Shown piece by piece: positions 1 to 52,188 of a stretch of 52,188 nt of DNA. The notes beneath the pieces are model-generated. The model saw nothing but the letters and a program-made list of their open reading frames with translations, was not told the origin of the DNA and did not search any database. This DNA is from a virus. The translations under genes and the position numbers were made by a program. The stretch is from the IMG/VR virus record IMGVR_UViG_3300027801_002518, positions 1-52,188 of that record. One strand, given 5' to 3'. The stretch's first letter is position 1. The number at the start of each line of letters is the position of its first letter.

Positions 1-168
1 ACAACCTTACAAACCATAAACGTAAAATCAGAGTTAAAAAAAGAAATTGATGTACTTTGTTCTGCTATCGATAAGATACGACATGAAATTCCATTAACTA
101 ATGATGAGTTATTGGAAGAAGTGCAAAAGATGAGAAATGATTTTTTAGCATTAAGACAAAATCTATAA
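1..168 (+). CDS. C-terminal fragment of a coiled-coil-like protein (partial at window edge)
   Basis: The frame is open from base 1 to a TAA at 166-168, giving 55 residues with no start inside the window. The visible part is charged and heptad-like (ELKKEIDVL, ELLEEVQKM), which suggests an alpha-helical or coiled-coil C-terminus. Its stop lies 2 bases before the GMP reductase start, so the two are probably co-transcribed. No family is recognised from this fragment. Confidence 0.65.
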   Translation, partial: TTLQTINVKSELKKEIDVLCSAIDKIRHEIPLTNDELLEEVQKMRNDFLALRQNL

Positions 169-170
169 AA

Positions 171-1220
171 ATGAGAATTAATACAGAACCAAAATTAAAC
201 TTTGAGGATGTTTTATTACAACCCAAACGGTCTACGTTATCATCAAGAAGAGATGTAGATATGACCCGTAAGTTTACATTTAGAAATTCAAGTGTAATGA
301 ACTTTACACCAATCTTTGCAAGTAATATGGATGGAGTTGGTACATTTAGTATGGCAAAGGTATTACAAGAATATAACATGATGACTGTTATTACTAAGAC
401 AACAACACCAGACCAATGGAAAGCAGCAGTAGATAATGGTGTACGATTACAAAACGTTTCTGTTTGTACTGGTACAAATAAAATGTTTGATGATAAGGCA
501 CAAGATTATAAGAATATGCAAGAAATACTAAAAAGGTTTCCTGATGTTAAAATGATTACTGTTGATGTTGCTAATGCATATCATCAAAATATGGTTGGAT
601 TTATTCGGGAAATAAGAGAAGCATATCCAGACAAAGTTATTGTAGCAGGAAACGTAGTAACACCTGAGATGACGGAGGAGTTAATTATTAATGGTGCCGA
701 TGTAGTTAAGATAGGAATAGGACCAGGTAGTGTTTGTACGACAAGAACAATGGCCGGTGTAGGCGTTCCACAATTTTCAGCAATATTAGAATGTGCAGAT
801 GCAGCTAATGGTGTTGATGGACACATAATGGCAGATGGTGGATGTACACAACCAGGAGATATTGCAAAGGCCTTTGGTGGAGGGGCTCATATGGTAATGA
901 TTGGAGGTATGTTAGCAGGACATAATGAATCAGAAGTACAAGCAATCGGTGGCAAACGAGAATTTTACGGAATGAGTTCAGACCGTGCTAGAGAAGTACA
1001 TGGTAAAAGAAAAGATGGATACAGAGGTAATGAAGGTAGATTAGTACACCTACCCGATAGAGGCCCTGTTAAAGAAACAGTTGAAGATATATTAGGTGGA
1101 GTTAGAAGTGCTTGTACATATATTGGTGCACGAAGATTAAAGGACATGCCTAAATGTGCAACTTTCGTAACAACCTATAATGTAATTAATAAAGTTTATG
1201 AACAATATACAAAAAAATAG
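171..1220 (+). CDS. guaC: GMP reductase (IMPDH/GMPR family)
   Basis: This 349-aa protein matches the TIM-barrel IMPDH/GMPR family and has the length of bacterial GuaC (about 347 aa). It lacks the CBS pair found in IMP dehydrogenases. The catalytic loop is GPGSVCTTR with the nucleophilic Cys at residue 189. The glycine-rich phosphate-binding segments (MADGGC, GGAHMVMIGGMLAG) and the C-terminal DILGGVRSACTYIGA block are typical of GMP reductase. By family knowledge it converts GMP to IMP with NADPH in the cytoplasm. For a phage this would re-route guanine nucleotides recovered from host RNA or DNA toward IMP and adenine nucleotides, fitting an AT-rich genome (inference). It starts 2 bases after the upstream stop and abuts the next gene. 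An IMPDH-like activity is the main alternative. Confidence 0.88.
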   Translation: MRINTEPKLNFEDVLLQPKRSTLSSRRDVDMTRKFTFRNSSVMNFTPIFASNMDGVGTFSMAKVLQEYNMMTVITKTTTPDQWKAAVDNGVRLQNVSVCTGTNKMFDDKAQDYKNMQEILKRFPDVKMITVDVANAYHQNMVGFIREIREAYPDKVIVAGNVVTPEMTEELIINGADVVKIGIGPGSVCTTRTMAGVGVPQFSAILECADAANGVDGHIMADGGCTQPGDIAKAFGGGAHMVMIGGMLAGHNESEVQAIGGKREFYGMSSDRAREVHGKRKDGYRGNEGRLVHLPDRGPVKETVEDILGGVRSACTYIGARRLKDMPKCATFVTTYNVINKVYEQYTKK

Positions 1221-1574
1221 ATGGATGGATTTATAATATTTGGACTTGGTATCTTAACCTGTGTGGTTATATTTTGTGTGGTGTATTGTGTAATTACAAT
1301 CAAAACACTAAAAGACAATAGTGAAGAAATGGTAGATGATGTTGAGGAGTTGAAGATAAGATATAATACATTAAAAAAAGAATTCGAAGATAAAATCGAT
1401 ACTCATTCTATTTCAATAGAAGAGGTAGATGTAAAATTTGATACTATTTACAAAGAATCAGCAGAGGTAATCAATGAACGATTTGAAGAAATTGATGTAA
1501 AAGTATTTCAGAATGAATCAAAGATAAGTGAAATTGACACTTTTATGGAAAATTCTAAAAAAGATGACTTTTAA
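1221..1574 (+). CDS. Small membrane-anchored coiled-coil protein
   Basis: The ATG follows the GMP reductase stop directly. Residues about 4-27 are a strongly hydrophobic segment (IIFGLGILTCVVIFCVVYCVI), which looks like one N-terminal membrane anchor. The remaining 90 residues are acidic and heptad-patterned, consistent with a long coiled coil. The architecture matches the 92-aa gene at 22003, but the sequences are not obviously homologous. No family is recognised. A role in the envelope, such as a holin or spanin-like partner or an anchor, is possible but not shown. Confidence 0.7.
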   Translation: MDGFIIFGLGILTCVVIFCVVYCVITIKTLKDNSEEMVDDVEELKIRYNTLKKEFEDKIDTHSISIEEVDVKFDTIYKESAEVINERFEEIDVKVFQNESKISEIDTFMENSKKDDF

Positions 1575-1575
1575 A

Positions 1576-1704
1576 ATGACAATACAAAAAATAAAATTAG
1601 AAAGAGCCAATCGAATGATTCGTATTGGATTTGGATATTATATGTATATACCCTTCTTCAGAATTGATTTATGGTATTATGGATTTAGAATTACACTTAT
1701 ATAA
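1576..1704 (+). CDS. Small basic/aromatic ORF, 42 aa
   Basis: An ATG one base after the previous stop opens 42 codons ending in TAA just before the tRNA gene. The product has a basic N-terminus and an aromatic, hydrophobic C-terminus (FGYYMYIPFF, LWYYGF). The tight spacing with the upstream gene supports translation. The sequence gives no functional clue. Confidence 0.45.
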   Translation: MTIQKIKLERANRMIRIGFGYYMYIPFFRIDLWYYGFRITLI

Positions 1705-1728
1705 TTCATTATATTAAACCACATAATA

Positions 1729-1802
1729 GCCTCCATAGCTCAGTTGGCTAGAGCAGCTCACTTGTAATGAGCAGGTCGTAAGTTCGAGTCTTACTGGAGG
1801 CT
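1729..1802 (+). tRNA. tRNA-Thr (anticodon TGT)
   Basis: A full cloverleaf can be drawn. The 7-bp acceptor stem pairs GCCTCCA (1729-1735) with TGGAGGC (1795-1801). The D-arm is GCTC/GAGC. The 5-bp anticodon stem is GCTCA/TGAGC around loop CTTGTAA, placing anticodon TGT at 1763-1765. The T-arm is GTAAG/CTTAC around TTCGAGT. The discriminator is T1802 and CCA is not encoded, so the host must add it. It reads ACA, a codon expected to be frequent in this AT-rich genome. It is the only tRNA recognised in the window. Confidence 0.95.
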
Positions 1803-1807
1803 CAAAA

Positions 1808-1815
1808 TATTTATA
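1808..1815 (+). promoter_or_regulatory. Putative late promoter TATTTATA
   Basis: TATTTATA lies 18 nt before the ATG at 1834, immediately after the tRNA. It is one of a dozen copies in this window sitting just ahead of late-type genes. Confidence 0.5.
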
Positions 1816-1833
1816 GTTAATAAGTAACAACAC

Positions 1834-2052
1834 ATGATTTATCCAACATATAAAAGACCGATACGATATATCAACAACAATCCATATCTGATATTTGCTG
1901 AGATATCAATCGAAAGGGTTGACCGAGTAAACGCAAATGATGTAAAATCTTGGTTAGGATGTGATACCGCATTTAAGGTATCTAGAAATGGAATATATAT
2001 GTTTTGTGATTTAATCAAAGAAGCTGAATGGGAATATGTTAAGGAAGATTAG
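1834..2052 (+). CDS. Hypothetical protein, 72 aa
   Basis: This is the first gene after the tRNA and is preceded by a TATTTATA motif. The product is small and mixed in character, with alternating hydrophobic strands (PYLIFAEISIERVD) and a conserved-looking SWLGCDTAFKVSRNGIYMF stretch that could be a small alpha/beta fold. There are no membrane segments or known motifs. Function is unknown. Confidence 0.65.
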   Translation: MIYPTYKRPIRYINNNPYLIFAEISIERVDRVNANDVKSWLGCDTAFKVSRNGIYMFCDLIKEAEWEYVKED

Positions 2053-2149
2053 AATATGGTTAAGGGTTATTTTTATTAGAATACCCAAAGAAATTAAACA
2101 TTGGTTACATCAAATGTACAATATGGAATCAATACATATAAAAAAATAA
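2036..2149 (+). CDS. Possible overlapping small basic ORF, 37 aa
   Basis: An ATG inside the last codons of the 1834 gene (17-base overlap, shifted frame) opens 37 codons to the TAA at 2147-2149. The product is very basic (MLRKIRIWLRVIFIRI...KK) and could form an amphipathic helix. Support is only positional, since it fills an otherwise empty gap, so it may be chance. Confidence 0.35.
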   Translation: MLRKIRIWLRVIFIRIPKEIKHWLHQMYNMESIHIKK

Positions 2150-2227
2150 TATGTTTAGTGAACAAGTATTATTAAGTAAAATATAATTAAATCAACTAAT
2201 TTGTTGTAAGAAAATTAATTTAAAATG

Positions 2228-2235
2228 TATTTATA
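2228..2235 (+). promoter_or_regulatory. Putative late promoter TATTTATA, 3 nt before an ATG
   Basis: The motif ends only 3 nt before the dCMP deaminase start at 2239. If it acts like a T4 late promoter, the transcript would begin at or inside the start codon. Confidence 0.45.
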
Positions 2236-2238
2236 TAT

Positions 2239-2694
2239 ATGAGATGGGTAGAATACTTTCAAAACTTAGCACATAATGTGAAACTTAAATCGAAAGATGT
2301 TAGAACACAAGTTGGTGCAGTTATAGTTGGTAAAGATAAAGAGATAGTATCGACTGGATACAATTCATTCCCTCGTGGAATTAATGATACGAAAAAATTA
2401 AGACAAGAAAGACCAGAAAAGTATTATTGGTTTGAACACGCTGAACGAAATGCTATATATAATGCAGCAAGAATTGGGGTATCTACTAAAGAATGTACGA
2501 TGTACTTAACGTGTGGTATGCCTTGTGCAGATTGTTGTAGAGGAATTATTAATTCTGGTATAACAAGAATCTTCTGTGAACGTTCAAATGGCCCTTCTTC
2601 TGATAGATGGCATGAACACGCTGAGCGTAGTTGGGAAATGTTCGAAGAGGCAGGAGTATCTATACAGTTTTATGATAATGATTTTTTAGGATAA
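2239..2694 (+). CDS. Deoxycytidylate (dCMP) deaminase
   Basis: This 151-aa protein has the zinc-dependent cytidine/deoxycytidylate deaminase signature: HAERNAI supplies the zinc His and catalytic Glu, and MPCADC supplies the two zinc Cys (PCxxC). The start fits the family, since dCMP deaminases usually open with a W-x-x-Y-F helix followed by SKDxxTQVGAVIV, as seen here. It converts dCMP to dUMP, the substrate of the thymidylate synthase encoded at 17003. This route yields dTMP from the cytosine nucleotides of degraded host DNA. Length matches phage dCMP deaminases without a large insertion. A TATTTATA motif sits directly ahead of the start, which is unusual for a metabolic gene. Confidence 0.9.
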   Translation: MRWVEYFQNLAHNVKLKSKDVRTQVGAVIVGKDKEIVSTGYNSFPRGINDTKKLRQERPEKYYWFEHAERNAIYNAARIGVSTKECTMYLTCGMPCADCCRGIINSGITRIFCERSNGPSSDRWHEHAERSWEMFEEAGVSIQFYDNDFLG

Positions 2695-2695
2695 T

Positions 2696-2833
2696 ATGGA
2701 AACATTTGAAGAATATATGAAAGATAAACACACACAAGAAGTTATTAATAAAATAATTGAATTAAAAACAGGACCTCAAACTGAAGGGGTAAAATTTAAA
2801 ATACAAAAACTTCAACAAGGGCTAAACAAATGA
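2696..2833 (+). CDS. Small hypothetical protein, 45 aa
   Basis: The ATG lies one base after the deaminase stop, and the TGA overlaps the next ATG (ATGA). The 45-residue product is highly charged and predicted helical (FEEYMKDKHTQEVINKIIE). The coupled arrangement with genes on both sides supports real translation. No function can be assigned. Confidence 0.55.
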   Translation: METFEEYMKDKHTQEVINKIIELKTGPQTEGVKFKIQKLQQGLNK

Positions 2834-2991
2834 GCACAGCAGAAAAGGATTTAGAAGAGACTCTACACAAGGCACACGAACTTGGTATATTTAAAGAAAC
2901 CACCGATTTAGCTACTAAACTTCAGAACAACGATGTTGCACTTAGATATAATGATGCAATTGAAATTGCATTTAACAAACTATCAAGGTAA
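2830..2991 (+). CDS. Small hypothetical protein, 53 aa
   Basis: It begins in an ATGA overlap with the previous small gene and ends shortly before the motif preceding the 3019 gene. The 53-residue product is acidic and helical (AEKDLEETLHKAHELGI), with no membrane segment. It is probably the last gene of the little operon that begins with the dCMP deaminase. Function is unknown. Confidence 0.6.
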   Translation: MSTAEKDLEETLHKAHELGIFKETTDLATKLQNNDVALRYNDAIEIAFNKLSR

Positions 2992-3005
2992 TTTCTATTA
3001 CTTAA

Positions 3006-3013
3006 TATTTATA
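3006..3013 (+). promoter_or_regulatory. Putative late promoter TATTTATA, 5 nt before an ATG
   Basis: TAATATTTATAAACGT leads straight into the ATG at 3019, with no room for a ribosome-binding site between motif and start. Confidence 0.5.
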
Positions 3014-3018
3014 AACGT

Positions 3019-3807
3019 ATGGCGTTTAAAAAAAAACCAAATTATTCCAATAATCTTTTTTCAAAAAGAAGAAAAAGTACTTCTGCTTCATGGATAGCAT
3101 GGAATAAGGAAAGAATATCCAAGCTTAGCGAATCCAAGACTAAGAAAAAATTAGATCCAGGTTATAGAATAAATCGTTCTACTATTGTACGACCAAAGGA
3201 GCAACTCTTAACTAAATCAGAGTACAAAAAAAGAATTCCATTAGCATATATACAAAATCCATATCCAGTAGAAATAGGAACAGACCCAAGTTCAGCATAT
3301 ACACGAGCTGGGGGTAAAATAAAACTAACAGGAAAATACGAAGAAAATGTTGTATTATTTGAAGATATTGATGTAAGTGGTATTATAGGTCATAATGACG
3401 CTACCTTTAACTTCTTAATTGAATTTGGAGAAGGTGATCTTCACACATCTAAAGAATTTAAAACAGAATTGGAAAAACAACATGGATCTGTAAATCCATA
3501 CAAAAATAAAAAAACAGTATCTGTTGTTAAATTACCACTTTGGGATTTAGTAGCTTATCATAAAAAACCAAAGTTTTCAATATCAGAAGACTACGCAGAA
3601 GTTAATGTAGATGACACCATAAATACTAAAATAGACATAATAAATCACATAGAGTGGTTGAGTAAAACGGAAACAGAATCAGATCCACCATTAAGAAAAG
3701 CGAAAGATATGGGAATCACTTCATATTATACTTCACCAATCACAATGGTTGATGATCCAACCTTTTTAGGATTTGATCACGAACTTCCAAAGCCAGAATT
3801 AGAATAA
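3019..3807 (+). CDS. Putative virion/late structural protein, 262 aa
   Basis: The N-terminal 60 residues are strongly basic and lysine/serine-rich (KKKPNYSNNLFSKRRKS). They are followed by mixed beta-rich sequence (ENVVLFEDIDVSGIIG) and an acidic C-terminal third. A late-type motif precedes it, and it heads a run of genes leading to the large Hint protein, so a late virion or assembly role is likely (inference). No homologous family is recognised. There is no signal peptide or membrane segment. Confidence 0.6.
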   Translation: MAFKKKPNYSNNLFSKRRKSTSASWIAWNKERISKLSESKTKKKLDPGYRINRSTIVRPKEQLLTKSEYKKRIPLAYIQNPYPVEIGTDPSSAYTRAGGKIKLTGKYEENVVLFEDIDVSGIIGHNDATFNFLIEFGEGDLHTSKEFKTELEKQHGSVNPYKNKKTVSVVKLPLWDLVAYHKKPKFSISEDYAEVNVDDTINTKIDIINHIEWLSKTETESDPPLRKAKDMGITSYYTSPITMVDDPTFLGFDHELPKPELE

Positions 3808-3814
3808 TTATAAT

Positions 3815-4168
3815 ATGAGTTTAAAAATTATTTGTGGAGAACTATACAGACAGGGATTCTTATCTGAAGAAGTGTGGGCAGCTGACCAAGAATTTGGCAA
3901 GCTTCTATACAAATCACATCCTCGTGTAATGTTAGGATACACATATTGGGCAAGGAATGTGGTTAAGTACATGAAGAACAACCCATCTCATACAAAATAC
4001 TTATACAGATTCTTTAAACCATGGACAGAACATATGTCTTATGTTATGGGCATAACCACGAAAAGAAATTTGGTAGGAAACATAACACAAAAAATAGGAT
4101 ATGGTTATTCTATTATTGTTTATAATTATTATCAACTAAAATGGGGAACGTTTAAATTTACAATATGA
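3815..4168 (+). CDS. Hypothetical protein, 117 aa, aromatic-rich
   Basis: The product is rich in Tyr/Trp/Phe and basic residues, with a conserved-looking core (CGELYRQGFLSEEVWAADQE; RVMLGYTYWA; FFKPWTEHMSYVMG). It reads as a compact all-helical domain. It starts 7 bases after the upstream gene and overlaps the next start by ATGA, so it belongs to the same late operon. I do not recognise the family; a minor virion or assembly component is the simplest guess. Confidence 0.6.
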   Translation: MSLKIICGELYRQGFLSEEVWAADQEFGKLLYKSHPRVMLGYTYWARNVVKYMKNNPSHTKYLYRFFKPWTEHMSYVMGITTKRNLVGNITQKIGYGYSIIVYNYYQLKWGTFKFTI

Positions 4169-4524
4169 TAGGAGATGTACACAGAACAGTTTCATGGAAA
4201 CGATATTTACTTGAAACCAAATCACCACGAATAAATAAATTCTTAGAGTCAAGGGGTAATGAGGTATTTTACCAAGTATCCCAGGCAATAAATCAAGCTT
4301 CAATTAGAGGAGAACACTCGGTTGTCCTTTTAATACATCCCAATATAAAGAATATCATAGAAATAAAAAAGAAGGACTTCATAACAGTTCTAACTCGGGC
4401 CAGTAGTTGGTTTGAAAAAAAAGAAAAATATGAAATATGTTCAATCATAAAATCATATCGAGAAAATGTATTAAATAAAAATCCAAAGATAAAGACTAAT
4501 AAACGAATAGAAACTTTGATTTAA
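4165..4524 (+). CDS. Hypothetical protein, 119 aa
   Basis: The start overlaps the preceding stop (ATGA). The basic product has a central hydrophobic strand (HSVVLLIHPNIKNIIEI) between helical segments and a lysine-rich tail (KNPKIKTNKR). No motif is recognised. It closes the three-gene set before the motif that opens the Hint gene. Confidence 0.55.
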   Translation: MIGDVHRTVSWKRYLLETKSPRINKFLESRGNEVFYQVSQAINQASIRGEHSVVLLIHPNIKNIIEIKKKDFITVLTRASSWFEKKEKYEICSIIKSYRENVLNKNPKIKTNKRIETLI

Positions 4525-4527
4525 TTA

Positions 4528-4535
4528 TATTTATA
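4528..4535 (+). promoter_or_regulatory. Putative late promoter TATTTATA
   Basis: TTATATTTATATAC lies 34 nt before the Hint-gene ATG. An AGGAAAG sequence near 4558-4564 could serve as a ribosome-binding site. Confidence 0.55.
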
Positions 4536-4569
4536 TACAATAACAGATTATAACAATAGGAAAGAACCA

Positions 4570-6927
4570 ATGAAAGGCACATTATTCTCAGCTGATTTTG
4601 TAAAAGATTCAGATGCAAACTTAAGACTTTTAGAATTAAATACCGATACGGGATTTATCACTAATACACTATCTACACGATTTGATTTTACAGCTTTTAT
4701 TGCCGTATTATCATCCAATTCTATTACTGAACTTGTAATTATATATAAGTCAATTCATGTAGAGTTCGTATCTTTACTTGAAACTACAATTGCCAATGAT
4801 GCAACCTTTATTACAACTGTAACAAAGCAAGAAGAATCCTCAAGTACAATATACCCAACTGCCCCGACAGATGCAGCTGAAAAGTTTATTTTAAGATTGG
4901 CATACGATGAAAATGCTTTATTTGATTCCACGTATTGTAAACAAAGAGCAAACGTTCAGAAGTTATTTTATGATAACTCTGCAACAGGTTCTATACCAGA
5001 ATTTTGGTATAGTGGTAGTGATTATCAAATTAACACACTTACAAGTGGTGTAAATGGACATGATATATTACCTGATTTCGTTGCAAAAACTAAAGAGGAA
5101 CAACACACTTCCCTAGACTTTATTAAAGTTGGTAACGCAGATTCATCATCTGCAGATAGAATATCTGATTTAATTGTAAACTTTAATGAGTTATCAAGTG
5201 GAGACAAAACAATTGAAAAATATCATTATCACCCATCTGATATTACTGATAATGGAAAAGTTTCAGGATTTAGAAGTGTTGGAATTGTATATGGAACTGA
5301 TATTGAGTTCGTATCTATTGGGGGATGGAGAATAGAAGCTTTCATTAGTTTACCAACAAGTGTTGATTTAGATTATTTAGATGCATCTAATTTAATAAGT
5401 TTATATGATAAAAAACATTATTTTCAATTAACATCAAATTGGCTTAGAACAACCGCTAAAGATGCAGTTTATGAAGGTTCTGTTATAATTAAAGCAGATG
5501 ACAGTGAAGTATCAGCCAAAGATATAATAGAAGATGATTTACTTAAATCTATGTACATAGAAGGATTGCCTGATACGGATGATGCAGAAGTATATAGAGC
5601 ATGGTTTGCAAGTGGTTCAACACTTCCAAGTGGTTCTTATGTTACTTCATCTATTGTAGAAAATTCATCAAACGTAATCGGAGATGATTATGGGGTAATT
5701 GGAGAAATAAAATTAGGTAATGACGAAAGAATATACACAACAATAACAAAACATTTCCTAACATATAGTACAGGTTCAAATGAATATAGATTCTTACAAC
5801 AATATCAATTAGATAAAGATGACCACTTCTTAGTAAATTCTGATGATAATAAAATACAAATAGTTGATAATAACGTTGCTATATTAGAATCTACTGAAAC
5901 TGGTTCTTTTTATAGAATTGATATTGAAGATACGGATTCTTTCTTCGTAAGTTCATCACAGAGTGCATTTATTGTTCACAATGCTCCTTGTTTTTTAGCA
6001 GGAACTAAAATTCATACTGAAACTGGAATAAAAAATATTGAAGATGTAAAAGTAGGTGAACTGGTAATGACATTTAATCATGATAATGATGCCTCAGAAT
6101 ATAAAGAAGTATTGGAAGTGATGTTTAAGGAAAATGAATGTGTTATAACTTATGTTTTTGAAGATGAAACTGAACTTACTGGTACTAAAGACCATCCAAT
6201 ATATATTGTAGGAAAGGGATACTCATCCTTTGAACCACAACAAACTCTTGATGATAGTGGATTAAATGTAGAACAAATAGAAGTTGGTGATGTTGCAAAA
6301 CTTTTTGTTGAAGGAGAAGAATATCCACACCTTCTTATTACTGAAATAAAAGAAGCTGGATTTGAAGATGTTTATAATCTAAAAACTATACAAGATAATC
6401 ATAACTTTTATGCTAATAATGTATTAGTACACAACAGAGCTTGTTGTTTTGCAGCAGGTACACAAATATCATTATCTAATAACGATACTAAAAATATAGA
6501 AGATATTATAATAGGTGATGACGTAGTAGGTTGGGATTCGGAAAAAGGCGAAAGAACAATAGGAAGTGTAATTGCACTAAACCACAAAGACACAGTTGGT
6601 TCTCATGCAGCTGCTTGTGAATCACTAGGAGATGCACCATCACTATATACAGTTAATGATACTGAAATAGAATTTACACCGGAACACCCATTCTTAACAA
6701 AAGAAGGTTGGAAATCATTAGTACCTGATAATGCACAAGAACCATATTTATCAGAACAAGAACCAAAAACATTAGTAGTTGGTGATGAAATTAACGTAGA
6801 TGATAATTGGGTAGAGATAAAATCAATTGAAGTTGTACGTTCTAATGCAGATGAAAGAGTATATAACTTTACAGTAGATGGAATACATTCTTATATTGCA
6901 AACGGAATCATAGTACATAATAAATAA
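4570..6927 (+). CDS. Large late protein with three tandem C-terminal Hint (intein/BIL-like) modules
   Basis: This is a 785-aa protein. Residues 1-298 are a beta-rich domain of unknown family. The rest reads as three consecutive Hint modules. Module 1 (about 299-471) keeps the GS-VII and terminal VHN blocks but has Ala299 where the nucleophilic Cys should be. Module 2 (474-622) has CFLAGT with Cys474, the block-B TKDH and terminal VHN. Module 3 (626-784) has CFAAGT with Cys626, TPEH and VHN, followed by only Lys785 and the stop. The residue after module 2 is Arg623, not Cys/Ser/Thr, so classic protein splicing is unlikely. Self-cleavage or transfer of the N-part to another nucleophile, as in bacterial intein-like or hedgehog proteins, fits better (inference). 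It follows a late-type motif and an AGGAAAG site and precedes a modification cluster. It is probably a virion or secreted surface protein. Confidence 0.75.
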   Translation: MKGTLFSADFVKDSDANLRLLELNTDTGFITNTLSTRFDFTAFIAVLSSNSITELVIIYKSIHVEFVSLLETTIANDATFITTVTKQEESSSTIYPTAPTDAAEKFILRLAYDENALFDSTYCKQRANVQKLFYDNSATGSIPEFWYSGSDYQINTLTSGVNGHDILPDFVAKTKEEQHTSLDFIKVGNADSSSADRISDLIVNFNELSSGDKTIEKYHYHPSDITDNGKVSGFRSVGIVYGTDIEFVSIGGWRIEAFISLPTSVDLDYLDASNLISLYDKKHYFQLTSNWLRTTAKDAVYEGSVIIKADDSEVSAKDIIEDDLLKSMYIEGLPDTDDAEVYRAWFASGSTLPSGSYVTSSIVENSSNVIGDDYGVIGEIKLGNDERIYTTITKHFLTYSTGSNEYRFLQQYQLDKDDHFLVNSDDNKIQIVDNNVAILESTETGSFYRIDIEDTDSFFVSSSQSAFIVHNAPCFLAGTKIHTETGIKNIEDVKVGELVMTFNHDNDASEYKEVLEVMFKENECVITYVFEDETELTGTKDHPIYIVGKGYSSFEPQQTLDDSGLNVEQIEVGDVAKLFVEGEEYPHLLITEIKEAGFEDVYNLKTIQDNHNFYANNVLVHNRACCFAAGTQISLSNNDTKNIEDIIIGDDVVGWDSEKGERTIGSVIALNHKDTVGSHAAACESLGDAPSLYTVNDTEIEFTPEHPFLTKEGWKSLVPDNAQEPYLSEQEPKTLVVGDEINVDDNWVEIKSIEVVRSNADERVYNFTVDGIHSYIANGIIVHNK
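5464..5982 (+). other. Degenerate Hint module 1 (no catalytic Cys)
   Basis: Residues 299-471. YEGSVIIKADD aligns with the CFLAGTKI opening of module 2 with Ala in place of Cys1. A His near ITKHFLTY matches block B but loses the TxxH spacing. The end RIDIEDTDSFFV...FIVHN matches the C-terminal Hint block. It looks like a decayed duplicate. Confidence 0.55.
5989..6435 (+). other. Hint module 2 (Cys474 to Asn622)
   Basis: All canonical blocks are visible: Cys1 in CFLAGT, IEDVKVGELV after the first strand, TKDH as block B, and HNFYANNVLVHN at the end. The +1 residue is Arg. This is a bacterial-intein-like arrangement without a splicing nucleophile downstream. Confidence 0.8.
6445..6921 (+). other. 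Hint module 3 (Cys626 to Asn784)
   Basis: Cys626 opens CFAAGTQI. IEDIIIGDDVVGWD and TPEHPF (block B) follow, and GIHSYIANGIIVHN ends the module one residue before the C-terminus. No C-extein exists, so only N-terminal cleavage, transfer or Asn cyclisation would be possible. Confidence 0.8.
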
Positions 6928-6942
6928 AAAGGAATAATTAAG

Positions 6943-7092
6943 ATGGCAAATCAAGAATTAAGTAAATACAAAAGTTTAAGTATAGATAATGTGAATAATC
7001 GAACTTCATATGATTTAACAACAGATGAATCGAGTAAAATAAATACTATATTAAGTAACTTTTTAACATACTTCAAGACAAAACACTCATAA
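6943..7092 (+). CDS. Small hypothetical protein, 49 aa
   Basis: It starts 15 bases after the Hint gene stop, behind an A/G-rich leader (AAAAAGGAATAATTAAG), and ends directly against the GTG of the next gene. The product is polar, serine/threonine-rich and helical in its C-terminal half (SKINTILSNFLTYFKTK). It may be a partner of the Hint protein or just a linker gene. No family is recognised. Confidence 0.55.
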   Translation: MANQELSKYKSLSIDNVNNRTSYDLTTDESSKINTILSNFLTYFKTKHS

Positions 7093-7740
7093 GTGATATA
7101 TGCAACTATGTGTGTTGGTACTAAGTGGTTAACTAAGTATCAAGACACAATAAATGCATTTTCATCAAAAAACCATTTGGAGATATTAACTGATAATCCA
7201 ACTGGTTTAATAGGTTCTCACATTACCTTATACGAAAGAAATGTATTTAGTTATTATGAAAAGGTAAACTTTATGTTTAATCTTTCAAAAAAATATAACG
7301 AAAGAATTACTTACATAGATATCGATTGGTTAAATGCCTACAATACAAATATAACATATGATGATACAACATTATATAGTTATGCTACATATGATTTATC
7401 AGATGAGAATATCCTAACCAAATGGTTTACCGAAAACGAATATCATTTTAGAGATAATTTATTATCACATATATCAGTTAATTCTAATATAGATTTTTAC
7501 ATACCAGAAGCATTGATTTCAATACCCCAATTAAATAATATAGATAATATACAACTTGATTTAAAAACAATACAACCAATAATTGAAAGTTGGTATGATT
7601 TAAAAAATAAAAACCCTAGATTTAGACGATATATTAAAAATGGAATAGGTTATGCAGAGGGATGGGGAGTATCAGCAGTGTGTAAAAAATATAAAATACC
7701 AATCGATAAAGTAGATTGGAAAAGACACGCTTTGCTATGA
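7093..7740 (+). CDS. Putative GT-A-like glycosyltransferase
   Basis: The 215-aa product begins with GTG directly after the previous TAA. Its layout suggests a small GT-A nucleotide-sugar transferase: an N-terminal strand (YATMCVGTKW), a middle segment EKVNFMFNLSKKYNERITYIDIDW whose DID would be the metal-binding DxD, and a C-terminal Gly-rich YAEGWGVSAV acceptor-like region. The family match is weak by eye. The context, upstream of two 2OG oxygenases, a sulfotransferase and an acetyltransferase, supports a glycan or protein-decorating role. Its stop overlaps the next ATG. Confidence 0.45.
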   Translation: MIYATMCVGTKWLTKYQDTINAFSSKNHLEILTDNPTGLIGSHITLYERNVFSYYEKVNFMFNLSKKYNERITYIDIDWLNAYNTNITYDDTTLYSYATYDLSDENILTKWFTENEYHFRDNLLSHISVNSNIDFYIPEALISIPQLNNIDNIQLDLKTIQPIIESWYDLKNKNPRFRRYIKNGIGYAEGWGVSAVCKKYKIPIDKVDWKRHALL

Positions 7741-8234
7741 AACTATCTACACAGAAATTTAATGAACTTATTAACGAGTTAGAAAAAACACCATTAATTA
7801 ATGAGACAGAATGGAAAAAGAAAATAAGTATAACAGGTGATTGGGCACCTGTTAGTTTAGACAAGAGTTGGATTACTACAACTAAAGTTATACATTATTC
7901 ACTTAGAAATCCAAATCTTAATAAAATACTTGAAGAATTATCAGGTAGAAGTATAAAGGATTGTTTAACCCTACATACAGTAGAAGCAGTACCACCACAA
8001 GCAACAGTTGCACATACAGATAAATATTCTGAAATAACATTAAATATTTTACTTGAAGATGATTGTGAGGGTGGGTATTTATATGTAGAAGGTGAGAAGA
8101 TAGAGGAATATAAAGAAAAGGGAGATTATGTAGTATATGAGGGAAGAAAACAAAAACACTCAGTAACTGCAATTGAAAAAGGTAAAAGAAAGGCTTTAAT
8201 TGTTTGGTTTGGTCCTGTTAAAAGTGTAATATAA
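7737..8234 (+). CDS. 2-oxoglutarate/Fe(II)-dependent oxygenase
   Basis: I chose the ATG at 7737, which forms an ATGA overlap with the upstream stop, rather than an in-frame TTG at 7716. The 165-aa protein has the double-stranded beta-helix signature: His93-Thr-Asp95 (AHTDKYSEI), His141 (KQKHSV) and basic residues Arg151/Lys152 positioned to bind 2-oxoglutarate, with EGGYLYVEG typical of prolyl-4-hydroxylase-like (P4Hc) proteins. Such enzymes hydroxylate protein side chains, sugars or nucleobases; the substrate here cannot be told. A second oxygenase follows 3 bases downstream, so the pair may act in sequence. Confidence 0.8.
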   Translation: MKLSTQKFNELINELEKTPLINETEWKKKISITGDWAPVSLDKSWITTTKVIHYSLRNPNLNKILEELSGRSIKDCLTLHTVEAVPPQATVAHTDKYSEITLNILLEDDCEGGYLYVEGEKIEEYKEKGDYVVYEGRKQKHSVTAIEKGKRKALIVWFGPVKSVI

Positions 8235-8237
8235 ATA

Positions 8238-8762
8238 ATGATATTTGAAGACTCCATACCATTATTTAATTCAACTGAATTAGATATTATTAAATCTAGT
8301 TGGAAAGATGAAAGAGCAAATGTTATCTTCCAAAATAACTATAAAGATGTATCTTACCATGAGACTGTTGTAAATGATTTACCACAAGAATATGTAGATA
8401 GATTTTTAGATTGGATTGAAAGTAAGATTGGAAAGAAGATTTATAATAGAAAAAAATATGATTTACTCTTAAAACGATTTAAAGAAGGAGAATATTTGGA
8501 TTATCACACAGATAGTGATTATAGTAATACGAGTTGGAACGTTGAATATGCTGCTGGGTTTCATGTAAATGATGATTATGAGGGTGGTGAATTTGTTGTA
8601 TATGAAAATGGAAAAGAAAGAGTTATAGGAAATCAAATAGGAGTTCCATACATATTCTCAGCTGATACCCATCATAAAATAAATAAAGTTAAATCAAAGA
8701 TTAGATATAGTATAATCTTATTTGTATATAATAACTCCATTGATACACCCACATTAATATGA
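8238..8762 (+). CDS. 2-oxoglutarate/Fe(II)-dependent oxygenase (second copy)
   Basis: This 174-aa protein has the iron site His90-x-Asp92 (DYHTDSDYS), a distal His at 145/146 (DTHHKI), and Arg156 as the likely 2-oxoglutarate ligand (KIRYSIILF). The DYEGGEFVVYENG segment matches the EGGYLYVEG block of the previous gene, so the two share a fold, though overall similarity is low and recent duplication is unlikely. It resembles the P4Hc/PiuC-type branch. The stop overlaps the start of the sulfotransferase gene (ATGA), pointing to translational coupling within the cluster. Confidence 0.78.
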   Translation: MIFEDSIPLFNSTELDIIKSSWKDERANVIFQNNYKDVSYHETVVNDLPQEYVDRFLDWIESKIGKKIYNRKKYDLLLKRFKEGEYLDYHTDSDYSNTSWNVEYAAGFHVNDDYEGGEFVVYENGKERVIGNQIGVPYIFSADTHHKINKVKSKIRYSIILFVYNNSIDTPTLI

Positions 8763-9373
8763 AAATTTTAATAATAGGTATTGGTAGAAGCGGAACTACC
8801 TCTTTATTAAATGGTATCGCCAACCAAGGATATATTAAAATTTATGAACCATATCTTCACCTAAATCACAATAAAAAATTTACACTATCTGATGATAATG
8901 TTGTACTAAAAACAATTTTTGGACAACTTCCTAAAAATTACAAAAAAGAATGGAAGGAATTTATTAAAGAATTAATTCCAAAATTTGATAAAATCATTTG
9001 GCTTGATAGAAAAAATATGACTGAACATTGTGAAAGTTTTATTAATATGCATTATAGAGACTCACTTCAGCCACCTAGTTTTAAAGAAATGTTTAAAAAA
9101 TGGAAAATGGAGGAAATCCCTAAATCATTTAATACTGACACTTATAATAAAAAAATTTACAAGGACTTAGAAAGCGAAAAGAAATCTTTTAAAGAGCTTG
9201 TAGATGAATTAAATTATAAAATCACTTGGTACGAAGATTTGTATGGCAAAGATAGAATATGTTCCCTTGAAACAATAAATAAGTGGAACTTGGAATTAAA
9301 TCCATTTGATTTAAATGAGTATTTAAACCCAAAAAACAAGTATAGACAATATACTAAAAGTTCTTTAATATAG
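8759..9373 (+). CDS. Sulfotransferase-like protein
   Basis: The 204-aa protein opens with KILIIGIGRSGTTSL, the 5'-phosphosulfate-binding loop of sulfotransferases. Near residues 79-93 (KIIWLDRKNMTEHCESF) it carries the strand with Arg84 and Ser93 that contacts the 3'-phosphate of PAPS. By family knowledge it would transfer sulfate from PAPS to a hydroxyl or amine, commonly of a glycan. It is somewhat short for the family. It overlaps the upstream oxygenase gene by 4 bases and ends at a late-type motif. A nucleotide kinase was considered because of the P-loop-like start, but the second motif favours sulfotransferase. Confidence 0.72.
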   Translation: MKILIIGIGRSGTTSLLNGIANQGYIKIYEPYLHLNHNKKFTLSDDNVVLKTIFGQLPKNYKKEWKEFIKELIPKFDKIIWLDRKNMTEHCESFINMHYRDSLQPPSFKEMFKKWKMEEIPKSFNTDTYNKKIYKDLESEKKSFKELVDELNYKITWYEDLYGKDRICSLETINKWNLELNPFDLNEYLNPKNKYRQYTKSSLI

Positions 9374-9381
9374 TATTTATA
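9374..9381 (+). promoter_or_regulatory. Putative late promoter TATTTATA
   Basis: The motif directly abuts the TAG of the sulfotransferase gene and lies 20 nt before the acetyltransferase ATG at 9402. Confidence 0.5.
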
Positions 9382-9401
9382 TAGTATAAAGATGTTATTA
9401 A

Positions 9402-9926
9402 ATGCATATAAAAAAAATAGTTGAATTAAAGTTGTTTCGTAAAGATATGTCCCCTATCGAATCCGATAGTAGGTACACTAACTCCTTTATTACACTCTCA
9501 AATTTTCAAGAAAACATTTTTAAATTACAAAAAGTAATTGATTTTTTACATCAAGATTTGGTATGGGATGGTATTCCAACAATTGATGAGGTAAAAGAAA
9601 GATTAGTATTTGGTTCTGTTTGTATGTTGTGGGAATTTGAAAACAAAGTAGTTGGATGGTCTTGGTTAAATAACGATTGTATAACCATTGATTGGAAATC
9701 AAAGCACAGTTCATTAAAAGAAAAAACAGAACAATATGGAGGAGGGGCATTTTTATCTAAGTTAAATAAAGCAGAAACAACATCAGGATATAAATTTTAT
9801 AGATACGGTATAGAAAATATGTTTCGATATTTTGATAAAGAAATATTATATCTGTATGCTGATGATTGGAATAGAGTATCATCGATATTATGTTATAAAG
9901 TAGGATTTAAAAAATATAATTTTTAA
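9402..9926 (+). CDS. GNAT-family N-acetyltransferase-like protein
   Basis: The 174-aa protein has the GNAT topology, with strands around VCMLWEFENKVVGWSW (the core beta2-beta3 hairpin). The classical C-terminal signature is ADDWNRVSSILCYKVGFKKY, where the Asn and the YxxxGF end match the N-x-x-S/A-x-x-x-Y-x-K-x-GF pattern. The acetyl-CoA phosphate loop (Q/RxxGxG/A) is weak, so a different acyl donor or loss of activity is possible. It follows the sulfotransferase and may complete the decoration cluster. It has its own late-type motif. Confidence 0.6.
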   Translation: MHIKKIVELKLFRKDMSPIESDSRYTNSFITLSNFQENIFKLQKVIDFLHQDLVWDGIPTIDEVKERLVFGSVCMLWEFENKVVGWSWLNNDCITIDWKSKHSSLKEKTEQYGGGAFLSKLNKAETTSGYKFYRYGIENMFRYFDKEILYLYADDWNRVSSILCYKVGFKKYNF

Positions 9927-9936
9927 CAAACTAAAA

Positions 9937-10605
9937 ATGGCAAAAATCAAGAACATTACAAAGAACCCACCAAAGGGTAAGATTAAATTTGAAATTACAT
10001 TATCAGAAGAACAAAAAGAAGCTAAATCAAATATTTTAAATCATCCATATAATTTCATTATGGGTAAAGCAGGTAGTGGTAAAACATTATTAGCAGTTCA
10101 AGTTGCATTAGATATGTTCTTTACAAGACAAGTAAATAAAATTGTTATAACAAGACCAACAGTATCTAATGAAGATAATGGATATTTACCAGGTTCTTTA
10201 AATGAAAAGATGGAGCCATGGTTAGTTCCAATTCGTTCTAATATGAGAAAGGTTTATAACAAACCAGCTATATTGGAAAAGATGGAGAACGATGAGAACA
10301 TTGAATTAGTATCACTATCACACTTTAGAGGAAGAACATTTGAAAACGCTTGTGTCATTATAGATGAGTTTCAAAATCTAACCAAACAACAACTTAGTAT
10401 GGTATTGGGTAGATTAGGTAAAGGTTCTACAATGATACTTACAGGTGACCCACAACAGATTGATTTGAAATTTGCAAATGATTCTGCAATACATGAAGTA
10501 CCTAAACTAAAACCATCACAATATGTGTATCAAATATCACTTTTAGATAATCACAGACATGAAGCTCTGAATGAGTTGCTTAAACTATTACATGAATATT
10601 CATAA
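9937..10605 (+). CDS. phoH: PhoH-like P-loop ATPase
   Basis: The 222-aa protein has Walker A GKAGSGKT at residues 43-50, the PhoH-specific ITRPTVSNEDNGYLPG segment, Walker B VIIDEFQN and the GDPQQIDL motif. This matches the PhoH family widespread in marine and T4-like phages, and it lacks the KH or PIN extensions found in some bacterial homologues. The activity is an RNA-associated ATPase or helicase-like function, and the phage role is unsettled. A strong terminator follows at 10644, so it ends its transcription unit. Confidence 0.92.
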   Translation: MAKIKNITKNPPKGKIKFEITLSEEQKEAKSNILNHPYNFIMGKAGSGKTLLAVQVALDMFFTRQVNKIVITRPTVSNEDNGYLPGSLNEKMEPWLVPIRSNMRKVYNKPAILEKMENDENIELVSLSHFRGRTFENACVIIDEFQNLTKQQLSMVLGRLGKGSTMILTGDPQQIDLKFANDSAIHEVPKLKPSQYVYQISLLDNHRHEALNELLKLLHEYS

Positions 10606-10643
10606 TTAAGATTTCCTTTATGGTTGCTACCTTAGAGGTGTAC

Positions 10644-10683
10644 TCCCTACTTTTGATTAATTTCATTAGTAGGGATTTTTTTT
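10644..10683 (+). terminator. Rho-independent terminator after phoH
   Basis: An 8-bp stem, TCCCTACT (10644-10651) with AGTAGGGA (10668-10675), closes a 16-nt loop and is followed by a run of eight T. Confidence 0.85.
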
Positions 10684-10702
10684 AAAAATAAATAAGAAAT
10701 AG

Positions 10703-10734
10703 CTTGTGTAATTCAATAATATTTCGTATATTAC
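10703..10734 (+). promoter_or_regulatory. Host-type (Bacteroidetes) promoter
   Basis: CTTG at 10703-10706, exactly 20 nt, then TATATTAC at 10727-10734 preceded by TTTCG. It lies just after the phoH terminator and drives the 10777 gene. Confidence 0.75.
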
Positions 10735-10776
10735 ATATGTAATAAGAGAGATAATTAAACCTTAAAAACAATTAAA

Positions 10777-10974
10777 ATGAACATAATTAAAGAGATTAAA
10801 GAATTTACTAAGTATTGTAATGAATTTTACAACCTTAAGGGTGGTGTTTACCCGATAGCTACCAAAGAAGAAATAGATTGGGCAATACGAAAATTCCTTT
10901 TACAACCAAACATTATTCCAGTTGATTTTGATTCTCATGATAGAGAACAAGTTAGACAAATAATTGGTAAATAA
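10777..10974 (+). CDS. Hypothetical early protein, 65 aa
   Basis: It is expressed from its own host-type promoter about 43 nt upstream of the ATG, and a second host-type promoter follows its stop, so it is a monocistronic early gene. The product is helical with a charged N-terminus (IIKEIKEFTKYCNEFY) and a C-terminal SHDREQVRQIIGK. No family is recognised. Early, single-gene transcription suggests a small host-takeover or regulatory factor (inference). Confidence 0.65.
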   Translation: MNIIKEIKEFTKYCNEFYNLKGGVYPIATKEEIDWAIRKFLLQPNIIPVDFDSHDREQVRQIIGK

Positions 10975-10985
10975 TTGATAAAAAG

Positions 10986-11017
10986 TTTGGTAAGTCCAAA
11001 TAAATTTCGTATATTTA
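10986..11017 (+). promoter_or_regulatory. Host-type (Bacteroidetes) promoter
   Basis: TTTG at 10986-10989, 20 nt, TATATTTA at 11010-11017, with TTTCG abutting the -7 box. It drives the nucleotidase operon starting at 11062. Confidence 0.8.
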
Positions 11018-11061
11018 CTATGTAATATGACTGAGAGTAATAACTTATAAAAACAACAAAT

Positions 11062-11544
11062 TTGAAAAAACAAATAGTTTACATTGATATGGATGGAGTA
11101 ATAGTTGATTTTGGAAAAGCAATCCAAGATTGGTTCGATACTCATCCACATTTGGAAGAAAGATATAAAACATTCCCTGACCACATCCAAGGATTATTCA
11201 GAACCGCTCCACCAATACAGGGAGCAATTGAAGCAGTAACGAAATTACACGAAAGTGGTAAGTATGAATTATTCATTGCATCAGCAGCTCCTTGGGGAAA
11301 TCCTCAATCAAATACCGATAAAAGATTTTGGATTGAAGATTACTTCGGAAACTTATTCCACAAGAAAATGTTTATAACCCACAGAAAAGATTTATTGATG
11401 GGAGACTATCTTATTGATGATAGATTAAAGAATGGAGCTGGTGAGTTTACTGGTAAACTATTAAGGTTCGGCCTAGATTGGGAAAATGATAACAAACCAA
11501 ATGAATATCCAACATGGAAAAGTATATTAGATTATTTATTGTAG
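11062..11544 (+). CDS. 5'(3')-deoxyribonucleotidase-like HAD phosphatase
   Basis: The start is TTG at 11062, placed so that the family's N-terminal strand KKQIVYIDMDGVIVDF is complete; the next ATG would destroy the catalytic DMDGV motif. The 160-aa size, the DxDGV nucleophile motif, the FIASAAPW motif II and the C-terminal GDYLIDDR acidic motif match the NT5C-type cytosolic deoxyribonucleotidases. It would dephosphorylate dNMPs and so tune the nucleotide pool together with dCMP deaminase and ThyA. It lies behind a host-type promoter and its 3' end overlaps the lipoprotein gene by 31 bases. Confidence 0.82.
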   Translation: MKKQIVYIDMDGVIVDFGKAIQDWFDTHPHLEERYKTFPDHIQGLFRTAPPIQGAIEAVTKLHESGKYELFIASAAPWGNPQSNTDKRFWIEDYFGNLFHKKMFITHRKDLLMGDYLIDDRLKNGAGEFTGKLLRFGLDWENDNKPNEYPTWKSILDYLL

Positions 11545-11930
11545 GATTATTATTGGTAGGTTGTTCCGTTGATGAATTTGATGATATAACAATAATACCA
11601 ACAATAACCTTAGATGGTAGATTACCAATGGACAGTAATGGATATTACCATTTACAATTAAATTCAAACACTAATCAAACAACACACCGTATCACAGGAA
11701 GTGTTTTAAACACCACAGAACCAACTAAAGTTACTTGGGATAGTAATCTTGTTTGGGAGCATAATGGAGAGGTTGTACCAACGATAAACAGTACATCTTA
11801 TGTAACCGAAAGTGGAGAAATTAATACAATGATTGCTCCTATATATGGTATGATAACTGATACATTAAGAGTTAAAGCAACCATTAATGAATGGAATATC
11901 ATACAAACACTTAATATAGTTTTAGAGTAA
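11514..11930 (+). CDS. Phage-encoded lipoprotein with acidic export-like signal
   Basis: The 138-aa product begins with a basic n-region, a hydrophobic core (LFIVGLLLVG) and a lipobox LVGC with Cys17. The residues after Cys17 are SVDEFDD, an acidic stretch resembling the lipoprotein export signal that sends Bacteroidetes lipoproteins to the cell surface. The mature part is beta-rich and Thr/Asn-rich, possibly an immunoglobulin-like domain. It overlaps the nucleotidase gene by 31 bases and is expressed from an early host-type promoter. A superinfection-exclusion or receptor-masking role is plausible but inferred. No family is recognised. Confidence 0.75.
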   Translation: MEKYIRLFIVGLLLVGCSVDEFDDITIIPTITLDGRLPMDSNGYYHLQLNSNTNQTTHRITGSVLNTTEPTKVTWDSNLVWEHNGEVVPTINSTSYVTESGEINTMIAPIYGMITDTLRVKATINEWNIIQTLNIVLE

Positions 11931-12265
11931 TGAAAGATTTAGAAATAGAATTTCCTGTTACACCAATTACAGAGGATACCTTCATACGACAAAAGTGGGA
12001 ACGTATTGAAGAAGAAGAAATAGATCCTGAATCAGATGAATCGGAAACGTTTGTTTATTGGACACTTCCTCTACCAAAGGATAATCCAGAAGATGATTGT
12101 GTTTGTTTTGTATCTTCTGCTGATGATGAGTGGGATGAGTATCCTAATTTAATTAAAGGAGAGTATGTTGTTGAACTACTTGGGTTCTTTGGAATTGGAA
12201 TATGTTGGACCGAAGAAGAATTGGAAATATTATACAAATCACTAACACATACTGATATAGAATGA
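11930..12265 (+). CDS. Acidic hypothetical protein, 111 aa
   Basis: The start overlaps the lipoprotein stop (TAATG). The product is very acidic (ERIEEEEIDPESDESE, SSADDEWDEYP) and has a central hydrophobic strand (GEYVVELLGFFGIGICW). Such DNA-mimic-like charge is common in small phage inhibitors, but nothing specific is recognised. Its stop codon lies within a TGACA palindrome. Confidence 0.6.
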   Translation: MKDLEIEFPVTPITEDTFIRQKWERIEEEEIDPESDESETFVYWTLPLPKDNPEDDCVCFVSSADDEWDEYPNLIKGEYVVELLGFFGIGICWTEEELEILYKSLTHTDIE

Positions 12266-12307
12266 CATTTTGTCATCTTTGTCAACTTATAATATGACAA
12301 AGTGTCA
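12262..12307. promoter_or_regulatory. Pair of TGACA/TGTCA palindromes ahead of hsp20
   Basis: ATGACA-TTT-TGTCAT at 12262-12276 and TGACA-AAG-TGTCA at 12295-12307 are two dyads with 3-nt spacers and centres 32 bp apart, that is, about three helical turns. A weak promoter-like TTTG (12329), 20 nt, TATACAAC lies just downstream. The arrangement looks like a two-site operator for a dimeric regulator. Confidence 0.45.
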
Positions 12308-12384
12308 GTTGATGATAGTGAAATCACCTTTGGTACGACTTTGGAACTACTATATACAACTAATAAATTAAAAAATAGAATATT

Positions 12385-12756
12385 ATGTTTTACACAATTA
12401 ATGAAAATTTCGTAGATAATTTTTTTAAAGATATCTACACAAAAAAACCAACCAATAGATTGCATTCACAATTTGAGGGTACTGTTTTAGAGGACGGTTC
12501 ACAACAAGTTACTATTAATACTATTGGACATAATCCAAAAGATATTACAGTAGATGTTACCGAAGAAGAAATCACAGTTAAGTCTACAAAGGGAGAAAAT
12601 ACTTCTTCGTTTGTTAAGGAAATTGATTTAGTACTAACAGTTGGTACTGATTATGATGGAACTAAAACAACTGCTAAATTCGACAACGGAATATTAACTC
12701 TTGTTGTTGATAAGAAAATTAACAAAAAGGCAAAGAGCCTTAAAATTCAGTATTAA
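12385..12756 (+). CDS. Small heat-shock protein (Hsp20/alpha-crystallin family)
   Basis: The 123-aa protein has the alpha-crystallin domain order: a strand VTINTIGHNPKDITVDVTEEEITVKS and the closing AKFDNGILTLVVDKK, where NGILTLVV is the typical beta8-beta9 block. A short N-terminal arm and a brief basic C-terminal tail ending in LKIQY flank it. It is an ATP-independent holdase chaperone, and Hsp20 genes are familiar in cyanophage-type T4-like phages, where scaffold or virion assembly roles have been suggested. Two TGACA palindromes lie upstream and a terminator follows. Confidence 0.88.
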   Translation: MFYTINENFVDNFFKDIYTKKPTNRLHSQFEGTVLEDGSQQVTINTIGHNPKDITVDVTEEEITVKSTKGENTSSFVKEIDLVLTVGTDYDGTKTTAKFDNGILTLVVDKKINKKAKSLKIQY

Positions 12757-12787
12757 TGTACTTACAATAAAGGTTATAAAAACTAAT

Positions 12788-12814
12788 GGGAGGTTGAAAA
12801 ATCTCCCTTTTTTT
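12788..12814 (+). terminator. Rho-independent terminator after hsp20
   Basis: GGGAG (12788-12792) pairs with CTCCC (12803-12807), followed by seven T. Confidence 0.75.
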
Positions 12815-12823
12815 ATACTTTAA

Positions 12824-12831
12824 TATTTATT
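12824..12831 (+). promoter_or_regulatory. Putative late promoter variant TATTTATT
   Basis: TAATATTTATTAC differs from the TATTTATA consensus at the last base. It lies between the hsp20 terminator and the ATG at 12855. Confidence 0.4.
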
Positions 12832-12854
12832 ACTATACAATACACTATATAATT

Positions 12855-13034
12855 ATGAAAGATGTTTACAAACAAAGAGCTGGTGATACTATCGAGGCAT
12901 TAACCACAAGAGCTAAAATAGTTAAAGAAATGGCAGAAGGACAAAGGCCAACAGACCAGAAACAGGCTATAGCATACCTACGAGATATCCACAACGGATT
13001 GGGTAAGTTACAAGAGTTAATAGACTTGGGATAG
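12855..13034 (+). CDS. Small hypothetical protein, 59 aa
   Basis: Not a member of any family I recognise. The 59 residues are helical and charged (YKQRAGDTIEALTTRAKIVKE; YLRDIHNGLGKLQELID), resembling a small helical-hairpin protein. It starts after a terminator and a late-type motif variant and ends 5 bases before the membrane protein gene, so the two are likely co-expressed. Confidence 0.6.
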   Translation: MKDVYKQRAGDTIEALTTRAKIVKEMAEGQRPTDQKQAIAYLRDIHNGLGKLQELIDLG

Positions 13035-13039
13035 CATAA

Positions 13040-14281
13040 ATGAAATTCAGAACGGTATTATTGGGATTAACGGCCTTGTTTGTTGCTTTCAACGCGGCAT
13101 TCTTTTCGGTAAGTGGTTTATCTAAACTATTTGCAGGAGCTGCTATATCCGTAATAGTAATGGCAAGTTCATTAGAGCTCGCTAAACTAATAACCGCTAG
13201 TTATTTATACAACTATTGGGATAAAATTAATAAAGGATTTAGAATATACCTTAGTATCGGTGTTGTTATATTAATACTAATAACATCATTGGGTATCTAC
13301 GGATTCCTAACATCTGCATTTCAAGATACATTTAATCAATTTACTGTTAAAGAAAAGCAATTATCATTCTTACAACAAAAAGAAAAGTTTTGGGGTGATG
13401 ATGTTGTACGTTATGATACTGAACTAAATAGAATATCAGAAAACATATCTACACTATCTAATGCAAGAGTAAGTTCAATACAAGTAAGAGATACTGCTAC
13501 TGTAAGTGGATTTAGAAATACAATATCAACTACCGAACTTAGATTATCACAGAAACGTATTGAAGTTGAAGAAACGAATAGGAAATTGGTTCAATCTAAA
13601 AGAGAAATAGCAACAGATTCATTACAAACTATACAACTTAAAATATTAGATGTTGAATCAGCTGAGGGAGTTTCAGCTGAATTGGGCCCATTACAATATC
13701 TTAGTGGATTATTGGATAGACCTATGGATGTAATTATCAATTGGTTTATTCTTGTCATTATATTTGTATTTGACCCATTGGCAGTTGCTTTGGTAATTGC
13801 ATTTAATAATGCAATTATGGTAGATAGAGGAATTGTAGATAAAAAGAAAGTGGTTGAAAGGAGAGAATTATATGGTGAGGAACCAGATGATGATGATGAA
13901 GATGAAGAAGATAATCTATGGGGTTATGAAAAGGAACTTGATAGAGATGAGGAATTACAAATAAAAGAAGACTGGGATACGGCCGACATTTTAGATAATG
14001 AGTTGCCTAAAAAAACCGATGAACCGATTATAGATTTGGATGGAGATGGTGTTATATCAGAAGAAGAAAAAATAATACACTATGATAAAACATCATGGAG
14101 AGATTCATATAAAGGTGCACCCTACTTCATGCATCCTTGGTTTGACTGGAATAAAAGAGAAAGATGGATTAATGATAAACACGCGATTAACCACTGGTTA
14201 AACAACAAAGGTGGTAATCGTGCTGCTCTTGACGGATATAGATCCAAGTACCCAGATAACTTTGATTCAAAAACTTACTAA
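13040..14281 (+). CDS. Multi-pass membrane protein with coiled coil and an EF-hand loop
   Basis: The 413-aa product has hydrophobic segments at about 5-26, 30-52, 69-92 and 230-258, separated by a coiled coil at about 100-205. After the last membrane segment (FVFDPLAVALVIAFN) comes a very acidic region (DDDDEDEEDNLWGYE). Residues 332-343 read DLDGDGVISEEE, a canonical EF-hand loop with Asp at positions 1, 3 and 5, Ser at 9 and Glu at 12. The C-terminus is Trp/His-rich. It likely sits in the host inner membrane and could bind calcium in a soluble domain. Related large membrane proteins occur in other marine T4-like phages, but the function is unknown to me. Confidence 0.72.
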   Translation: MKFRTVLLGLTALFVAFNAAFFSVSGLSKLFAGAAISVIVMASSLELAKLITASYLYNYWDKINKGFRIYLSIGVVILILITSLGIYGFLTSAFQDTFNQFTVKEKQLSFLQQKEKFWGDDVVRYDTELNRISENISTLSNARVSSIQVRDTATVSGFRNTISTTELRLSQKRIEVEETNRKLVQSKREIATDSLQTIQLKILDVESAEGVSAELGPLQYLSGLLDRPMDVIINWFILVIIFVFDPLAVALVIAFNNAIMVDRGIVDKKKVVERRELYGEEPDDDDEDEEDNLWGYEKELDRDEELQIKEDWDTADILDNELPKKTDEPIIDLDGDGVISEEEKIIHYDKTSWRDSYKGAPYFMHPWFDWNKRERWINDKHAINHWLNNKGGNRAALDGYRSKYPDNFDSKTY

Positions 14282-14285
14282 AAAA

Positions 14286-14317
14286 TTAGGTTATATCAAA
14301 TATTTTTCGTATATTTA
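14286..14317 (+). promoter_or_regulatory. Host-type (Bacteroidetes) promoter ahead of the UV endonuclease gene
   Basis: TTAG at 14286-14289 (weak -33), 20 nt, TATATTTA at 14310-14317 preceded by TTTCG. A T4-consensus late box, TATAAATA, follows at 14321-14328. Confidence 0.7.
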
Positions 14318-14346
14318 CTTTATAAATAAACTATAAAATAATAAAT

Positions 14347-15258
14347 ATGAATTTAGGTTACGCATGTATCAACATGACATTAGGTTCACAGAAACCAAAA
14401 ATTACAACAAACCGAGGTATGATTAAGCGAACATTCTTAGAAAAGGGAATGGAATACGCTGGTGAACTTGGTTTACAGAATGCAAGAGATTTCTTCAAGA
14501 TACTTGAATGGAACAATCACAACAACATAAAATGCTTCAGATTATCATCTGATATGTTTCCATGGGCATCTGAATATGGAATAGAAAATTCTCCTTACTA
14601 TAAGAGAATAGAAACTGTATTACTTGCTTGTGGTAAATATGCAACTGATAATGGAATTCGTATAACTTGTCATCCTGGTCCTTTTAATGTATTAGTTTCT
14701 CCTCGTGTACACGTAGTAGAAAATACTATTAGAGATTTAGAGATACATGGTAAGATATTTGATATGATGGGATTAAGTAGAACTCCTTATAATAAAATCA
14801 ATATACATTGTAATGGTGTGTATGGTGATAAGAAATCTGCATTAGATAGATTCTGTGAGAACTTCAAAAGGTTATCAGAATCGGTGCAAACTCGTTTAAC
14901 GATAGAGAATGATGATAAAGCTAGTATGTACTCCGTTGCAGATTTAATGTACATACACGAGAGATGTGGTATTCCTATTGTATTTGATTACCACCACCAC
15001 ACTTTTAATACAGGTGGATTATCAGAACAAGAAGCATTAGAACTCGCAATGAGTACATGGCCAAATGGTATAACACCTATGGTTCATTATTCAGAATCAA
15101 AAAGATTACACGAGGGTAATGATAAAGTAAAAGAACAAGCTCATTCAGATTATATAAATGAGTTACCAAACTTATATGGTAATAATGTAGATGTGATGGT
15201 TGAAGCCAAAGCAAAAGAATTATCTATACTCCCATATATTAATTTAAATAAGATATGA
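14347..15258 (+). CDS. uvsE: UV damage endonuclease (UvsE/UVDE)
   Basis: The 303-aa protein matches the UVDE TIM-barrel family. It opens with NLGYACINMTL, the family's N-terminal signature, followed by CFRLSSDMFPWAS, ITCHPGPFNVL, NKINIHCNGVYGDKK, LTIENDD and FDYHHHTFN, which supply the His/Asp/Glu metal ligands. Family enzymes nick DNA 5' of UV photoproducts, starting an alternative excision repair path. Typical length is about 290-330 aa. It has its own host-type promoter, so it is likely early, protecting incoming or replicating phage DNA in sunlit water (inference). Its stop overlaps the next start (ATGA). Confidence 0.92.
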   Translation: MNLGYACINMTLGSQKPKITTNRGMIKRTFLEKGMEYAGELGLQNARDFFKILEWNNHNNIKCFRLSSDMFPWASEYGIENSPYYKRIETVLLACGKYATDNGIRITCHPGPFNVLVSPRVHVVENTIRDLEIHGKIFDMMGLSRTPYNKINIHCNGVYGDKKSALDRFCENFKRLSESVQTRLTIENDDKASMYSVADLMYIHERCGIPIVFDYHHHTFNTGGLSEQEALELAMSTWPNGITPMVHYSESKRLHEGNDKVKEQAHSDYINELPNLYGNNVDVMVEAKAKELSILPYINLNKI

Positions 15259-15407
15259 AAGTTAAAGAAAAGAAAGTAAGACAGTACAGAAGTAATCAAG
15301 GAAGAAGTCCAAGACAACAAGAAGGGAATGAAAAAATGATGTTTGTGAGCTTTGTTGGGATGCTTGTAGTAATATTGGGTATGGTTGTGTATAGTATATT
15401 TACATAA
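15255..15407 (+). CDS. Small single-pass membrane protein, 50 aa
   Basis: It starts in an ATGA overlap with uvsE and ends in a TAATG overlap with the next gene. The first 27 residues are basic and hydrophilic (KVKEKKVRQYR...), followed by one hydrophobic helix (FVSFVGMLVVILGMVVYSIF) reaching the C-terminus. It is a probable N-in membrane peptide. Function is unknown. Confidence 0.6.
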   Translation: MKVKEKKVRQYRSNQGRSPRQQEGNEKMMFVSFVGMLVVILGMVVYSIFT

Positions 15408-15625
15408 TGGCCCAATTAAATAAACCAATCGATGTTGTGGTGGTTCACAAAGGTCCTCGGAAGAACTCTAAAATAATATTAGAAGTATATTCTGATGGAA
15501 CACGAGTTGATGATATCATTAACACACGAAAACTAAAACCACTAATACCAAAGGAAAATGAAATATTAGAGATTGGTGTTGGTATATCTTTTTTAAAAAG
15601 ATATAAAAAGAAATATAAAATTTGA
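15407..15625 (+). CDS. Hypothetical protein, 72 aa, ahead of the helicase
   Basis: The basic product has alternating beta strands (IDVVVVHKG; KIILEVYSDG; EILEIGVGISFLKRYKKKYK), so it is probably a small beta-barrel or RNA/DNA-binding fold. Both ends overlap neighbours (TAATG upstream, TTGA downstream), indicating tight coupling to the helicase. It could be a helicase accessory factor, but this is inference from position only. Confidence 0.6.
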   Translation: MAQLNKPIDVVVVHKGPRKNSKIILEVYSDGTRVDDIINTRKLKPLIPKENEILEIGVGISFLKRYKKKYKI

Positions 15626-17001
15626 AATTAAGAGAAAATCAAATAGAACCAGTAGCAATTGGTGTGGAGTTTATGAAAACTCCTAAAATGAAACCATCGA
15701 TTATCGTTGCCCCTACGGCATTCGGTAAATCGATTGTTATTGCTGCAATTGCCAAAGAACTTGGAGAGAAGTTATTGGTTCTACAACCTTCCAAAGAATT
15801 ATTAGAACAGAACTATGATAAGTTTGTTACACTTGGTGGAACTGCATCAATTTATTCAGCATCGGCCGGTAGTAAAGAGATGGGCAGAGTTACTTATGCA
15901 ACAATTGGTTCGATAATCAATATAGCCCAAGAGTTTAAACAGATGGGAGTCACTAAAATCATCATAGATGAGTGTGATAGATATCCAAGAAACAAATCAG
16001 GACAATTGAGAAAGTTCGTTGATGGTATGAAAGCATCTCATGTACTTGGTTTAACTGCAACTCCTTTAAAGTTACAAACGAATATGGGAGATACAGGACC
16101 GTATTCTAAATTGGTAATGTTAACGAATCGTTCTAAACATGGTATGTTTTTTAAATTCATACTTCATGTTTCTCAGATTCAAGACATTGTTAAATTAAAT
16201 TATTGGTCTCCATTAGAATATCAATCATATGATTTTGATACAGGTGCACTTGTTTATAATTCAAGTGGTGCTGAATATACAAATGATTCTATTGCACGTT
16301 CTTATGAGAACCAAAACATTGGCGATAAGATTGTAAAGAAGATTGCAGAAGTACAAGATAGAAAATCAATACTTGTTGCCGTTCCTACAATAGAACAGGC
16401 AACTTTACTTGCAAAACGAATTCCAAACGCTGCCGTTGTACATGGTGGTACTCAAAAGGATGAACGAAAACGAATCATACAAGAGTTTAGAAACCAACAA
16501 ATACGAGTAATCGTACAAGTTAATGTTTTGACAGTTGGATTTGATTATCCTGAATTGGATTGTTTAATTACAGGCAGACCAACGGCATCCATATCTTGGT
16601 GGTATCAGTTTGTTGGAAGAGGAACTCGTATCCATGATAATAAGAAAAACTGTTTAGTCGTTGATTTCGTGGGTTCTAAGGAACGTTTCGGAAAAGTGGA
16701 GGAACTATACTACAAACAAGATGGAAAGGAAAATTGGGAACTCTATGGAGAAAACAAGAAACTACTTACAGGTATACCAATGCATGAAATTGGAATCCAT
16801 TTAGAAGGCGGTATTAATTTATCAGAAAAGAAAAACGAAGATGGTGATATAGAAAAAGTATATATGACCTTCGGTAAGTATAGTGGGAAACCAGTTGCAT
16901 CCGTACCACCTTATTACAGAAAGTGGTTGATAGATAATATTACTTGGGGCCCCTGGAACATTAAAATTAAAAATGAAATAGAAAGATTACATAATTTATA
17001 A
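15622..17001 (+). CDS. uvsW: SF2 helicase, UvsW/RadD-like
   Basis: The start is TTG at 15622, which overlaps the upstream TGA and places the Q-like KLRENQIEP motif at the N-terminus. The 459-aa protein has motif I APTAFGKS (30-37), motif II DECD (116-119), motif III LTATP (144-148), and motif VI as GRPTASISWWYQFVGRGTR. This is the SF2 Ssl2/UvsW/RadD architecture. In T4, UvsW unwinds branched DNA and R-loops and drives the switch from origin- to recombination-dependent replication. The C-terminal 90 residues (PMHEIGIHLEGG...) are specific and unrecognised. RadD is the main alternative name. Confidence 0.85.
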   Translation: MKLRENQIEPVAIGVEFMKTPKMKPSIIVAPTAFGKSIVIAAIAKELGEKLLVLQPSKELLEQNYDKFVTLGGTASIYSASAGSKEMGRVTYATIGSIINIAQEFKQMGVTKIIIDECDRYPRNKSGQLRKFVDGMKASHVLGLTATPLKLQTNMGDTGPYSKLVMLTNRSKHGMFFKFILHVSQIQDIVKLNYWSPLEYQSYDFDTGALVYNSSGAEYTNDSIARSYENQNIGDKIVKKIAEVQDRKSILVAVPTIEQATLLAKRIPNAAVVHGGTQKDERKRIIQEFRNQQIRVIVQVNVLTVGFDYPELDCLITGRPTASISWWYQFVGRGTRIHDNKKNCLVVDFVGSKERFGKVEELYYKQDGKENWELYGENKKLLTGIPMHEIGIHLEGGINLSEKKNEDGDIEKVYMTFGKYSGKPVASVPPYYRKWLIDNITWGPWNIKIKNEIERLHNL

Positions 17002-17002
17002 T

Positions 17003-17917
17003 ATGAATAGATTAGATAAAGAATATCAAAAAATACTTCAAGATATATTAATACTAGGAGTAGAAAAAGAAGATAGAACCGGTACTGGTACGATATCTGT
17101 TTTTGGAAGACAAATTACACACAACATGTCGGATGGGTTTCCATTACTTACTACTAAGAAAGTTGCAATCAAAACAATGATGACTGAACTTAAATGGTTT
17201 CTGAAAGGAGATACCAATATTAAATATCTTGTTGATAATGGATGTAATATATGGAACGGTGATGTTTATAAATCATATAGAACCAAAATGAAACATCATT
17301 ACAAAAATGGTGGAGATGTTGCAACTCAACACGAGTTCATAGAATTAATCAGAGAAGATGATGAATTCGCTGAAAAGTGGGGAGAATTAGGTCCTATATA
17401 TGGCAAACAATGGAGAAGTTGGCCACCAGTTGCTGGTGATATAAACAAAGGAGGAACTGACCAAATCAAAAACCTCATCAAACAATTAAAAACAAATCCA
17501 GATAGTAGAAGATTAATAGTCTCGGCATGGAATGTTGGAGAGTTGGGAAATATGATACTTCCACCTTGTCATTATGGATTTCAATGTTACGTAAACGATG
17601 GTACGTTATCTCTAATGTGGAATCAACGTTCAGTAGATACATTCTTAGGTTTACCATTTAACATAGCATCATATGGTATGTTACTAACCCTATTGGCCAA
17701 AGAGGTTGGCATGATACCTGGTGAACTTATTGGTAATTTAGGTGATACCCACTTATATTCCAACCACGTTGAACAGGCAAGAGAACAGATGGAAAGAACC
17801 TCATTTGAGTTACCAAAAATAAAAGTATCTAATTTAGATATCTTAAATGGAGAATGGGATTATGAAATTAAAGATTATGAATATCATCCAACAATAAAAG
17901 CACCACTAAGTAATTAA
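17003..17917 (+). CDS. thyA: Thymidylate synthase ThyA
   Basis: The 304-aa protein is a classic folate-dependent thymidylate synthase: EDRTGTGTISVFG with the phosphate-binding Arg, WFLKGDTNI, GPIYGKQWR, the SRRLIVSAWN arginines, the nucleophile Cys189 in LPPCHYGFQ, and GLPFNIASYG. The Asn in PFNIAS selects dUMP; dCMP hydroxymethylases have Asp there, so this is a true thymidylate synthase and not a hydroxymethylase. It is longer than the 264-aa E. coli enzyme because of an insertion around 95-145, as in many ThyA proteins. It uses the dUMP made by the dCMP deaminase at 2239. It lies 1 base after the helicase stop. Confidence 0.96.
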   Translation: MNRLDKEYQKILQDILILGVEKEDRTGTGTISVFGRQITHNMSDGFPLLTTKKVAIKTMMTELKWFLKGDTNIKYLVDNGCNIWNGDVYKSYRTKMKHHYKNGGDVATQHEFIELIREDDEFAEKWGELGPIYGKQWRSWPPVAGDINKGGTDQIKNLIKQLKTNPDSRRLIVSAWNVGELGNMILPPCHYGFQCYVNDGTLSLMWNQRSVDTFLGLPFNIASYGMLLTLLAKEVGMIPGELIGNLGDTHLYSNHVEQAREQMERTSFELPKIKVSNLDILNGEWDYEIKDYEYHPTIKAPLSN

Positions 17918-17920
17918 AAT

Positions 17921-18094
17921 ATGGAACATAGTAATTTATATGAGTTAAAAATAAAACAACTCATTGATGAAAACAAAACACTACAACTAGAACTCGATAA
18001 ACAAGAACACATTAAAGAGGGATACAGGACAGAGGTTGCAAAGTGGAACAAAAAATACAAAGATTTAAAAGAACAAATGATAAAATCAAACTAA
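17921..18094 (+). CDS. Small coiled-coil protein, 57 aa
   Basis: The ATG lies 3 bases after the thyA stop, and the TAA abuts the metK ATG. The product is nearly all helix with heptad pattern (LYELKIKQLIDENKTLQLEL...KYKDLKEQM), so a short dimeric coiled coil is likely. No function is recognised. Confidence 0.6.
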   Translation: MEHSNLYELKIKQLIDENKTLQLELDKQEHIKEGYRTEVAKWNKKYKDLKEQMIKSN

Positions 18095-19057
18095 ATGATT
18101 AGAACAGCAGAATGTGTATCTCCGATGCACCCAGACAAAATGTGTGATAGAATATCAGACACACTATTAGATTTACACCTACAACAAGACCCAACTTCAC
18201 GAGTAGCAATTGAAACTTGTGGTGGAATGGGAGAAGTTTACATTACAGGAGAAGTAACTTCAAATGCAGTAGTAACAAGAGAAAATATTGTAAAGGTAGT
18301 TCATGATATAACTACTGATGATACAATTAATGTTATCATTAATATTAATTCACAATCACCTGAGATTGCAAACGGAGTTGATACTGGTGGAGCAGGTGAC
18401 CAAGGAATTATGATTGGATATGCTTGTAATGAAAACGAACAATTTGTTCCACAAGAATATTATCTTTCTAGAGAATTAAATAAATTTGTATTTGAGAAAT
18501 ACCCATTTGATGGAAAAACTCAAGTAACTATGAATGGAAATTCATTAAGAGTAGTGTGTTCATTTCAAAAAGCACCAAGAGTAGAATTGGAAAAATTAGT
18601 AGCTGAATTCTTTAAACCATTTAAACAATATGCAATTGAGGCATTACATTGTAATCCAGCAGGAGATTGGAACATCGGTGGATTTACCGCAGATGCTGGT
18701 TTGACTGGTAGAAAATTAGCAGTAGATAATTACGGTCCAAGAGTACCAATTGGTGGAGGAGCATTTAGTGGAAAGGATTCTACTAAGGTTGATAGAAGTG
18801 CTGCCTATATGTCAAGAAGAATTGCAGTTGATTTGTTAAAAGAAAATAACGCAGAAGAAGTGTTGGTTCATTTAGCATATGCAATTGGATACGACCAACC
18901 GTTACAGGCAACCGCTCTTATAGATGGAAATCATTCATTTATTAGAGGGTATGATTTATCACCAAATGGGATAATCAACTTCTTAGATTTGAGAAAACCA
19001 ATTTTCGCATCAACTGCCGGATTCGGACATATGGGGTGTGGATTTAATTGGAAATAA
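18095..19057 (+). CDS. metK: S-adenosylmethionine synthetase (MetK)
   Basis: The 320-aa protein carries the MAT signatures: SPMHPDKMCDRISD (the HPDK of the ATP/methionine site), GEVYITGE, the family hexapeptide-like GAGDQGIMIGYAC, IGGFTADAGLTGRK, and the phosphate-binding GGGAFSGKDSTKVDRSAAYM. It is about 60 residues shorter than E. coli MetK (384 aa), with the C-terminal domain trimmed, yet all catalytic blocks are present, so it is probably active. It makes SAM from ATP and methionine. It directly follows a small gene after thyA and is separated from the next operon by a host-type promoter. Phage-encoded MetK is uncommon and suggests high SAM demand, for example for DNA or cap-like modification (inference). 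Confidence 0.93.
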   Translation: MIRTAECVSPMHPDKMCDRISDTLLDLHLQQDPTSRVAIETCGGMGEVYITGEVTSNAVVTRENIVKVVHDITTDDTINVIININSQSPEIANGVDTGGAGDQGIMIGYACNENEQFVPQEYYLSRELNKFVFEKYPFDGKTQVTMNGNSLRVVCSFQKAPRVELEKLVAEFFKPFKQYAIEALHCNPAGDWNIGGFTADAGLTGRKLAVDNYGPRVPIGGGAFSGKDSTKVDRSAAYMSRRIAVDLLKENNAEEVLVHLAYAIGYDQPLQATALIDGNHSFIRGYDLSPNGIINFLDLRKPIFASTAGFGHMGCGFNWK

Positions 19058-19073
19058 AATAAACACAAAAAGA

Positions 19074-19105
19074 TTTGGAAATGTAAATATATTTTCGTAT
19101 CTTTG
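19074..19105 (+). promoter_or_regulatory. Host-type (Bacteroidetes) promoter
   Basis: TTTG at 19074-19077, 20 nt, TATCTTTG at 19098-19105, with TTTTCG before the -7 box: a perfect match to TTTG-N20-TANNTTTG. It drives the operon starting at 19125. Confidence 0.85.
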
Positions 19106-19124
19106 TATAACAAACATTTAAATA

Positions 19125-19463
19125 ATGAAAAAAAACTATTTAACAAAAACACTTTTATACTTCACCGCGTTTCAAAACGGAGATATTAATTCCTTAGAAG
19201 ATATGTATGCATCCAATGTTACTTTGTTGGATTGGGATAATAATATAAGTGGAAAACAAAATGTATTGGATCTTAATAAAGAATTATTTAAAGAAATATT
19301 CACCCTTAATGTAATATCATCCAAACAAGTAGGTAATCAAACCTTTAATGAAATTACAATAAAAATTGATATAAACAAATACACGACTGTATTAAATATT
19401 TTAGATGTGATTACATATAATGACCAATTTAGAATAGAAAATATAACAGCATATAAACGATAA
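19125..19463 (+). CDS. NTF2/SnoaL-like fold protein
   Basis: The 112-aa protein follows the SnoaL/NTF2-like pattern: an N-terminal helix LLYFTAFQNGDINSLEDMYASNVTLLDW, then GKQNVLDLNKELFKEIF and three beta strands ending DQFRIENITAYK. Members of this fold are small isomerases, dehydratases or plain ligand-binding proteins, so activity cannot be inferred. It heads an operon with a nucleotidyltransferase 3 bases downstream and could supply or bind the same small molecule. Confidence 0.65.
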   Translation: MKKNYLTKTLLYFTAFQNGDINSLEDMYASNVTLLDWDNNISGKQNVLDLNKELFKEIFTLNVISSKQVGNQTFNEITIKIDINKYTTVLNILDVITYNDQFRIENITAYKR

Positions 19464-19466
19464 ATT

Positions 19467-19937
19467 ATGAAAAAATATAAAGTAATATTATTATCAGGAG
19501 GATTTGACCCAGTTCATAAAGGACACATTGAATGTATTCAAAAAGCAAAAGAACTTGCAGATGAAGTTTGGATTGGATTAAATAACGATAGATGGTTGCG
19601 TGGTAAGAAAGGTAAATCGTTTATGAAAGAAGATGAACGAAAGTTTATCATGAGTTCTCTACGAGATGTTGATTACTCTTATGTAATGCATCCAAGAACT
19701 CATACCGATAAAACAGCAATTGATTTTATTGACCATTCACGATTGAAGTATATAAGGGAACATGGTGAGTTACCAAATGGTGTAATGGCATTTGGTAATG
19801 GAGGAGACAGAACAGAAACAACTACACCAGAAAATGATGTATGTAATTCATACGGAATAGATTCAGTATGGGGCTTGGGTGAAAAAGTACAATCATCATC
19901 TTGGTTATTAGAAAAATATTTAAATATAGCAGAATAA
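19467..19937 (+). CDS. Cytidylyltransferase-like nucleotidyltransferase
   Basis: The 156-aa protein begins KKYKVILLSGGFDPVHKGHIECI. The GGFDPVHKGH motif is the HxGH nucleotide-binding signature of the nucleotidyltransferase alpha/beta phosphodiesterase superfamily (RfaE C-domain, TagD, NadD, CoaD). The second site, GEKVQSSSWLLEKYL, corresponds to the ISSSxIR-type loop. The size is close to TagD or RfaE-C. It probably joins a phosphorylated sugar, alcohol or nucleotide to a nucleotide, perhaps feeding surface-glycan synthesis. Substrate is unknown. It overlaps the next gene by one base. Confidence 0.8.
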   Translation: MKKYKVILLSGGFDPVHKGHIECIQKAKELADEVWIGLNNDRWLRGKKGKSFMKEDERKFIMSSLRDVDYSYVMHPRTHTDKTAIDFIDHSRLKYIREHGELPNGVMAFGNGGDRTETTTPENDVCNSYGIDSVWGLGEKVQSSSWLLEKYLNIAE

Positions 19938-20176
19938 TGAATATAGAAAAATTAATAAAAGAATACCCAAACAATTATGCATTGGGTGAGAAATTAAGAG
20001 AACTTTATCATGAAAGTAGAAAACAAGCTTCTTTACTAACTGAAAAAATGAAAGATTGTAAAATCTACGAATCACCAGATGGTGGTAAAACTGTTTATGT
20101 ACGTGGATGGGGAGAAGATATTTCAACAAGAAAATTACATACAAATCAATTAAATTTATTCGATGACATTAATTAA
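19937..20176 (+). CDS. Hypothetical protein, 79 aa
   Basis: I use the ATG at 19937, which overlaps the previous stop by one base, rather than an in-frame upstream start at 19901 that would intrude into the nucleotidyltransferase gene. The product is helical in the first half (YALGEKLRELYHESRKQASLLTEK), then a short strand GKTVYVRGWGEDISTR and a C-terminal LNLFDD. It overlaps the deformylase gene by 14 bases. Function is unknown. Confidence 0.6.
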   Translation: MNIEKLIKEYPNNYALGEKLRELYHESRKQASLLTEKMKDCKIYESPDGGKTVYVRGWGEDISTRKLHTNQLNLFDDIN

Positions 20177-20777
20177 AGACCCAACTAAACTTAGAACTCC
20201 TCTTTTACCGAAATCAATGTCTCAACAAGATATTGATGTTGTTTCTGATAAATTAACAAAAGAATTAACCAAACATGGTGGACTGGGATTATCTGCAAAC
20301 CAAATAGGATTAACAGATAGGGTGTGTTTAATCAATGTAAAAGACCCATTGGTATTAGTTAACCCCAGAGTTACCGAGGTATCAAAAGAAACCGTTGCTT
20401 ATGTTGAGCAATGTTTGTCATTGGAAAAGACAATGAAAAAACCAGTTAAAACCATAAGACATAAATCATTTACAGTAGAGTGTGATAACCTAGGTACGGT
20501 TATATTTTCAGCTGATTCTGATAAAGAGTGGAAAGATTCGAATGAGTTCTTCGCAGACGAGGGGTTATTAGAATGTGTTTGTGCTCAACATGAGATAGAC
20601 CATTTAAATGGAATTCTCATAACAGATACAATTAGAAGATATACTACAACAGTTATACGAGGAAGAAAATACGGGAGAAATGAAAGAGTAATGGTAAAGT
20701 TATCTGATGGTACTACTGAATTTATGAAGTACAAGAAGGCAGAAACATTAATTTCACAAGGAGCCGAAATCTTATAA
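20163..20777 (+). CDS. def: Peptide deformylase
   Basis: The 204-aa protein has all three deformylase motifs: GLSANQIG (42-47; usual GLAAxQ), EQCLS with zinc/iron ligand Cys84 (usual EGCLS, so Gly is replaced by Gln), and HEIDH (143-147) with two metal His and the catalytic Glu. It removes the formyl group from nascent proteins. It carries a C-terminal extension of about 35 residues (NERVMVKLSDGTTEFMKYKKAE) beyond the usual core, resembling a small beta-hairpin that could touch the ribosome. Deformylases are known in marine T4-like phages, where they may sustain rapid protein turnover. Confidence 0.92.
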   Translation: MTLIKDPTKLRTPLLPKSMSQQDIDVVSDKLTKELTKHGGLGLSANQIGLTDRVCLINVKDPLVLVNPRVTEVSKETVAYVEQCLSLEKTMKKPVKTIRHKSFTVECDNLGTVIFSADSDKEWKDSNEFFADEGLLECVCAQHEIDHLNGILITDTIRRYTTTVIRGRKYGRNERVMVKLSDGTTEFMKYKKAETLISQGAEIL

Positions 20778-20788
20778 AAAACGATAAA

Positions 20789-21058
20789 ATGGCAAAACTT
20801 ATATTTAGATATACCGACGAAGATTACATTAGTGAGGTTAGAGAGGCAAAATCAGTAGAATTAGAAGTTCCTGGTGATATGGATATTCATGAATACAAAG
20901 TAGTATGTATTAGAATGGCAAAGGCCTTGGGTTATACTGAAAAAACAATCTCCAATGGATTTGGTGATTTGATTTACGGAGAAGATGATAAACATAACTT
21001 AAAAGACCTATTAGATGAACTTAACATCGGAAAAGATAATAAAACAACTAAGAAGTAA
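20789..21058 (+). CDS. Hypothetical protein, 89 aa
   Basis: The product starts with a strand (AKLIFRYTDEDYISEVREAKSVELEVPGD) followed by a helix-rich second half (HEYKVVCIRMAKALGYTEKTI) and a charged tail. It reads like a small alpha/beta domain. It lies 11 bases after the deformylase gene in the same operon and overlaps the next gene by 44 bases in another frame. No family is recognised. Confidence 0.62.
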   Translation: MAKLIFRYTDEDYISEVREAKSVELEVPGDMDIHEYKVVCIRMAKALGYTEKTISNGFGDLIYGEDDKHNLKDLLDELNIGKDNKTTKK

Positions 21059-21308
21059 ATTACTTACACAAACTTTAATAACACAGACAATAATCGATTT
21101 ATTAATAGATAAGGGATTTTGTACTTCTTCTGAATTTGATAATAGTTTAAAAGAAACTATTGAAGATATGGAAGATAACGTTATAGAAAATGCTGATTTA
21201 ATGGATACCATCAGTAGTTTTTTAGAAGACAATTTTGATTCAAATGATGAATTGAAGGAGGATTCAGTTATGAAAGGAATATTCTACGGCCCAATTGGTG
21301 AAGCTTAA
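21015..21308 (+). CDS. Acidic helical protein, 97 aa
   Basis: It begins inside the 3' end of the preceding gene (44-base overlap). The product is helical and acidic (NSLKETIEDMEDNVIENADLMDTISSFLEDNFDSNDELKED) with a C-terminal KGIFYGPIGEA that looks like a conserved docking peptide. It ends the early operon shortly before the host-type promoter of the lysin gene. Function is unknown. Confidence 0.6.
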   Translation: MNLTSEKIIKQLRSKLLTQTLITQTIIDLLIDKGFCTSSEFDNSLKETIEDMEDNVIENADLMDTISSFLEDNFDSNDELKEDSVMKGIFYGPIGEA

Positions 21309-21323
21309 AAATATAAGAAAAAG

Positions 21324-21355
21324 CTTGTTTATATGAATTAATTTTCGTATATTAG
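21324..21355 (+). promoter_or_regulatory. Host-type (Bacteroidetes) promoter for the lysin operon
   Basis: CTTG at 21324-21327, 20 nt, TATATTAG at 21348-21355 preceded by TTTTCG. It lies 30 nt upstream of the lysin ATG, with AAAGGAGAG as a ribosome-binding site in between. Confidence 0.75.
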
Positions 21356-21385
21356 TAGAATAGTTTAATCAAAAGGAGAGACTAC

Positions 21386-22006
21386 ATGAGAAAACCAATA
21401 ATATTTTCGGTGATAATAACATTATTATCATTCGGAGTAATTGATTCGGCAGCATTAAAGGATACCGAAAAAGAATCTAATGAAATAGATTTAGTTGATA
21501 TACTTAAGGAACAGGAAATAGAAAGACAATGTTTAATTGAGAATATAAGACTACAAGAAATATATCACGCAGAAGAACTTAATAACTTTTTAACTGATAT
21601 TGGACATAGAGAAAGTGGTAACAGATATGATATCACAAACAAATGGGGTTACATGGGTAAATACCAATTTGGAAAATCAACTCTAAAAGGATTAGGATAC
21701 AAAGTAACTAAAAAAGAATTCTTATCTAACCCACAACTTCAAGAAGAAGCAATGATGGCTTTATTATTACACAACAAAGAAAAATTACAAAAGTACATTG
21801 ATGTATTCGATGGGCAAACCATTAATGGTATGTTAATTACTGAAAGTGGAATATTGGCTGCAGCACATCTTGGAGGACAAGGTTCTGTAAAACGATACTT
21901 TAAACATGGAAAAGTTTTTAGAGATGGGTATGGAACAAAAATAACATCGTACATGAAGAAATTCAGCGGATACGATATACAATTAAAAAATAAATTAACA
22001 TCATGA
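21386..22006 (+). CDS. Exported lytic transglycosylase-like endolysin
   Basis: The 206-aa product has an N-terminal signal or signal-anchor (PIIFSVIITLLSFGVIDSAA), then a helical spacer and a lysozyme-like SLT domain: IGHRESGNRYD with catalytic Glu76, WGYMGKYQFGKSTLKGLGY, and ESGILAAAHLGGQGSVKRYF. This is the goose-type/SLT fold that cleaves peptidoglycan. A signal sequence means it could reach the periplasm without a classical holin, as in signal-arrest-release endolysins. A clear AAAGGAGAG site precedes the ATG, unusual in this window. The next membrane protein overlaps by ATGA, so the pair resembles a lysis cassette. It sits behind a host-type promoter. Confidence 0.82.
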   Translation: MRKPIIFSVIITLLSFGVIDSAALKDTEKESNEIDLVDILKEQEIERQCLIENIRLQEIYHAEELNNFLTDIGHRESGNRYDITNKWGYMGKYQFGKSTLKGLGYKVTKKEFLSNPQLQEEAMMALLLHNKEKLQKYIDVFDGQTINGMLITESGILAAAHLGGQGSVKRYFKHGKVFRDGYGTKITSYMKKFSGYDIQLKNKLTS

Positions 22007-22281
22007 TAGAATTTTTATCAAATACAACTAATATCATAATCTTGGTATCGGGGTTACTTAATCTTATTTTGTTAATAGGTGTAAGAAACTTATTAAAACA
22101 AAGTGAACAATTGGAAGATAGACTCATTTCCTCAGTCGATGAAATTAGAGGACGTATTGAAAATACACTTACATCAATGAGAGATATTGATAATAGAGAA
22201 GTATTTGAAAAGGATGATGAAGTAGGGGCCACCTTTGCAGAACTTAAAAAACTAATCGAAGACCTTAACAGCGAAATATAA
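22003..22281 (+). CDS. Small membrane-anchored coiled-coil protein (possible lysis partner)
   Basis: The start overlaps the lysin stop (ATGA). Residues about 9-28 form one hydrophobic helix (NIIILVSGLLNLILLIGV), followed by a charged coiled coil ending EVGATFAELKKLIEDLN. Overlap with the lysin gene suggests a holin, spanin or antiholin-type role, but a one-segment topology with a long cytoplasmic or periplasmic coil is not decisive. It is similar in plan to the gene at 1221. Confidence 0.65.
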   Translation: MIEFLSNTTNIIILVSGLLNLILLIGVRNLLKQSEQLEDRLISSVDEIRGRIENTLTSMRDIDNREVFEKDDEVGATFAELKKLIEDLNSEI

Positions 22282-22285
22282 AAAT

Positions 22286-23065
22286 ATGCCAAGACCAAGA
22301 AAAAAGAAATCCAAAATATACTTCGGCTCACCAGCACAAGAAGCAATTGTTGAATATAATGGGTCTACCGATTCAGTACTTCGTTCAAAAATATACGAAG
22401 AGAGAATAAAATATCCATTCGAAAAACTGGCTGAGAATGTTTTAAATACATTTAAGTTTTCATATTTTGATGTATCTAAAAAAGATATTCAAACTGAAGT
22501 AGTTTCTACTATGGTAGAAAAAATACATATGTTTCAACCTGGAAAGGGAAGAGCATTTTCTTATTTTACTATTATAGCAAAGAACCATTTAATTCTAAAA
22601 AACAATGGTAACTATAAAAGATGGAAACAAAATTCTCTATTATCGGCAATGCCAGAAACATGGAATCCTGAAAATGATTTTAATGAAACAGAAGAAAATA
22701 GTGAGTTTAAAGAATTTAAACAAATAATGTTAAAGTATTGGGATTTAAATTTAAATTCTGTCTTTATCAAGAAACGAGATTTACAAATAGCAGATGCTAT
22801 ATTAGAATTATTTCGTAGAAGTGAGTATATAGAAAACTTTAATAAGAAACATCTATATCTTCTTATAAGAGAAATGACAGATTGTAAGACTCATTATATT
22901 ACCAAAGTTGTAAATGTAATGAAGAAGCATCAAAAGAAAATGTTGAATGATTACCTTGAGTATGGTGAATTCAGAGAACCAAGAAAAAAAGATTTCTGGT
23001 CAAGTAAAGAAGAGGATACTAAGGATGTGGAAGAAAATCCATATATAGATAATGATTATTTATAA
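22286..23065 (+). CDS. gp55: Late-transcription sigma factor, T4 gp55-like
   Basis: The 259-aa protein shows the gp55 core: an N-terminal YNGSTDSVLRSKIYEERIKYPFEKLAENVLNTFKFSYFD segment (sigma region 2-like) and HMFQPGKGRAFSYFTIIAKNHLILKNNGNYKRWK, the well-conserved gp55 block that contacts core polymerase and promoter DNA. T4 gp55 is 185 aa; the longer C-terminus here (about 110-259) is extra. It should direct host polymerase to late promoters together with the sliding clamp. The repeated TATTTATA upstream of the structural genes is its likely target. It has a basic N-terminus (PRPRKKKSK). Confidence 0.85.
   Translation: MPRPRKKKSKIYFGSPAQEAIVEYNGSTDSVLRSKIYEERIKYPFEKLAENVLNTFKFSYFDVSKKDIQTEVVSTMVEKIHMFQPGKGRAFSYFTIIAKNHLILKNNGNYKRWKQNSLLSAMPETWNPENDFNETEENSEFKEFKQIMLKYWDLNLNSVFIKKRDLQIADAILELFRRSEYIENFNKKHLYLLIREMTDCKTHYITKVVNVMKKHQKKMLNDYLEYGEFREPRKKDFWSSKEEDTKDVEENPYIDNDYL
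23057..23064 (+). promoter_or_regulatory. Possible late promoter TATTTATA inside the gp55 stop region
   Basis: TATTTATA overlaps the last codons and stop of the gp55 gene, 12 nt before the carbamoyltransferase ATG. Being inside codons Tyr-Leu-stop, it may be coincidental. Confidence 0.3.
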
Positions 23066-23076
23066 TAAAAGATTAT

Positions 23077-24786
23077 ATGGTAAGTGGTTATATTTTAGGA
23101 ATAAGTTGTGGATATCACGATTCTGCTGCTTCTTTAATTAAAGATGGTAAAGTATTGGGTGCGTGTGAAGAAGAAAGATTCACAGGAATAAAACATGATT
23201 CTTCGTTTCCAATAAACACTATTAATTGGTTAGTTGAGGAATTCAAAATTACACCCAATGATTTAGATGCAGTTTGTTTTTATGAAAATCCAAAATTAAA
23301 ATTAGATAGAATTGAAACTTCTACAAAAAAAGGAGGATGGAAAAACTTCTTTAGTAGATTGAAAATAATATCTAAAAATAAGAAAGTATATAAAGATACA
23401 ATATCTCAACTAGAAAGTTTACGAGGAAGTAAAACACAATTAATTTATTGTGATCATCACTTATCTCATTTAGCATATTCATATTACACCTCTCCATTTA
23501 AAGAATCTGCTTTACTATCAGTTGATGGTGTGGGGGAATGGGAAACTACTTCACTTGCAATTGCAGATACTGAAATTAAAAAAATAGGTTCTATTAAGTT
23601 TCCACATTCTTTGGGAATGTTATATTCTACAATGACTGCATTTCTTGGATTCAAACCAAACGAAGGTGAATACAAAGTAATGGGATTGTCTCCGTATGGG
23701 GATGCATCTAAACATATAAAAAAATTCAAAGAACTATATATCACTACTAAAGATGGTGGGTTTGAATTGAATATGGAATACTTTACATATGAGTGGTCAA
23801 CAAATAGTATGTTTAACAAAAAGTTATCAGAATTATTTGAACTACCAAATAGATTACCAGAGGAAACGTTAGAACAGATACATAAAGATATCGCAGCATC
23901 TCTTCAACAAATTTATGAATTCTTATTCTTTAGATTACTCACAACATTATATAATCAAACCAAATCTGAAAACTTATGTTTAAGTGGAGGTTGTGCATAT
24001 AATGGTACGGCAAATGGTAAAATATTAAAAAGAACTAAGTTTAAGAATTTATACATTCCACCAGCCCCATCAGATGCGGGTTCGGCTATAGGATGTGCAT
24101 TACACTATTTTTACAGTAAAAACAAAATTACAAATAGAGTGAATAACTCAAACCCATATTTAGGTCCAAGCTATACTAACGATGATATAGTATCTGCCTT
24201 AACTAAATACGAAAAAGATGTTTGGTATTCTAAAAAACTATATGAACAAATAACTGACATAGTTGCAAATGAAATTGTAGATGGAAATGTTATTGGGTGG
24301 TTTGAGGGCAGAATGGAATTTGGTGCACGTGCATTGGGTAATCGTTCTATATTAGCAAACCCAAGAGACCCTCAAATGAAATCTCGTTTGAATAGGGTTA
24401 TTAAAAAAAGAGAAGGATTCAGACCATTTGCACCAATTGTAAAAGAAGAATATGCATCCCGTTATTTTGAATATAGTGATACGATTCCATATATGAATCA
24501 AGTTGTTAAAGTAAAAGAATCTTACAAAGATGAATTACCTGCAATAACTCATGTTGATAATTCTGCAAGAATACAAACTCTAAATAAAGGACAACAAAAA
24601 CACATATATGAATTACTTAGTGTACTTGAAATACTAAATGAATATCCAATTGTTATTAATACATCGTTTAATTTAAAAGACCAAACAATGGTATTAACTC
24701 CTGAGGATGCTATTAAAACTTTTCTTAATTGTGAAATGGATACGTTGATACTTCATAATTACGTTATAAAAAAGAAAATAATTTAA
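23077..24786 (+). CDS. Carbamoyltransferase (NodU/TobZ family)
   Basis: The 569-aa protein has the two-domain NodU/CmcH/TobZ layout. The N-terminal Kae1-like part opens with ILGISCGYHDSAASLIKDGKVLGACEEERFTGIKHDSSFP, and HHLSHLAYSYY and SVDGVGEWETTS form the ATP/metal site. LCLSGGCAYNGTANGKIL, PAPSDAGSAIGCA and the C-terminal GRMEFGARALGNRSILANPR are typical of O-carbamoyltransferases. It transfers a carbamoyl group from carbamoyl-phosphate via carbamoyl-adenylate onto a hydroxyl, usually of a sugar or antibiotic. In a phage it could decorate DNA bases, sugars or surface glycans; the substrate is unknown. It lies 11 bases after gp55. Confidence 0.93.
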   Translation: MVSGYILGISCGYHDSAASLIKDGKVLGACEEERFTGIKHDSSFPINTINWLVEEFKITPNDLDAVCFYENPKLKLDRIETSTKKGGWKNFFSRLKIISKNKKVYKDTISQLESLRGSKTQLIYCDHHLSHLAYSYYTSPFKESALLSVDGVGEWETTSLAIADTEIKKIGSIKFPHSLGMLYSTMTAFLGFKPNEGEYKVMGLSPYGDASKHIKKFKELYITTKDGGFELNMEYFTYEWSTNSMFNKKLSELFELPNRLPEETLEQIHKDIAASLQQIYEFLFFRLLTTLYNQTKSENLCLSGGCAYNGTANGKILKRTKFKNLYIPPAPSDAGSAIGCALHYFYSKNKITNRVNNSNPYLGPSYTNDDIVSALTKYEKDVWYSKKLYEQITDIVANEIVDGNVIGWFEGRMEFGARALGNRSILANPRDPQMKSRLNRVIKKREGFRPFAPIVKEEYASRYFEYSDTIPYMNQVVKVKESYKDELPAITHVDNSARIQTLNKGQQKHIYELLSVLEILNEYPIVINTSFNLKDQTMVLTPEDAIKTFLNCEMDTLILHNYVIKKKII

Positions 24787-24893
24787 AGTTTTCCTTAACC
24801 ATAATATACTTATATTCAGATAGAGGATACTAATAAAAGTTAGAAATACCTCAGAAAATCTCTAATCGTATAACAAAGTGGTTAGTACAAAAC

Positions 24894-24917
24894 ACCCTAC
24901 TTTCCGTAGGGTTTTTT
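24894..24917 (+). terminator. Rho-independent terminator after the carbamoyltransferase operon
   Basis: ACCCTAC (24894-24900) and GTAGGGT (24906-24912) pair around the 5-nt loop TTTCC, followed by a run of T. Confidence 0.85.
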
Positions 24918-24918
24918 A

Positions 24919-24955
24919 TTTCACACCCAACACACATCTTACATTGGGTGTGAAA
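24919..24955. repeat. 12-bp perfect inverted repeat in a gene-free stretch
   Basis: TTTCACACCCAA (24919-24930) and TTGGGTGTGAAA (24944-24955) flank a 13-nt spacer. It directly follows the terminator and lacks a T-run, so it could be an operator, an RNA hairpin or a second bidirectional terminator. The whole 280-base stretch 24787-25066 has no credible ORF. Confidence 0.6.
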
Positions 24956-25066
24956 ATGAAATTCATTCTTTTTTATAATATATATCATAGTTATTGTAGA
25001 CATGTCCGTTGTTTTGTATAAGGAAGAGGTTATATTTTTTTAACCAAAGCAAAGGAGAATAAAAAT

Positions 25067-25303
25067 ATGGAATTTCTAAATAAAATGGGTGATTGGGCAA
25101 AATCACTAACAGAGATTGGTATTAGTATCATTGCACTTGGAGTAGTATTAGAAGTATTATTTAAAGGTGCAGAGATTCCTTTTTGGCCTGAAGTATCAGT
25201 AGTGGATAACATTATGGGTATTATCGGTTCATTAAGTAACGAAGGACTACTTGGATTAGTAGGTGCCGGAGTTTTATACCACATCCTAAAAAAGAAGGTG
25301 TAA
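25067..25303 (+). CDS. Small membrane protein, holin-like
   Basis: The 78-aa product has two hydrophobic segments, about 17-36 (IGISIIALGVVLEVLFKG) and 48-72 (NIMGIIGSLSNEGLLGLVGAGVLYHIL), with a short loop and a KKKV basic C-terminus. Size, two-helix plan and charged tail fit class II holins, but the sequence is not specific. A good ribosome-binding site (AAAGGAG) precedes it. It is flanked by terminators on both sides, so it forms its own unit. Confidence 0.65.
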   Translation: MEFLNKMGDWAKSLTEIGISIIALGVVLEVLFKGAEIPFWPEVSVVDNIMGIIGSLSNEGLLGLVGAGVLYHILKKKV

Positions 25304-25336
25304 TACATACCTAAGACAAATGTACATTAAGGAAAG

Positions 25337-25363
25337 CCTCTCAGTAAAATGAGAGGTTTTTTT
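25337..25363 (+). terminator. Rho-independent terminator
   Basis: CCTCTCA (25337-25343) pairs with TGAGAGG (25350-25356) around a 6-nt loop, followed by seven T. Confidence 0.85.
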
Positions 25364-25371
25364 GTTTACTA

Positions 25372-25379
25372 TATTTATA
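25372..25379 (+). promoter_or_regulatory. Putative late promoter TATTTATA for the baseplate module
   Basis: ACTATATTTATATACAAG, 22 nt before the ATG at 25402 and right after a terminator, so it is well placed to start the structural operon. Confidence 0.6.
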
Positions 25380-25401
25380 TACAAGATAATATGGTAAAAT
25401 C

Positions 25402-25815
25402 ATGAGTACACAATTTGAATTATTTCCAGGAAAAAATCTGGGTGATTTGTTTAAGGATATCTACGATAATCAACAAACTAAGAAACTTAGAATATCAGAA
25501 TTGATTGCTGAGATGAGAAAGCTAGTTCGTCATTCTGGTGATATGATAGCAATGGGCCCAATTATAAGAGACTTAATCGATTCCGCTGTTAAGAACGATG
25601 ATGCACTTATTAAGATGGCTGCAATTGCACAAAGAATTATGGGAGCCTCTCAGACGAACGAAGGAGATATGGGATTCCTTTCCGATAGTGAAAAAGAACA
25701 ACTACTAAAACAACTTGATGAAACAATATTAGAAGTAACCGATGGACATGATATCAAAGTTGATGAACTTACATATGAAGTAGAAGAACTAAAACAAAAA
25801 GTAAATAATGAGTAG
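25402..25815 (+). CDS. Hypothetical baseplate-module protein, 137 aa
   Basis: The mostly helical product (LFPGKNLGDLFKDIYDNQQTKKLRISELIAEMRKLVRHSGDM...) has a central helix bundle and a C-terminal coiled coil (YEVEELKQKV). It opens the baseplate operon and overlaps the gp5-like gene by 8 bases, so an assembly or chaperone role for the hub is plausible (inference). No family is recognised. Confidence 0.62.
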   Translation: MSTQFELFPGKNLGDLFKDIYDNQQTKKLRISELIAEMRKLVRHSGDMIAMGPIIRDLIDSAVKNDDALIKMAAIAQRIMGASQTNEGDMGFLSDSEKEQLLKQLDETILEVTDGHDIKVDELTYEVEELKQKVNNE

Positions 25816-27043
25816 ATTATCACAATCATCTTCTATTGGTGGCCGCACACAAAGACAACCATCACCGGTTCTAATTGGAATCGTTCTTGATGTTGTCACT
25901 AATGATGAGCACCCAATCATAAAAGATTCAGGTATTTCAGATACAGAAAATGACACAAGATTTGTTAACAAAATAGGTACTGCTAAACTTAGGAGAATAG
26001 ATGATGTTACATCATCTCCTGATGAACTTCGATATTACCAACCGTATGATTATTCTATATTAGATTTACCTATAATTGGTGAGACTGTTCAAATAATTAA
26101 TATTGGAAATGGATCATCTGTTTATCGAAGGATAACAAATTCAAATGTAAATTCTGGTAACTTACTAGATGGTATTGATAAACTTAATAACCCCAATTCA
26201 GATAAACCAGATGATGGAGGATCTTCTGATTATAGAGAAACGTCACAAACAGGCACTCCCAATTCTTCCGATCCTGATTCAGAGTCTATCGAAAATGAAT
26301 ATTTTGAATCTACACAAATAAATCCATTAAACTTCTACGAGGGAGATAAAATACTACAATCTCGTTTTGGACAATCAATAAGATTTAGTGGATATAATAA
26401 TATTGATAATGTTTTAGCTCCAACGATTGTAATACGAAATAGACAAGGAAATAAATCATTGGAAGAACTAAAAGATGGTACACCAACATATGAAAATATT
26501 GTCGATGATGGTTCTACTATTGTATTATCAAGTGGAGACCATTTATTAGAATTCACTCCTGGTCAGATTGATACTCCAATGGAAACCACTCCAATATATG
26601 CAGAAGAACCAGAATTGAAAGGAACTGACCAAGTTCTTATTAATAGTGGTAGAATTATTTTATCTTCTAAAGATTCTGAAATGTTATTTTACTCTAAAGG
26701 AAACTATTCATTTATATCAGATGGTAAATTAACAATTGATAATGGCTTAGATGGGGCAGATATGGATTTCAATGGAGATGTAATGATTACTACCAATGAT
26801 AATAATTTTACTATACTTGGTGGAGTTGGAGAAATCTATTTAAATACAGATTCAGTTGATGAGCCACTTGCAAGAGGACAAACGTTAATTGATATTCTTG
26901 CCGAACTATGTGAAGCTATAAATAAACAAATATTCTCAACACCTGCAGGCCCAACACCTCCAGGCCCAAACAACCGAGGTGATTTCACTAAAATTAAATC
27001 AAAATTAGATACGATATTATCAACACTTAATTACACAGAATAA
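25808..27043 (+). CDS. gp5: Baseplate spike/hub protein, gp5-like (OB fold plus beta-helical needle)
   Basis: The 411-aa protein has an N-terminal OB-like module (SPVLIGIVLDVVTNDEH...RIDDVTSS...YQPYDYSILDLPIIGETVQIINIG), which matches the gp5/VgrG-type OB domain. It is followed by repeated short beta segments (ILSSKDSEMLFYSKGNYSFISDGKLTID; ITTNDNNFTILGGVG) suggesting a beta-helix spike. The lysozyme domain of T4 gp5 is absent. A Pro/Gly-rich linker (TPAGPTPPGPN) precedes a short helical C-terminus. Position upstream of gp25 and gp6 supports the call. Confidence 0.7.
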   Translation: MSRLSQSSSIGGRTQRQPSPVLIGIVLDVVTNDEHPIIKDSGISDTENDTRFVNKIGTAKLRRIDDVTSSPDELRYYQPYDYSILDLPIIGETVQIINIGNGSSVYRRITNSNVNSGNLLDGIDKLNNPNSDKPDDGGSSDYRETSQTGTPNSSDPDSESIENEYFESTQINPLNFYEGDKILQSRFGQSIRFSGYNNIDNVLAPTIVIRNRQGNKSLEELKDGTPTYENIVDDGSTIVLSSGDHLLEFTPGQIDTPMETTPIYAEEPELKGTDQVLINSGRIILSSKDSEMLFYSKGNYSFISDGKLTIDNGLDGADMDFNGDVMITTNDNNFTILGGVGEIYLNTDSVDEPLARGQTLIDILAELCEAINKQIFSTPAGPTPPGPNNRGDFTKIKSKLDTILSTLNYTE

Positions 27044-27046
27044 ATT

Positions 27047-27607
27047 ATGTCCTTTTCAGTCTTTAAACAAAGTATGTTGGCTTATATGGAAAATCCAGCT
27101 AGCATTCAAGATTCTAAAGAATTTGCAAAGAAACTTACAACAGAATATGATCAGTGTGTTCGTAGGGGATATCAAACAATTAATAACATTCCTATACAAA
27201 AACCAAACGTTGAATTGATGGAGACTCTTGTTAACCTCGCATGTCAGATATCATTGACTAAACAAAGTGGATTACATACTTTTGCAGATGACATCGGTAA
27301 AGGTGTTTTGGGATACTGGACAGGAGCAACGTTAACGATAGGAATTCCACCAATCATACCAGCACCAGGTTCTATAGCTAACATATCAACAACTGCTGCT
27401 ATTGTATCTGTTCCTGGAACATGGACTCCACTCGGCCCATTAAATCCAACCGATGATTGTGGACTCTTTCTTGACAAATTGATATCAGGATTACAAATCC
27501 ATTTAACAACTATTCAAGGAATCTATATGACCATATCATCATACCCAGCTGCTCCAATATTTATTGCACCTGGCGTTCTTACATGGACGGGATTTACAAT
27601 ACCATAG
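27047..27607 (+). CDS. Hypothetical baseplate-module protein, 186 aa
   Basis: The first 90 residues are helical; the rest is Pro/Gly/Thr/Ile-rich (LTIGIPPIIPAPGSIANISTT...). The composition is typical of phage tail or baseplate structural proteins, and it lies 3 bases after the spike gene. I see no signal peptide. It may be a hub, tip or plug component; no family is recognised. Confidence 0.58.
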   Translation: MSFSVFKQSMLAYMENPASIQDSKEFAKKLTTEYDQCVRRGYQTINNIPIQKPNVELMETLVNLACQISLTKQSGLHTFADDIGKGVLGYWTGATLTIGIPPIIPAPGSIANISTTAAIVSVPGTWTPLGPLNPTDDCGLFLDKLISGLQIHLTTIQGIYMTISSYPAAPIFIAPGVLTWTGFTIP

Positions 27608-27637
27608 CTATTTAGAACCATAAAATTAACAAAGATA

Positions 27638-27645
27638 TATTTATA
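27638..27645 (+). promoter_or_regulatory. Putative late promoter TATTTATA
   Basis: GATATATTTATATTAAG, 21 nt before the ATG at 27667. Confidence 0.55.
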
Positions 27646-27666
27646 TTAAGATAACAAGAAGTAGAA

Positions 27667-28314
27667 ATGAATAATAAGCAATTAATTAAAGTAATAAAAG
27701 CACTCGTTGAGGTAGAAGTTGCCAAAAAACAAACGCTATTTTTGTCTAAAACCTTTCCTAAAATCTTAGAAGCAGAAGTTAACAAAAGATTATTAGAGGT
27801 TACAAAGACATCAAAAAAGGTATCGAAGAACAAAACACAGGATCCATTTGATATGGCAAATGAAGTTCTTCGAAAAGAACAATCATCGATGGTTGTACCA
27901 ATACAAGAAAACATACAAGCACCACAGAGAACATTCTCAAAGAACGCAGTTTTGAATCAAGTATTGAATCAAACAACTCCTTTTTCTAAAGCACAGAGAA
28001 ATGGTCAAGGTGGTGGTTCATCTGTATTGGATAGTTTACCACAACAAACACAACAACCAATGGTTCAAGAAAATACTCACATACCTTCTTATATGGATGC
28101 AGAACCAGATATTGACCAAACAGTCAGTATGGGAACATCTTTAGGAGCAGGTGGACCTGAAGCAATGAGAGCTCAAATGGCTCACAAAATGGGATACCAA
28201 CCAATTGGAACTCAACCAAGTAAAACCGGATTAGGAGTACAGACTGGATTACCTGGTTTAGATAGAATATTAAATAGAGATAACTCTGAACTTGTTAAAA
28301 AGTTTAAGAGATAA
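27667..28314 (+). CDS. Gln/Ser-rich structural or scaffold-like protein, 215 aa
   Basis: An N-terminal helical part (NNKQLIKVIKALVEVEVAKKQTLFL; FPKILEAEVNKRLLEVTKTSKKV) is followed by a low-complexity Gln/Pro/Gly region (LPQQTQQPMVQENT) and a basic C-terminus (LVKKFKR). Such a flexible chain fits a linker or chaperone in the baseplate module. It sits between the hub gene and gp25 and has its own late-type motif. No family is recognised. Confidence 0.6.
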   Translation: MNNKQLIKVIKALVEVEVAKKQTLFLSKTFPKILEAEVNKRLLEVTKTSKKVSKNKTQDPFDMANEVLRKEQSSMVVPIQENIQAPQRTFSKNAVLNQVLNQTTPFSKAQRNGQGGGSSVLDSLPQQTQQPMVQENTHIPSYMDAEPDIDQTVSMGTSLGAGGPEAMRAQMAHKMGYQPIGTQPSKTGLGVQTGLPGLDRILNRDNSELVKKFKR

Positions 28315-28329
28315 ATAAAGGAGAATTAG

Positions 28330-28764
28330 ATGGCGTACATTCTTGATAAAAAAATAGTAAAAGATACGGATGAGTATAGTAACCATGCGTATGGAATTAC
28401 TTTGCCTATTCAACCAGGAGGTGGTACTATGTTTAATCAATCCTTTTCATCATTTGAAGCTGCTAAGAGTAATTTAAAAAATTTACTATTAACAAATAAA
28501 GGAGAAAGACCATTTCAACCAGATTTTGGTACTGGTCTAGCATCTTTATTGTTTGAACCACTTACTGATGGGATTCTAGAAGAAAAACTTGAAGCAGCAA
28601 TAACAGATAGTGTTAATTTTTGGTTACCATATATTGATATTGATGAAATAGAAGTACAAATGACCGATGAGATGAAAGATTTAAATAGAGCAGTAGTAAA
28701 ATTGTTATTTTCAGTTGGTGGGCAATTTGAATCACAAGAATTAACATTCAACATAGAGGCATAA
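28330..28764 (+). CDS. gp25: Baseplate wedge subunit gp25
   Basis: The 144-aa protein fits the gp25/GPW family (T4 gp25 is 132 aa). Diagnostic is the central KNLLLTNKGERPFQPDFGTGLASLLFEPL, with the conserved ERxxxPxFG block, followed by the helix EKLEAAITDSVNFWLPYIDI and the strand-rich C-terminus. It forms the sheath-like part of the wedge where sheath polymerisation starts. A good AAAGGAG site precedes the ATG. The next gene is gp6, as in other T4-like phages. Confidence 0.92.
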   Translation: MAYILDKKIVKDTDEYSNHAYGITLPIQPGGGTMFNQSFSSFEAAKSNLKNLLLTNKGERPFQPDFGTGLASLLFEPLTDGILEEKLEAAITDSVNFWLPYIDIDEIEVQMTDEMKDLNRAVVKLLFSVGGQFESQELTFNIEA

Positions 28765-28770
28765 AAAGAA

Positions 28771-30783
28771 ATGGCACTAAATAGTATAACAAAAAAATCG
28801 AATCAAGGTAGGGACATAAAGTACCTTAATAAAGATTTCTCTGGATTTAGAGAAAATCTAATAGATTATGCAAAAACATATTTCCCACAAACTTATTCTG
28901 ATTTCAACGAAGCCTCTCCTGGAATGATGTTCATAGAAATGGCATCATATCTTGGAGATGTTCTTTCATATTATACAGACGATACATTAAAAGAATCTTT
29001 AATGTTATATTCTGAAGATAAACAAAATGTAATTGCATTGGGGGAGTATCTTGGGTATAAGCCAAAAGTAACATCACCTTCAATCGTAAGACTAGCAGTA
29101 TATCAAACCGTACCATCAACCGGAGTTGGAGATGAAGTAAGAGCGGATTTGGATTATTGTTTAAGAATTAAAGAAGGAATGGTAGTAGTATCATCAAATT
29201 CTGGAACAAGATTTAGAAGTACAGAACTACTTGATTTTTCAGTAGAAAACGAAAGAGAAATTTCAATATATCAAAGTAATGAGGGAACACCTACAACGTA
29301 TTTATTAAAAAAATATGTAAATGCAATGTCTGCTGAGTTAAAAGAAATTACTTATAATTTTGGTAATTCACCTCAACAATTTTCTAAAATACAACTTGGT
29401 GATTCTAATGTAATTGATATATATGATGTAAGAGATTCTAATGGAAACAAGTGGTATCAGGTACCTTATTTAGCACAAGAAATGGTGTACGTTCATTTTG
29501 CAAATTCAGAACAAACCGATAAAGATTTGGCTCAATTTAAAGATTCAGTACCAAACGTTCTTAAAGTTTTAAAAACATCGAGAAGATTTACAACTAAAGT
29601 AAATGATGATAATACAACAACACTTGTATTCGGTGCAGGTAGTTCTTCATCTGATGAAACTCTAATACCTAACTTTAAAAATGTAGGATTGGGATTAAAT
29701 TCTTCTATTGATAAAATGGGTGCATCATTTGACCCTTCAAGCTTTCTAAAAACGAAATCATATGGTCAGGCCCCAACCGGAGAGTTTACAGTATCTTATT
29801 TAGTGGGTGGTGGAGTTAAATCAAATGTAGGTGTTGGTGAATTAAATAATCTTGAAACAATTGCATTCGATGATGATATTTCATCTTTTCAAGAAGCAGA
29901 AAAGGCTCTTTATAGAGTATCTAAAAATTCTGTTGCTGTTGATAATGAAGAACCAGGAACTGGAGGAAAAGGGGCAGATACGATTGAAGAAATTAGAGAA
30001 AATGCACTAGCAAACTTTGGTTCACAAAATAGAGCAGTAACTCGTAAGGATTACCAAGTAAGAGCATTATCATTACCAGCAAAATATGGTGGTATCGCTA
30101 AAGCGTATTGTGCACCGGATGGTGAGTTGGATAATAACTCTCCTGCTTCTATATTAGCCAATCAAACTTCACTTAATGAGTTTACAGGATTAGTTCAGAA
30201 ATTGGGTGATACTAAACGAACAGAACAAGAAATAAAAGATGAAGTAATACGATTCTTGGGTGGTAAGAAATCAAATGTATCTGAAAAGAATAATCCATTT
30301 GCAATTAATTTATACATACTTGGATATAATTCGGAAAAAACTTTAGATACTTTAAATCAGGCAGTTAAGGAAAATTTAAAAACATATATTAGTGAATATA
30401 GAATGTTGACTGATGGTGTTAACTTAATAGATGGATTTATTATAAACATCGGTGTTGACTTTGAAATCAGAGTTTACGGTGGATATAACAAAAGAGAGGT
30501 GTTGGTTAAAGTTCAAAAAGAATTAGCAAAATACTTTAATATAGATAATTGGACGTTTAACATGGCAATCAATATATCGGAAATAGAATTATTAATCGCA
30601 GGTATTGAAGGAGTTCAATCTGTACCAAAATGTGAAATTACTAACAAGTGTTTAGGAAACTACTCAAGTCACTCATATAATATACAAGATGCAACTAAAG
30701 GTAAAATGGTTTATCCATCTTTAGACCCATCTATATTTGAAGTGAAGTATCCAAACAAAGATTTAAAAGGGAGGGTTATATAA
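28771..30783 (+). CDS. gp6: Baseplate wedge subunit gp6 (gpJ-like)
   Basis: The 670-aa protein matches T4 gp6 in length (660 aa) and in order. The N-terminal block DIKYLNKDFSGFRENLIDYAKTYFPQTYSDFNEASPGMMFIEM and the helices around SYYTDDTLKESLM are followed by the gpJ-like middle (RENALANFGSQNRAVTRKDYQVRALSLPAKYGGIAKAYC) and a C-terminal beta domain. It forms the dimeric ring of the wedge around the central hub. It ends in a TAATG overlap with the next gene. Confidence 0.92.
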   Translation: MALNSITKKSNQGRDIKYLNKDFSGFRENLIDYAKTYFPQTYSDFNEASPGMMFIEMASYLGDVLSYYTDDTLKESLMLYSEDKQNVIALGEYLGYKPKVTSPSIVRLAVYQTVPSTGVGDEVRADLDYCLRIKEGMVVVSSNSGTRFRSTELLDFSVENEREISIYQSNEGTPTTYLLKKYVNAMSAELKEITYNFGNSPQQFSKIQLGDSNVIDIYDVRDSNGNKWYQVPYLAQEMVYVHFANSEQTDKDLAQFKDSVPNVLKVLKTSRRFTTKVNDDNTTTLVFGAGSSSSDETLIPNFKNVGLGLNSSIDKMGASFDPSSFLKTKSYGQAPTGEFTVSYLVGGGVKSNVGVGELNNLETIAFDDDISSFQEAEKALYRVSKNSVAVDNEEPGTGGKGADTIEEIRENALANFGSQNRAVTRKDYQVRALSLPAKYGGIAKAYCAPDGELDNNSPASILANQTSLNEFTGLVQKLGDTKRTEQEIKDEVIRFLGGKKSNVSEKNNPFAINLYILGYNSEKTLDTLNQAVKENLKTYISEYRMLTDGVNLIDGFIINIGVDFEIRVYGGYNKREVLVKVQKELAKYFNIDNWTFNMAINISEIELLIAGIEGVQSVPKCEITNKCLGNYSSHSYNIQDATKGKMVYPSLDPSIFEVKYPNKDLKGRVI

Positions 30784-31844
30784 TGTACTATTTCGTAACA
30801 GCATCAAAAGATGCAACAATTTATTTACAACAACCTACCCAGAATACGGGTAGAGATGAGATATTAGAAATATCTAAAACATACTATGGTAATTTAAAGG
30901 ATGTTTCTCATTCTTTAATTCAGTTCAATACAAATGAAATTTCTGCTTCAAACGCAAGTGGAGATATTTCAGTACATTCTGCAGAGTTAATACTTAGAGA
31001 ATGTGATTCAATTGAAATACCTTCTGATTATACATTATACGCTTATCCAGTTTCCCAATCATGGGATGTTGGTATTGGTACTCGATTTGATAAAATATCA
31101 ACCGATAGTGTTAGTTGGAATAAACGAAACTCATCAACGAATTGGCTAGTTGGTTCAGCATCATTAGAAAGTACAGGTTCATTTAACGGAAAGGGTGGAA
31201 TGTGGTTAACTGGTTCAGTTGCAACTCAATCATTCTCATATTCATCAACCGATGTATCAATGAACGTATTAGAACCCATCAAAGCATGGGTATCTGGTTC
31301 AATCACTAATAATGGTTGGATATTAAAACACGATTCTATATTAGAAAATGATACCGAAGATTACGGACAGTTAAAATTCTTTTCAAAAGAAACAAACACT
31401 ATCTATCAACCCAAGTTAAGAATAGGGTGGGATGATTCTGCTTATGCTACCGGTTCTCTTACTGAACTTACCTCTGATGATATTCATGTAACGTTTAAAA
31501 GATTAAAGACTAGATATGTACGAGGAAGTAAACCTACAATTAGAGTTTTTGCAAGAGAAAAGTATCCGCTTAAATCTTATACTAATCTTTATGCATATAA
31601 TGATATTAAATATTTACCATCAACTGTATATTATCAAATAAAAGATGTAGTAACAGGAGAAATTGTCGTTCCATTTGATGATAACTATACTAAAATTAGT
31701 TGTGATGCAAACGGACACTTCTTTAAACTTAATTTAACGAATTGGGAAATAAATAGAGACTATTATATTGAAATAAAAATAAATAGAAATGGTGTAGTTG
31801 AATACTTTGAAGATAAAGATTTAACTTTCACAGTAGAAATGTAA
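30783..31844 (+). CDS. Baseplate/tail protein with DNRLRE-like N-domain
   Basis: The 353-aa protein overlaps the gp6 stop. Residues 1-200 read like a jelly-roll carbohydrate-binding or DNRLRE module (ASKDATIYLQQPTQNTGRDEILEISKTYYG; HSLIQFNTNEI; SAELILRECDSIEIPSDYTLYAYPVSQSWD), typical of extracellular surface-attached domains. A second beta domain occupies 230-353. Placed next to gp6, it takes the position of the T4 gp7/gp8 wedge proteins but shows no similarity to them. It may be an attachment or peripheral wedge protein (inference). Confidence 0.65.
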   Translation: MYYFVTASKDATIYLQQPTQNTGRDEILEISKTYYGNLKDVSHSLIQFNTNEISASNASGDISVHSAELILRECDSIEIPSDYTLYAYPVSQSWDVGIGTRFDKISTDSVSWNKRNSSTNWLVGSASLESTGSFNGKGGMWLTGSVATQSFSYSSTDVSMNVLEPIKAWVSGSITNNGWILKHDSILENDTEDYGQLKFFSKETNTIYQPKLRIGWDDSAYATGSLTELTSDDIHVTFKRLKTRYVRGSKPTIRVFAREKYPLKSYTNLYAYNDIKYLPSTVYYQIKDVVTGEIVVPFDDNYTKISCDANGHFFKLNLTNWEINRDYYIEIKINRNGVVEYFEDKDLTFTVEM

Positions 31845-31846
31845 AA

Positions 31847-33151
31847 ATGGGTTTATCAGATAAATTTAGAATTAACGAATTAGCCAATAAAGGCTCTAAG
31901 GTAATCAAACGAGAAGATTCGTCTGGTACACTTCTTGTGCAAAAAAAAGACAACAAACAAGTTCCTCCTTCTAAAAAAAATAAACCATTCGTTCCATTTG
32001 GTCAAAAACCAATCAAAGGAAAACAAATTTCCCCAAAATATAAATCAGATTGGGTAGATACTGATGAGTTTAATACTATTCCTGATGGTCAAGAATCCTT
32101 TGCTGGTGAAACATCTGGATATTTAGAGAAACCAAAATATAACGAAGAAGAATTACAGAAAGCTATAGATGTAAAAGTTGATGAGTTAATAAAAAAACAA
32201 AAAGCAAAGAAAGTCCCATATATTCGTCTATCAAAATATAATAAACTTTGGGATAATTTTAATAAGAAGATATCTGAGTTAGAAGATTTAACAATACAAT
32301 TAGAAGAACAAATATCAAAGAACGAAGAGTTACAAAGTAAAATTGATTCTATCAACGTTCGATTGGATGCGGCAAAATTACAACAAGCAGCAGCTGAAAA
32401 TGAAACACAGGCTTCAAATGACAGACATACTACATTATTAACCAACTTCCAACAATCTCTTGTTAAGGGTACTAAGGAGGGTATAGAGAGAGTTTCTCTT
32501 ACTGCACAAGTACGAGGGTTACAGGCACAAAAGATAACGTTAGACAATCTTCTAAAAGCTCAAAGAGAATTAACAAAAGCTGCAACAGCTCAAACCGAGG
32601 CATTAGCTAGTCAAATTACAGCTCAACAAAGTCAAATAGCTGGAGCAGCAGCAGAAACCACAGCCGTAGCCGCTGGTTTAGTACCATTCCCAGGTAATGA
32701 GGCCTTTTATGGTATTACCCAAACAGGAGAATGGACAGAATATGATATATCATGGACAACTGCCGCAAAGGGTACACGTCGACCAGGTAATGGTGGTGTA
32801 TTTAAACTACAAAACCTACGAGATGATAAAGCACAGATAATAGCGTTAAAAGTAAAAAATATAACAGGACATTTAAAAGGATATGGCCCATTTGGATTTG
32901 GAAGTGATGATGGAAAACCATCAGCAACCACAGGAGCTATTAATATTGAACAAGGGTCTATGTTGGAGATTCCATTCTTTTTCAATAAATCAATAGGTGG
33001 TAATAATAACCCAGCCCCCAAGAAGAAATGGATTACATGGGGAAGTGCAAGAGATTACGATGGTCAATTTAAACTTGAAGTTAAATTTTCTGATAACACA
33101 ACTCAAACATCAAGTCAATTATCATATAAGATTAGAAAAAATAAAGGATAA
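31847..33151 (+). CDS. Coiled-coil baseplate/fibre protein, 434 aa
   Basis: A basic, disordered N-terminus (KKDNKQVPPSKKNKP) precedes a long coiled coil at about 105-275 (LTIQLEEQISKNEELQSKI...QAAAENETQ), which is alanine/glutamine-rich, and a globular beta C-domain (PGNEAFYGITQTGEWTEYDISW...). This is a trimeric-stalk-with-head plan common in tail fibres and peripheral baseplate proteins. It starts 2 bases after the previous gene. No family is recognised. Confidence 0.65.
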   Translation: MGLSDKFRINELANKGSKVIKREDSSGTLLVQKKDNKQVPPSKKNKPFVPFGQKPIKGKQISPKYKSDWVDTDEFNTIPDGQESFAGETSGYLEKPKYNEEELQKAIDVKVDELIKKQKAKKVPYIRLSKYNKLWDNFNKKISELEDLTIQLEEQISKNEELQSKIDSINVRLDAAKLQQAAAENETQASNDRHTTLLTNFQQSLVKGTKEGIERVSLTAQVRGLQAQKITLDNLLKAQRELTKAATAQTEALASQITAQQSQIAGAAAETTAVAAGLVPFPGNEAFYGITQTGEWTEYDISWTTAAKGTRRPGNGGVFKLQNLRDDKAQIIALKVKNITGHLKGYGPFGFGSDDGKPSATTGAINIEQGSMLEIPFFFNKSIGGNNNPAPKKKWITWGSARDYDGQFKLEVKFSDNTTQTSSQLSYKIRKNKG

Positions 33152-33154
33152 GAA

Positions 33155-35239
33155 ATGGCAATAAAAGGATTTAAAGATATAATCGATAGAAAAGGGTACA
33201 AGGTTGACTCTGAAGATAGAAAGGTATTTGAAAAAGAAATATCTAAATCTAACTTTGGGTTGGGTTGTTCTGATATGATCGAATTTATCTTATTCGATTC
33301 AAGTGAAAATAAATTACCACAAGGAGATGATGGTAAATTGGTACGATATATAAATTTAGATGATAGTAATATAAAAGATTACTTCATAATATCCGATAAT
33401 CAATTTACCAAAAAGAAAGATGGTACTCCTGAATTTATTGTAGATTTAGAAAAACTAATTAATGAGGCAGGATATTCAAACGGAATATTCAAAACTCAAG
33501 TAACTCTATTAAATAGAAGAGCTGGTGTTGATGGGAGTGTTGATAATTCTTTATGGATACACGAAATCTCTCCTTCACGAACTGAAATTAGAATTTTACC
33601 AAATAGAGCAAAGGGAGATAATACTGATTTAGAAAAAAGATTATCAGTTTTTCTTGATAATGGAACATTTAGAGATGATGTAATTTATTATATTAATGTT
33701 TTTATAGATAAATTAAATTTAGAAAAGATACTTAGAACTTTCTTATTTTCCAAAGGAACAGAAGATGCTGGTATAACTTATATTAATTTAATTAAAACAG
33801 AATTTAAAATAGAAAGTTTTGAAATTCTATTAAATAGAGTTAAAACCAAATTCGTGGAATCAATGAAACATTATTCTGAACGAAGAAATTGGAAGATTAA
33901 TGATATAAACTACGGTAAACCTCTTGGTGATAAAGATGATTGTATTGATTTATCAATACCACAATTAGAAAGAGATGCACAACAATCTTTAATTAATTGT
34001 ATTGATTTTTATTTACCAAAACGTAATATCGTAAAAGATAATGTTTTAAGTAAAGAAGAACAAATTACACTTGATAAAGTTAAACGAATATTAAAAACAA
34101 CCACATCTAAATCAATATATGATTCAACTGTTCCAGATAAAGTAAATGCAAGAATAAGAGGTTGTACTGATCCTAACGCAGAAAATTATAATCCATTGGC
34201 ACAAGATAACGATGGTAGTTGTATATATAAAATTGTTAAAGATGAAAAAGATGAAATAGAAGAGGAGGACGACCCATTTGATGATATAATTAGAGGATGT
34301 ACTAGTCCTAAAGCTCTTAATTACAACCCAAATGCAACTGTCGATGATGGAAGTTGTAAATTTAAAGGTGTTATACCATCGATTTCCAAAGTATATTATG
34401 TTTGGTCTGCAAAGGCAACAATGAAATGGAAACAAAATGGTAAACAGAAGTTCACTGGTGGAGTTGAATATCAAAAATTTTCTATTACTCATGATGTTGG
34501 TGCGTTTAAATTTTCAGGTGATGTTAGAGAAGTTCCTAAGTTTAAAATCGCCATTAAAAAAACTATAAGTTATTTAATTAAAAATATTGCTAAAACCTAT
34601 GGCCGAGGAAGCAGCATCTTCGCTGGAAAAAGACCAAGGAGCGTACTATATAAAGATGCACTTGGAAATCTAAAAACAAGTAGTGTATTATTCTCTGGTG
34701 ATTCAACAACCATTTGTGCACAAAAAGGAAGTGTAATTGCTGGTTCTGGTATAGAAGTGACTATCTATGGACCATGTGGAACACCCTACACACCTCCTAA
34801 GCCTAAAACACCTATACCAGAAGACGTTGTAATTGAAGAAGTTGTAATTGAAGGATGTACTAATCCTATAGCTCTTAATTTCAATCCAAGTGCAACGGTC
34901 GATGATGGAAGTTGTACATTTAAACCAAAGGTGGTGGAAACATTTACAGAAGAAGAAGATATAAACGGACCAAGAGGTAGTGGATTTGATGATGAGTTTG
35001 TAATGATAAATGAAGATGGTGTAGCAGTTCGTCCTGAAGGCAATACTGACGGAGGACTTCCAGGAGACCTAGTAGGGAATGGTACAGGAGATATATCACA
35101 AGGAGGTGGTTATGGCCCTATTATAATAAAAGCAGAACCACCTACAAAATCTGGTGGAGGAGAAAGCAACCGTAAAGATATAGAACGTCTATCAGGAAAC
35201 GTGGTTCTTGAAAAAGCACCCACACCAAAAGAGAGATAA
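33155..35239 (+). CDS. Baseplate/tail protein with three GCTDP-type repeats
   Basis: The 694-aa protein has an N-terminal 320-residue alpha/beta part, then three copies of a Cys-flanked repeat (336-356, 381-401, 567-587). Each begins GCTxPxAxNYNP, or NFNP in the third, and ends DGSC. Between them is a beta domain (VYYVWSAKATMKWKQNG...). The C-terminus is Gly/Asp-rich and disordered. The repeat is widespread in secreted surface proteins of Bacteroidetes and is probably a small disulfide- or calcium-stabilised spacer, so the gene seems to have borrowed a host-type module. It is likely a peripheral wedge or fibre protein. Confidence 0.7.
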   Translation: MAIKGFKDIIDRKGYKVDSEDRKVFEKEISKSNFGLGCSDMIEFILFDSSENKLPQGDDGKLVRYINLDDSNIKDYFIISDNQFTKKKDGTPEFIVDLEKLINEAGYSNGIFKTQVTLLNRRAGVDGSVDNSLWIHEISPSRTEIRILPNRAKGDNTDLEKRLSVFLDNGTFRDDVIYYINVFIDKLNLEKILRTFLFSKGTEDAGITYINLIKTEFKIESFEILLNRVKTKFVESMKHYSERRNWKINDINYGKPLGDKDDCIDLSIPQLERDAQQSLINCIDFYLPKRNIVKDNVLSKEEQITLDKVKRILKTTTSKSIYDSTVPDKVNARIRGCTDPNAENYNPLAQDNDGSCIYKIVKDEKDEIEEEDDPFDDIIRGCTSPKALNYNPNATVDDGSCKFKGVIPSISKVYYVWSAKATMKWKQNGKQKFTGGVEYQKFSITHDVGAFKFSGDVREVPKFKIAIKKTISYLIKNIAKTYGRGSSIFAGKRPRSVLYKDALGNLKTSSVLFSGDSTTICAQKGSVIAGSGIEVTIYGPCGTPYTPPKPKTPIPEDVVIEEVVIEGCTNPIALNFNPSATVDDGSCTFKPKVVETFTEEEDINGPRGSGFDDEFVMINEDGVAVRPEGNTDGGLPGDLVGNGTGDISQGGGYGPIIIKAEPPTKSGGGESNRKDIERLSGNVVLEKAPTPKER
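34160..34915 (+). repeat. Three dispersed GCTDP...DDGSC protein repeats
   Basis: Copies at 34160-34222, 34295-34357 and 34853-34915, 21 codons each. Copies 2 and 3 are nearly identical (ALNYNPNATVDDGSC versus ALNFNPSATVDDGSC) and also closely similar in DNA, suggesting internal duplication. Confidence 0.8.
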
Positions 35240-35242
35240 TAA

Positions 35243-35250
35243 TATTTATA
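35243..35250 (+). promoter_or_regulatory. Putative late promoter TATTTATA, 3 nt before an ATG
   Basis: TAATATTTATAGAT runs directly into the ATG at 35254 of the 1774-aa gene, leaving no ribosome-binding site. Confidence 0.5.
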
Positions 35251-35253
35251 GAT

Positions 35254-38200
35254 ATGGCACGAAGAAAACCAAGAGGATTACCAACAGATTCAAACTTTAG
35301 TGATGAAGTATTTGAAAATAACGGCACGCCTATTCTTTCTGGAGGAGGATTTAGTGATAACGCTATAATTAACCAAGGAGAAGCACAAGTACCAGTTCTT
35401 AATCCAGGACCTATTATAATTCAAGATCCAGTGTTTAGGACTAAGTCTATTCCAATATTTAAAAAAGACATAATTAAAAATGACTTTCCAATACTAATAC
35501 CAAGACCAAAACCACCAACTCCATTATCACCGAGCAGACATATAACAGTTTCCATCTTCTCTAAGACAGGTGGAAGTATTCTTATAAATGGAGTAGATAC
35601 TCTTAAATCTCCCACAAACCTTTCTGGGAAATTTCGTTATACTGGAAAAGAATTATTAAAACCAAAATATTTCAAGGTAATAAAAAGTGGATATGCATGT
35701 AAGGAAGAATATAAATTATATTCTACTAAAAAACGACTTATAAAAACAATAAGACCATTAATTGATAATTCCGATGACTTTATTGTACGTGATGAACTAA
35801 TTCCAATTAGAAAAGATGACTTTCGCGTAGAAAACTTTAAATTTAATAATGGAAGGACGTTCGGAGGTATTGGTGATGTTTATTTAGGATTTACAAGACC
35901 AGTAACATCAATTGTTGCAAAAAAACCATCACCAATTGGTAGTATTGCATATGATTACTATGAATTTATATTGGAAAAGAATGGTAAAATAGTTCCTCTT
36001 TCAGAGCAAATACAACCTATTACAAATACAATAAATCCTCTCATGTTTGTTAAGTTGGATTTCAACATGACAAATATTATTATAAACGATGATATTGAAG
36101 ATGATATAGTTGATACTCCGATTACGGTAAATATAGAGAGTTTTGTATCTGCAGATAATATTATACAATATAAAACATCTTGGGGATCCAGTGGATTTCT
36201 TCTAGATGATGATGATATTGATTTAAAACATACAATTAGGGATGGACAAAAAGAAACACCATCTATTAAATTTACATCAATTGGTATTTCGGATTTTACA
36301 CATACAGTAACGTTTAAATATAACACACCACACGTGAGACGTGATGTAATCAATAAAACAAAAGAGTTTACTCTTGATTTAATTCCTGGTCAAACTAACA
36401 TAGTAGTTAATGCTATAAAAGTTGCAGTGGAGGATTCCCCATTTACACCATCTATAAAAGCAGATATTACTAACGTTAAAGTTAATCTTGCTATAAGAAA
36501 TGGAAGAGTAAATATACCATATAAAAGTATTAATGCAGATAAAGTAATTTATACTCTTGGTAAAAGAAAAAGAGAAATAGAGTTAAGTGGTAGTTTAACA
36601 TTAACCAAGTCTGATTTCCCCAACGGAGTAGGTAACTACATAATTTATTTACAAGCCATATCCAATGGTGGTGGTAGTAGTATAATAGAAAAAATATATG
36701 TAACAGTTGGAAGTAGAGAATTTATACCTGGTCCTGATATTACAAACATAAATTATCCACAAAATATTGTTGGTGCTGATTTTAAAGGATTTAATGTTCC
36801 CTTTGATATTAGTTGGCAATCTATTAATACAAATTATATTAAAGTTTACGCTGGAAAGAAAACCAACAGTACATCTTTAGGACAATTTCCTGCATCTGGA
36901 GTATCATCGTTTAATGTTGATGATGTTCTAAGGAAGTTAAATATTATAAAAATAAGACCTGCAGAAGTTAATGGTGTATATCAGTTTAATTTAATTTTAA
37001 TACCATATAACGAAGAAGGTGATTCGGTAACTGAAGGTAAACATGAACAAATAAGTATTACATTTGATAAAGGAAATTTAACAATCCGAAGAGGAACTGT
37101 TATTTCTGATATTAGAAGTGCATTTGCAAAAGAATTTGACCCAACAATTTTTCGAGAATCAATATCACCATTTTTAACTCATTATTTACATTTAGGTGAA
37201 GGTAATAATAAATTGGTTGCTACTTGGGGTATTGATACAGATACACTATCTACCTTTAAAGATGACTTAGACAATAATACTAGGAAAAAAACGAAAGAAG
37301 AGAAATCATTAGTATTAAAACTATACGAACCACTTCCTCCTAGTGTTAATTTAAATGATACTCTTTGGATATCAAAATTACAGGCAATACCTTTAATTGA
37401 CCAAATCACCATAGTTGATGATGTTTCACAAAACTGTACACCACTTACTCCAAACTTTGCTTTGGAAACTAATGATGTAATAGGTTATCAGATTTTAGAT
37501 GATTTGATATCAAGTGGATCTACCACATCTACGGATGTTGTTAATACATTTATATCTTCTTCTGAATTTTCATTGGATAATTTGAATTTACAATTTGTAA
37601 CTACGGATACAATTTTAATAGAAACAGCTGGTAGTGGAAATTATTATCAAGAACATCCAAATCAATCAATCGATTGGAGTAATTTTGTTAAATATTCATC
37701 TGCAGAAGAGAGAGTTGAAAACTTTGTTTATAAAGTTAAATTACTACAATCATATGAGGACCGATATGGTGGATTGGTATCTGGTAGTTCTATTGATTTC
37801 GGAAGTGGAACTTCAAGTTCAATCACAGGTTCTGCAACTTCATCGATTGCTATTAAGAATGAAGCCACAAGAACTCTTGGTAAAATAAATGATGTTAAGA
37901 AAGGATTTGATTCTTTTGAAAAATTCTTATTTACAAGTTCATCTGTAAGTGGATTGACATGGCCAGGAGCTGGACAAAATCAACTATCTGCTTCAACTGA
38001 TTCAAGTGTAACAACTTGGTATGATATTGTTATTTTAGATGCAACTACTTATGATGAAGGAAATAGTTCACGATTAGTTAATAATTTACCTGCTCATATA
38101 CAAAATGATCCAGATGGTTCTTCTTTTCCATTATTCTTTGATATGATTGGACAACACTTTGATGTGTTATGGGCTCATATTAAAGGTATCAATCAAACAA

Positions 38201-40578
38201 ATAAATTAGAACATAAGTTTGAAAAAGGAATTAATGATAAGTTAATTTATCATATGTTGGAATCACTTGGTTGGGATGCTGATATGGGTGCACAATCTCA
38301 ATTACTTTGGGAATATGCATTTGGCAAACATTCTGATGGAACAGTAGTTGCTGAAATGACCGGCAAGGAGAGACAAAATGAAATTTGGAGAAGATTATTA
38401 AATAACTTACCATATCTTCATAAACACAAAGGTACTAAGAGAGCAATATCAGCAGCATTAAGTTGTTATGGTATTCCACAATCATTACTTACTGTTATGG
38501 AGTTTGGAGGCCCACAAGATACACAATCAGCTGGTACAACTAAATTTACATTTGAAGATAGAACGGCATCTATTAACTTTGCAAGTTCATCAAACGCAAT
38601 AACCGTACCATGGAAATCTCATAACGGAAAATATCCAGATTCAGTTGAACTTAGATTACATACTGACCAAAGACAAGACCAACAGATAGTAAGTGGTTCT
38701 GGTTGGAATCTTGATATAGATTATCCTGAATCAGGAACACTTGGAAAACTTACATTAAATGTATTAAGTGGTTCTACATGGGTATCATCTTCAACTGGAA
38801 AAGTTGCATTCTTTAATGATGAATACACACAAATTGTTGTAAATAGAATTACAGGAAGTGTAAATGATACATTTGATGTTTATCTAAAAGAAGGTTTCCA
38901 AGAAAGAATACGAAATCATACCTCAACTACATTTACAGTACCAAGTGGAAGTAGTGGTTGGAATAATGGACATGAATTAAAAATAGGTGGTTCTACTTTA
39001 ACTGGTTCTCTTGACGAATTCAGATTATGGTCTGCACCACTAAGTGAATCTGTTATTTCAAATCACACATTATTACCAGATGCAATAAATGGTAATCACA
39101 TCACATCATCTACATCTGATTTAATTTTCAGATTAGATTTTGAATATCCAAAAGATAGAGTTGCTGATACTTCTATTAAAAACGTATCAATTGATACTAC
39201 ATATGAAACATTTGCAACCGCTTCCAACTTTGCAGCTAGTTCTACATATCCATATCATTATACTACATATGATAGAGATGTAACCGCGGAAGTTCCTTCA
39301 AGTGGAATTAGTTTTGGTAACAAAGTAAGATTTGAATCTCAAACAAAAATATTAGATTTATCATATAGACAACGAGCAACTAAAAAATCATTTGATCAAT
39401 CTCCCCTTGATTCTGATAGATTAGGATTATTCTTCTCTCCAATAAAAGAGATTAATATGGATATCATGAAATCACTTGGTGGATTTAATATTGATAATTA
39501 TATTGGTGACCCTTCTGATGATTATTCTTCTGAATACAAAGAACTAAGGGATTTACGAACTTATTATTTCAATAGATATAATTTAAATTTATCTGAATAT
39601 ATTCAATTAGTTAGATATATTGATAAATCTCTTTTTGATGTATTAGAATCCCTTGTACCGGCAAGAGCTAAAGTATCGAGTGGATTATTAATCGAACCAC
39701 ATATTCTTGAACGAAGTAAAGTAGAAAGAAGACCTACAAGTGCATCAATGCACAACTATTCCTCAACAGGAGTTGATATACAAGAAGATATTTCTGTAAA
39801 ATCAACAAATGAGGGTGTAGTTGGTATTGTAAGTGCTTCACAATCTACTATATTAAGTGGTGATAAACATCACTTCGATGGATTCATATCTTCATCAGAA
39901 CCAACCATGGCAGGTTCAAATAATTCTTATGATTCTACGATAAGTGCCAATGAAGACATAACCCAACAAGGATTTATCACAGTAAATAGTGGTTCTGATA
40001 TGGGTGGTATTTCTATTAAAATAGATGCAGAATTCCAAACTCCATTACAAGGCGAGTATGAATCATCTATGTTTACTCAAGTAGGAATGGATATGAATTC
40101 ATTAACGGTAGCTGGATTTGGATTATATGCAGAAAACGGACATGCTATTGTAACCAAATTAGATAAAGATAATAATTTTACAAAAGTAAGAAAAAGAGTA
40201 GATGTTATAACAGAAAGTTATACAGTAGATATTCCACAGAACATCGACCCACTGGATTCTTCAAAGGGTAGAGAGTTTGTAACACAAACACTTACCAGAA
40301 AGAAACTAAATTTAAGAAACTTTAATCAATCTGGTTCACTTGCAGCGAATAACGTTGTTAGTATTGTACCATTAAATGGGTATGTACCATATCATTATAG
40401 AAATGTGGGTGATTTAACAAGTGGAATGGAGAATTCGTTCTTTAATGGTTCTAAACAAACATCAAGTACAACTTTAGATGGGGGTGTAGCTGTTCAAACG
40501 TTCACAACTAATCCAAATACATTGAGAGTTTCTGATAGTGGAAGAGGAAGTGGTGAACCGATATTAGAGGTTGATTGA
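35254..40578 (+). CDS. Giant baseplate wedge/tail protein (1774 aa) with gpI-like and LamG-like domains
   Basis: This is the longest gene in the window. Residues 1-650 are repeated beta-sandwich domains (Ig-like). About 660-1080 is helical and contains FPLFFDMIGQHFDVLWAHIKGI and RRLLNNLPYLHKHKGTKRAISAALSCYGIP, which resemble the P2 gpI/tail protein I core that links wedges to fibres. Residues about 1105-1275 look like a concanavalin/LamG-type beta-sandwich (FEDRTASINFASSSNAITVPW; LTGSLDEFRLWSAPLS). A further helical segment (LRDLRTYYFNRYNLNLSEYIQLVRYID) and a beta-rich C-terminus follow. By position and size it is the functional counterpart of T4 gp7 (1032 aa), greatly expanded with a probable glycan-binding insert. 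Confidence 0.72.
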   Translation: MARRKPRGLPTDSNFSDEVFENNGTPILSGGGFSDNAIINQGEAQVPVLNPGPIIIQDPVFRTKSIPIFKKDIIKNDFPILIPRPKPPTPLSPSRHITVSIFSKTGGSILINGVDTLKSPTNLSGKFRYTGKELLKPKYFKVIKSGYACKEEYKLYSTKKRLIKTIRPLIDNSDDFIVRDELIPIRKDDFRVENFKFNNGRTFGGIGDVYLGFTRPVTSIVAKKPSPIGSIAYDYYEFILEKNGKIVPLSEQIQPITNTINPLMFVKLDFNMTNIIINDDIEDDIVDTPITVNIESFVSADNIIQYKTSWGSSGFLLDDDDIDLKHTIRDGQKETPSIKFTSIGISDFTHTVTFKYNTPHVRRDVINKTKEFTLDLIPGQTNIVVNAIKVAVEDSPFTPSIKADITNVKVNLAIRNGRVNIPYKSINADKVIYTLGKRKREIELSGSLTLTKSDFPNGVGNYIIYLQAISNGGGSSIIEKIYVTVGSREFIPGPDITNINYPQNIVGADFKGFNVPFDISWQSINTNYIKVYAGKKTNSTSLGQFPASGVSSFNVDDVLRKLNIIKIRPAEVNGVYQFNLILIPYNEEGDSVTEGKHEQISITFDKGNLTIRRGTVISDIRSAFAKEFDPTIFRESISPFLTHYLHLGEGNNKLVATWGIDTDTLSTFKDDLDNNTRKKTKEEKSLVLKLYEPLPPSVNLNDTLWISKLQAIPLIDQITIVDDVSQNCTPLTPNFALETNDVIGYQILDDLISSGSTTSTDVVNTFISSSEFSLDNLNLQFVTTDTILIETAGSGNYYQEHPNQSIDWSNFVKYSSAEERVENFVYKVKLLQSYEDRYGGLVSGSSIDFGSGTSSSITGSATSSIAIKNEATRTLGKINDVKKGFDSFEKFLFTSSSVSGLTWPGAGQNQLSASTDSSVTTWYDIVILDATTYDEGNSSRLVNNLPAHIQNDPDGSSFPLFFDMIGQHFDVLWAHIKGINQTNKLEHKFEKGINDKLIYHMLESLGWDADMGAQSQLLWEYAFGKHSDGTVVAEMTGKERQNEIWRRLLNNLPYLHKHKGTKRAISAALSCYGIPQSLLTVMEFGGPQDTQSAGTTKFTFEDRTASINFASSSNAITVPWKSHNGKYPDSVELRLHTDQRQDQQIVSGSGWNLDIDYPESGTLGKLTLNVLSGSTWVSSSTGKVAFFNDEYTQIVVNRITGSVNDTFDVYLKEGFQERIRNHTSTTFTVPSGSSGWNNGHELKIGGSTLTGSLDEFRLWSAPLSESVISNHTLLPDAINGNHITSSTSDLIFRLDFEYPKDRVADTSIKNVSIDTTYETFATASNFAASSTYPYHYTTYDRDVTAEVPSSGISFGNKVRFESQTKILDLSYRQRATKKSFDQSPLDSDRLGLFFSPIKEINMDIMKSLGGFNIDNYIGDPSDDYSSEYKELRDLRTYYFNRYNLNLSEYIQLVRYIDKSLFDVLESLVPARAKVSSGLLIEPHILERSKVERRPTSASMHNYSSTGVDIQEDISVKSTNEGVVGIVSASQSTILSGDKHHFDGFISSSEPTMAGSNNSYDSTISANEDITQQGFITVNSGSDMGGISIKIDAEFQTPLQGEYESSMFTQVGMDMNSLTVAGFGLYAENGHAIVTKLDKDNNFTKVRKRVDVITESYTVDIPQNIDPLDSSKGREFVTQTLTRKKLNLRNFNQSGSLAANNVVSIVPLNGYVPYHYRNVGDLTSGMENSFFNGSKQTSSTTLDGGVAVQTFTTNPNTLRVSDSGRGSGEPILEVD

Positions 40579-40619
40579 TAAATAATAATTCAAAAATAAA
40601 CAATTTTATAAAATCGTTA

Positions 40620-40627
40620 TATTTATA
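40620..40627 (+). promoter_or_regulatory. Putative late promoter TATTTATA
   Basis: GTTATATTTATATATTG, 28 nt before the ATG at 40656, with an AAGAGGAAAA stretch in between as a possible ribosome-binding site. Confidence 0.6.
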
Positions 40628-40655
40628 TATTGAATAACAAGAGGAAAATTTAATT

Positions 40656-41285
40656 ATGGCTTATTTAAATAACACAGAAATAACAGTAGATGCTATCTTA
40701 ACCAAAAAAGGAAGAGAAAAACTAGCATCAGGCGAAGGACTTAACATCTCTAAATTCGCATTGGGCGATGATGAGGTGGATTACACATTATATGAACCAG
40801 CACATCCAAAGGGTAGTGCTTATTATGATGCAGCTATCAAAGCAATTCCAATTACGGAAGCATCTCCGGATGAAACACAAGTATTAAGATACAAGTTGGT
40901 AACATTACCAAAAGGAACAACTAAGATTCCAAAAGTAGAATTTGGTATTCCATCTATATCTGTAAATCAGAACTCTGGTCAAGTTCAACTTTCCCCTACA
41001 ACTTCACCAAGTGGAAATACACAAAGTGGATATACTATAATATTATCAAATAAGAACGCAGGTTCTATTGTTGGTAGTGGATTAGCTGCAGGTGCATCAT
41101 CAACACCAGCTTTCTTAGGTGATGAAATAACTGCAACAGCGGCAATTGAGACGGGATTACAATTTACATTTATTCCTAATCCAAACACCACACAAAATAT
41201 ATCAACAACTATAACTGTATATGGTAACGAAACTGGAGGTTCACAGTCGATACCTGTAACAGTTACATATATACAACCAAGTTAA
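40656..41285 (+). CDS. Putative tail/virion structural protein, 209 aa
   Basis: The N-terminal block YLNNTEITVDAILTKKGREKLASGEGLNISKFALGDDEVDYTLYEP is highly patterned and looks like a conserved virion-protein module (TKKGREKLA...FALGDDEVDY). The C-terminal 100 residues are a beta-sandwich of Thr/Ser/Pro composition resembling an Ig-like decoration domain. It has its own late-type motif and is followed by two fibre-like genes. It is probably a fibre-attachment or decoration protein. Confidence 0.65.
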   Translation: MAYLNNTEITVDAILTKKGREKLASGEGLNISKFALGDDEVDYTLYEPAHPKGSAYYDAAIKAIPITEASPDETQVLRYKLVTLPKGTTKIPKVEFGIPSISVNQNSGQVQLSPTTSPSGNTQSGYTIILSNKNAGSIVGSGLAAGASSTPAFLGDEITATAAIETGLQFTFIPNPNTTQNISTTITVYGNETGGSQSIPVTVTYIQPS

Positions 41286-41305
41286 TAAACGGAGAATAAA
41301 ATAAA

Positions 41306-42532
41306 ATGGCACAAATAAACGGACAAGCGGGAGTAAATTTATCACAAGAGTTAGCAAACTATTTAGATGCTAATCAAGGTAACTTGACATCTGAACAAAT
41401 TACTCAAATCATTAATCAGTATTTATCTGGTGGTGATAAATTGGGTGCAACTGGAGGTTCAATCTCCAATGGTATCTACAAAAGATTTGGTGAATTCGAC
41501 CAAGTTAATGGAAAAATAGAAGTTGTAACAACTGGTCTTTGGAGTGGTGATACAGGAAGTATGAGTGCATTTTATACTTCATCTACTCAAACGGCAGCAA
41601 GTTTAAATTACTATGTTAACGCATATGATAAAGACCCTGCTACTAATACCTCTGCAGCTGTACAATATGCAGTTGCATACGGACACAAATATACAAGTGG
41701 TTCTATATCACTAACAAACTCCGATTCTTCAACATTAGCAACTAAAGCAACTTACGCACAATACAAATCAATATTATTAGACCAAGATGATGAGAAATTT
41801 ACATTCTACTCTTCTTCAGCAGCCGGATTACATGATTCAGATGATATCTATGTGATTAATGTATCTCGTGCTCGTTACAAAGAAAAAATGGATGCAGGAA
41901 ATTGGTCAATGATTTTAAGTGGTTCTACTGGAACTCACACATTAATTGATGATAGTGGAAAGAAATTCTCAGATACAGTTGGAAAGGCTGGTAGAGTATT
42001 TAATATTGGTAGTGGTTCATTAAATTTAGGAACTGAAAACTTAGCAACAGTTAATACGTTAACTGCTTCAAACGGACAAGGTTTCGGTTTATTCTACCCA
42101 GACCAAGGATTGGTAATTCTTAATCCACCTGCAGTACACTCACTAATTGGAACATCTGTTGACAGTGGTTCTAATTCAGGAGCAGCACTTTACGCGGGTG
42201 ATTCAAGAGAAGGACAAAACCATTTCTTATTACACAACGCAATTAAAGGTGGTGGTGATTTCCAAGCAAGAAGAACAGAAAATGTTTCTACTTCACATTA
42301 TTTCGTAAGAGCAACTAACAGAGAATTTAACTTCTCTAACAACCCAACCTATGTAACTGGTTCTGATAATTCATTTGTTGAATCAACGTTTGAGAAAGAC
42401 CCAAAAACATTTATTACAACAGTTGGATTATTAAGTGATTCTAATGAAATTATAGCGGTTGCTAAAACATCACAACCAATTCCTAAATCATACGATAAGG
42501 AAGTATTAATAAAAGTAAAATTAGATTTCTAA
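41306..42532 (+). CDS. Putative tail fibre/virion protein, 408 aa (paralogous C-terminus with 42616 gene)
   Basis: A helical start (LSQELANYLDANQGNLTSEQITQIINQYL) is followed by a Ser/Gly/Thr-rich beta body. The C-terminal segment (EFNFSNNPTYVTG... FITTVGLLSDSNEIIAVAKTSQPI...) recurs in the next gene. The composition and closing domain fit a trimeric fibre or decoration protein. It starts 20 bases after the previous gene with a GGAG site and ends at a strong terminator. Confidence 0.68.
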   Translation: MAQINGQAGVNLSQELANYLDANQGNLTSEQITQIINQYLSGGDKLGATGGSISNGIYKRFGEFDQVNGKIEVVTTGLWSGDTGSMSAFYTSSTQTAASLNYYVNAYDKDPATNTSAAVQYAVAYGHKYTSGSISLTNSDSSTLATKATYAQYKSILLDQDDEKFTFYSSSAAGLHDSDDIYVINVSRARYKEKMDAGNWSMILSGSTGTHTLIDDSGKKFSDTVGKAGRVFNIGSGSLNLGTENLATVNTLTASNGQGFGLFYPDQGLVILNPPAVHSLIGTSVDSGSNSGAALYAGDSREGQNHFLLHNAIKGGGDFQARRTENVSTSHYFVRATNREFNFSNNPTYVTGSDNSFVESTFEKDPKTFITTVGLLSDSNEIIAVAKTSQPIPKSYDKEVLIKVKLDF

Positions 42533-42554
42533 TTTTACTCCCCCTAATTTAAAA

Positions 42555-42579
42555 AAACCCCACTCGTAGTGGGGTTTTT
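42555..42579 (+). terminator. Rho-independent terminator
   Basis: A 10-bp stem, AAACCCCACT (42555-42564) with AGTGGGGTTT (42568-42577), closes a 3-nt loop and is followed by T. Confidence 0.9.
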
Positions 42580-42589
42580 CATTTCACCA

Positions 42590-42597
42590 TATTTATA
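42590..42597 (+). promoter_or_regulatory. Putative late promoter TATTTATA
   Basis: CCATATTTATATAGAGAAG, 18 nt before the ATG at 42616 and directly after a terminator. Confidence 0.6.
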
Positions 42598-42615
42598 TAG
42601 AGAAGTTAAATCTAT

Positions 42616-43773
42616 ATGTTAAAAACAGTACAAAAATCAAATGTATCCAACCGGGCGTTTCAAGTTAATAAATCTTGGACGGTCACGAGTGCGGATTATC
42701 CTATAATATCTGGTTCATTTACAACCGATAAGGAGTTTGATACAACTAATGCAATTAAACAAGAAGGATTATATACATATCCTTTATTTAAGTCCATTAA
42801 ATCAAAATACTATACTGATATATCTAATCCATTTACTTTACATGGTAGGATGGAAAGCATTGGTGATCCATATGAACGAAAACTTGGTACAACAGGATAT
42901 GTTATAGCAATCCCACAGAAGAAATATGGAGAAGGGATACAGGGGAATTCCTTAACTGTTAAGGATTTAACCAATGATGTAGAATTTGCTGATGATAGTT
43001 ATGGAAATCTTACTTCAACAAATCCACTATATACTTTAGTATCCCTTGATTTGGAAAACGGAACAATTGTAATAAGTGATACAAACGATGGTGAATTCTC
43101 AGGAACACTATGGTCATCCCCAGGAGATTCCGCTATTGATTTAGAAACAGGCCTTGTAAAAATGACATTCAATGGGGATACGGATTCCTTCTATATAATG
43201 AGAATCGATTTAGAGGCAGGAACTATACAAACGGTATTAGAACTTGACTTTGAAGGACTTGATATTGACCAATTGAAATTTGGAAACATAATATATTCAG
43301 AAGGTTTGGTTATATTTAATGATAGCGTATCACAATTCAGTAGTTATACTATGGATTTCAAATCAACAAAAACCATAAATGAAATGGAAGTGTTGGTCAC
43401 ATCTAAAGCAGGAGAATTTAATTATTCACAAAACCCATCCGCCGTTGATATAACATTAAGTGGTTCATATGATTTTCAAACTACTGCAGTAAATAATGTA
43501 AGACCCGCTGGAACTAAAAAAATAAAAGTAGTTAATGATATAAAGAGAAAAGAATTTATAAGTGGTTCATTTAATCCATCTATAAGTGGTTCTTGGAATG
43601 ATTATGATACATCTGCTTCAATTGACCCAACAGGTTCATATTTAGCACCAATGATAACTACAATAGGGTTATATGATAAGAGTGGAGAAATGATTGCAAT
43701 TGCAAAATTACCACAACCAATAAAGAATTTACCAGATTATGACTTAAATTTTATTGTTAGACTGGATACGTAA
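42616..43773 (+). CDS. Putative tail fibre/virion protein, 385 aa (paralogous C-terminus with 41306 gene)
   Basis: The beta-rich body has acidic repeat-like strands (SLDLENGTIVISDTNDGEFSG; RIDLEAGTIQTVLELDFEG). The C-terminal block (EFNYSQNPSAVD... MITTIGLYDKSGEMIAIAKLPQPIKN...FIVRLD) matches the end of the 408-aa protein: ITTxGL, then Ex-IA-AK, then QPI, then a closing V-LD strand. It lies alone between a terminator and the next late-type motif. It is probably a second fibre or decoration protein using the same attachment domain. Confidence 0.65.
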   Translation: MLKTVQKSNVSNRAFQVNKSWTVTSADYPIISGSFTTDKEFDTTNAIKQEGLYTYPLFKSIKSKYYTDISNPFTLHGRMESIGDPYERKLGTTGYVIAIPQKKYGEGIQGNSLTVKDLTNDVEFADDSYGNLTSTNPLYTLVSLDLENGTIVISDTNDGEFSGTLWSSPGDSAIDLETGLVKMTFNGDTDSFYIMRIDLEAGTIQTVLELDFEGLDIDQLKFGNIIYSEGLVIFNDSVSQFSSYTMDFKSTKTINEMEVLVTSKAGEFNYSQNPSAVDITLSGSYDFQTTAVNNVRPAGTKKIKVVNDIKRKEFISGSFNPSISGSWNDYDTSASIDPTGSYLAPMITTIGLYDKSGEMIAIAKLPQPIKNLPDYDLNFIVRLDT

Positions 43774-43798
43774 AAATTCGGTTTTATTAATTTTTCTA

Positions 43799-43806
43799 TA
43801 TTTATA
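43799..43806 (+). promoter_or_regulatory. Putative late promoter TATTTATA
   Basis: CTATATTTATATGAGAAGG, 45 nt before the ATG at 43852, with an AAAAGGAAAA stretch close to the start codon. Confidence 0.55.
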
Positions 43807-43851
43807 TGAGAAGGTTTAATAAAAACTGAAATTAAAAAAAGGAAAAATATT

Positions 43852-44055
43852 ATGGCATTATATCAATTATTAGCAAAAGACAAATCAGTAGTAACAGATA
43901 ACTTGGAACTAACATTAGAACAAGTTGTATCATATGCTGAAGATAATGAATTAAGTGGTGTATTTCAATATGATACTTATGATGATGGTACTGATATATT
44001 CGATTCACTTGATGATGATGACTTTTGTTTAAAAATAATATCTGAAGAAGAATAA
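43852..44055 (+). CDS. Acidic small protein, 67 aa
   Basis: The product has a helical N-terminus (LTLEQVVSYAEDNEL) and a very acidic C-terminus (DTYDDGTDIFDSLDDDDF). It has a late-type motif and lies in the fibre region, so it may be a minor virion or assembly factor. No family is recognised. It sits 2 bases before the next ORF. Confidence 0.6.
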   Translation: MALYQLLAKDKSVVTDNLELTLEQVVSYAEDNELSGVFQYDTYDDGTDIFDSLDDDDFCLKIISEEE

Positions 44056-44057
44056 TT

Positions 44058-44240
44058 ATGGCATCAATAGAAGACTTATACAACGGCTCCGATTATAAAA
44101 AATTGGCAGATAAAGGTAAAGACAAGACACCTACTTCTGCAGATATGACTAACAAACTACATAAAGATGATAAGGCTTTAGCAATAGCCCGCGGTGGTAC
44201 GTTAAATCAAACAAAGTATTCTGACTCAGTAGAACGATAA
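44058..44240 (+). CDS. Small basic protein, 60 aa
   Basis: The product is hydrophilic and lysine-rich (YNGSDYKKLADKGKDKTPTSADMTNKLHKDDKAL), probably largely disordered. It is co-transcribed with the preceding acidic gene (2-base gap), and the pair has opposite charges, so the two might interact (inference). No function is recognised. Confidence 0.55.
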   Translation: MASIEDLYNGSDYKKLADKGKDKTPTSADMTNKLHKDDKALAIARGGTLNQTKYSDSVER

Positions 44241-44249
44241 AACAACAAT

Positions 44250-44828
44250 TTGAGTTTACTAATAAATAGTTCTGAAAAATGGGCATTTATTCATATACCT
44301 AAAACCGGTGGAACATCGTTATCTTCCATTATAAGGGAAATAGGTGGTACGAATCAAATCACAGGACATGATTCTATAAGATGGGTTGAGGATGTATCCG
44401 ATTATTATATTTTTACAATTGTAAGAAATCCATACACACGTTTAGCTTCGGCTTATAATCATGAGCTTAGAAAAAACACACACACTTATACATTCGGTGG
44501 GTTTTTAAAAAAAGCCAATCCATTTCATCAATGGATTCTTCCCCAAAGTTATTATATCAATGCGGGAAAAACAGAAAATAGAAAAATATCATTTGTAGCA
44601 CATTATGAAAATTATGGGAATGATATTAAAACAATACTAAATAAATTAAACTGTACTTCAAATATTCCGCATCTTAACCGTAATCCAATTTACGATACAC
44701 ATCCAACTTTAAATCAAGAAAATTATTATAAACATTTCTTTACAGAAGAATGGATGATCGATTGGGTAAAAGAGAGATACGAAGATGATTTCAAACTTTT
44801 TAACTATGACATGGACTTACCAAGGTAG
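44250..44828 (+). CDS. Sulfotransferase family protein (second)
   Basis: The start is TTG at 44250. The 192-aa protein has the PAPS-binding loop FIHIPKTGGTSL (17-23 core) and the 3'-phosphate segment FTIVRNPYTRLASAY with Arg59 and Ser67. IPKTGGTS and VRNPYxRxxSxY are the Sulfotransfer_2 (carbohydrate/heparan-type) signature. The middle region has the expected His/Tyr-rich substrate helix. It should transfer sulfate to a sugar or similar acceptor. It differs from the 8759 sulfotransferase, whose loop is GIGRSGTTS. It lies between virion genes and a GIY-YIG ORF that overlaps its end by 44 bases. Confidence 0.82.
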   Translation: MSLLINSSEKWAFIHIPKTGGTSLSSIIREIGGTNQITGHDSIRWVEDVSDYYIFTIVRNPYTRLASAYNHELRKNTHTYTFGGFLKKANPFHQWILPQSYYINAGKTENRKISFVAHYENYGNDIKTILNKLNCTSNIPHLNRNPIYDTHPTLNQENYYKHFFTEEWMIDWVKERYEDDFKLFNYDMDLPR

Positions 44829-45267
44829 AATAATAACTGAATTATCCGATATGCCAGAAGGCACATATGGATTTATTTATAAAATAACAAATGGACACAC
44901 CAGTGAGTACTATATTGGGAAAAAACAAGTAGTATCAATTAGGAAACGTAATTTCGGCAAAAAAGAAATAGCTGCTTTAACAGATAAAAGAATAAAGCGT
45001 TATGAAATGGTTACCAAAGAATCAAAATGGGAAGATTACCGTTCTTCAAATAAAACAGTAAGTAGTTGGTTTAACAAAGATGGAAGACCGGCCATTCTTG
45101 AAAATGATAGATTAGAATTAAAAATACTTAAATTCTGTAAATCTAAAAAGTCCTTAACGTACTATGAATTACAAGAACAGTTCTATCATAACGTTTTAGA
45201 AGATGAATATTCGCTTAATGATAATCTTTTAGGAAAGTTTTTCAGAAAAGACTTGGAAATTACATAA
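44785..45267 (+). CDS. GIY-YIG-type endonuclease-like protein
   Basis: Two starts are possible: ATG 44785 (overlaps the sulfotransferase end) or ATG 44806. The product contains YGFIYKITNGHTSEYYIGKKQ, which is the GIY...YIG pair of the nuclease core (first motif as GFIY). KRNFGKKEIAALTDKR and KESKWEDYRSSN follow, where the Arg and basic residues fit the catalytic site. A C-terminal helical part could bind DNA. It is possibly a freestanding homing-type endonuclease located just upstream of primase. Confidence 0.65.
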   Translation: MISNFLTMTWTYQGRIITELSDMPEGTYGFIYKITNGHTSEYYIGKKQVVSIRKRNFGKKEIAALTDKRIKRYEMVTKESKWEDYRSSNKTVSSWFNKDGRPAILENDRLELKILKFCKSKKSLTYYELQEQFYHNVLEDEYSLNDNLLGKFFRKDLEIT

Positions 45268-45283
45268 AAATTTCGTATATTTG
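45252..45283 (+). promoter_or_regulatory. Host-type (Bacteroidetes) promoter, distal copy ahead of primase
   Basis: CTTG at 45252-45255, 20 nt, TATATTTG at 45276-45283, with TTTCG. Its -33 part lies inside the end of the GIY-YIG gene. Confidence 0.75.
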
Positions 45284-45351
45284 GAATAACTGTGTATAAT
45301 ACATAGTAACAATACATGCATTAATATTTTTTTAATAAAAGTGATGTATAA

Positions 45352-45383
45352 TTTGGATATGTGAAATATATTTCGTATATTTG
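45352..45383 (+). promoter_or_regulatory. Host-type (Bacteroidetes) promoter, proximal copy ahead of primase
   Basis: TTTG at 45352-45355, 20 nt, TATATTTG at 45376-45383: perfect -33 and -7 boxes, exactly 100 bp downstream of the previous copy. TATAAATA follows at 45384-45391. Confidence 0.85.
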
Positions 45384-45403
45384 TATAAATAAAGGTTAAA
45401 AGT

Positions 45404-46345
45404 ATGCTTTCACACCACGAAAGGCAAGAAGTTATTAACATATTAAATGAAGTTTTGGGGATTGGTACGTCAATGAAGAACGATGAACAGGCCCATTTCT
45501 GTCCATTTTGCCATCACCATAAGAAAAAGTTACAAGTTAACTTAAAGACACAACAATGGCATTGTTGGGTTTGTGATGCAAAAGGAAAAAGAATACAACG
45601 ATTATTAAAAAGACTACAAGTAGATACTCGTAAGTTAAAAAAGATATATGAGATATATGGTGATGATTATATAGTATATTCAGATAAAACCGATGATGAA
45701 AAAGTTGAGTTACGATTACCAAGTGAATTTAAATCACTATTAAAAGAACCAATCGGATTCAACCCCACATACAAAAAAGTTGTAGGGTATGCAAGACAAC
45801 GCAATCTCAGTACAGAAGATATTAGAAGATATAATATCGGTTATTGTGATGGTGGTCATTACGCTGGTCGTATTATTATTCCTTCTTATGATTCTGATAA
45901 TAGACTTAATTACTTTATTGCTCGTTCTGTATTTGCGGATGAATCGTTTAAATATAAGAATCCACCTGTTTCTAAAAATGTTATAATGTTTGAAAACCAA
46001 ATTAATTGGGATGAACCTATAACTTTGGTAGAGGGTGTTTTTGATGCAATGGCAGTAAAACGAAATGCAATACCAATTCTTGGTAAGTTTATACCTAAAA
46101 AATTAAATGAAAAAATATATAATAAAGGTGTTAAATCTATTAACATATTATTAGATGAAGATGCACAATCTCAGGCATTACATTATACAATGCAATTTCA
46201 AAATCAAGGAATTGATACAAAAAATATAGTACCATCTGAAAAAGATGCTGGTGATATGGGCTTCTCTCAAGTTAATAAAGTACTAAAACAATCAGAGAAA
46301 ACAAACTTCACAGATATAATTTCTCAAAAACTAAAAGGTTTATGA
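45404..46345 (+). CDS. gp61: DNA primase, T4 gp61-like
   Basis: The 313-aa protein has an N-terminal zinc ribbon (CPFC at 33-36 and CWVC at 54-57) and a C-terminal Toprim domain with LVEGVFDAMAV (Glu210) and LLDEDAQ (Asp251/Asp253), plus EKDAGDMG. This is the zinc-ribbon plus Toprim plan of DnaG/gp61 primases; no helicase domain is fused, so a separate DnaB-type helicase must lie elsewhere. It synthesises RNA primers for lagging-strand replication. It has two tandem host-type promoters and its stop overlaps the next start by 4 bases. Confidence 0.88.
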   Translation: MLSHHERQEVINILNEVLGIGTSMKNDEQAHFCPFCHHHKKKLQVNLKTQQWHCWVCDAKGKRIQRLLKRLQVDTRKLKKIYEIYGDDYIVYSDKTDDEKVELRLPSEFKSLLKEPIGFNPTYKKVVGYARQRNLSTEDIRRYNIGYCDGGHYAGRIIIPSYDSDNRLNYFIARSVFADESFKYKNPPVSKNVIMFENQINWDEPITLVEGVFDAMAVKRNAIPILGKFIPKKLNEKIYNKGVKSINILLDEDAQSQALHYTMQFQNQGIDTKNIVPSEKDAGDMGFSQVNKVLKQSEKTNFTDIISQKLKGL

Positions 46346-47523
46346 TTTATATAATTACACATCACATTCGTAAAGGAAGTTATGTTGCTTGGTATAATTT
46401 AATAAATTTCAAATCCAACTCAGATGTTACATATTGGGAATCTTCCGATAAAAACGATATAGAAACTGCCAACTTAAATTCAAAGGAGCCCCCATATCAA
46501 GATGCATTAGAACAACATATTAAAGAAATAAATCCAAAACCAACAGATGTTGTTATGTTCGATATAAATTATCTAGAGTTGAACGTTCCTGGATTGACCA
46601 ATTCCTATCTTACTACTCTTGGTGAACGATATGGAATAAAACTAGTAGCCGTAGATGATGATAACTTTAAAAACTATGCCGATTCTAATAATTATACTTT
46701 TTTTTCAAATCGATTCGAAGTAAATAATAATAATTCTGTTAGAGACAATTTTAATTATTATAGATATCGTGCTACTAAAGAATCATACTTTGATAGTATA
46801 CCAGAAATCGTCAGACCATTTGCAAATAATATCCGAGAGAAGAAAATGAATATGATAATCGGTGTAGATAAAGAAGAACGTTTTGAAATATTTAAATATA
46901 CTCATAATATTGGATTAGATAAAGGCTCGTATTTAGCATATAGTGCATTTTGTTCAACATATGATGACTCAATATTGAGTGATCCTTTGAAAAAATGGAA
47001 AAAAGAAAACATACCTACTATATTAGATACTCCAATTGAAGCCTCTATGACAGGCACCGTAAACCCACAAATACCACCCTTTCCATATTGTCTGAATAGT
47101 TATGTTAGTTGTATTTTGGAAACATCTATACGTGGCAGTTCTGAAATGCATTTAAATTTAGAAGGAATCGAAACATATAGCCAATCAGAAATTCATTTAA
47201 GTGAAAAATCTTGGAATCCATTTATATCACACAATATACCATTAATACTTGGAAATTCTGGAATAAATGCATATCTTATAGACTTAGGATTTTGGATGGC
47301 AACTGATTTATTTGAACTATCAACAAAATACACACCAGAGGGAATCGTACAACAATACAAATCTAATTTAGATATTATAAATAAAATCAGTAAAGATGAA
47401 TTACGAGAATATTATATGTTAAATTATCGTAACATTGAACGAAATTACGACATAATGAAATCTCAGAAATTTTTTTATAATAAATTAAATTATAAACAAC
47501 CAAAACAAATAAGTTTAATTTAA
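46342..47523 (+). CDS. Putative glycosyltransferase, 393 aa
   Basis: The N-terminal half looks Rossmann-like (YIITHHIRKGSYVAWYNL; TDVVMFDINYL; GIKLVAVDDDNF), and the C-terminal half contains IHLSEKSWNPFISHNIPLILGNSGINAYLIDLGFWMATDLFELS, whose SEKxxxPF...PLILG...LxxLGF pattern resembles the donor-binding domain of GT-B glycosyltransferases (GT10/capsule type). The match is by eye and uncertain. It overlaps primase by ATGA and precedes the recombination nuclease. It could glycosylate phage DNA or surface structures. Confidence 0.5.
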   Translation: MIYIITHHIRKGSYVAWYNLINFKSNSDVTYWESSDKNDIETANLNSKEPPYQDALEQHIKEINPKPTDVVMFDINYLELNVPGLTNSYLTTLGERYGIKLVAVDDDNFKNYADSNNYTFFSNRFEVNNNNSVRDNFNYYRYRATKESYFDSIPEIVRPFANNIREKKMNMIIGVDKEERFEIFKYTHNIGLDKGSYLAYSAFCSTYDDSILSDPLKKWKKENIPTILDTPIEASMTGTVNPQIPPFPYCLNSYVSCILETSIRGSSEMHLNLEGIETYSQSEIHLSEKSWNPFISHNIPLILGNSGINAYLIDLGFWMATDLFELSTKYTPEGIVQQYKSNLDIINKISKDELREYYMLNYRNIERNYDIMKSQKFFYNKLNYKQPKQISLI

Positions 47524-47549
47524 AATTAAAATCAAAAATTAAAAAGTTT

Positions 47550-50500
47550 ATGATAATAAATAAAGTTTATCATTTGGCAGATTTACACATCCGTAATCTC
47601 CAAAGGCACAAAGAGTACAGATTAATATTCAAGAAATTTTTAAAACAAGTAGTAAAAGATGATATCCAAGATTCGGTTATTTATCTTGCGGGCGATATTG
47701 CTCACGCTAAAACGGAAATGAGTCCAGAATTACTTCAGGAAATATCTTGGTTCTTTACGGAGTGTGCAAAATTACGTGAAACTATTATTATAACAGGTAA
47801 TCACGATTGTAACTTAAACAACAATCATAGGTTAGATGTACTAACTCCAATAATAGAAAACTTAAAGAATCCTCGTTTACATTATTTACGAGATACTGGT
47901 GTATATAATATTCATAATCTTACCTTTGTAGTATATTCTATATTGGATAAGAAAGAGAATTGGCCAAGTGGAAATGATATTGAAGGTGAGAATACAATCT
48001 GTCTTTTTCATGGACCGGTAAATAAAGCACAAACTGATATTGGTTATATTGTTTCTTCTAATTCATTTCAAGTAGAAATGTTTGATGGATTTGATATAGC
48101 GATGTTAGGTGATATTCACAAAAGACAAACGTTTGGTAAAGGATACGAACACATTGCATATGCAGGTTCTATGGTTCAACAAAATCATGGAGAGATGTTG
48201 GAGAATCATGGTTATCTTCTATGGGATGTTCCTACAAGAACGTTTACCGAACATCATATACATAATGATTATGGATTCCTTACAGTTGATGTAGTGGATG
48301 GGCAGATACCACAATGGGTGTATGATGAAGTGGGTACTAAACTTCCAAAGAATCCAAGGTTACGATTACGTTTTACAAATACAGAAGCTTCTACAATGAA
48401 ACTTCGTATTACAGAATTAAAGAAAATATTTAAAGTTGCAGAAGTAACAGTTACACGAACTGATACAATGGGACAACTTAAACAAAATAGTAAACTAAAT
48501 AAAAACATAGTTGGTAATGTTAAGGATGAAACATTCCAAAACCAATTAATACGTGAATATTTAGAAAGACAGTATTTGTTAGATGATGATGAGTTAAATC
48601 AGATAACCGACATCAATAAGGAAATGAACGGTTTGATTGATGATTCAAAGATAGCAGAGAATATCTTATGGACACCAAAGGATTTCCAATTTTCTAATAT
48701 GTTTTCATATGGAGAAGATAACTTAATTCGTTTTGATAAAGCACAAGGTATCGTTGGTATATTTGCACCAAATGCAGCTGGTAAATCATCTTTGTTCGAT
48801 GCATTATCTTTTTGTGTATTTGATAAAACATCTCGTACAAACATATCAAAGAACATAATGAACAATCGCAAGCAAAACTTCTATTGTAAATTTAACTTTG
48901 AGATAGATGGTGTTGATTACTTTATTGAACGAACTGCAAAGTATGTTAGGAAAGCAACATCGGTTAAAGTTGATGTAAACTTTTGGAAAGAAGATGGAGG
49001 TATTCCACAGTCTTTAAACGGAGAACAACGAAAAGACACGAATAAAGAGATAGAAAAGTATTTAGGTAAGTTTGAGGATTTTGTTTTAACTACACTTTCA
49101 CTTCAAGGTAATAATGCATTATTTATTGATAAATCACAAAGTGAACGTAAGGAAGTGTTATCACAGTTTATTGGTGTAGATATTTTTGATAAATTATATC
49201 AACAGGCAAGCGATGAAAATAGAGATAATGCTTCATTAATTAGAAAATTCAAACAAGATGATTTCACTCAGAAATTAGCGGATATCGTAGTTGAATTAAA
49301 AGAAAAAAAATCAGAATACAAACTTTTAGATATTCAACAAGATTCTGCCAAGGTAGAAGAAGAAAAACTTAACAAAGAAATAATCAAATTAAATGAGAAA
49401 ATTGTTAAGTTAAATGCAGATAGTGGTGTTTCTATTGAAGAGTTAGAAAAACGAAGAAAACTACTTTCTAAAAAACAAGATGAGCTAAAAGAATCTAAAA
49501 ATTCAATTCAAGAGAGGATTACACATAGAGAAGAGACACAGATTACTCTTGATGAAATTCTTGACAAGTTCGATGAAGAAGATTTAGAAGAGGGTATTAC
49601 TAAATTAAAGGAAAAACGGAGTTCTCAACAAACCTTGGAGTCTGATATTGAAAAGATTAAGATTAAGTTGGATTCTTTATATGAACGGAAGGAACATTTA
49701 GATTCTCACAAGTATGATGAAGAGTGTGATGTTTGTATGGAGAACTCCCAAACTATTCGAGAACAGAAAGCAAAGGTAGATTCTAAGATAAAAGATGGTG
49801 AATCTCACTTACATGATTTTAATCAACAACACCTTGAAATAACATTATCAATTGATTCGTTAGTTCCATATGAAAAAGAATGGACTAATTTTCAAGAAGC
49901 AAAATCCAAAGAAGATAAAATTGATAGAGAAATATCAGGACTTATTAACAAGTTATCAACAACGGAAACTGAAGAATATCGTAATTCTACTCAATTAGTA
50001 CAACAAGAGCAACTTATTGAAGAGTATTATAAGAATGAAACTCAAATTAATAAGAATAGAGAAATCCGAAATGAGATTGTAGATGTTAGACATGGTTGGG
50101 AAAAAATCAAACAACAGATTAGAAACTCCAATTCAGAAATTCTTTCCTTAAATGGTAAAATATCAGCATTACAGAACCAAAAGGAAACAATTGAAGATAG
50201 AGTATCCGAGGTTAAAGATTTGGAATCTCAATCTAAATTATTTGATTATTATTTAAATGCTCTTGGTAGAGATGGAGTTTCATATGAACTCATTGAGAAA
50301 GCACTTCCAATGATTGAAGGTGAAGTAAACAATATATTAGGTCAAATAGTTGATTTCGGAATGCAATTAGAAATTGATGGCAGGAACATTAATGCATATC
50401 TAGTATATGGAGACCAGAGATGGAGTTTAGAAATGTGTAGTGGAATGGAAAGATTCATTAGTGGATTGGCAATTCGAGTTGCACTTATAAATGTATGTAA

Positions 50501-50708
50501 CCTTCCAAGACCTAATTTCCTCGTTATAGATGAAGGATTTGGTACATTGGATAGTGAGAACTTACAATCCCTTTTTATGTTGTTCACCTACCTTAAAACT
50601 CAATTTGATTTCGTAATGATTATCTCACACATAGATTCTATGAGAGATGTGGTAGATGACTTGATTACTATTAAAAAAGAAGAAGGATTCTCTAACGTAA
50701 GATATTAA
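47550..50708 (+). CDS. gp47-gp46: Mre11-Rad50 type nuclease-ATPase fusion (T4 gp47 plus gp46 in one chain)
   Basis: A single 1052-aa frame. Residues 1-270 are a calcineurin-like phosphoesterase with Asp11/His13 (ADLHI), Asp49 (AGDIAHA), GNHD 83-86, His154 (FHGP) and GDIH 187-190, which is Mre11/SbcD/gp47. Residues 375-1052 are Rad50/SbcC/gp46: Walker A (APNAAGKS, 406-413, Lys412), a long coiled coil with zinc hook CDVC 726-729, CSGMERF signature and Walker B VIDE (Asp994/Glu995). T4 uses two proteins, gp47 (339 aa) and gp46 (560 aa). No stop or frameshift separates the halves. In T4 this complex resects DNA ends for recombination-dependent replication and degrades host DNA. The following gene starts 1 base later. 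Confidence 0.9.
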   Translation: MIINKVYHLADLHIRNLQRHKEYRLIFKKFLKQVVKDDIQDSVIYLAGDIAHAKTEMSPELLQEISWFFTECAKLRETIIITGNHDCNLNNNHRLDVLTPIIENLKNPRLHYLRDTGVYNIHNLTFVVYSILDKKENWPSGNDIEGENTICLFHGPVNKAQTDIGYIVSSNSFQVEMFDGFDIAMLGDIHKRQTFGKGYEHIAYAGSMVQQNHGEMLENHGYLLWDVPTRTFTEHHIHNDYGFLTVDVVDGQIPQWVYDEVGTKLPKNPRLRLRFTNTEASTMKLRITELKKIFKVAEVTVTRTDTMGQLKQNSKLNKNIVGNVKDETFQNQLIREYLERQYLLDDDELNQITDINKEMNGLIDDSKIAENILWTPKDFQFSNMFSYGEDNLIRFDKAQGIVGIFAPNAAGKSSLFDALSFCVFDKTSRTNISKNIMNNRKQNFYCKFNFEIDGVDYFIERTAKYVRKATSVKVDVNFWKEDGGIPQSLNGEQRKDTNKEIEKYLGKFEDFVLTTLSLQGNNALFIDKSQSERKEVLSQFIGVDIFDKLYQQASDENRDNASLIRKFKQDDFTQKLADIVVELKEKKSEYKLLDIQQDSAKVEEEKLNKEIIKLNEKIVKLNADSGVSIEELEKRRKLLSKKQDELKESKNSIQERITHREETQITLDEILDKFDEEDLEEGITKLKEKRSSQQTLESDIEKIKIKLDSLYERKEHLDSHKYDEECDVCMENSQTIREQKAKVDSKIKDGESHLHDFNQQHLEITLSIDSLVPYEKEWTNFQEAKSKEDKIDREISGLINKLSTTETEEYRNSTQLVQQEQLIEEYYKNETQINKNREIRNEIVDVRHGWEKIKQQIRNSNSEILSLNGKISALQNQKETIEDRVSEVKDLESQSKLFDYYLNALGRDGVSYELIEKALPMIEGEVNNILGQIVDFGMQLEIDGRNINAYLVYGDQRWSLEMCSGMERFISGLAIRVALINVCNLPRPNFLVIDEGFGTLDSENLQSLFMLFTYLKTQFDFVMIISHIDSMRDVVDDLITIKKEEGFSNVRY

Positions 50709-50709
50709 T

Positions 50710-51156
50710 ATGATAGTTGATTTAAATACGTTTGCAGATTCAAGAGGTTCTTTAACTTGTATATCTACTAAAAAGTGGGAACAAGTAAATATAAGTGTAA
50801 ATAGTAAAAAGTTTACATTTAGAGGAATGCATTATCAAGAATATCCAAAACAAGAAAAACAAATTATAGTTACTAAAGGAACGATAATAGATTTTATTTA
50901 CAATTTAAAAACTAAAACTTTAGAAGCGTATTGTTTAGGTGAGGGAGAAAGTGTTTATGTAAACAAAGATTCTGCACATGGGTTTTTAACATTGGATGAT
51001 AATACAACAGTTACTTATTTAGTAAAAGGTAAATACAATCCATCAAGAGAAAAGTCCATTATATGGAAAGATATTCCTCATTTAAAGACAATAGTTCTTG
51101 GTACTTGTAATGAAGATGATATTATAATATCTGAAAAGGATAACGAAGGTAAGTAA
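50710..51156 (+). CDS. RmlC-like sugar epimerase (cupin)
   Basis: The 148-aa protein has the RmlC cupin pattern: FADSRGSL near the start (DxRG), FRGMHYQEYPKQEKQIIVTKG with the catalytic-type His (HYQ), KDSAHGFLTLDDNTTVTYLV and the closing KYNPSREKSIIWKD (Tyr and W-x-D). It is shorter than typical RmlC (about 180 aa). The dTDP-4-keto-sugar 3,5-epimerase family acts in dTDP-rhamnose synthesis, but a related QdtA/WxcM-type isomerase is possible. It lies one base after the Mre11-Rad50 fusion and fits the sugar-modifying enzymes elsewhere in the window. Confidence 0.78.
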   Translation: MIVDLNTFADSRGSLTCISTKKWEQVNISVNSKKFTFRGMHYQEYPKQEKQIIVTKGTIIDFIYNLKTKTLEAYCLGEGESVYVNKDSAHGFLTLDDNTTVTYLVKGKYNPSREKSIIWKDIPHLKTIVLGTCNEDDIIISEKDNEGK

Positions 51157-51327
51157 TTACTTTGTTACTCTTAGTACATTCGATGGTTTAGGTTGTTTAG
51201 GCTGACTTATTTTTTGTTTTACCAATCTCTCAATTAACCCACTTTTACTATATCCATTCTCTGCACAGTAATCATTCAATTCCTTGTATAACTCTCTTTT
51301 TATTTGTATTGTAGTATATTTTCCCAT
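51157..51327 (-). CDS. Ribbon-helix-helix (Arc/CopG-type) DNA-binding protein
   Basis: This is the only supported gene on the minus strand. I prefer the internal Met (start codon complement at 51325-51327) over an upstream one at 51360; the protein is then 56 aa, beginning MGKYTTIQIKRELYKELNDYCAENG. A short strand TTIQI followed by helix RELYKELNDYCAEN, a Gly turn, and helix KSGLIERLVKQK is the RHH pattern. It is likely a dimeric transcriptional repressor. A palindrome sits directly upstream of its start and may be its own operator. It is convergent with the epimerase gene and abuts its 3' end. Confidence 0.75.
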   Translation of the reverse strand: MGKYTTIQIKRELYKELNDYCAENGYSKSGLIERLVKQKISQPKQPKPSNVLRVTK

Positions 51328-51329
51328 TA

Positions 51330-51347
51330 TATATAGATTTCTATATA
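51330..51347. promoter_or_regulatory. Palindromic putative operator of the RHH gene
   Basis: TATATAG (51330-51336) and CTATATA (51341-51347) flank ATTT. This 7-bp inverted repeat begins 2 bp upstream of the minus-strand start codon, the expected place for an autoregulatory RHH site. Confidence 0.5.
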
Positions 51348-51375
51348 ATATATATAACAAAATCTTTTTTTTAAA

Positions 51376-51383
51376 TATTTATA
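51376..51383 (+). promoter_or_regulatory. Putative late promoter TATTTATA
   Basis: TAAATATTTATATAGGAAAG, 18 nt before the ATG at 51402. The AGGAAAG that follows could act as a ribosome-binding site. It is divergent to the RHH gene. Confidence 0.55.
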
Positions 51384-51401
51384 TAGGAAAGATGTATTCC
51401 C

Positions 51402-52188
51402 ATGGCAATAATTAAATCATATTCTCCTTTTTTAAACTTATCAAATTTTCAAGTATTTGAAAATGACGATTTGCCTAATTCCGAATACTTCAGAATTACA
51501 GAACTAAGTGAAACACTAACTGGTGGTAAGAATGGATTTCTTATAGAGGGTTCTGAACACTTAAGAGAATCTACTGAAATAAAAATAGAAATTTTAGATG
51601 TAGAGGGTAATCCTGTATATTTTGAACCAGGAGATGGTAATCCTGAATATTATGAAGGTAATTCTAAATTAGTATCGGTTCATGTATATGATGATACTGC
51701 AATTGGAATAGGTAAAATTACGATTCTTGGAGAATTAAAAACTCATGTTGCAGATCTTAATCAAATTAAAGATATACCTAAAGAATGGAAAGGTGTTTAC
51801 AATGTTAAATGGGAAAGAACAATACAGATAAATAAAAATATATCTAATGAAACTATCGTTAGATTTTATAAAAAACCCTCTGTTACAATAGAGGAACTTG
51901 TAAAGCCGATATTTACAAAAAACATACCAAGTGTAACACAAACAGGTACTTTGTTTGGAATTTCTCAAAGTCCACCAAGTCAATCTGACATAACAAAATG
52001 GAGAGCAGGAACAAATTATAAACTAAAAATATCAGATGGTATTAGTAATTGGACATCTTCAGTAGATGATAATATAATATCAGTTCCTTCATTAAACTAT
52101 TCTGCAAACGTAATTGAGGTATTAAGTGATACCGAAGTTATGGTAGATACTCCATATACATCAAGTGGTGATTTAGTTAATGATTTCG
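51402..52188 (+). CDS. Putative virion structural protein (partial, runs off the window end)
   Basis: ATG at 51402 opens 262 codons with no stop before the window end. The product is beta-rich with acidic strands (NSEYFRITELSETLTGGKNGFLIEG; STEIKIEILDVEGNPVYFEPGDG). It reads as repeated Ig-like or fibre-like domains, similar in style to the N-part of the 1774-aa wedge protein. It is preceded by a late-type motif, so it is likely a further tail or fibre protein. Family is unknown. Confidence 0.7.
   Translation, partial: MAIIKSYSPFLNLSNFQVFENDDLPNSEYFRITELSETLTGGKNGFLIEGSEHLRESTEIKIEILDVEGNPVYFEPGDGNPEYYEGNSKLVSVHVYDDTAIGIGKITILGELKTHVADLNQIKDIPKEWKGVYNVKWERTIQINKNISNETIVRFYKKPSVTIEELVKPIFTKNIPSVTQTGTLFGISQSPPSQSDITKWRAGTNYKLKISDGISNWTSSVDDNIISVPSLNYSANVIEVLSDTEVMVDTPYTSSGDLVNDF

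Follow-up and report, generated by a model that had tools for sequence, protein, structure and literature searches.

Several described systems resemble parts of the locus presented here. Bacterial intein-like (BIL) domains, such as BIL2 of Tetrahymena BUBL1 (6y75, 6tmm) and the C. thermocellum domain 2lwy, have the Hint fold without a conserved splicing acceptor. The pretoxin-HINT domains of polymorphic toxins also have this fold, with an Asn-based C-terminal release. A different type of protein is represented by glutathionylspermidine synthase (GspS), YgiC and YjfC. Proteins with this type of fold are ATP-grasp enzymes, or their relatives, which join a carboxylate to an amine. In the annotation of E. 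coli K-12, YgiC and YjfC are peptide–spermidine ligases. In graspetide and other ATP-grasp RiPP systems the ATP-grasp gene has a gene for a short peptide beside it, and tailoring enzymes may be encoded in the vicinity. The R2K ATP-grasp peptide ligases of phages have been proposed as protein modifiers (PMC4431377, PMC7824862). In the parts of these two papers that were compared by text, neither a Hint fusion nor a micro-ORF is found.

The window that we have analyzed is a stretch of 52,188 nucleotides, from IMG/VR virus record IMGVR_UViG_3300027801_002518. Its most interesting part is a two-gene unit, formed by an ATP-grasp/Hint gene and a micro-ORF which follows it (Table 1). This unit looks like a system for the modification of proteins or peptides which has not been described before. 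In the literature searched, we found no self-processing ATP-grasp ligase combined with a small peptide of its own.

The original prediction described the large gene as coding for a late phage protein which ends in three tandem Hint modules. All its residue calls have been checked: translation, Pfam, PDB and fold searches agree with it in the length of the open reading frame, in the three modules and in every residue named. With the whole protein, the Pfam model Intein_splicing gives 54.9 bits (cut-off 35.8), and the cut-offs of Hint, Hint_2 and PT-HINT are also exceeded. Since, in addition, module 2 matches the bacterial intein-like domain 2lwy (E=8.5e-7, phmmer against PDB chains), the Hint content of this protein is not due to chance. 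The Hint modules also score 70.9 bits with the Pfam model AXH (ataxin-1; cut-off 33), and ataxin-1 chains are weak phmmer matches; possible explanations are a relationship between AXH and Hint domains or a broadened model.

Table 1. Features of the ATP-grasp/Hint locus. Positions are those of the window.
Feature	Positions	Strand	Details	Evidence
TATTTATA element, putative promoter	4528..4535	+	35–42 nt upstream of the start codon	enrichment across loci
ATP-grasp / pseudo-Hint / Hint / Hint protein	4570..6927	+	785 aa	open reading frame
ATP-grasp amide-ligase-like domain (N-part)	4570..5439	+	residues 1–290	AlphaFold fold matches, invariant columns
Module 1, pseudo-Hint	5464..5982	+	residues 299–471; Ala299, H470-N471	Hint fold, BIL2 profile match, residue composition
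Module 2, Hint	5989..6435	+	residues 474–622; Cys474, T539-K-D-H542, H621-N622, +1 Arg623	Pfam, PDB, conserved in relatives
Module 3, Hint	6445..6921	+	residues 626–784; Cys626, T703-P-E-H706, H783-N784, then Lys785 and stop	Pfam, PDB
Micro-ORF, conserved partner peptide	6943..7092	+	49 aa, MANQELSKYKSLSIDNVNNRTSYDLTTDESSKINTILSNFLTYFKTKHS	same small ORF downstream in 69/69
2OG-Fe(II) oxygenase-like ORF (cluster 0)	7716..8234	+		blastp cluster shared with 8238–8762; no Pfam match alone
2OG-Fe(II) oxygenase-like ORF	8238..8762	+		PF13640 26.8 bits (cut-off 27); family enriched near the gene

The unit is found in large uncultured phages which belong to one family. An initial search of IMG/VR gave three full-length homologues, with 49–58% identity and identical architecture. 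Profile scans of IMG/VR with the N-part gave 74 loci, and later more. Together with the window protein, these make 69 distinct complete proteins, all the others being from IMG/VR contigs. A search of 50,697 phage records gave no homologue of the N-part, and neither did GTDB genomes at the sensitivity of the scan used. None of the cultured phages and cellular genomes covered has it. The N-part and the pseudo-Hint region (module 1) are present in all the family homologues found. They are followed by 0, 1, 2 or 3 active-looking Hint modules, as counted with a regular expression for Hint starts which overlooks some modules visible by eye, for example in L018, L023 and L064. This number shifts fast: L022 has three active-looking Hints and L072 has two, with N-parts which are 83% identical. 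Three loci (L073–L075) have no active-looking Hint, yet they keep the ATP-grasp domain, the pseudo-Hint and the micro-ORF, which therefore appear as the core of the unit. More Hint-like matches are found in the same phages, at 80652–80777 of the L006 record (in an 839-aa frame) and at 192812–193054 of the L009 record (in a 447-aa frame).

The N-part had been considered as generic virion or structural cargo. Here the original prediction is not supported as it stands, for an ATP-grasp ligase fold and invariant residues of catalytic type are found instead; what it said about Hint folds, the missing splicing acceptor and homing inteins stands. The AlphaFold model of the N-part (pLDDT 87) was built from 56 sequences, which reach down to 34% identity with that of the window. 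It has 12 fold matches in PDB (E<=1e-3), all of them YjfC, YgiC, glutathione synthetases (one from a nematode, glutathione synthetase-like) or trypanothione synthetase. A predicted ATP-grasp fold of the GspS/YgiC type is well supported by this model. TM-scores with YjfC and YgiC are modest (0.40–0.43 of query length). Pfam gives nothing above threshold, and the cut-off of the GspS family (PF03738) is not reached. PDB sequences give no match above threshold, and a BFVD fold search gives no match.

D9, E22, N24, D26, R109, D113, E114, D119, K173, K186 and R235 are invariant in the 56 sequences. The spacing of D9, E22 and N24 is that of D102, E115 and N117 in YgiC (D-x12-E-x-N). In a profile comparison with two E. 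coli proteins, hhalign aligns the N-terminus of the N-part, ADFVKDSDANLRLLELNTDT (SADF...LRLLELNTDT), with YgiC (DLAW...) at low probability. The D/E/N triad of GspS/YgiC is thus present, with a pairing of residues which is our reading of this alignment; we take its metal role to be that known in GspS. Such a fold, together with invariant residues of catalytic type, suggests that amide-bond chemistry may lie in the N-part and not in the Hints. Unlike GspS, YgiC and YjfC, the phage N-part is short (about 290 aa) and fused to Hints, and no link with spermidine or with an amidase is seen.

Module 1 lacks Cys1 and the block-B TxxH; the terminal HN is retained in most relatives. The original prediction gave it the shape of a Hint, and its AlphaFold model (pLDDT 84) agrees. 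All 40 fold matches with E<=1e-3 are Hint, intein or Hedgehog structures, the best being 6y75 (E=6e-7) and 2lwy (TM 0.82 by target length). On its own, the module is under the cut-off of Intein_splicing (E=0.017); a profile of 43 module 1 sequences matches the Tetrahymena BIL2 domain (E=4e-7). With hhalign, this profile gives no significant match to module 2 alone, so the homology of module 1 rests on the BIL2 profile match and the AlphaFold fold. The module had been called decayed, with Ala299 in place of Cys. The substitution is there, together with the Hint shape and the terminal HN, but it is not a recent loss: the Cys1 position has Gly in 39 of the 43 aligned sequences, Ala in 3, Ser in 1 and Cys in none. 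Module 1 is an old, conserved pseudo-Hint, because Cys1 is missing in all 43 and the terminal HN is retained in most.

Modules 2 and 3 carry Cys1, the block-B TxxH and the terminal HN, as predicted, and these residues are kept in most modules 2–4 across the family. Module 3 alone is over the cut-off of Intein_splicing (39.5 bits), and its matches among PDB chains (phmmer) include DnaB inteins. The position after the terminal HN (+1) is occupied by R, K, Y, L, F, Q, I or W in 36 internal modules, and by C, S or T in none. In 45 proteins the last module is followed by a single Lys and the stop codon (VHNK). Among the remaining viral Hints matched by this C-terminal pattern, 95 of 97 carry C or S at +1 (there were five K/R cases; four of them, from two contigs of the window protein's family, were excluded, and L332 counts among the two exceptions). 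A variant last module is found in L014, L018, L020, L021, L023, L049, L063, L078 and L229. It ends in SGLGD(N)..., often followed by LLN..KRQ, which replaces VHNK, and the HN lies inside the module.

Splicing by these Hints is ruled out by established intein chemistry, since an acceptor residue is missing and a single Lys is all there is of a C-extein. A homing intein, already discarded in the original prediction, is excluded by the absent acceptor residue, the absent C-extein and the lack of an empty-site homologue: no homologue without the pseudo-Hint region was found. An N-S acyl shift may still take place at Cys1, as may the cyclisation of Asn. The modules share with BIL domains the Hint, a non-nucleophilic +1 residue and variable flanks, and the solved structures nearest to modules 1 and 2 are BIL domains. 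The BUBL locus has several BIL copies per protein, as in the phage array. Unlike BIL domains, this array is C-terminal to an ATP-grasp domain and has a micro-ORF as its partner; its first copy is universally Cys-less, and HN-Lys-stop is its usual end. Pretoxin-HINT shares with it the Hint with Asn-based release (PF07591 match). A polymorphic toxin with Hint release is excluded, as no domain, and therefore no toxin, is found C-terminal to the last module.

A conserved ORF of 43–53 aa (about 47 aa) is found directly 3' of the gene in all 69 distinct complete homologues; the original prediction did not mention it. It is contained in a gap of near-constant length, about 140–240 nt, which follows the gene in all loci. 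With leave-one-out profiles, from which relatives more than 60% identical were removed, the micro-ORF ranks first in all 50 loci tested, with E values from 1e-10 to 1e-21. It is single-copy in 12 large records, always at this locus. A profile scan with a diverse alignment gave nothing, and a closer alignment succeeded; searches seeded with the peptide lead only to contigs with the gene, or to pieces whose length does not allow a judgement. This pairing of the two genes, like the domain assignments, is a direct result of the computation. The peptide has an invariant Tyr, then Lys in more than 90% of 50 sequences (alignment A5), from which two distant relatives found later differ. It also has a conserved C-terminal stretch, N-F-I-x-Y-F-K-x-K-H. 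Its extreme C-terminus varies (KHS, KHL, KHT, SVE, NVQ or ALG), and this speaks against a fixed end that would serve as acyl donor. No convincing relative was found in Pfam, PHROG or PDB. The alignment, examined by eye, does not contain the repeated core motif of a graspetide precursor. Among the features of the locus, the micro-ORF is the likeliest clue to the substrate of the putative ligase.

In 40 of the 56 distinct loci the sequence TATTTATA lies no more than 75 nt ahead of the gene, as compared with 49 of the 809 other ORFs in the same loci; it precedes 1 of the 135 downstream oxygenases. In the window it is also found upstream of the + strand genes at 9402, 25402, 27667, 35254, 40656 and 42616, some of them structural. 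In related phages it precedes, behind a terminator-like sequence, the gene adjoining gp23. It is likely to be a phage-specific promoter element. A single operon led by the ATP-grasp/Hint gene would fit these data, because the element precedes this gene and almost never the oxygenases. Late expression of the gene is plausible, since the element is common to structural genes; the late protein guessed at in the original prediction thus has some indirect support.

In 12 records with a total of 2.3 Mb, 19 of the 39 matches to 2OG-Fe(II) oxygenases lie within 5 kb of the gene, where 1.9 would be expected (binomial p about 4e-15, a simple test which ignores the relatedness of the records). Each of the 12 records has at least one of them near the gene. 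Genes for radical SAM (about 350 aa), SET and carbamoyltransferase-like proteins, and others, also recur nearby, less regularly. Elsewhere in the window, a T4-like structural region is found at 28771–42532, with a baseplate wedge match at 28771–30783; the 1774-aa ORF at 35254–40578 has no clear PHROG match. Lipoprotein-like ORFs at 11514–11930, and their neighbours in L001–L003, have N-termini rich in CS-D/E, which suggests, by eye only, a Bacteroidota host.

The complete mechanism that we propose, on which our own judgement is evenly divided, would join an ATP-dependent amide ligase with a self-cleaving Hint tail. The N-part would be the ligase, of the glutathionylspermidine-synthase/YgiC type, and the 49-aa peptide, in an operon with the gene, would most likely serve it as a substrate, either as acyl donor or as amine acceptor, or be an obligatory partner. 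The 2OG oxygenases of the operon may modify the same target. In the Hints, Cys474 and Cys626 would each give a thioester and Asn622 and Asn784 would cyclise; the outcome would be cleavage, or the N-part would be passed to an external nucleophile. The covalent transfer to virion or host-surface amines put forward in the original prediction may also occur. In this scheme we infer that the ligase is active, that the peptide is its substrate and that the Hints cleave. A bolder version, which we offer only tentatively, is a new phage system for the conjugation of peptides or proteins, in which the ligase, with its own Hint acyl-transfer array, would attach or tailor the 43–53 aa peptide, and the oxygenases would act on the same product. 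Several points speak against the ligase mechanism described first. The N-part is under the PF03738 cut-off, with low TM-scores and no PDB sequence match. The activity of the Hints is read from sequence, from which it cannot be deduced. The oxygenase cluster could mark a general modification island.

The constant adjacency of the micro-ORF may also mean a structural partner, and not a substrate. This would be the case if the N-part were a catalytically dead ATP-grasp domain, used as a virion or scaffold protein which the Hints free during assembly. A promoter element common to structural genes, which suggests late expression, and the shortness of the peptide, together with its conserved C-terminal stretch, are consistent with such a role, and ligase activity is a prediction. 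Nevertheless, D9, E22, N24, K173, K186 and R235 are invariant down to 34% identity, which is unusual for a dead enzyme, and most of the relatives' loci sit among modification enzymes, not among head or tail genes. We consider this explanation unlikely.

Another possibility is a phage-encoded RiPP-like pathway, in which the micro-ORF would code for a precursor tailored by the ATP-grasp enzyme, by the 2OG oxygenases and, where present, by radical SAM and SET proteins, to give a secreted or host-acting product; the Hints would mature the enzyme or the product. The short ORF always adjoins the ATP-grasp gene, oxygenases are nearby in all 12 records, and many loci have radical SAM and SET genes. 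These last genes are not universal, however, and the peptide is conserved over much of its length, without a clearly variable core. Unlike a graspetide system, the ligase is GspS-like, not microviridin- or RimK-like, and the core motif is missing. In our opinion a RiPP-like pathway is quite unlikely. Finally, it is very unlikely that the tandem Hints are selfish or degenerate passengers, with no biochemical role for the enzyme. Their copy number changes quickly and can be zero, and one copy is Cys-less in all aligned relatives. On the other hand, most modules 2–4 keep Cys1, TxxH and HN, no homing endonuclease is present, and every homologue keeps the pseudo-Hint region.

In summary, the putative ligase with its Hint tail and the micro-ORF form a defined two-gene unit, which could be expressed and assayed, and 69 variants found in nature, in which the number of active-looking Hints goes from 0 to 3, are available for comparison. 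If the proposed mechanism is true, non-splicing Hint domains would be naturally coupled to an amide ligase, and these phages would have an ATP-grasp ligase which processes itself and works with a small peptide dedicated to it.
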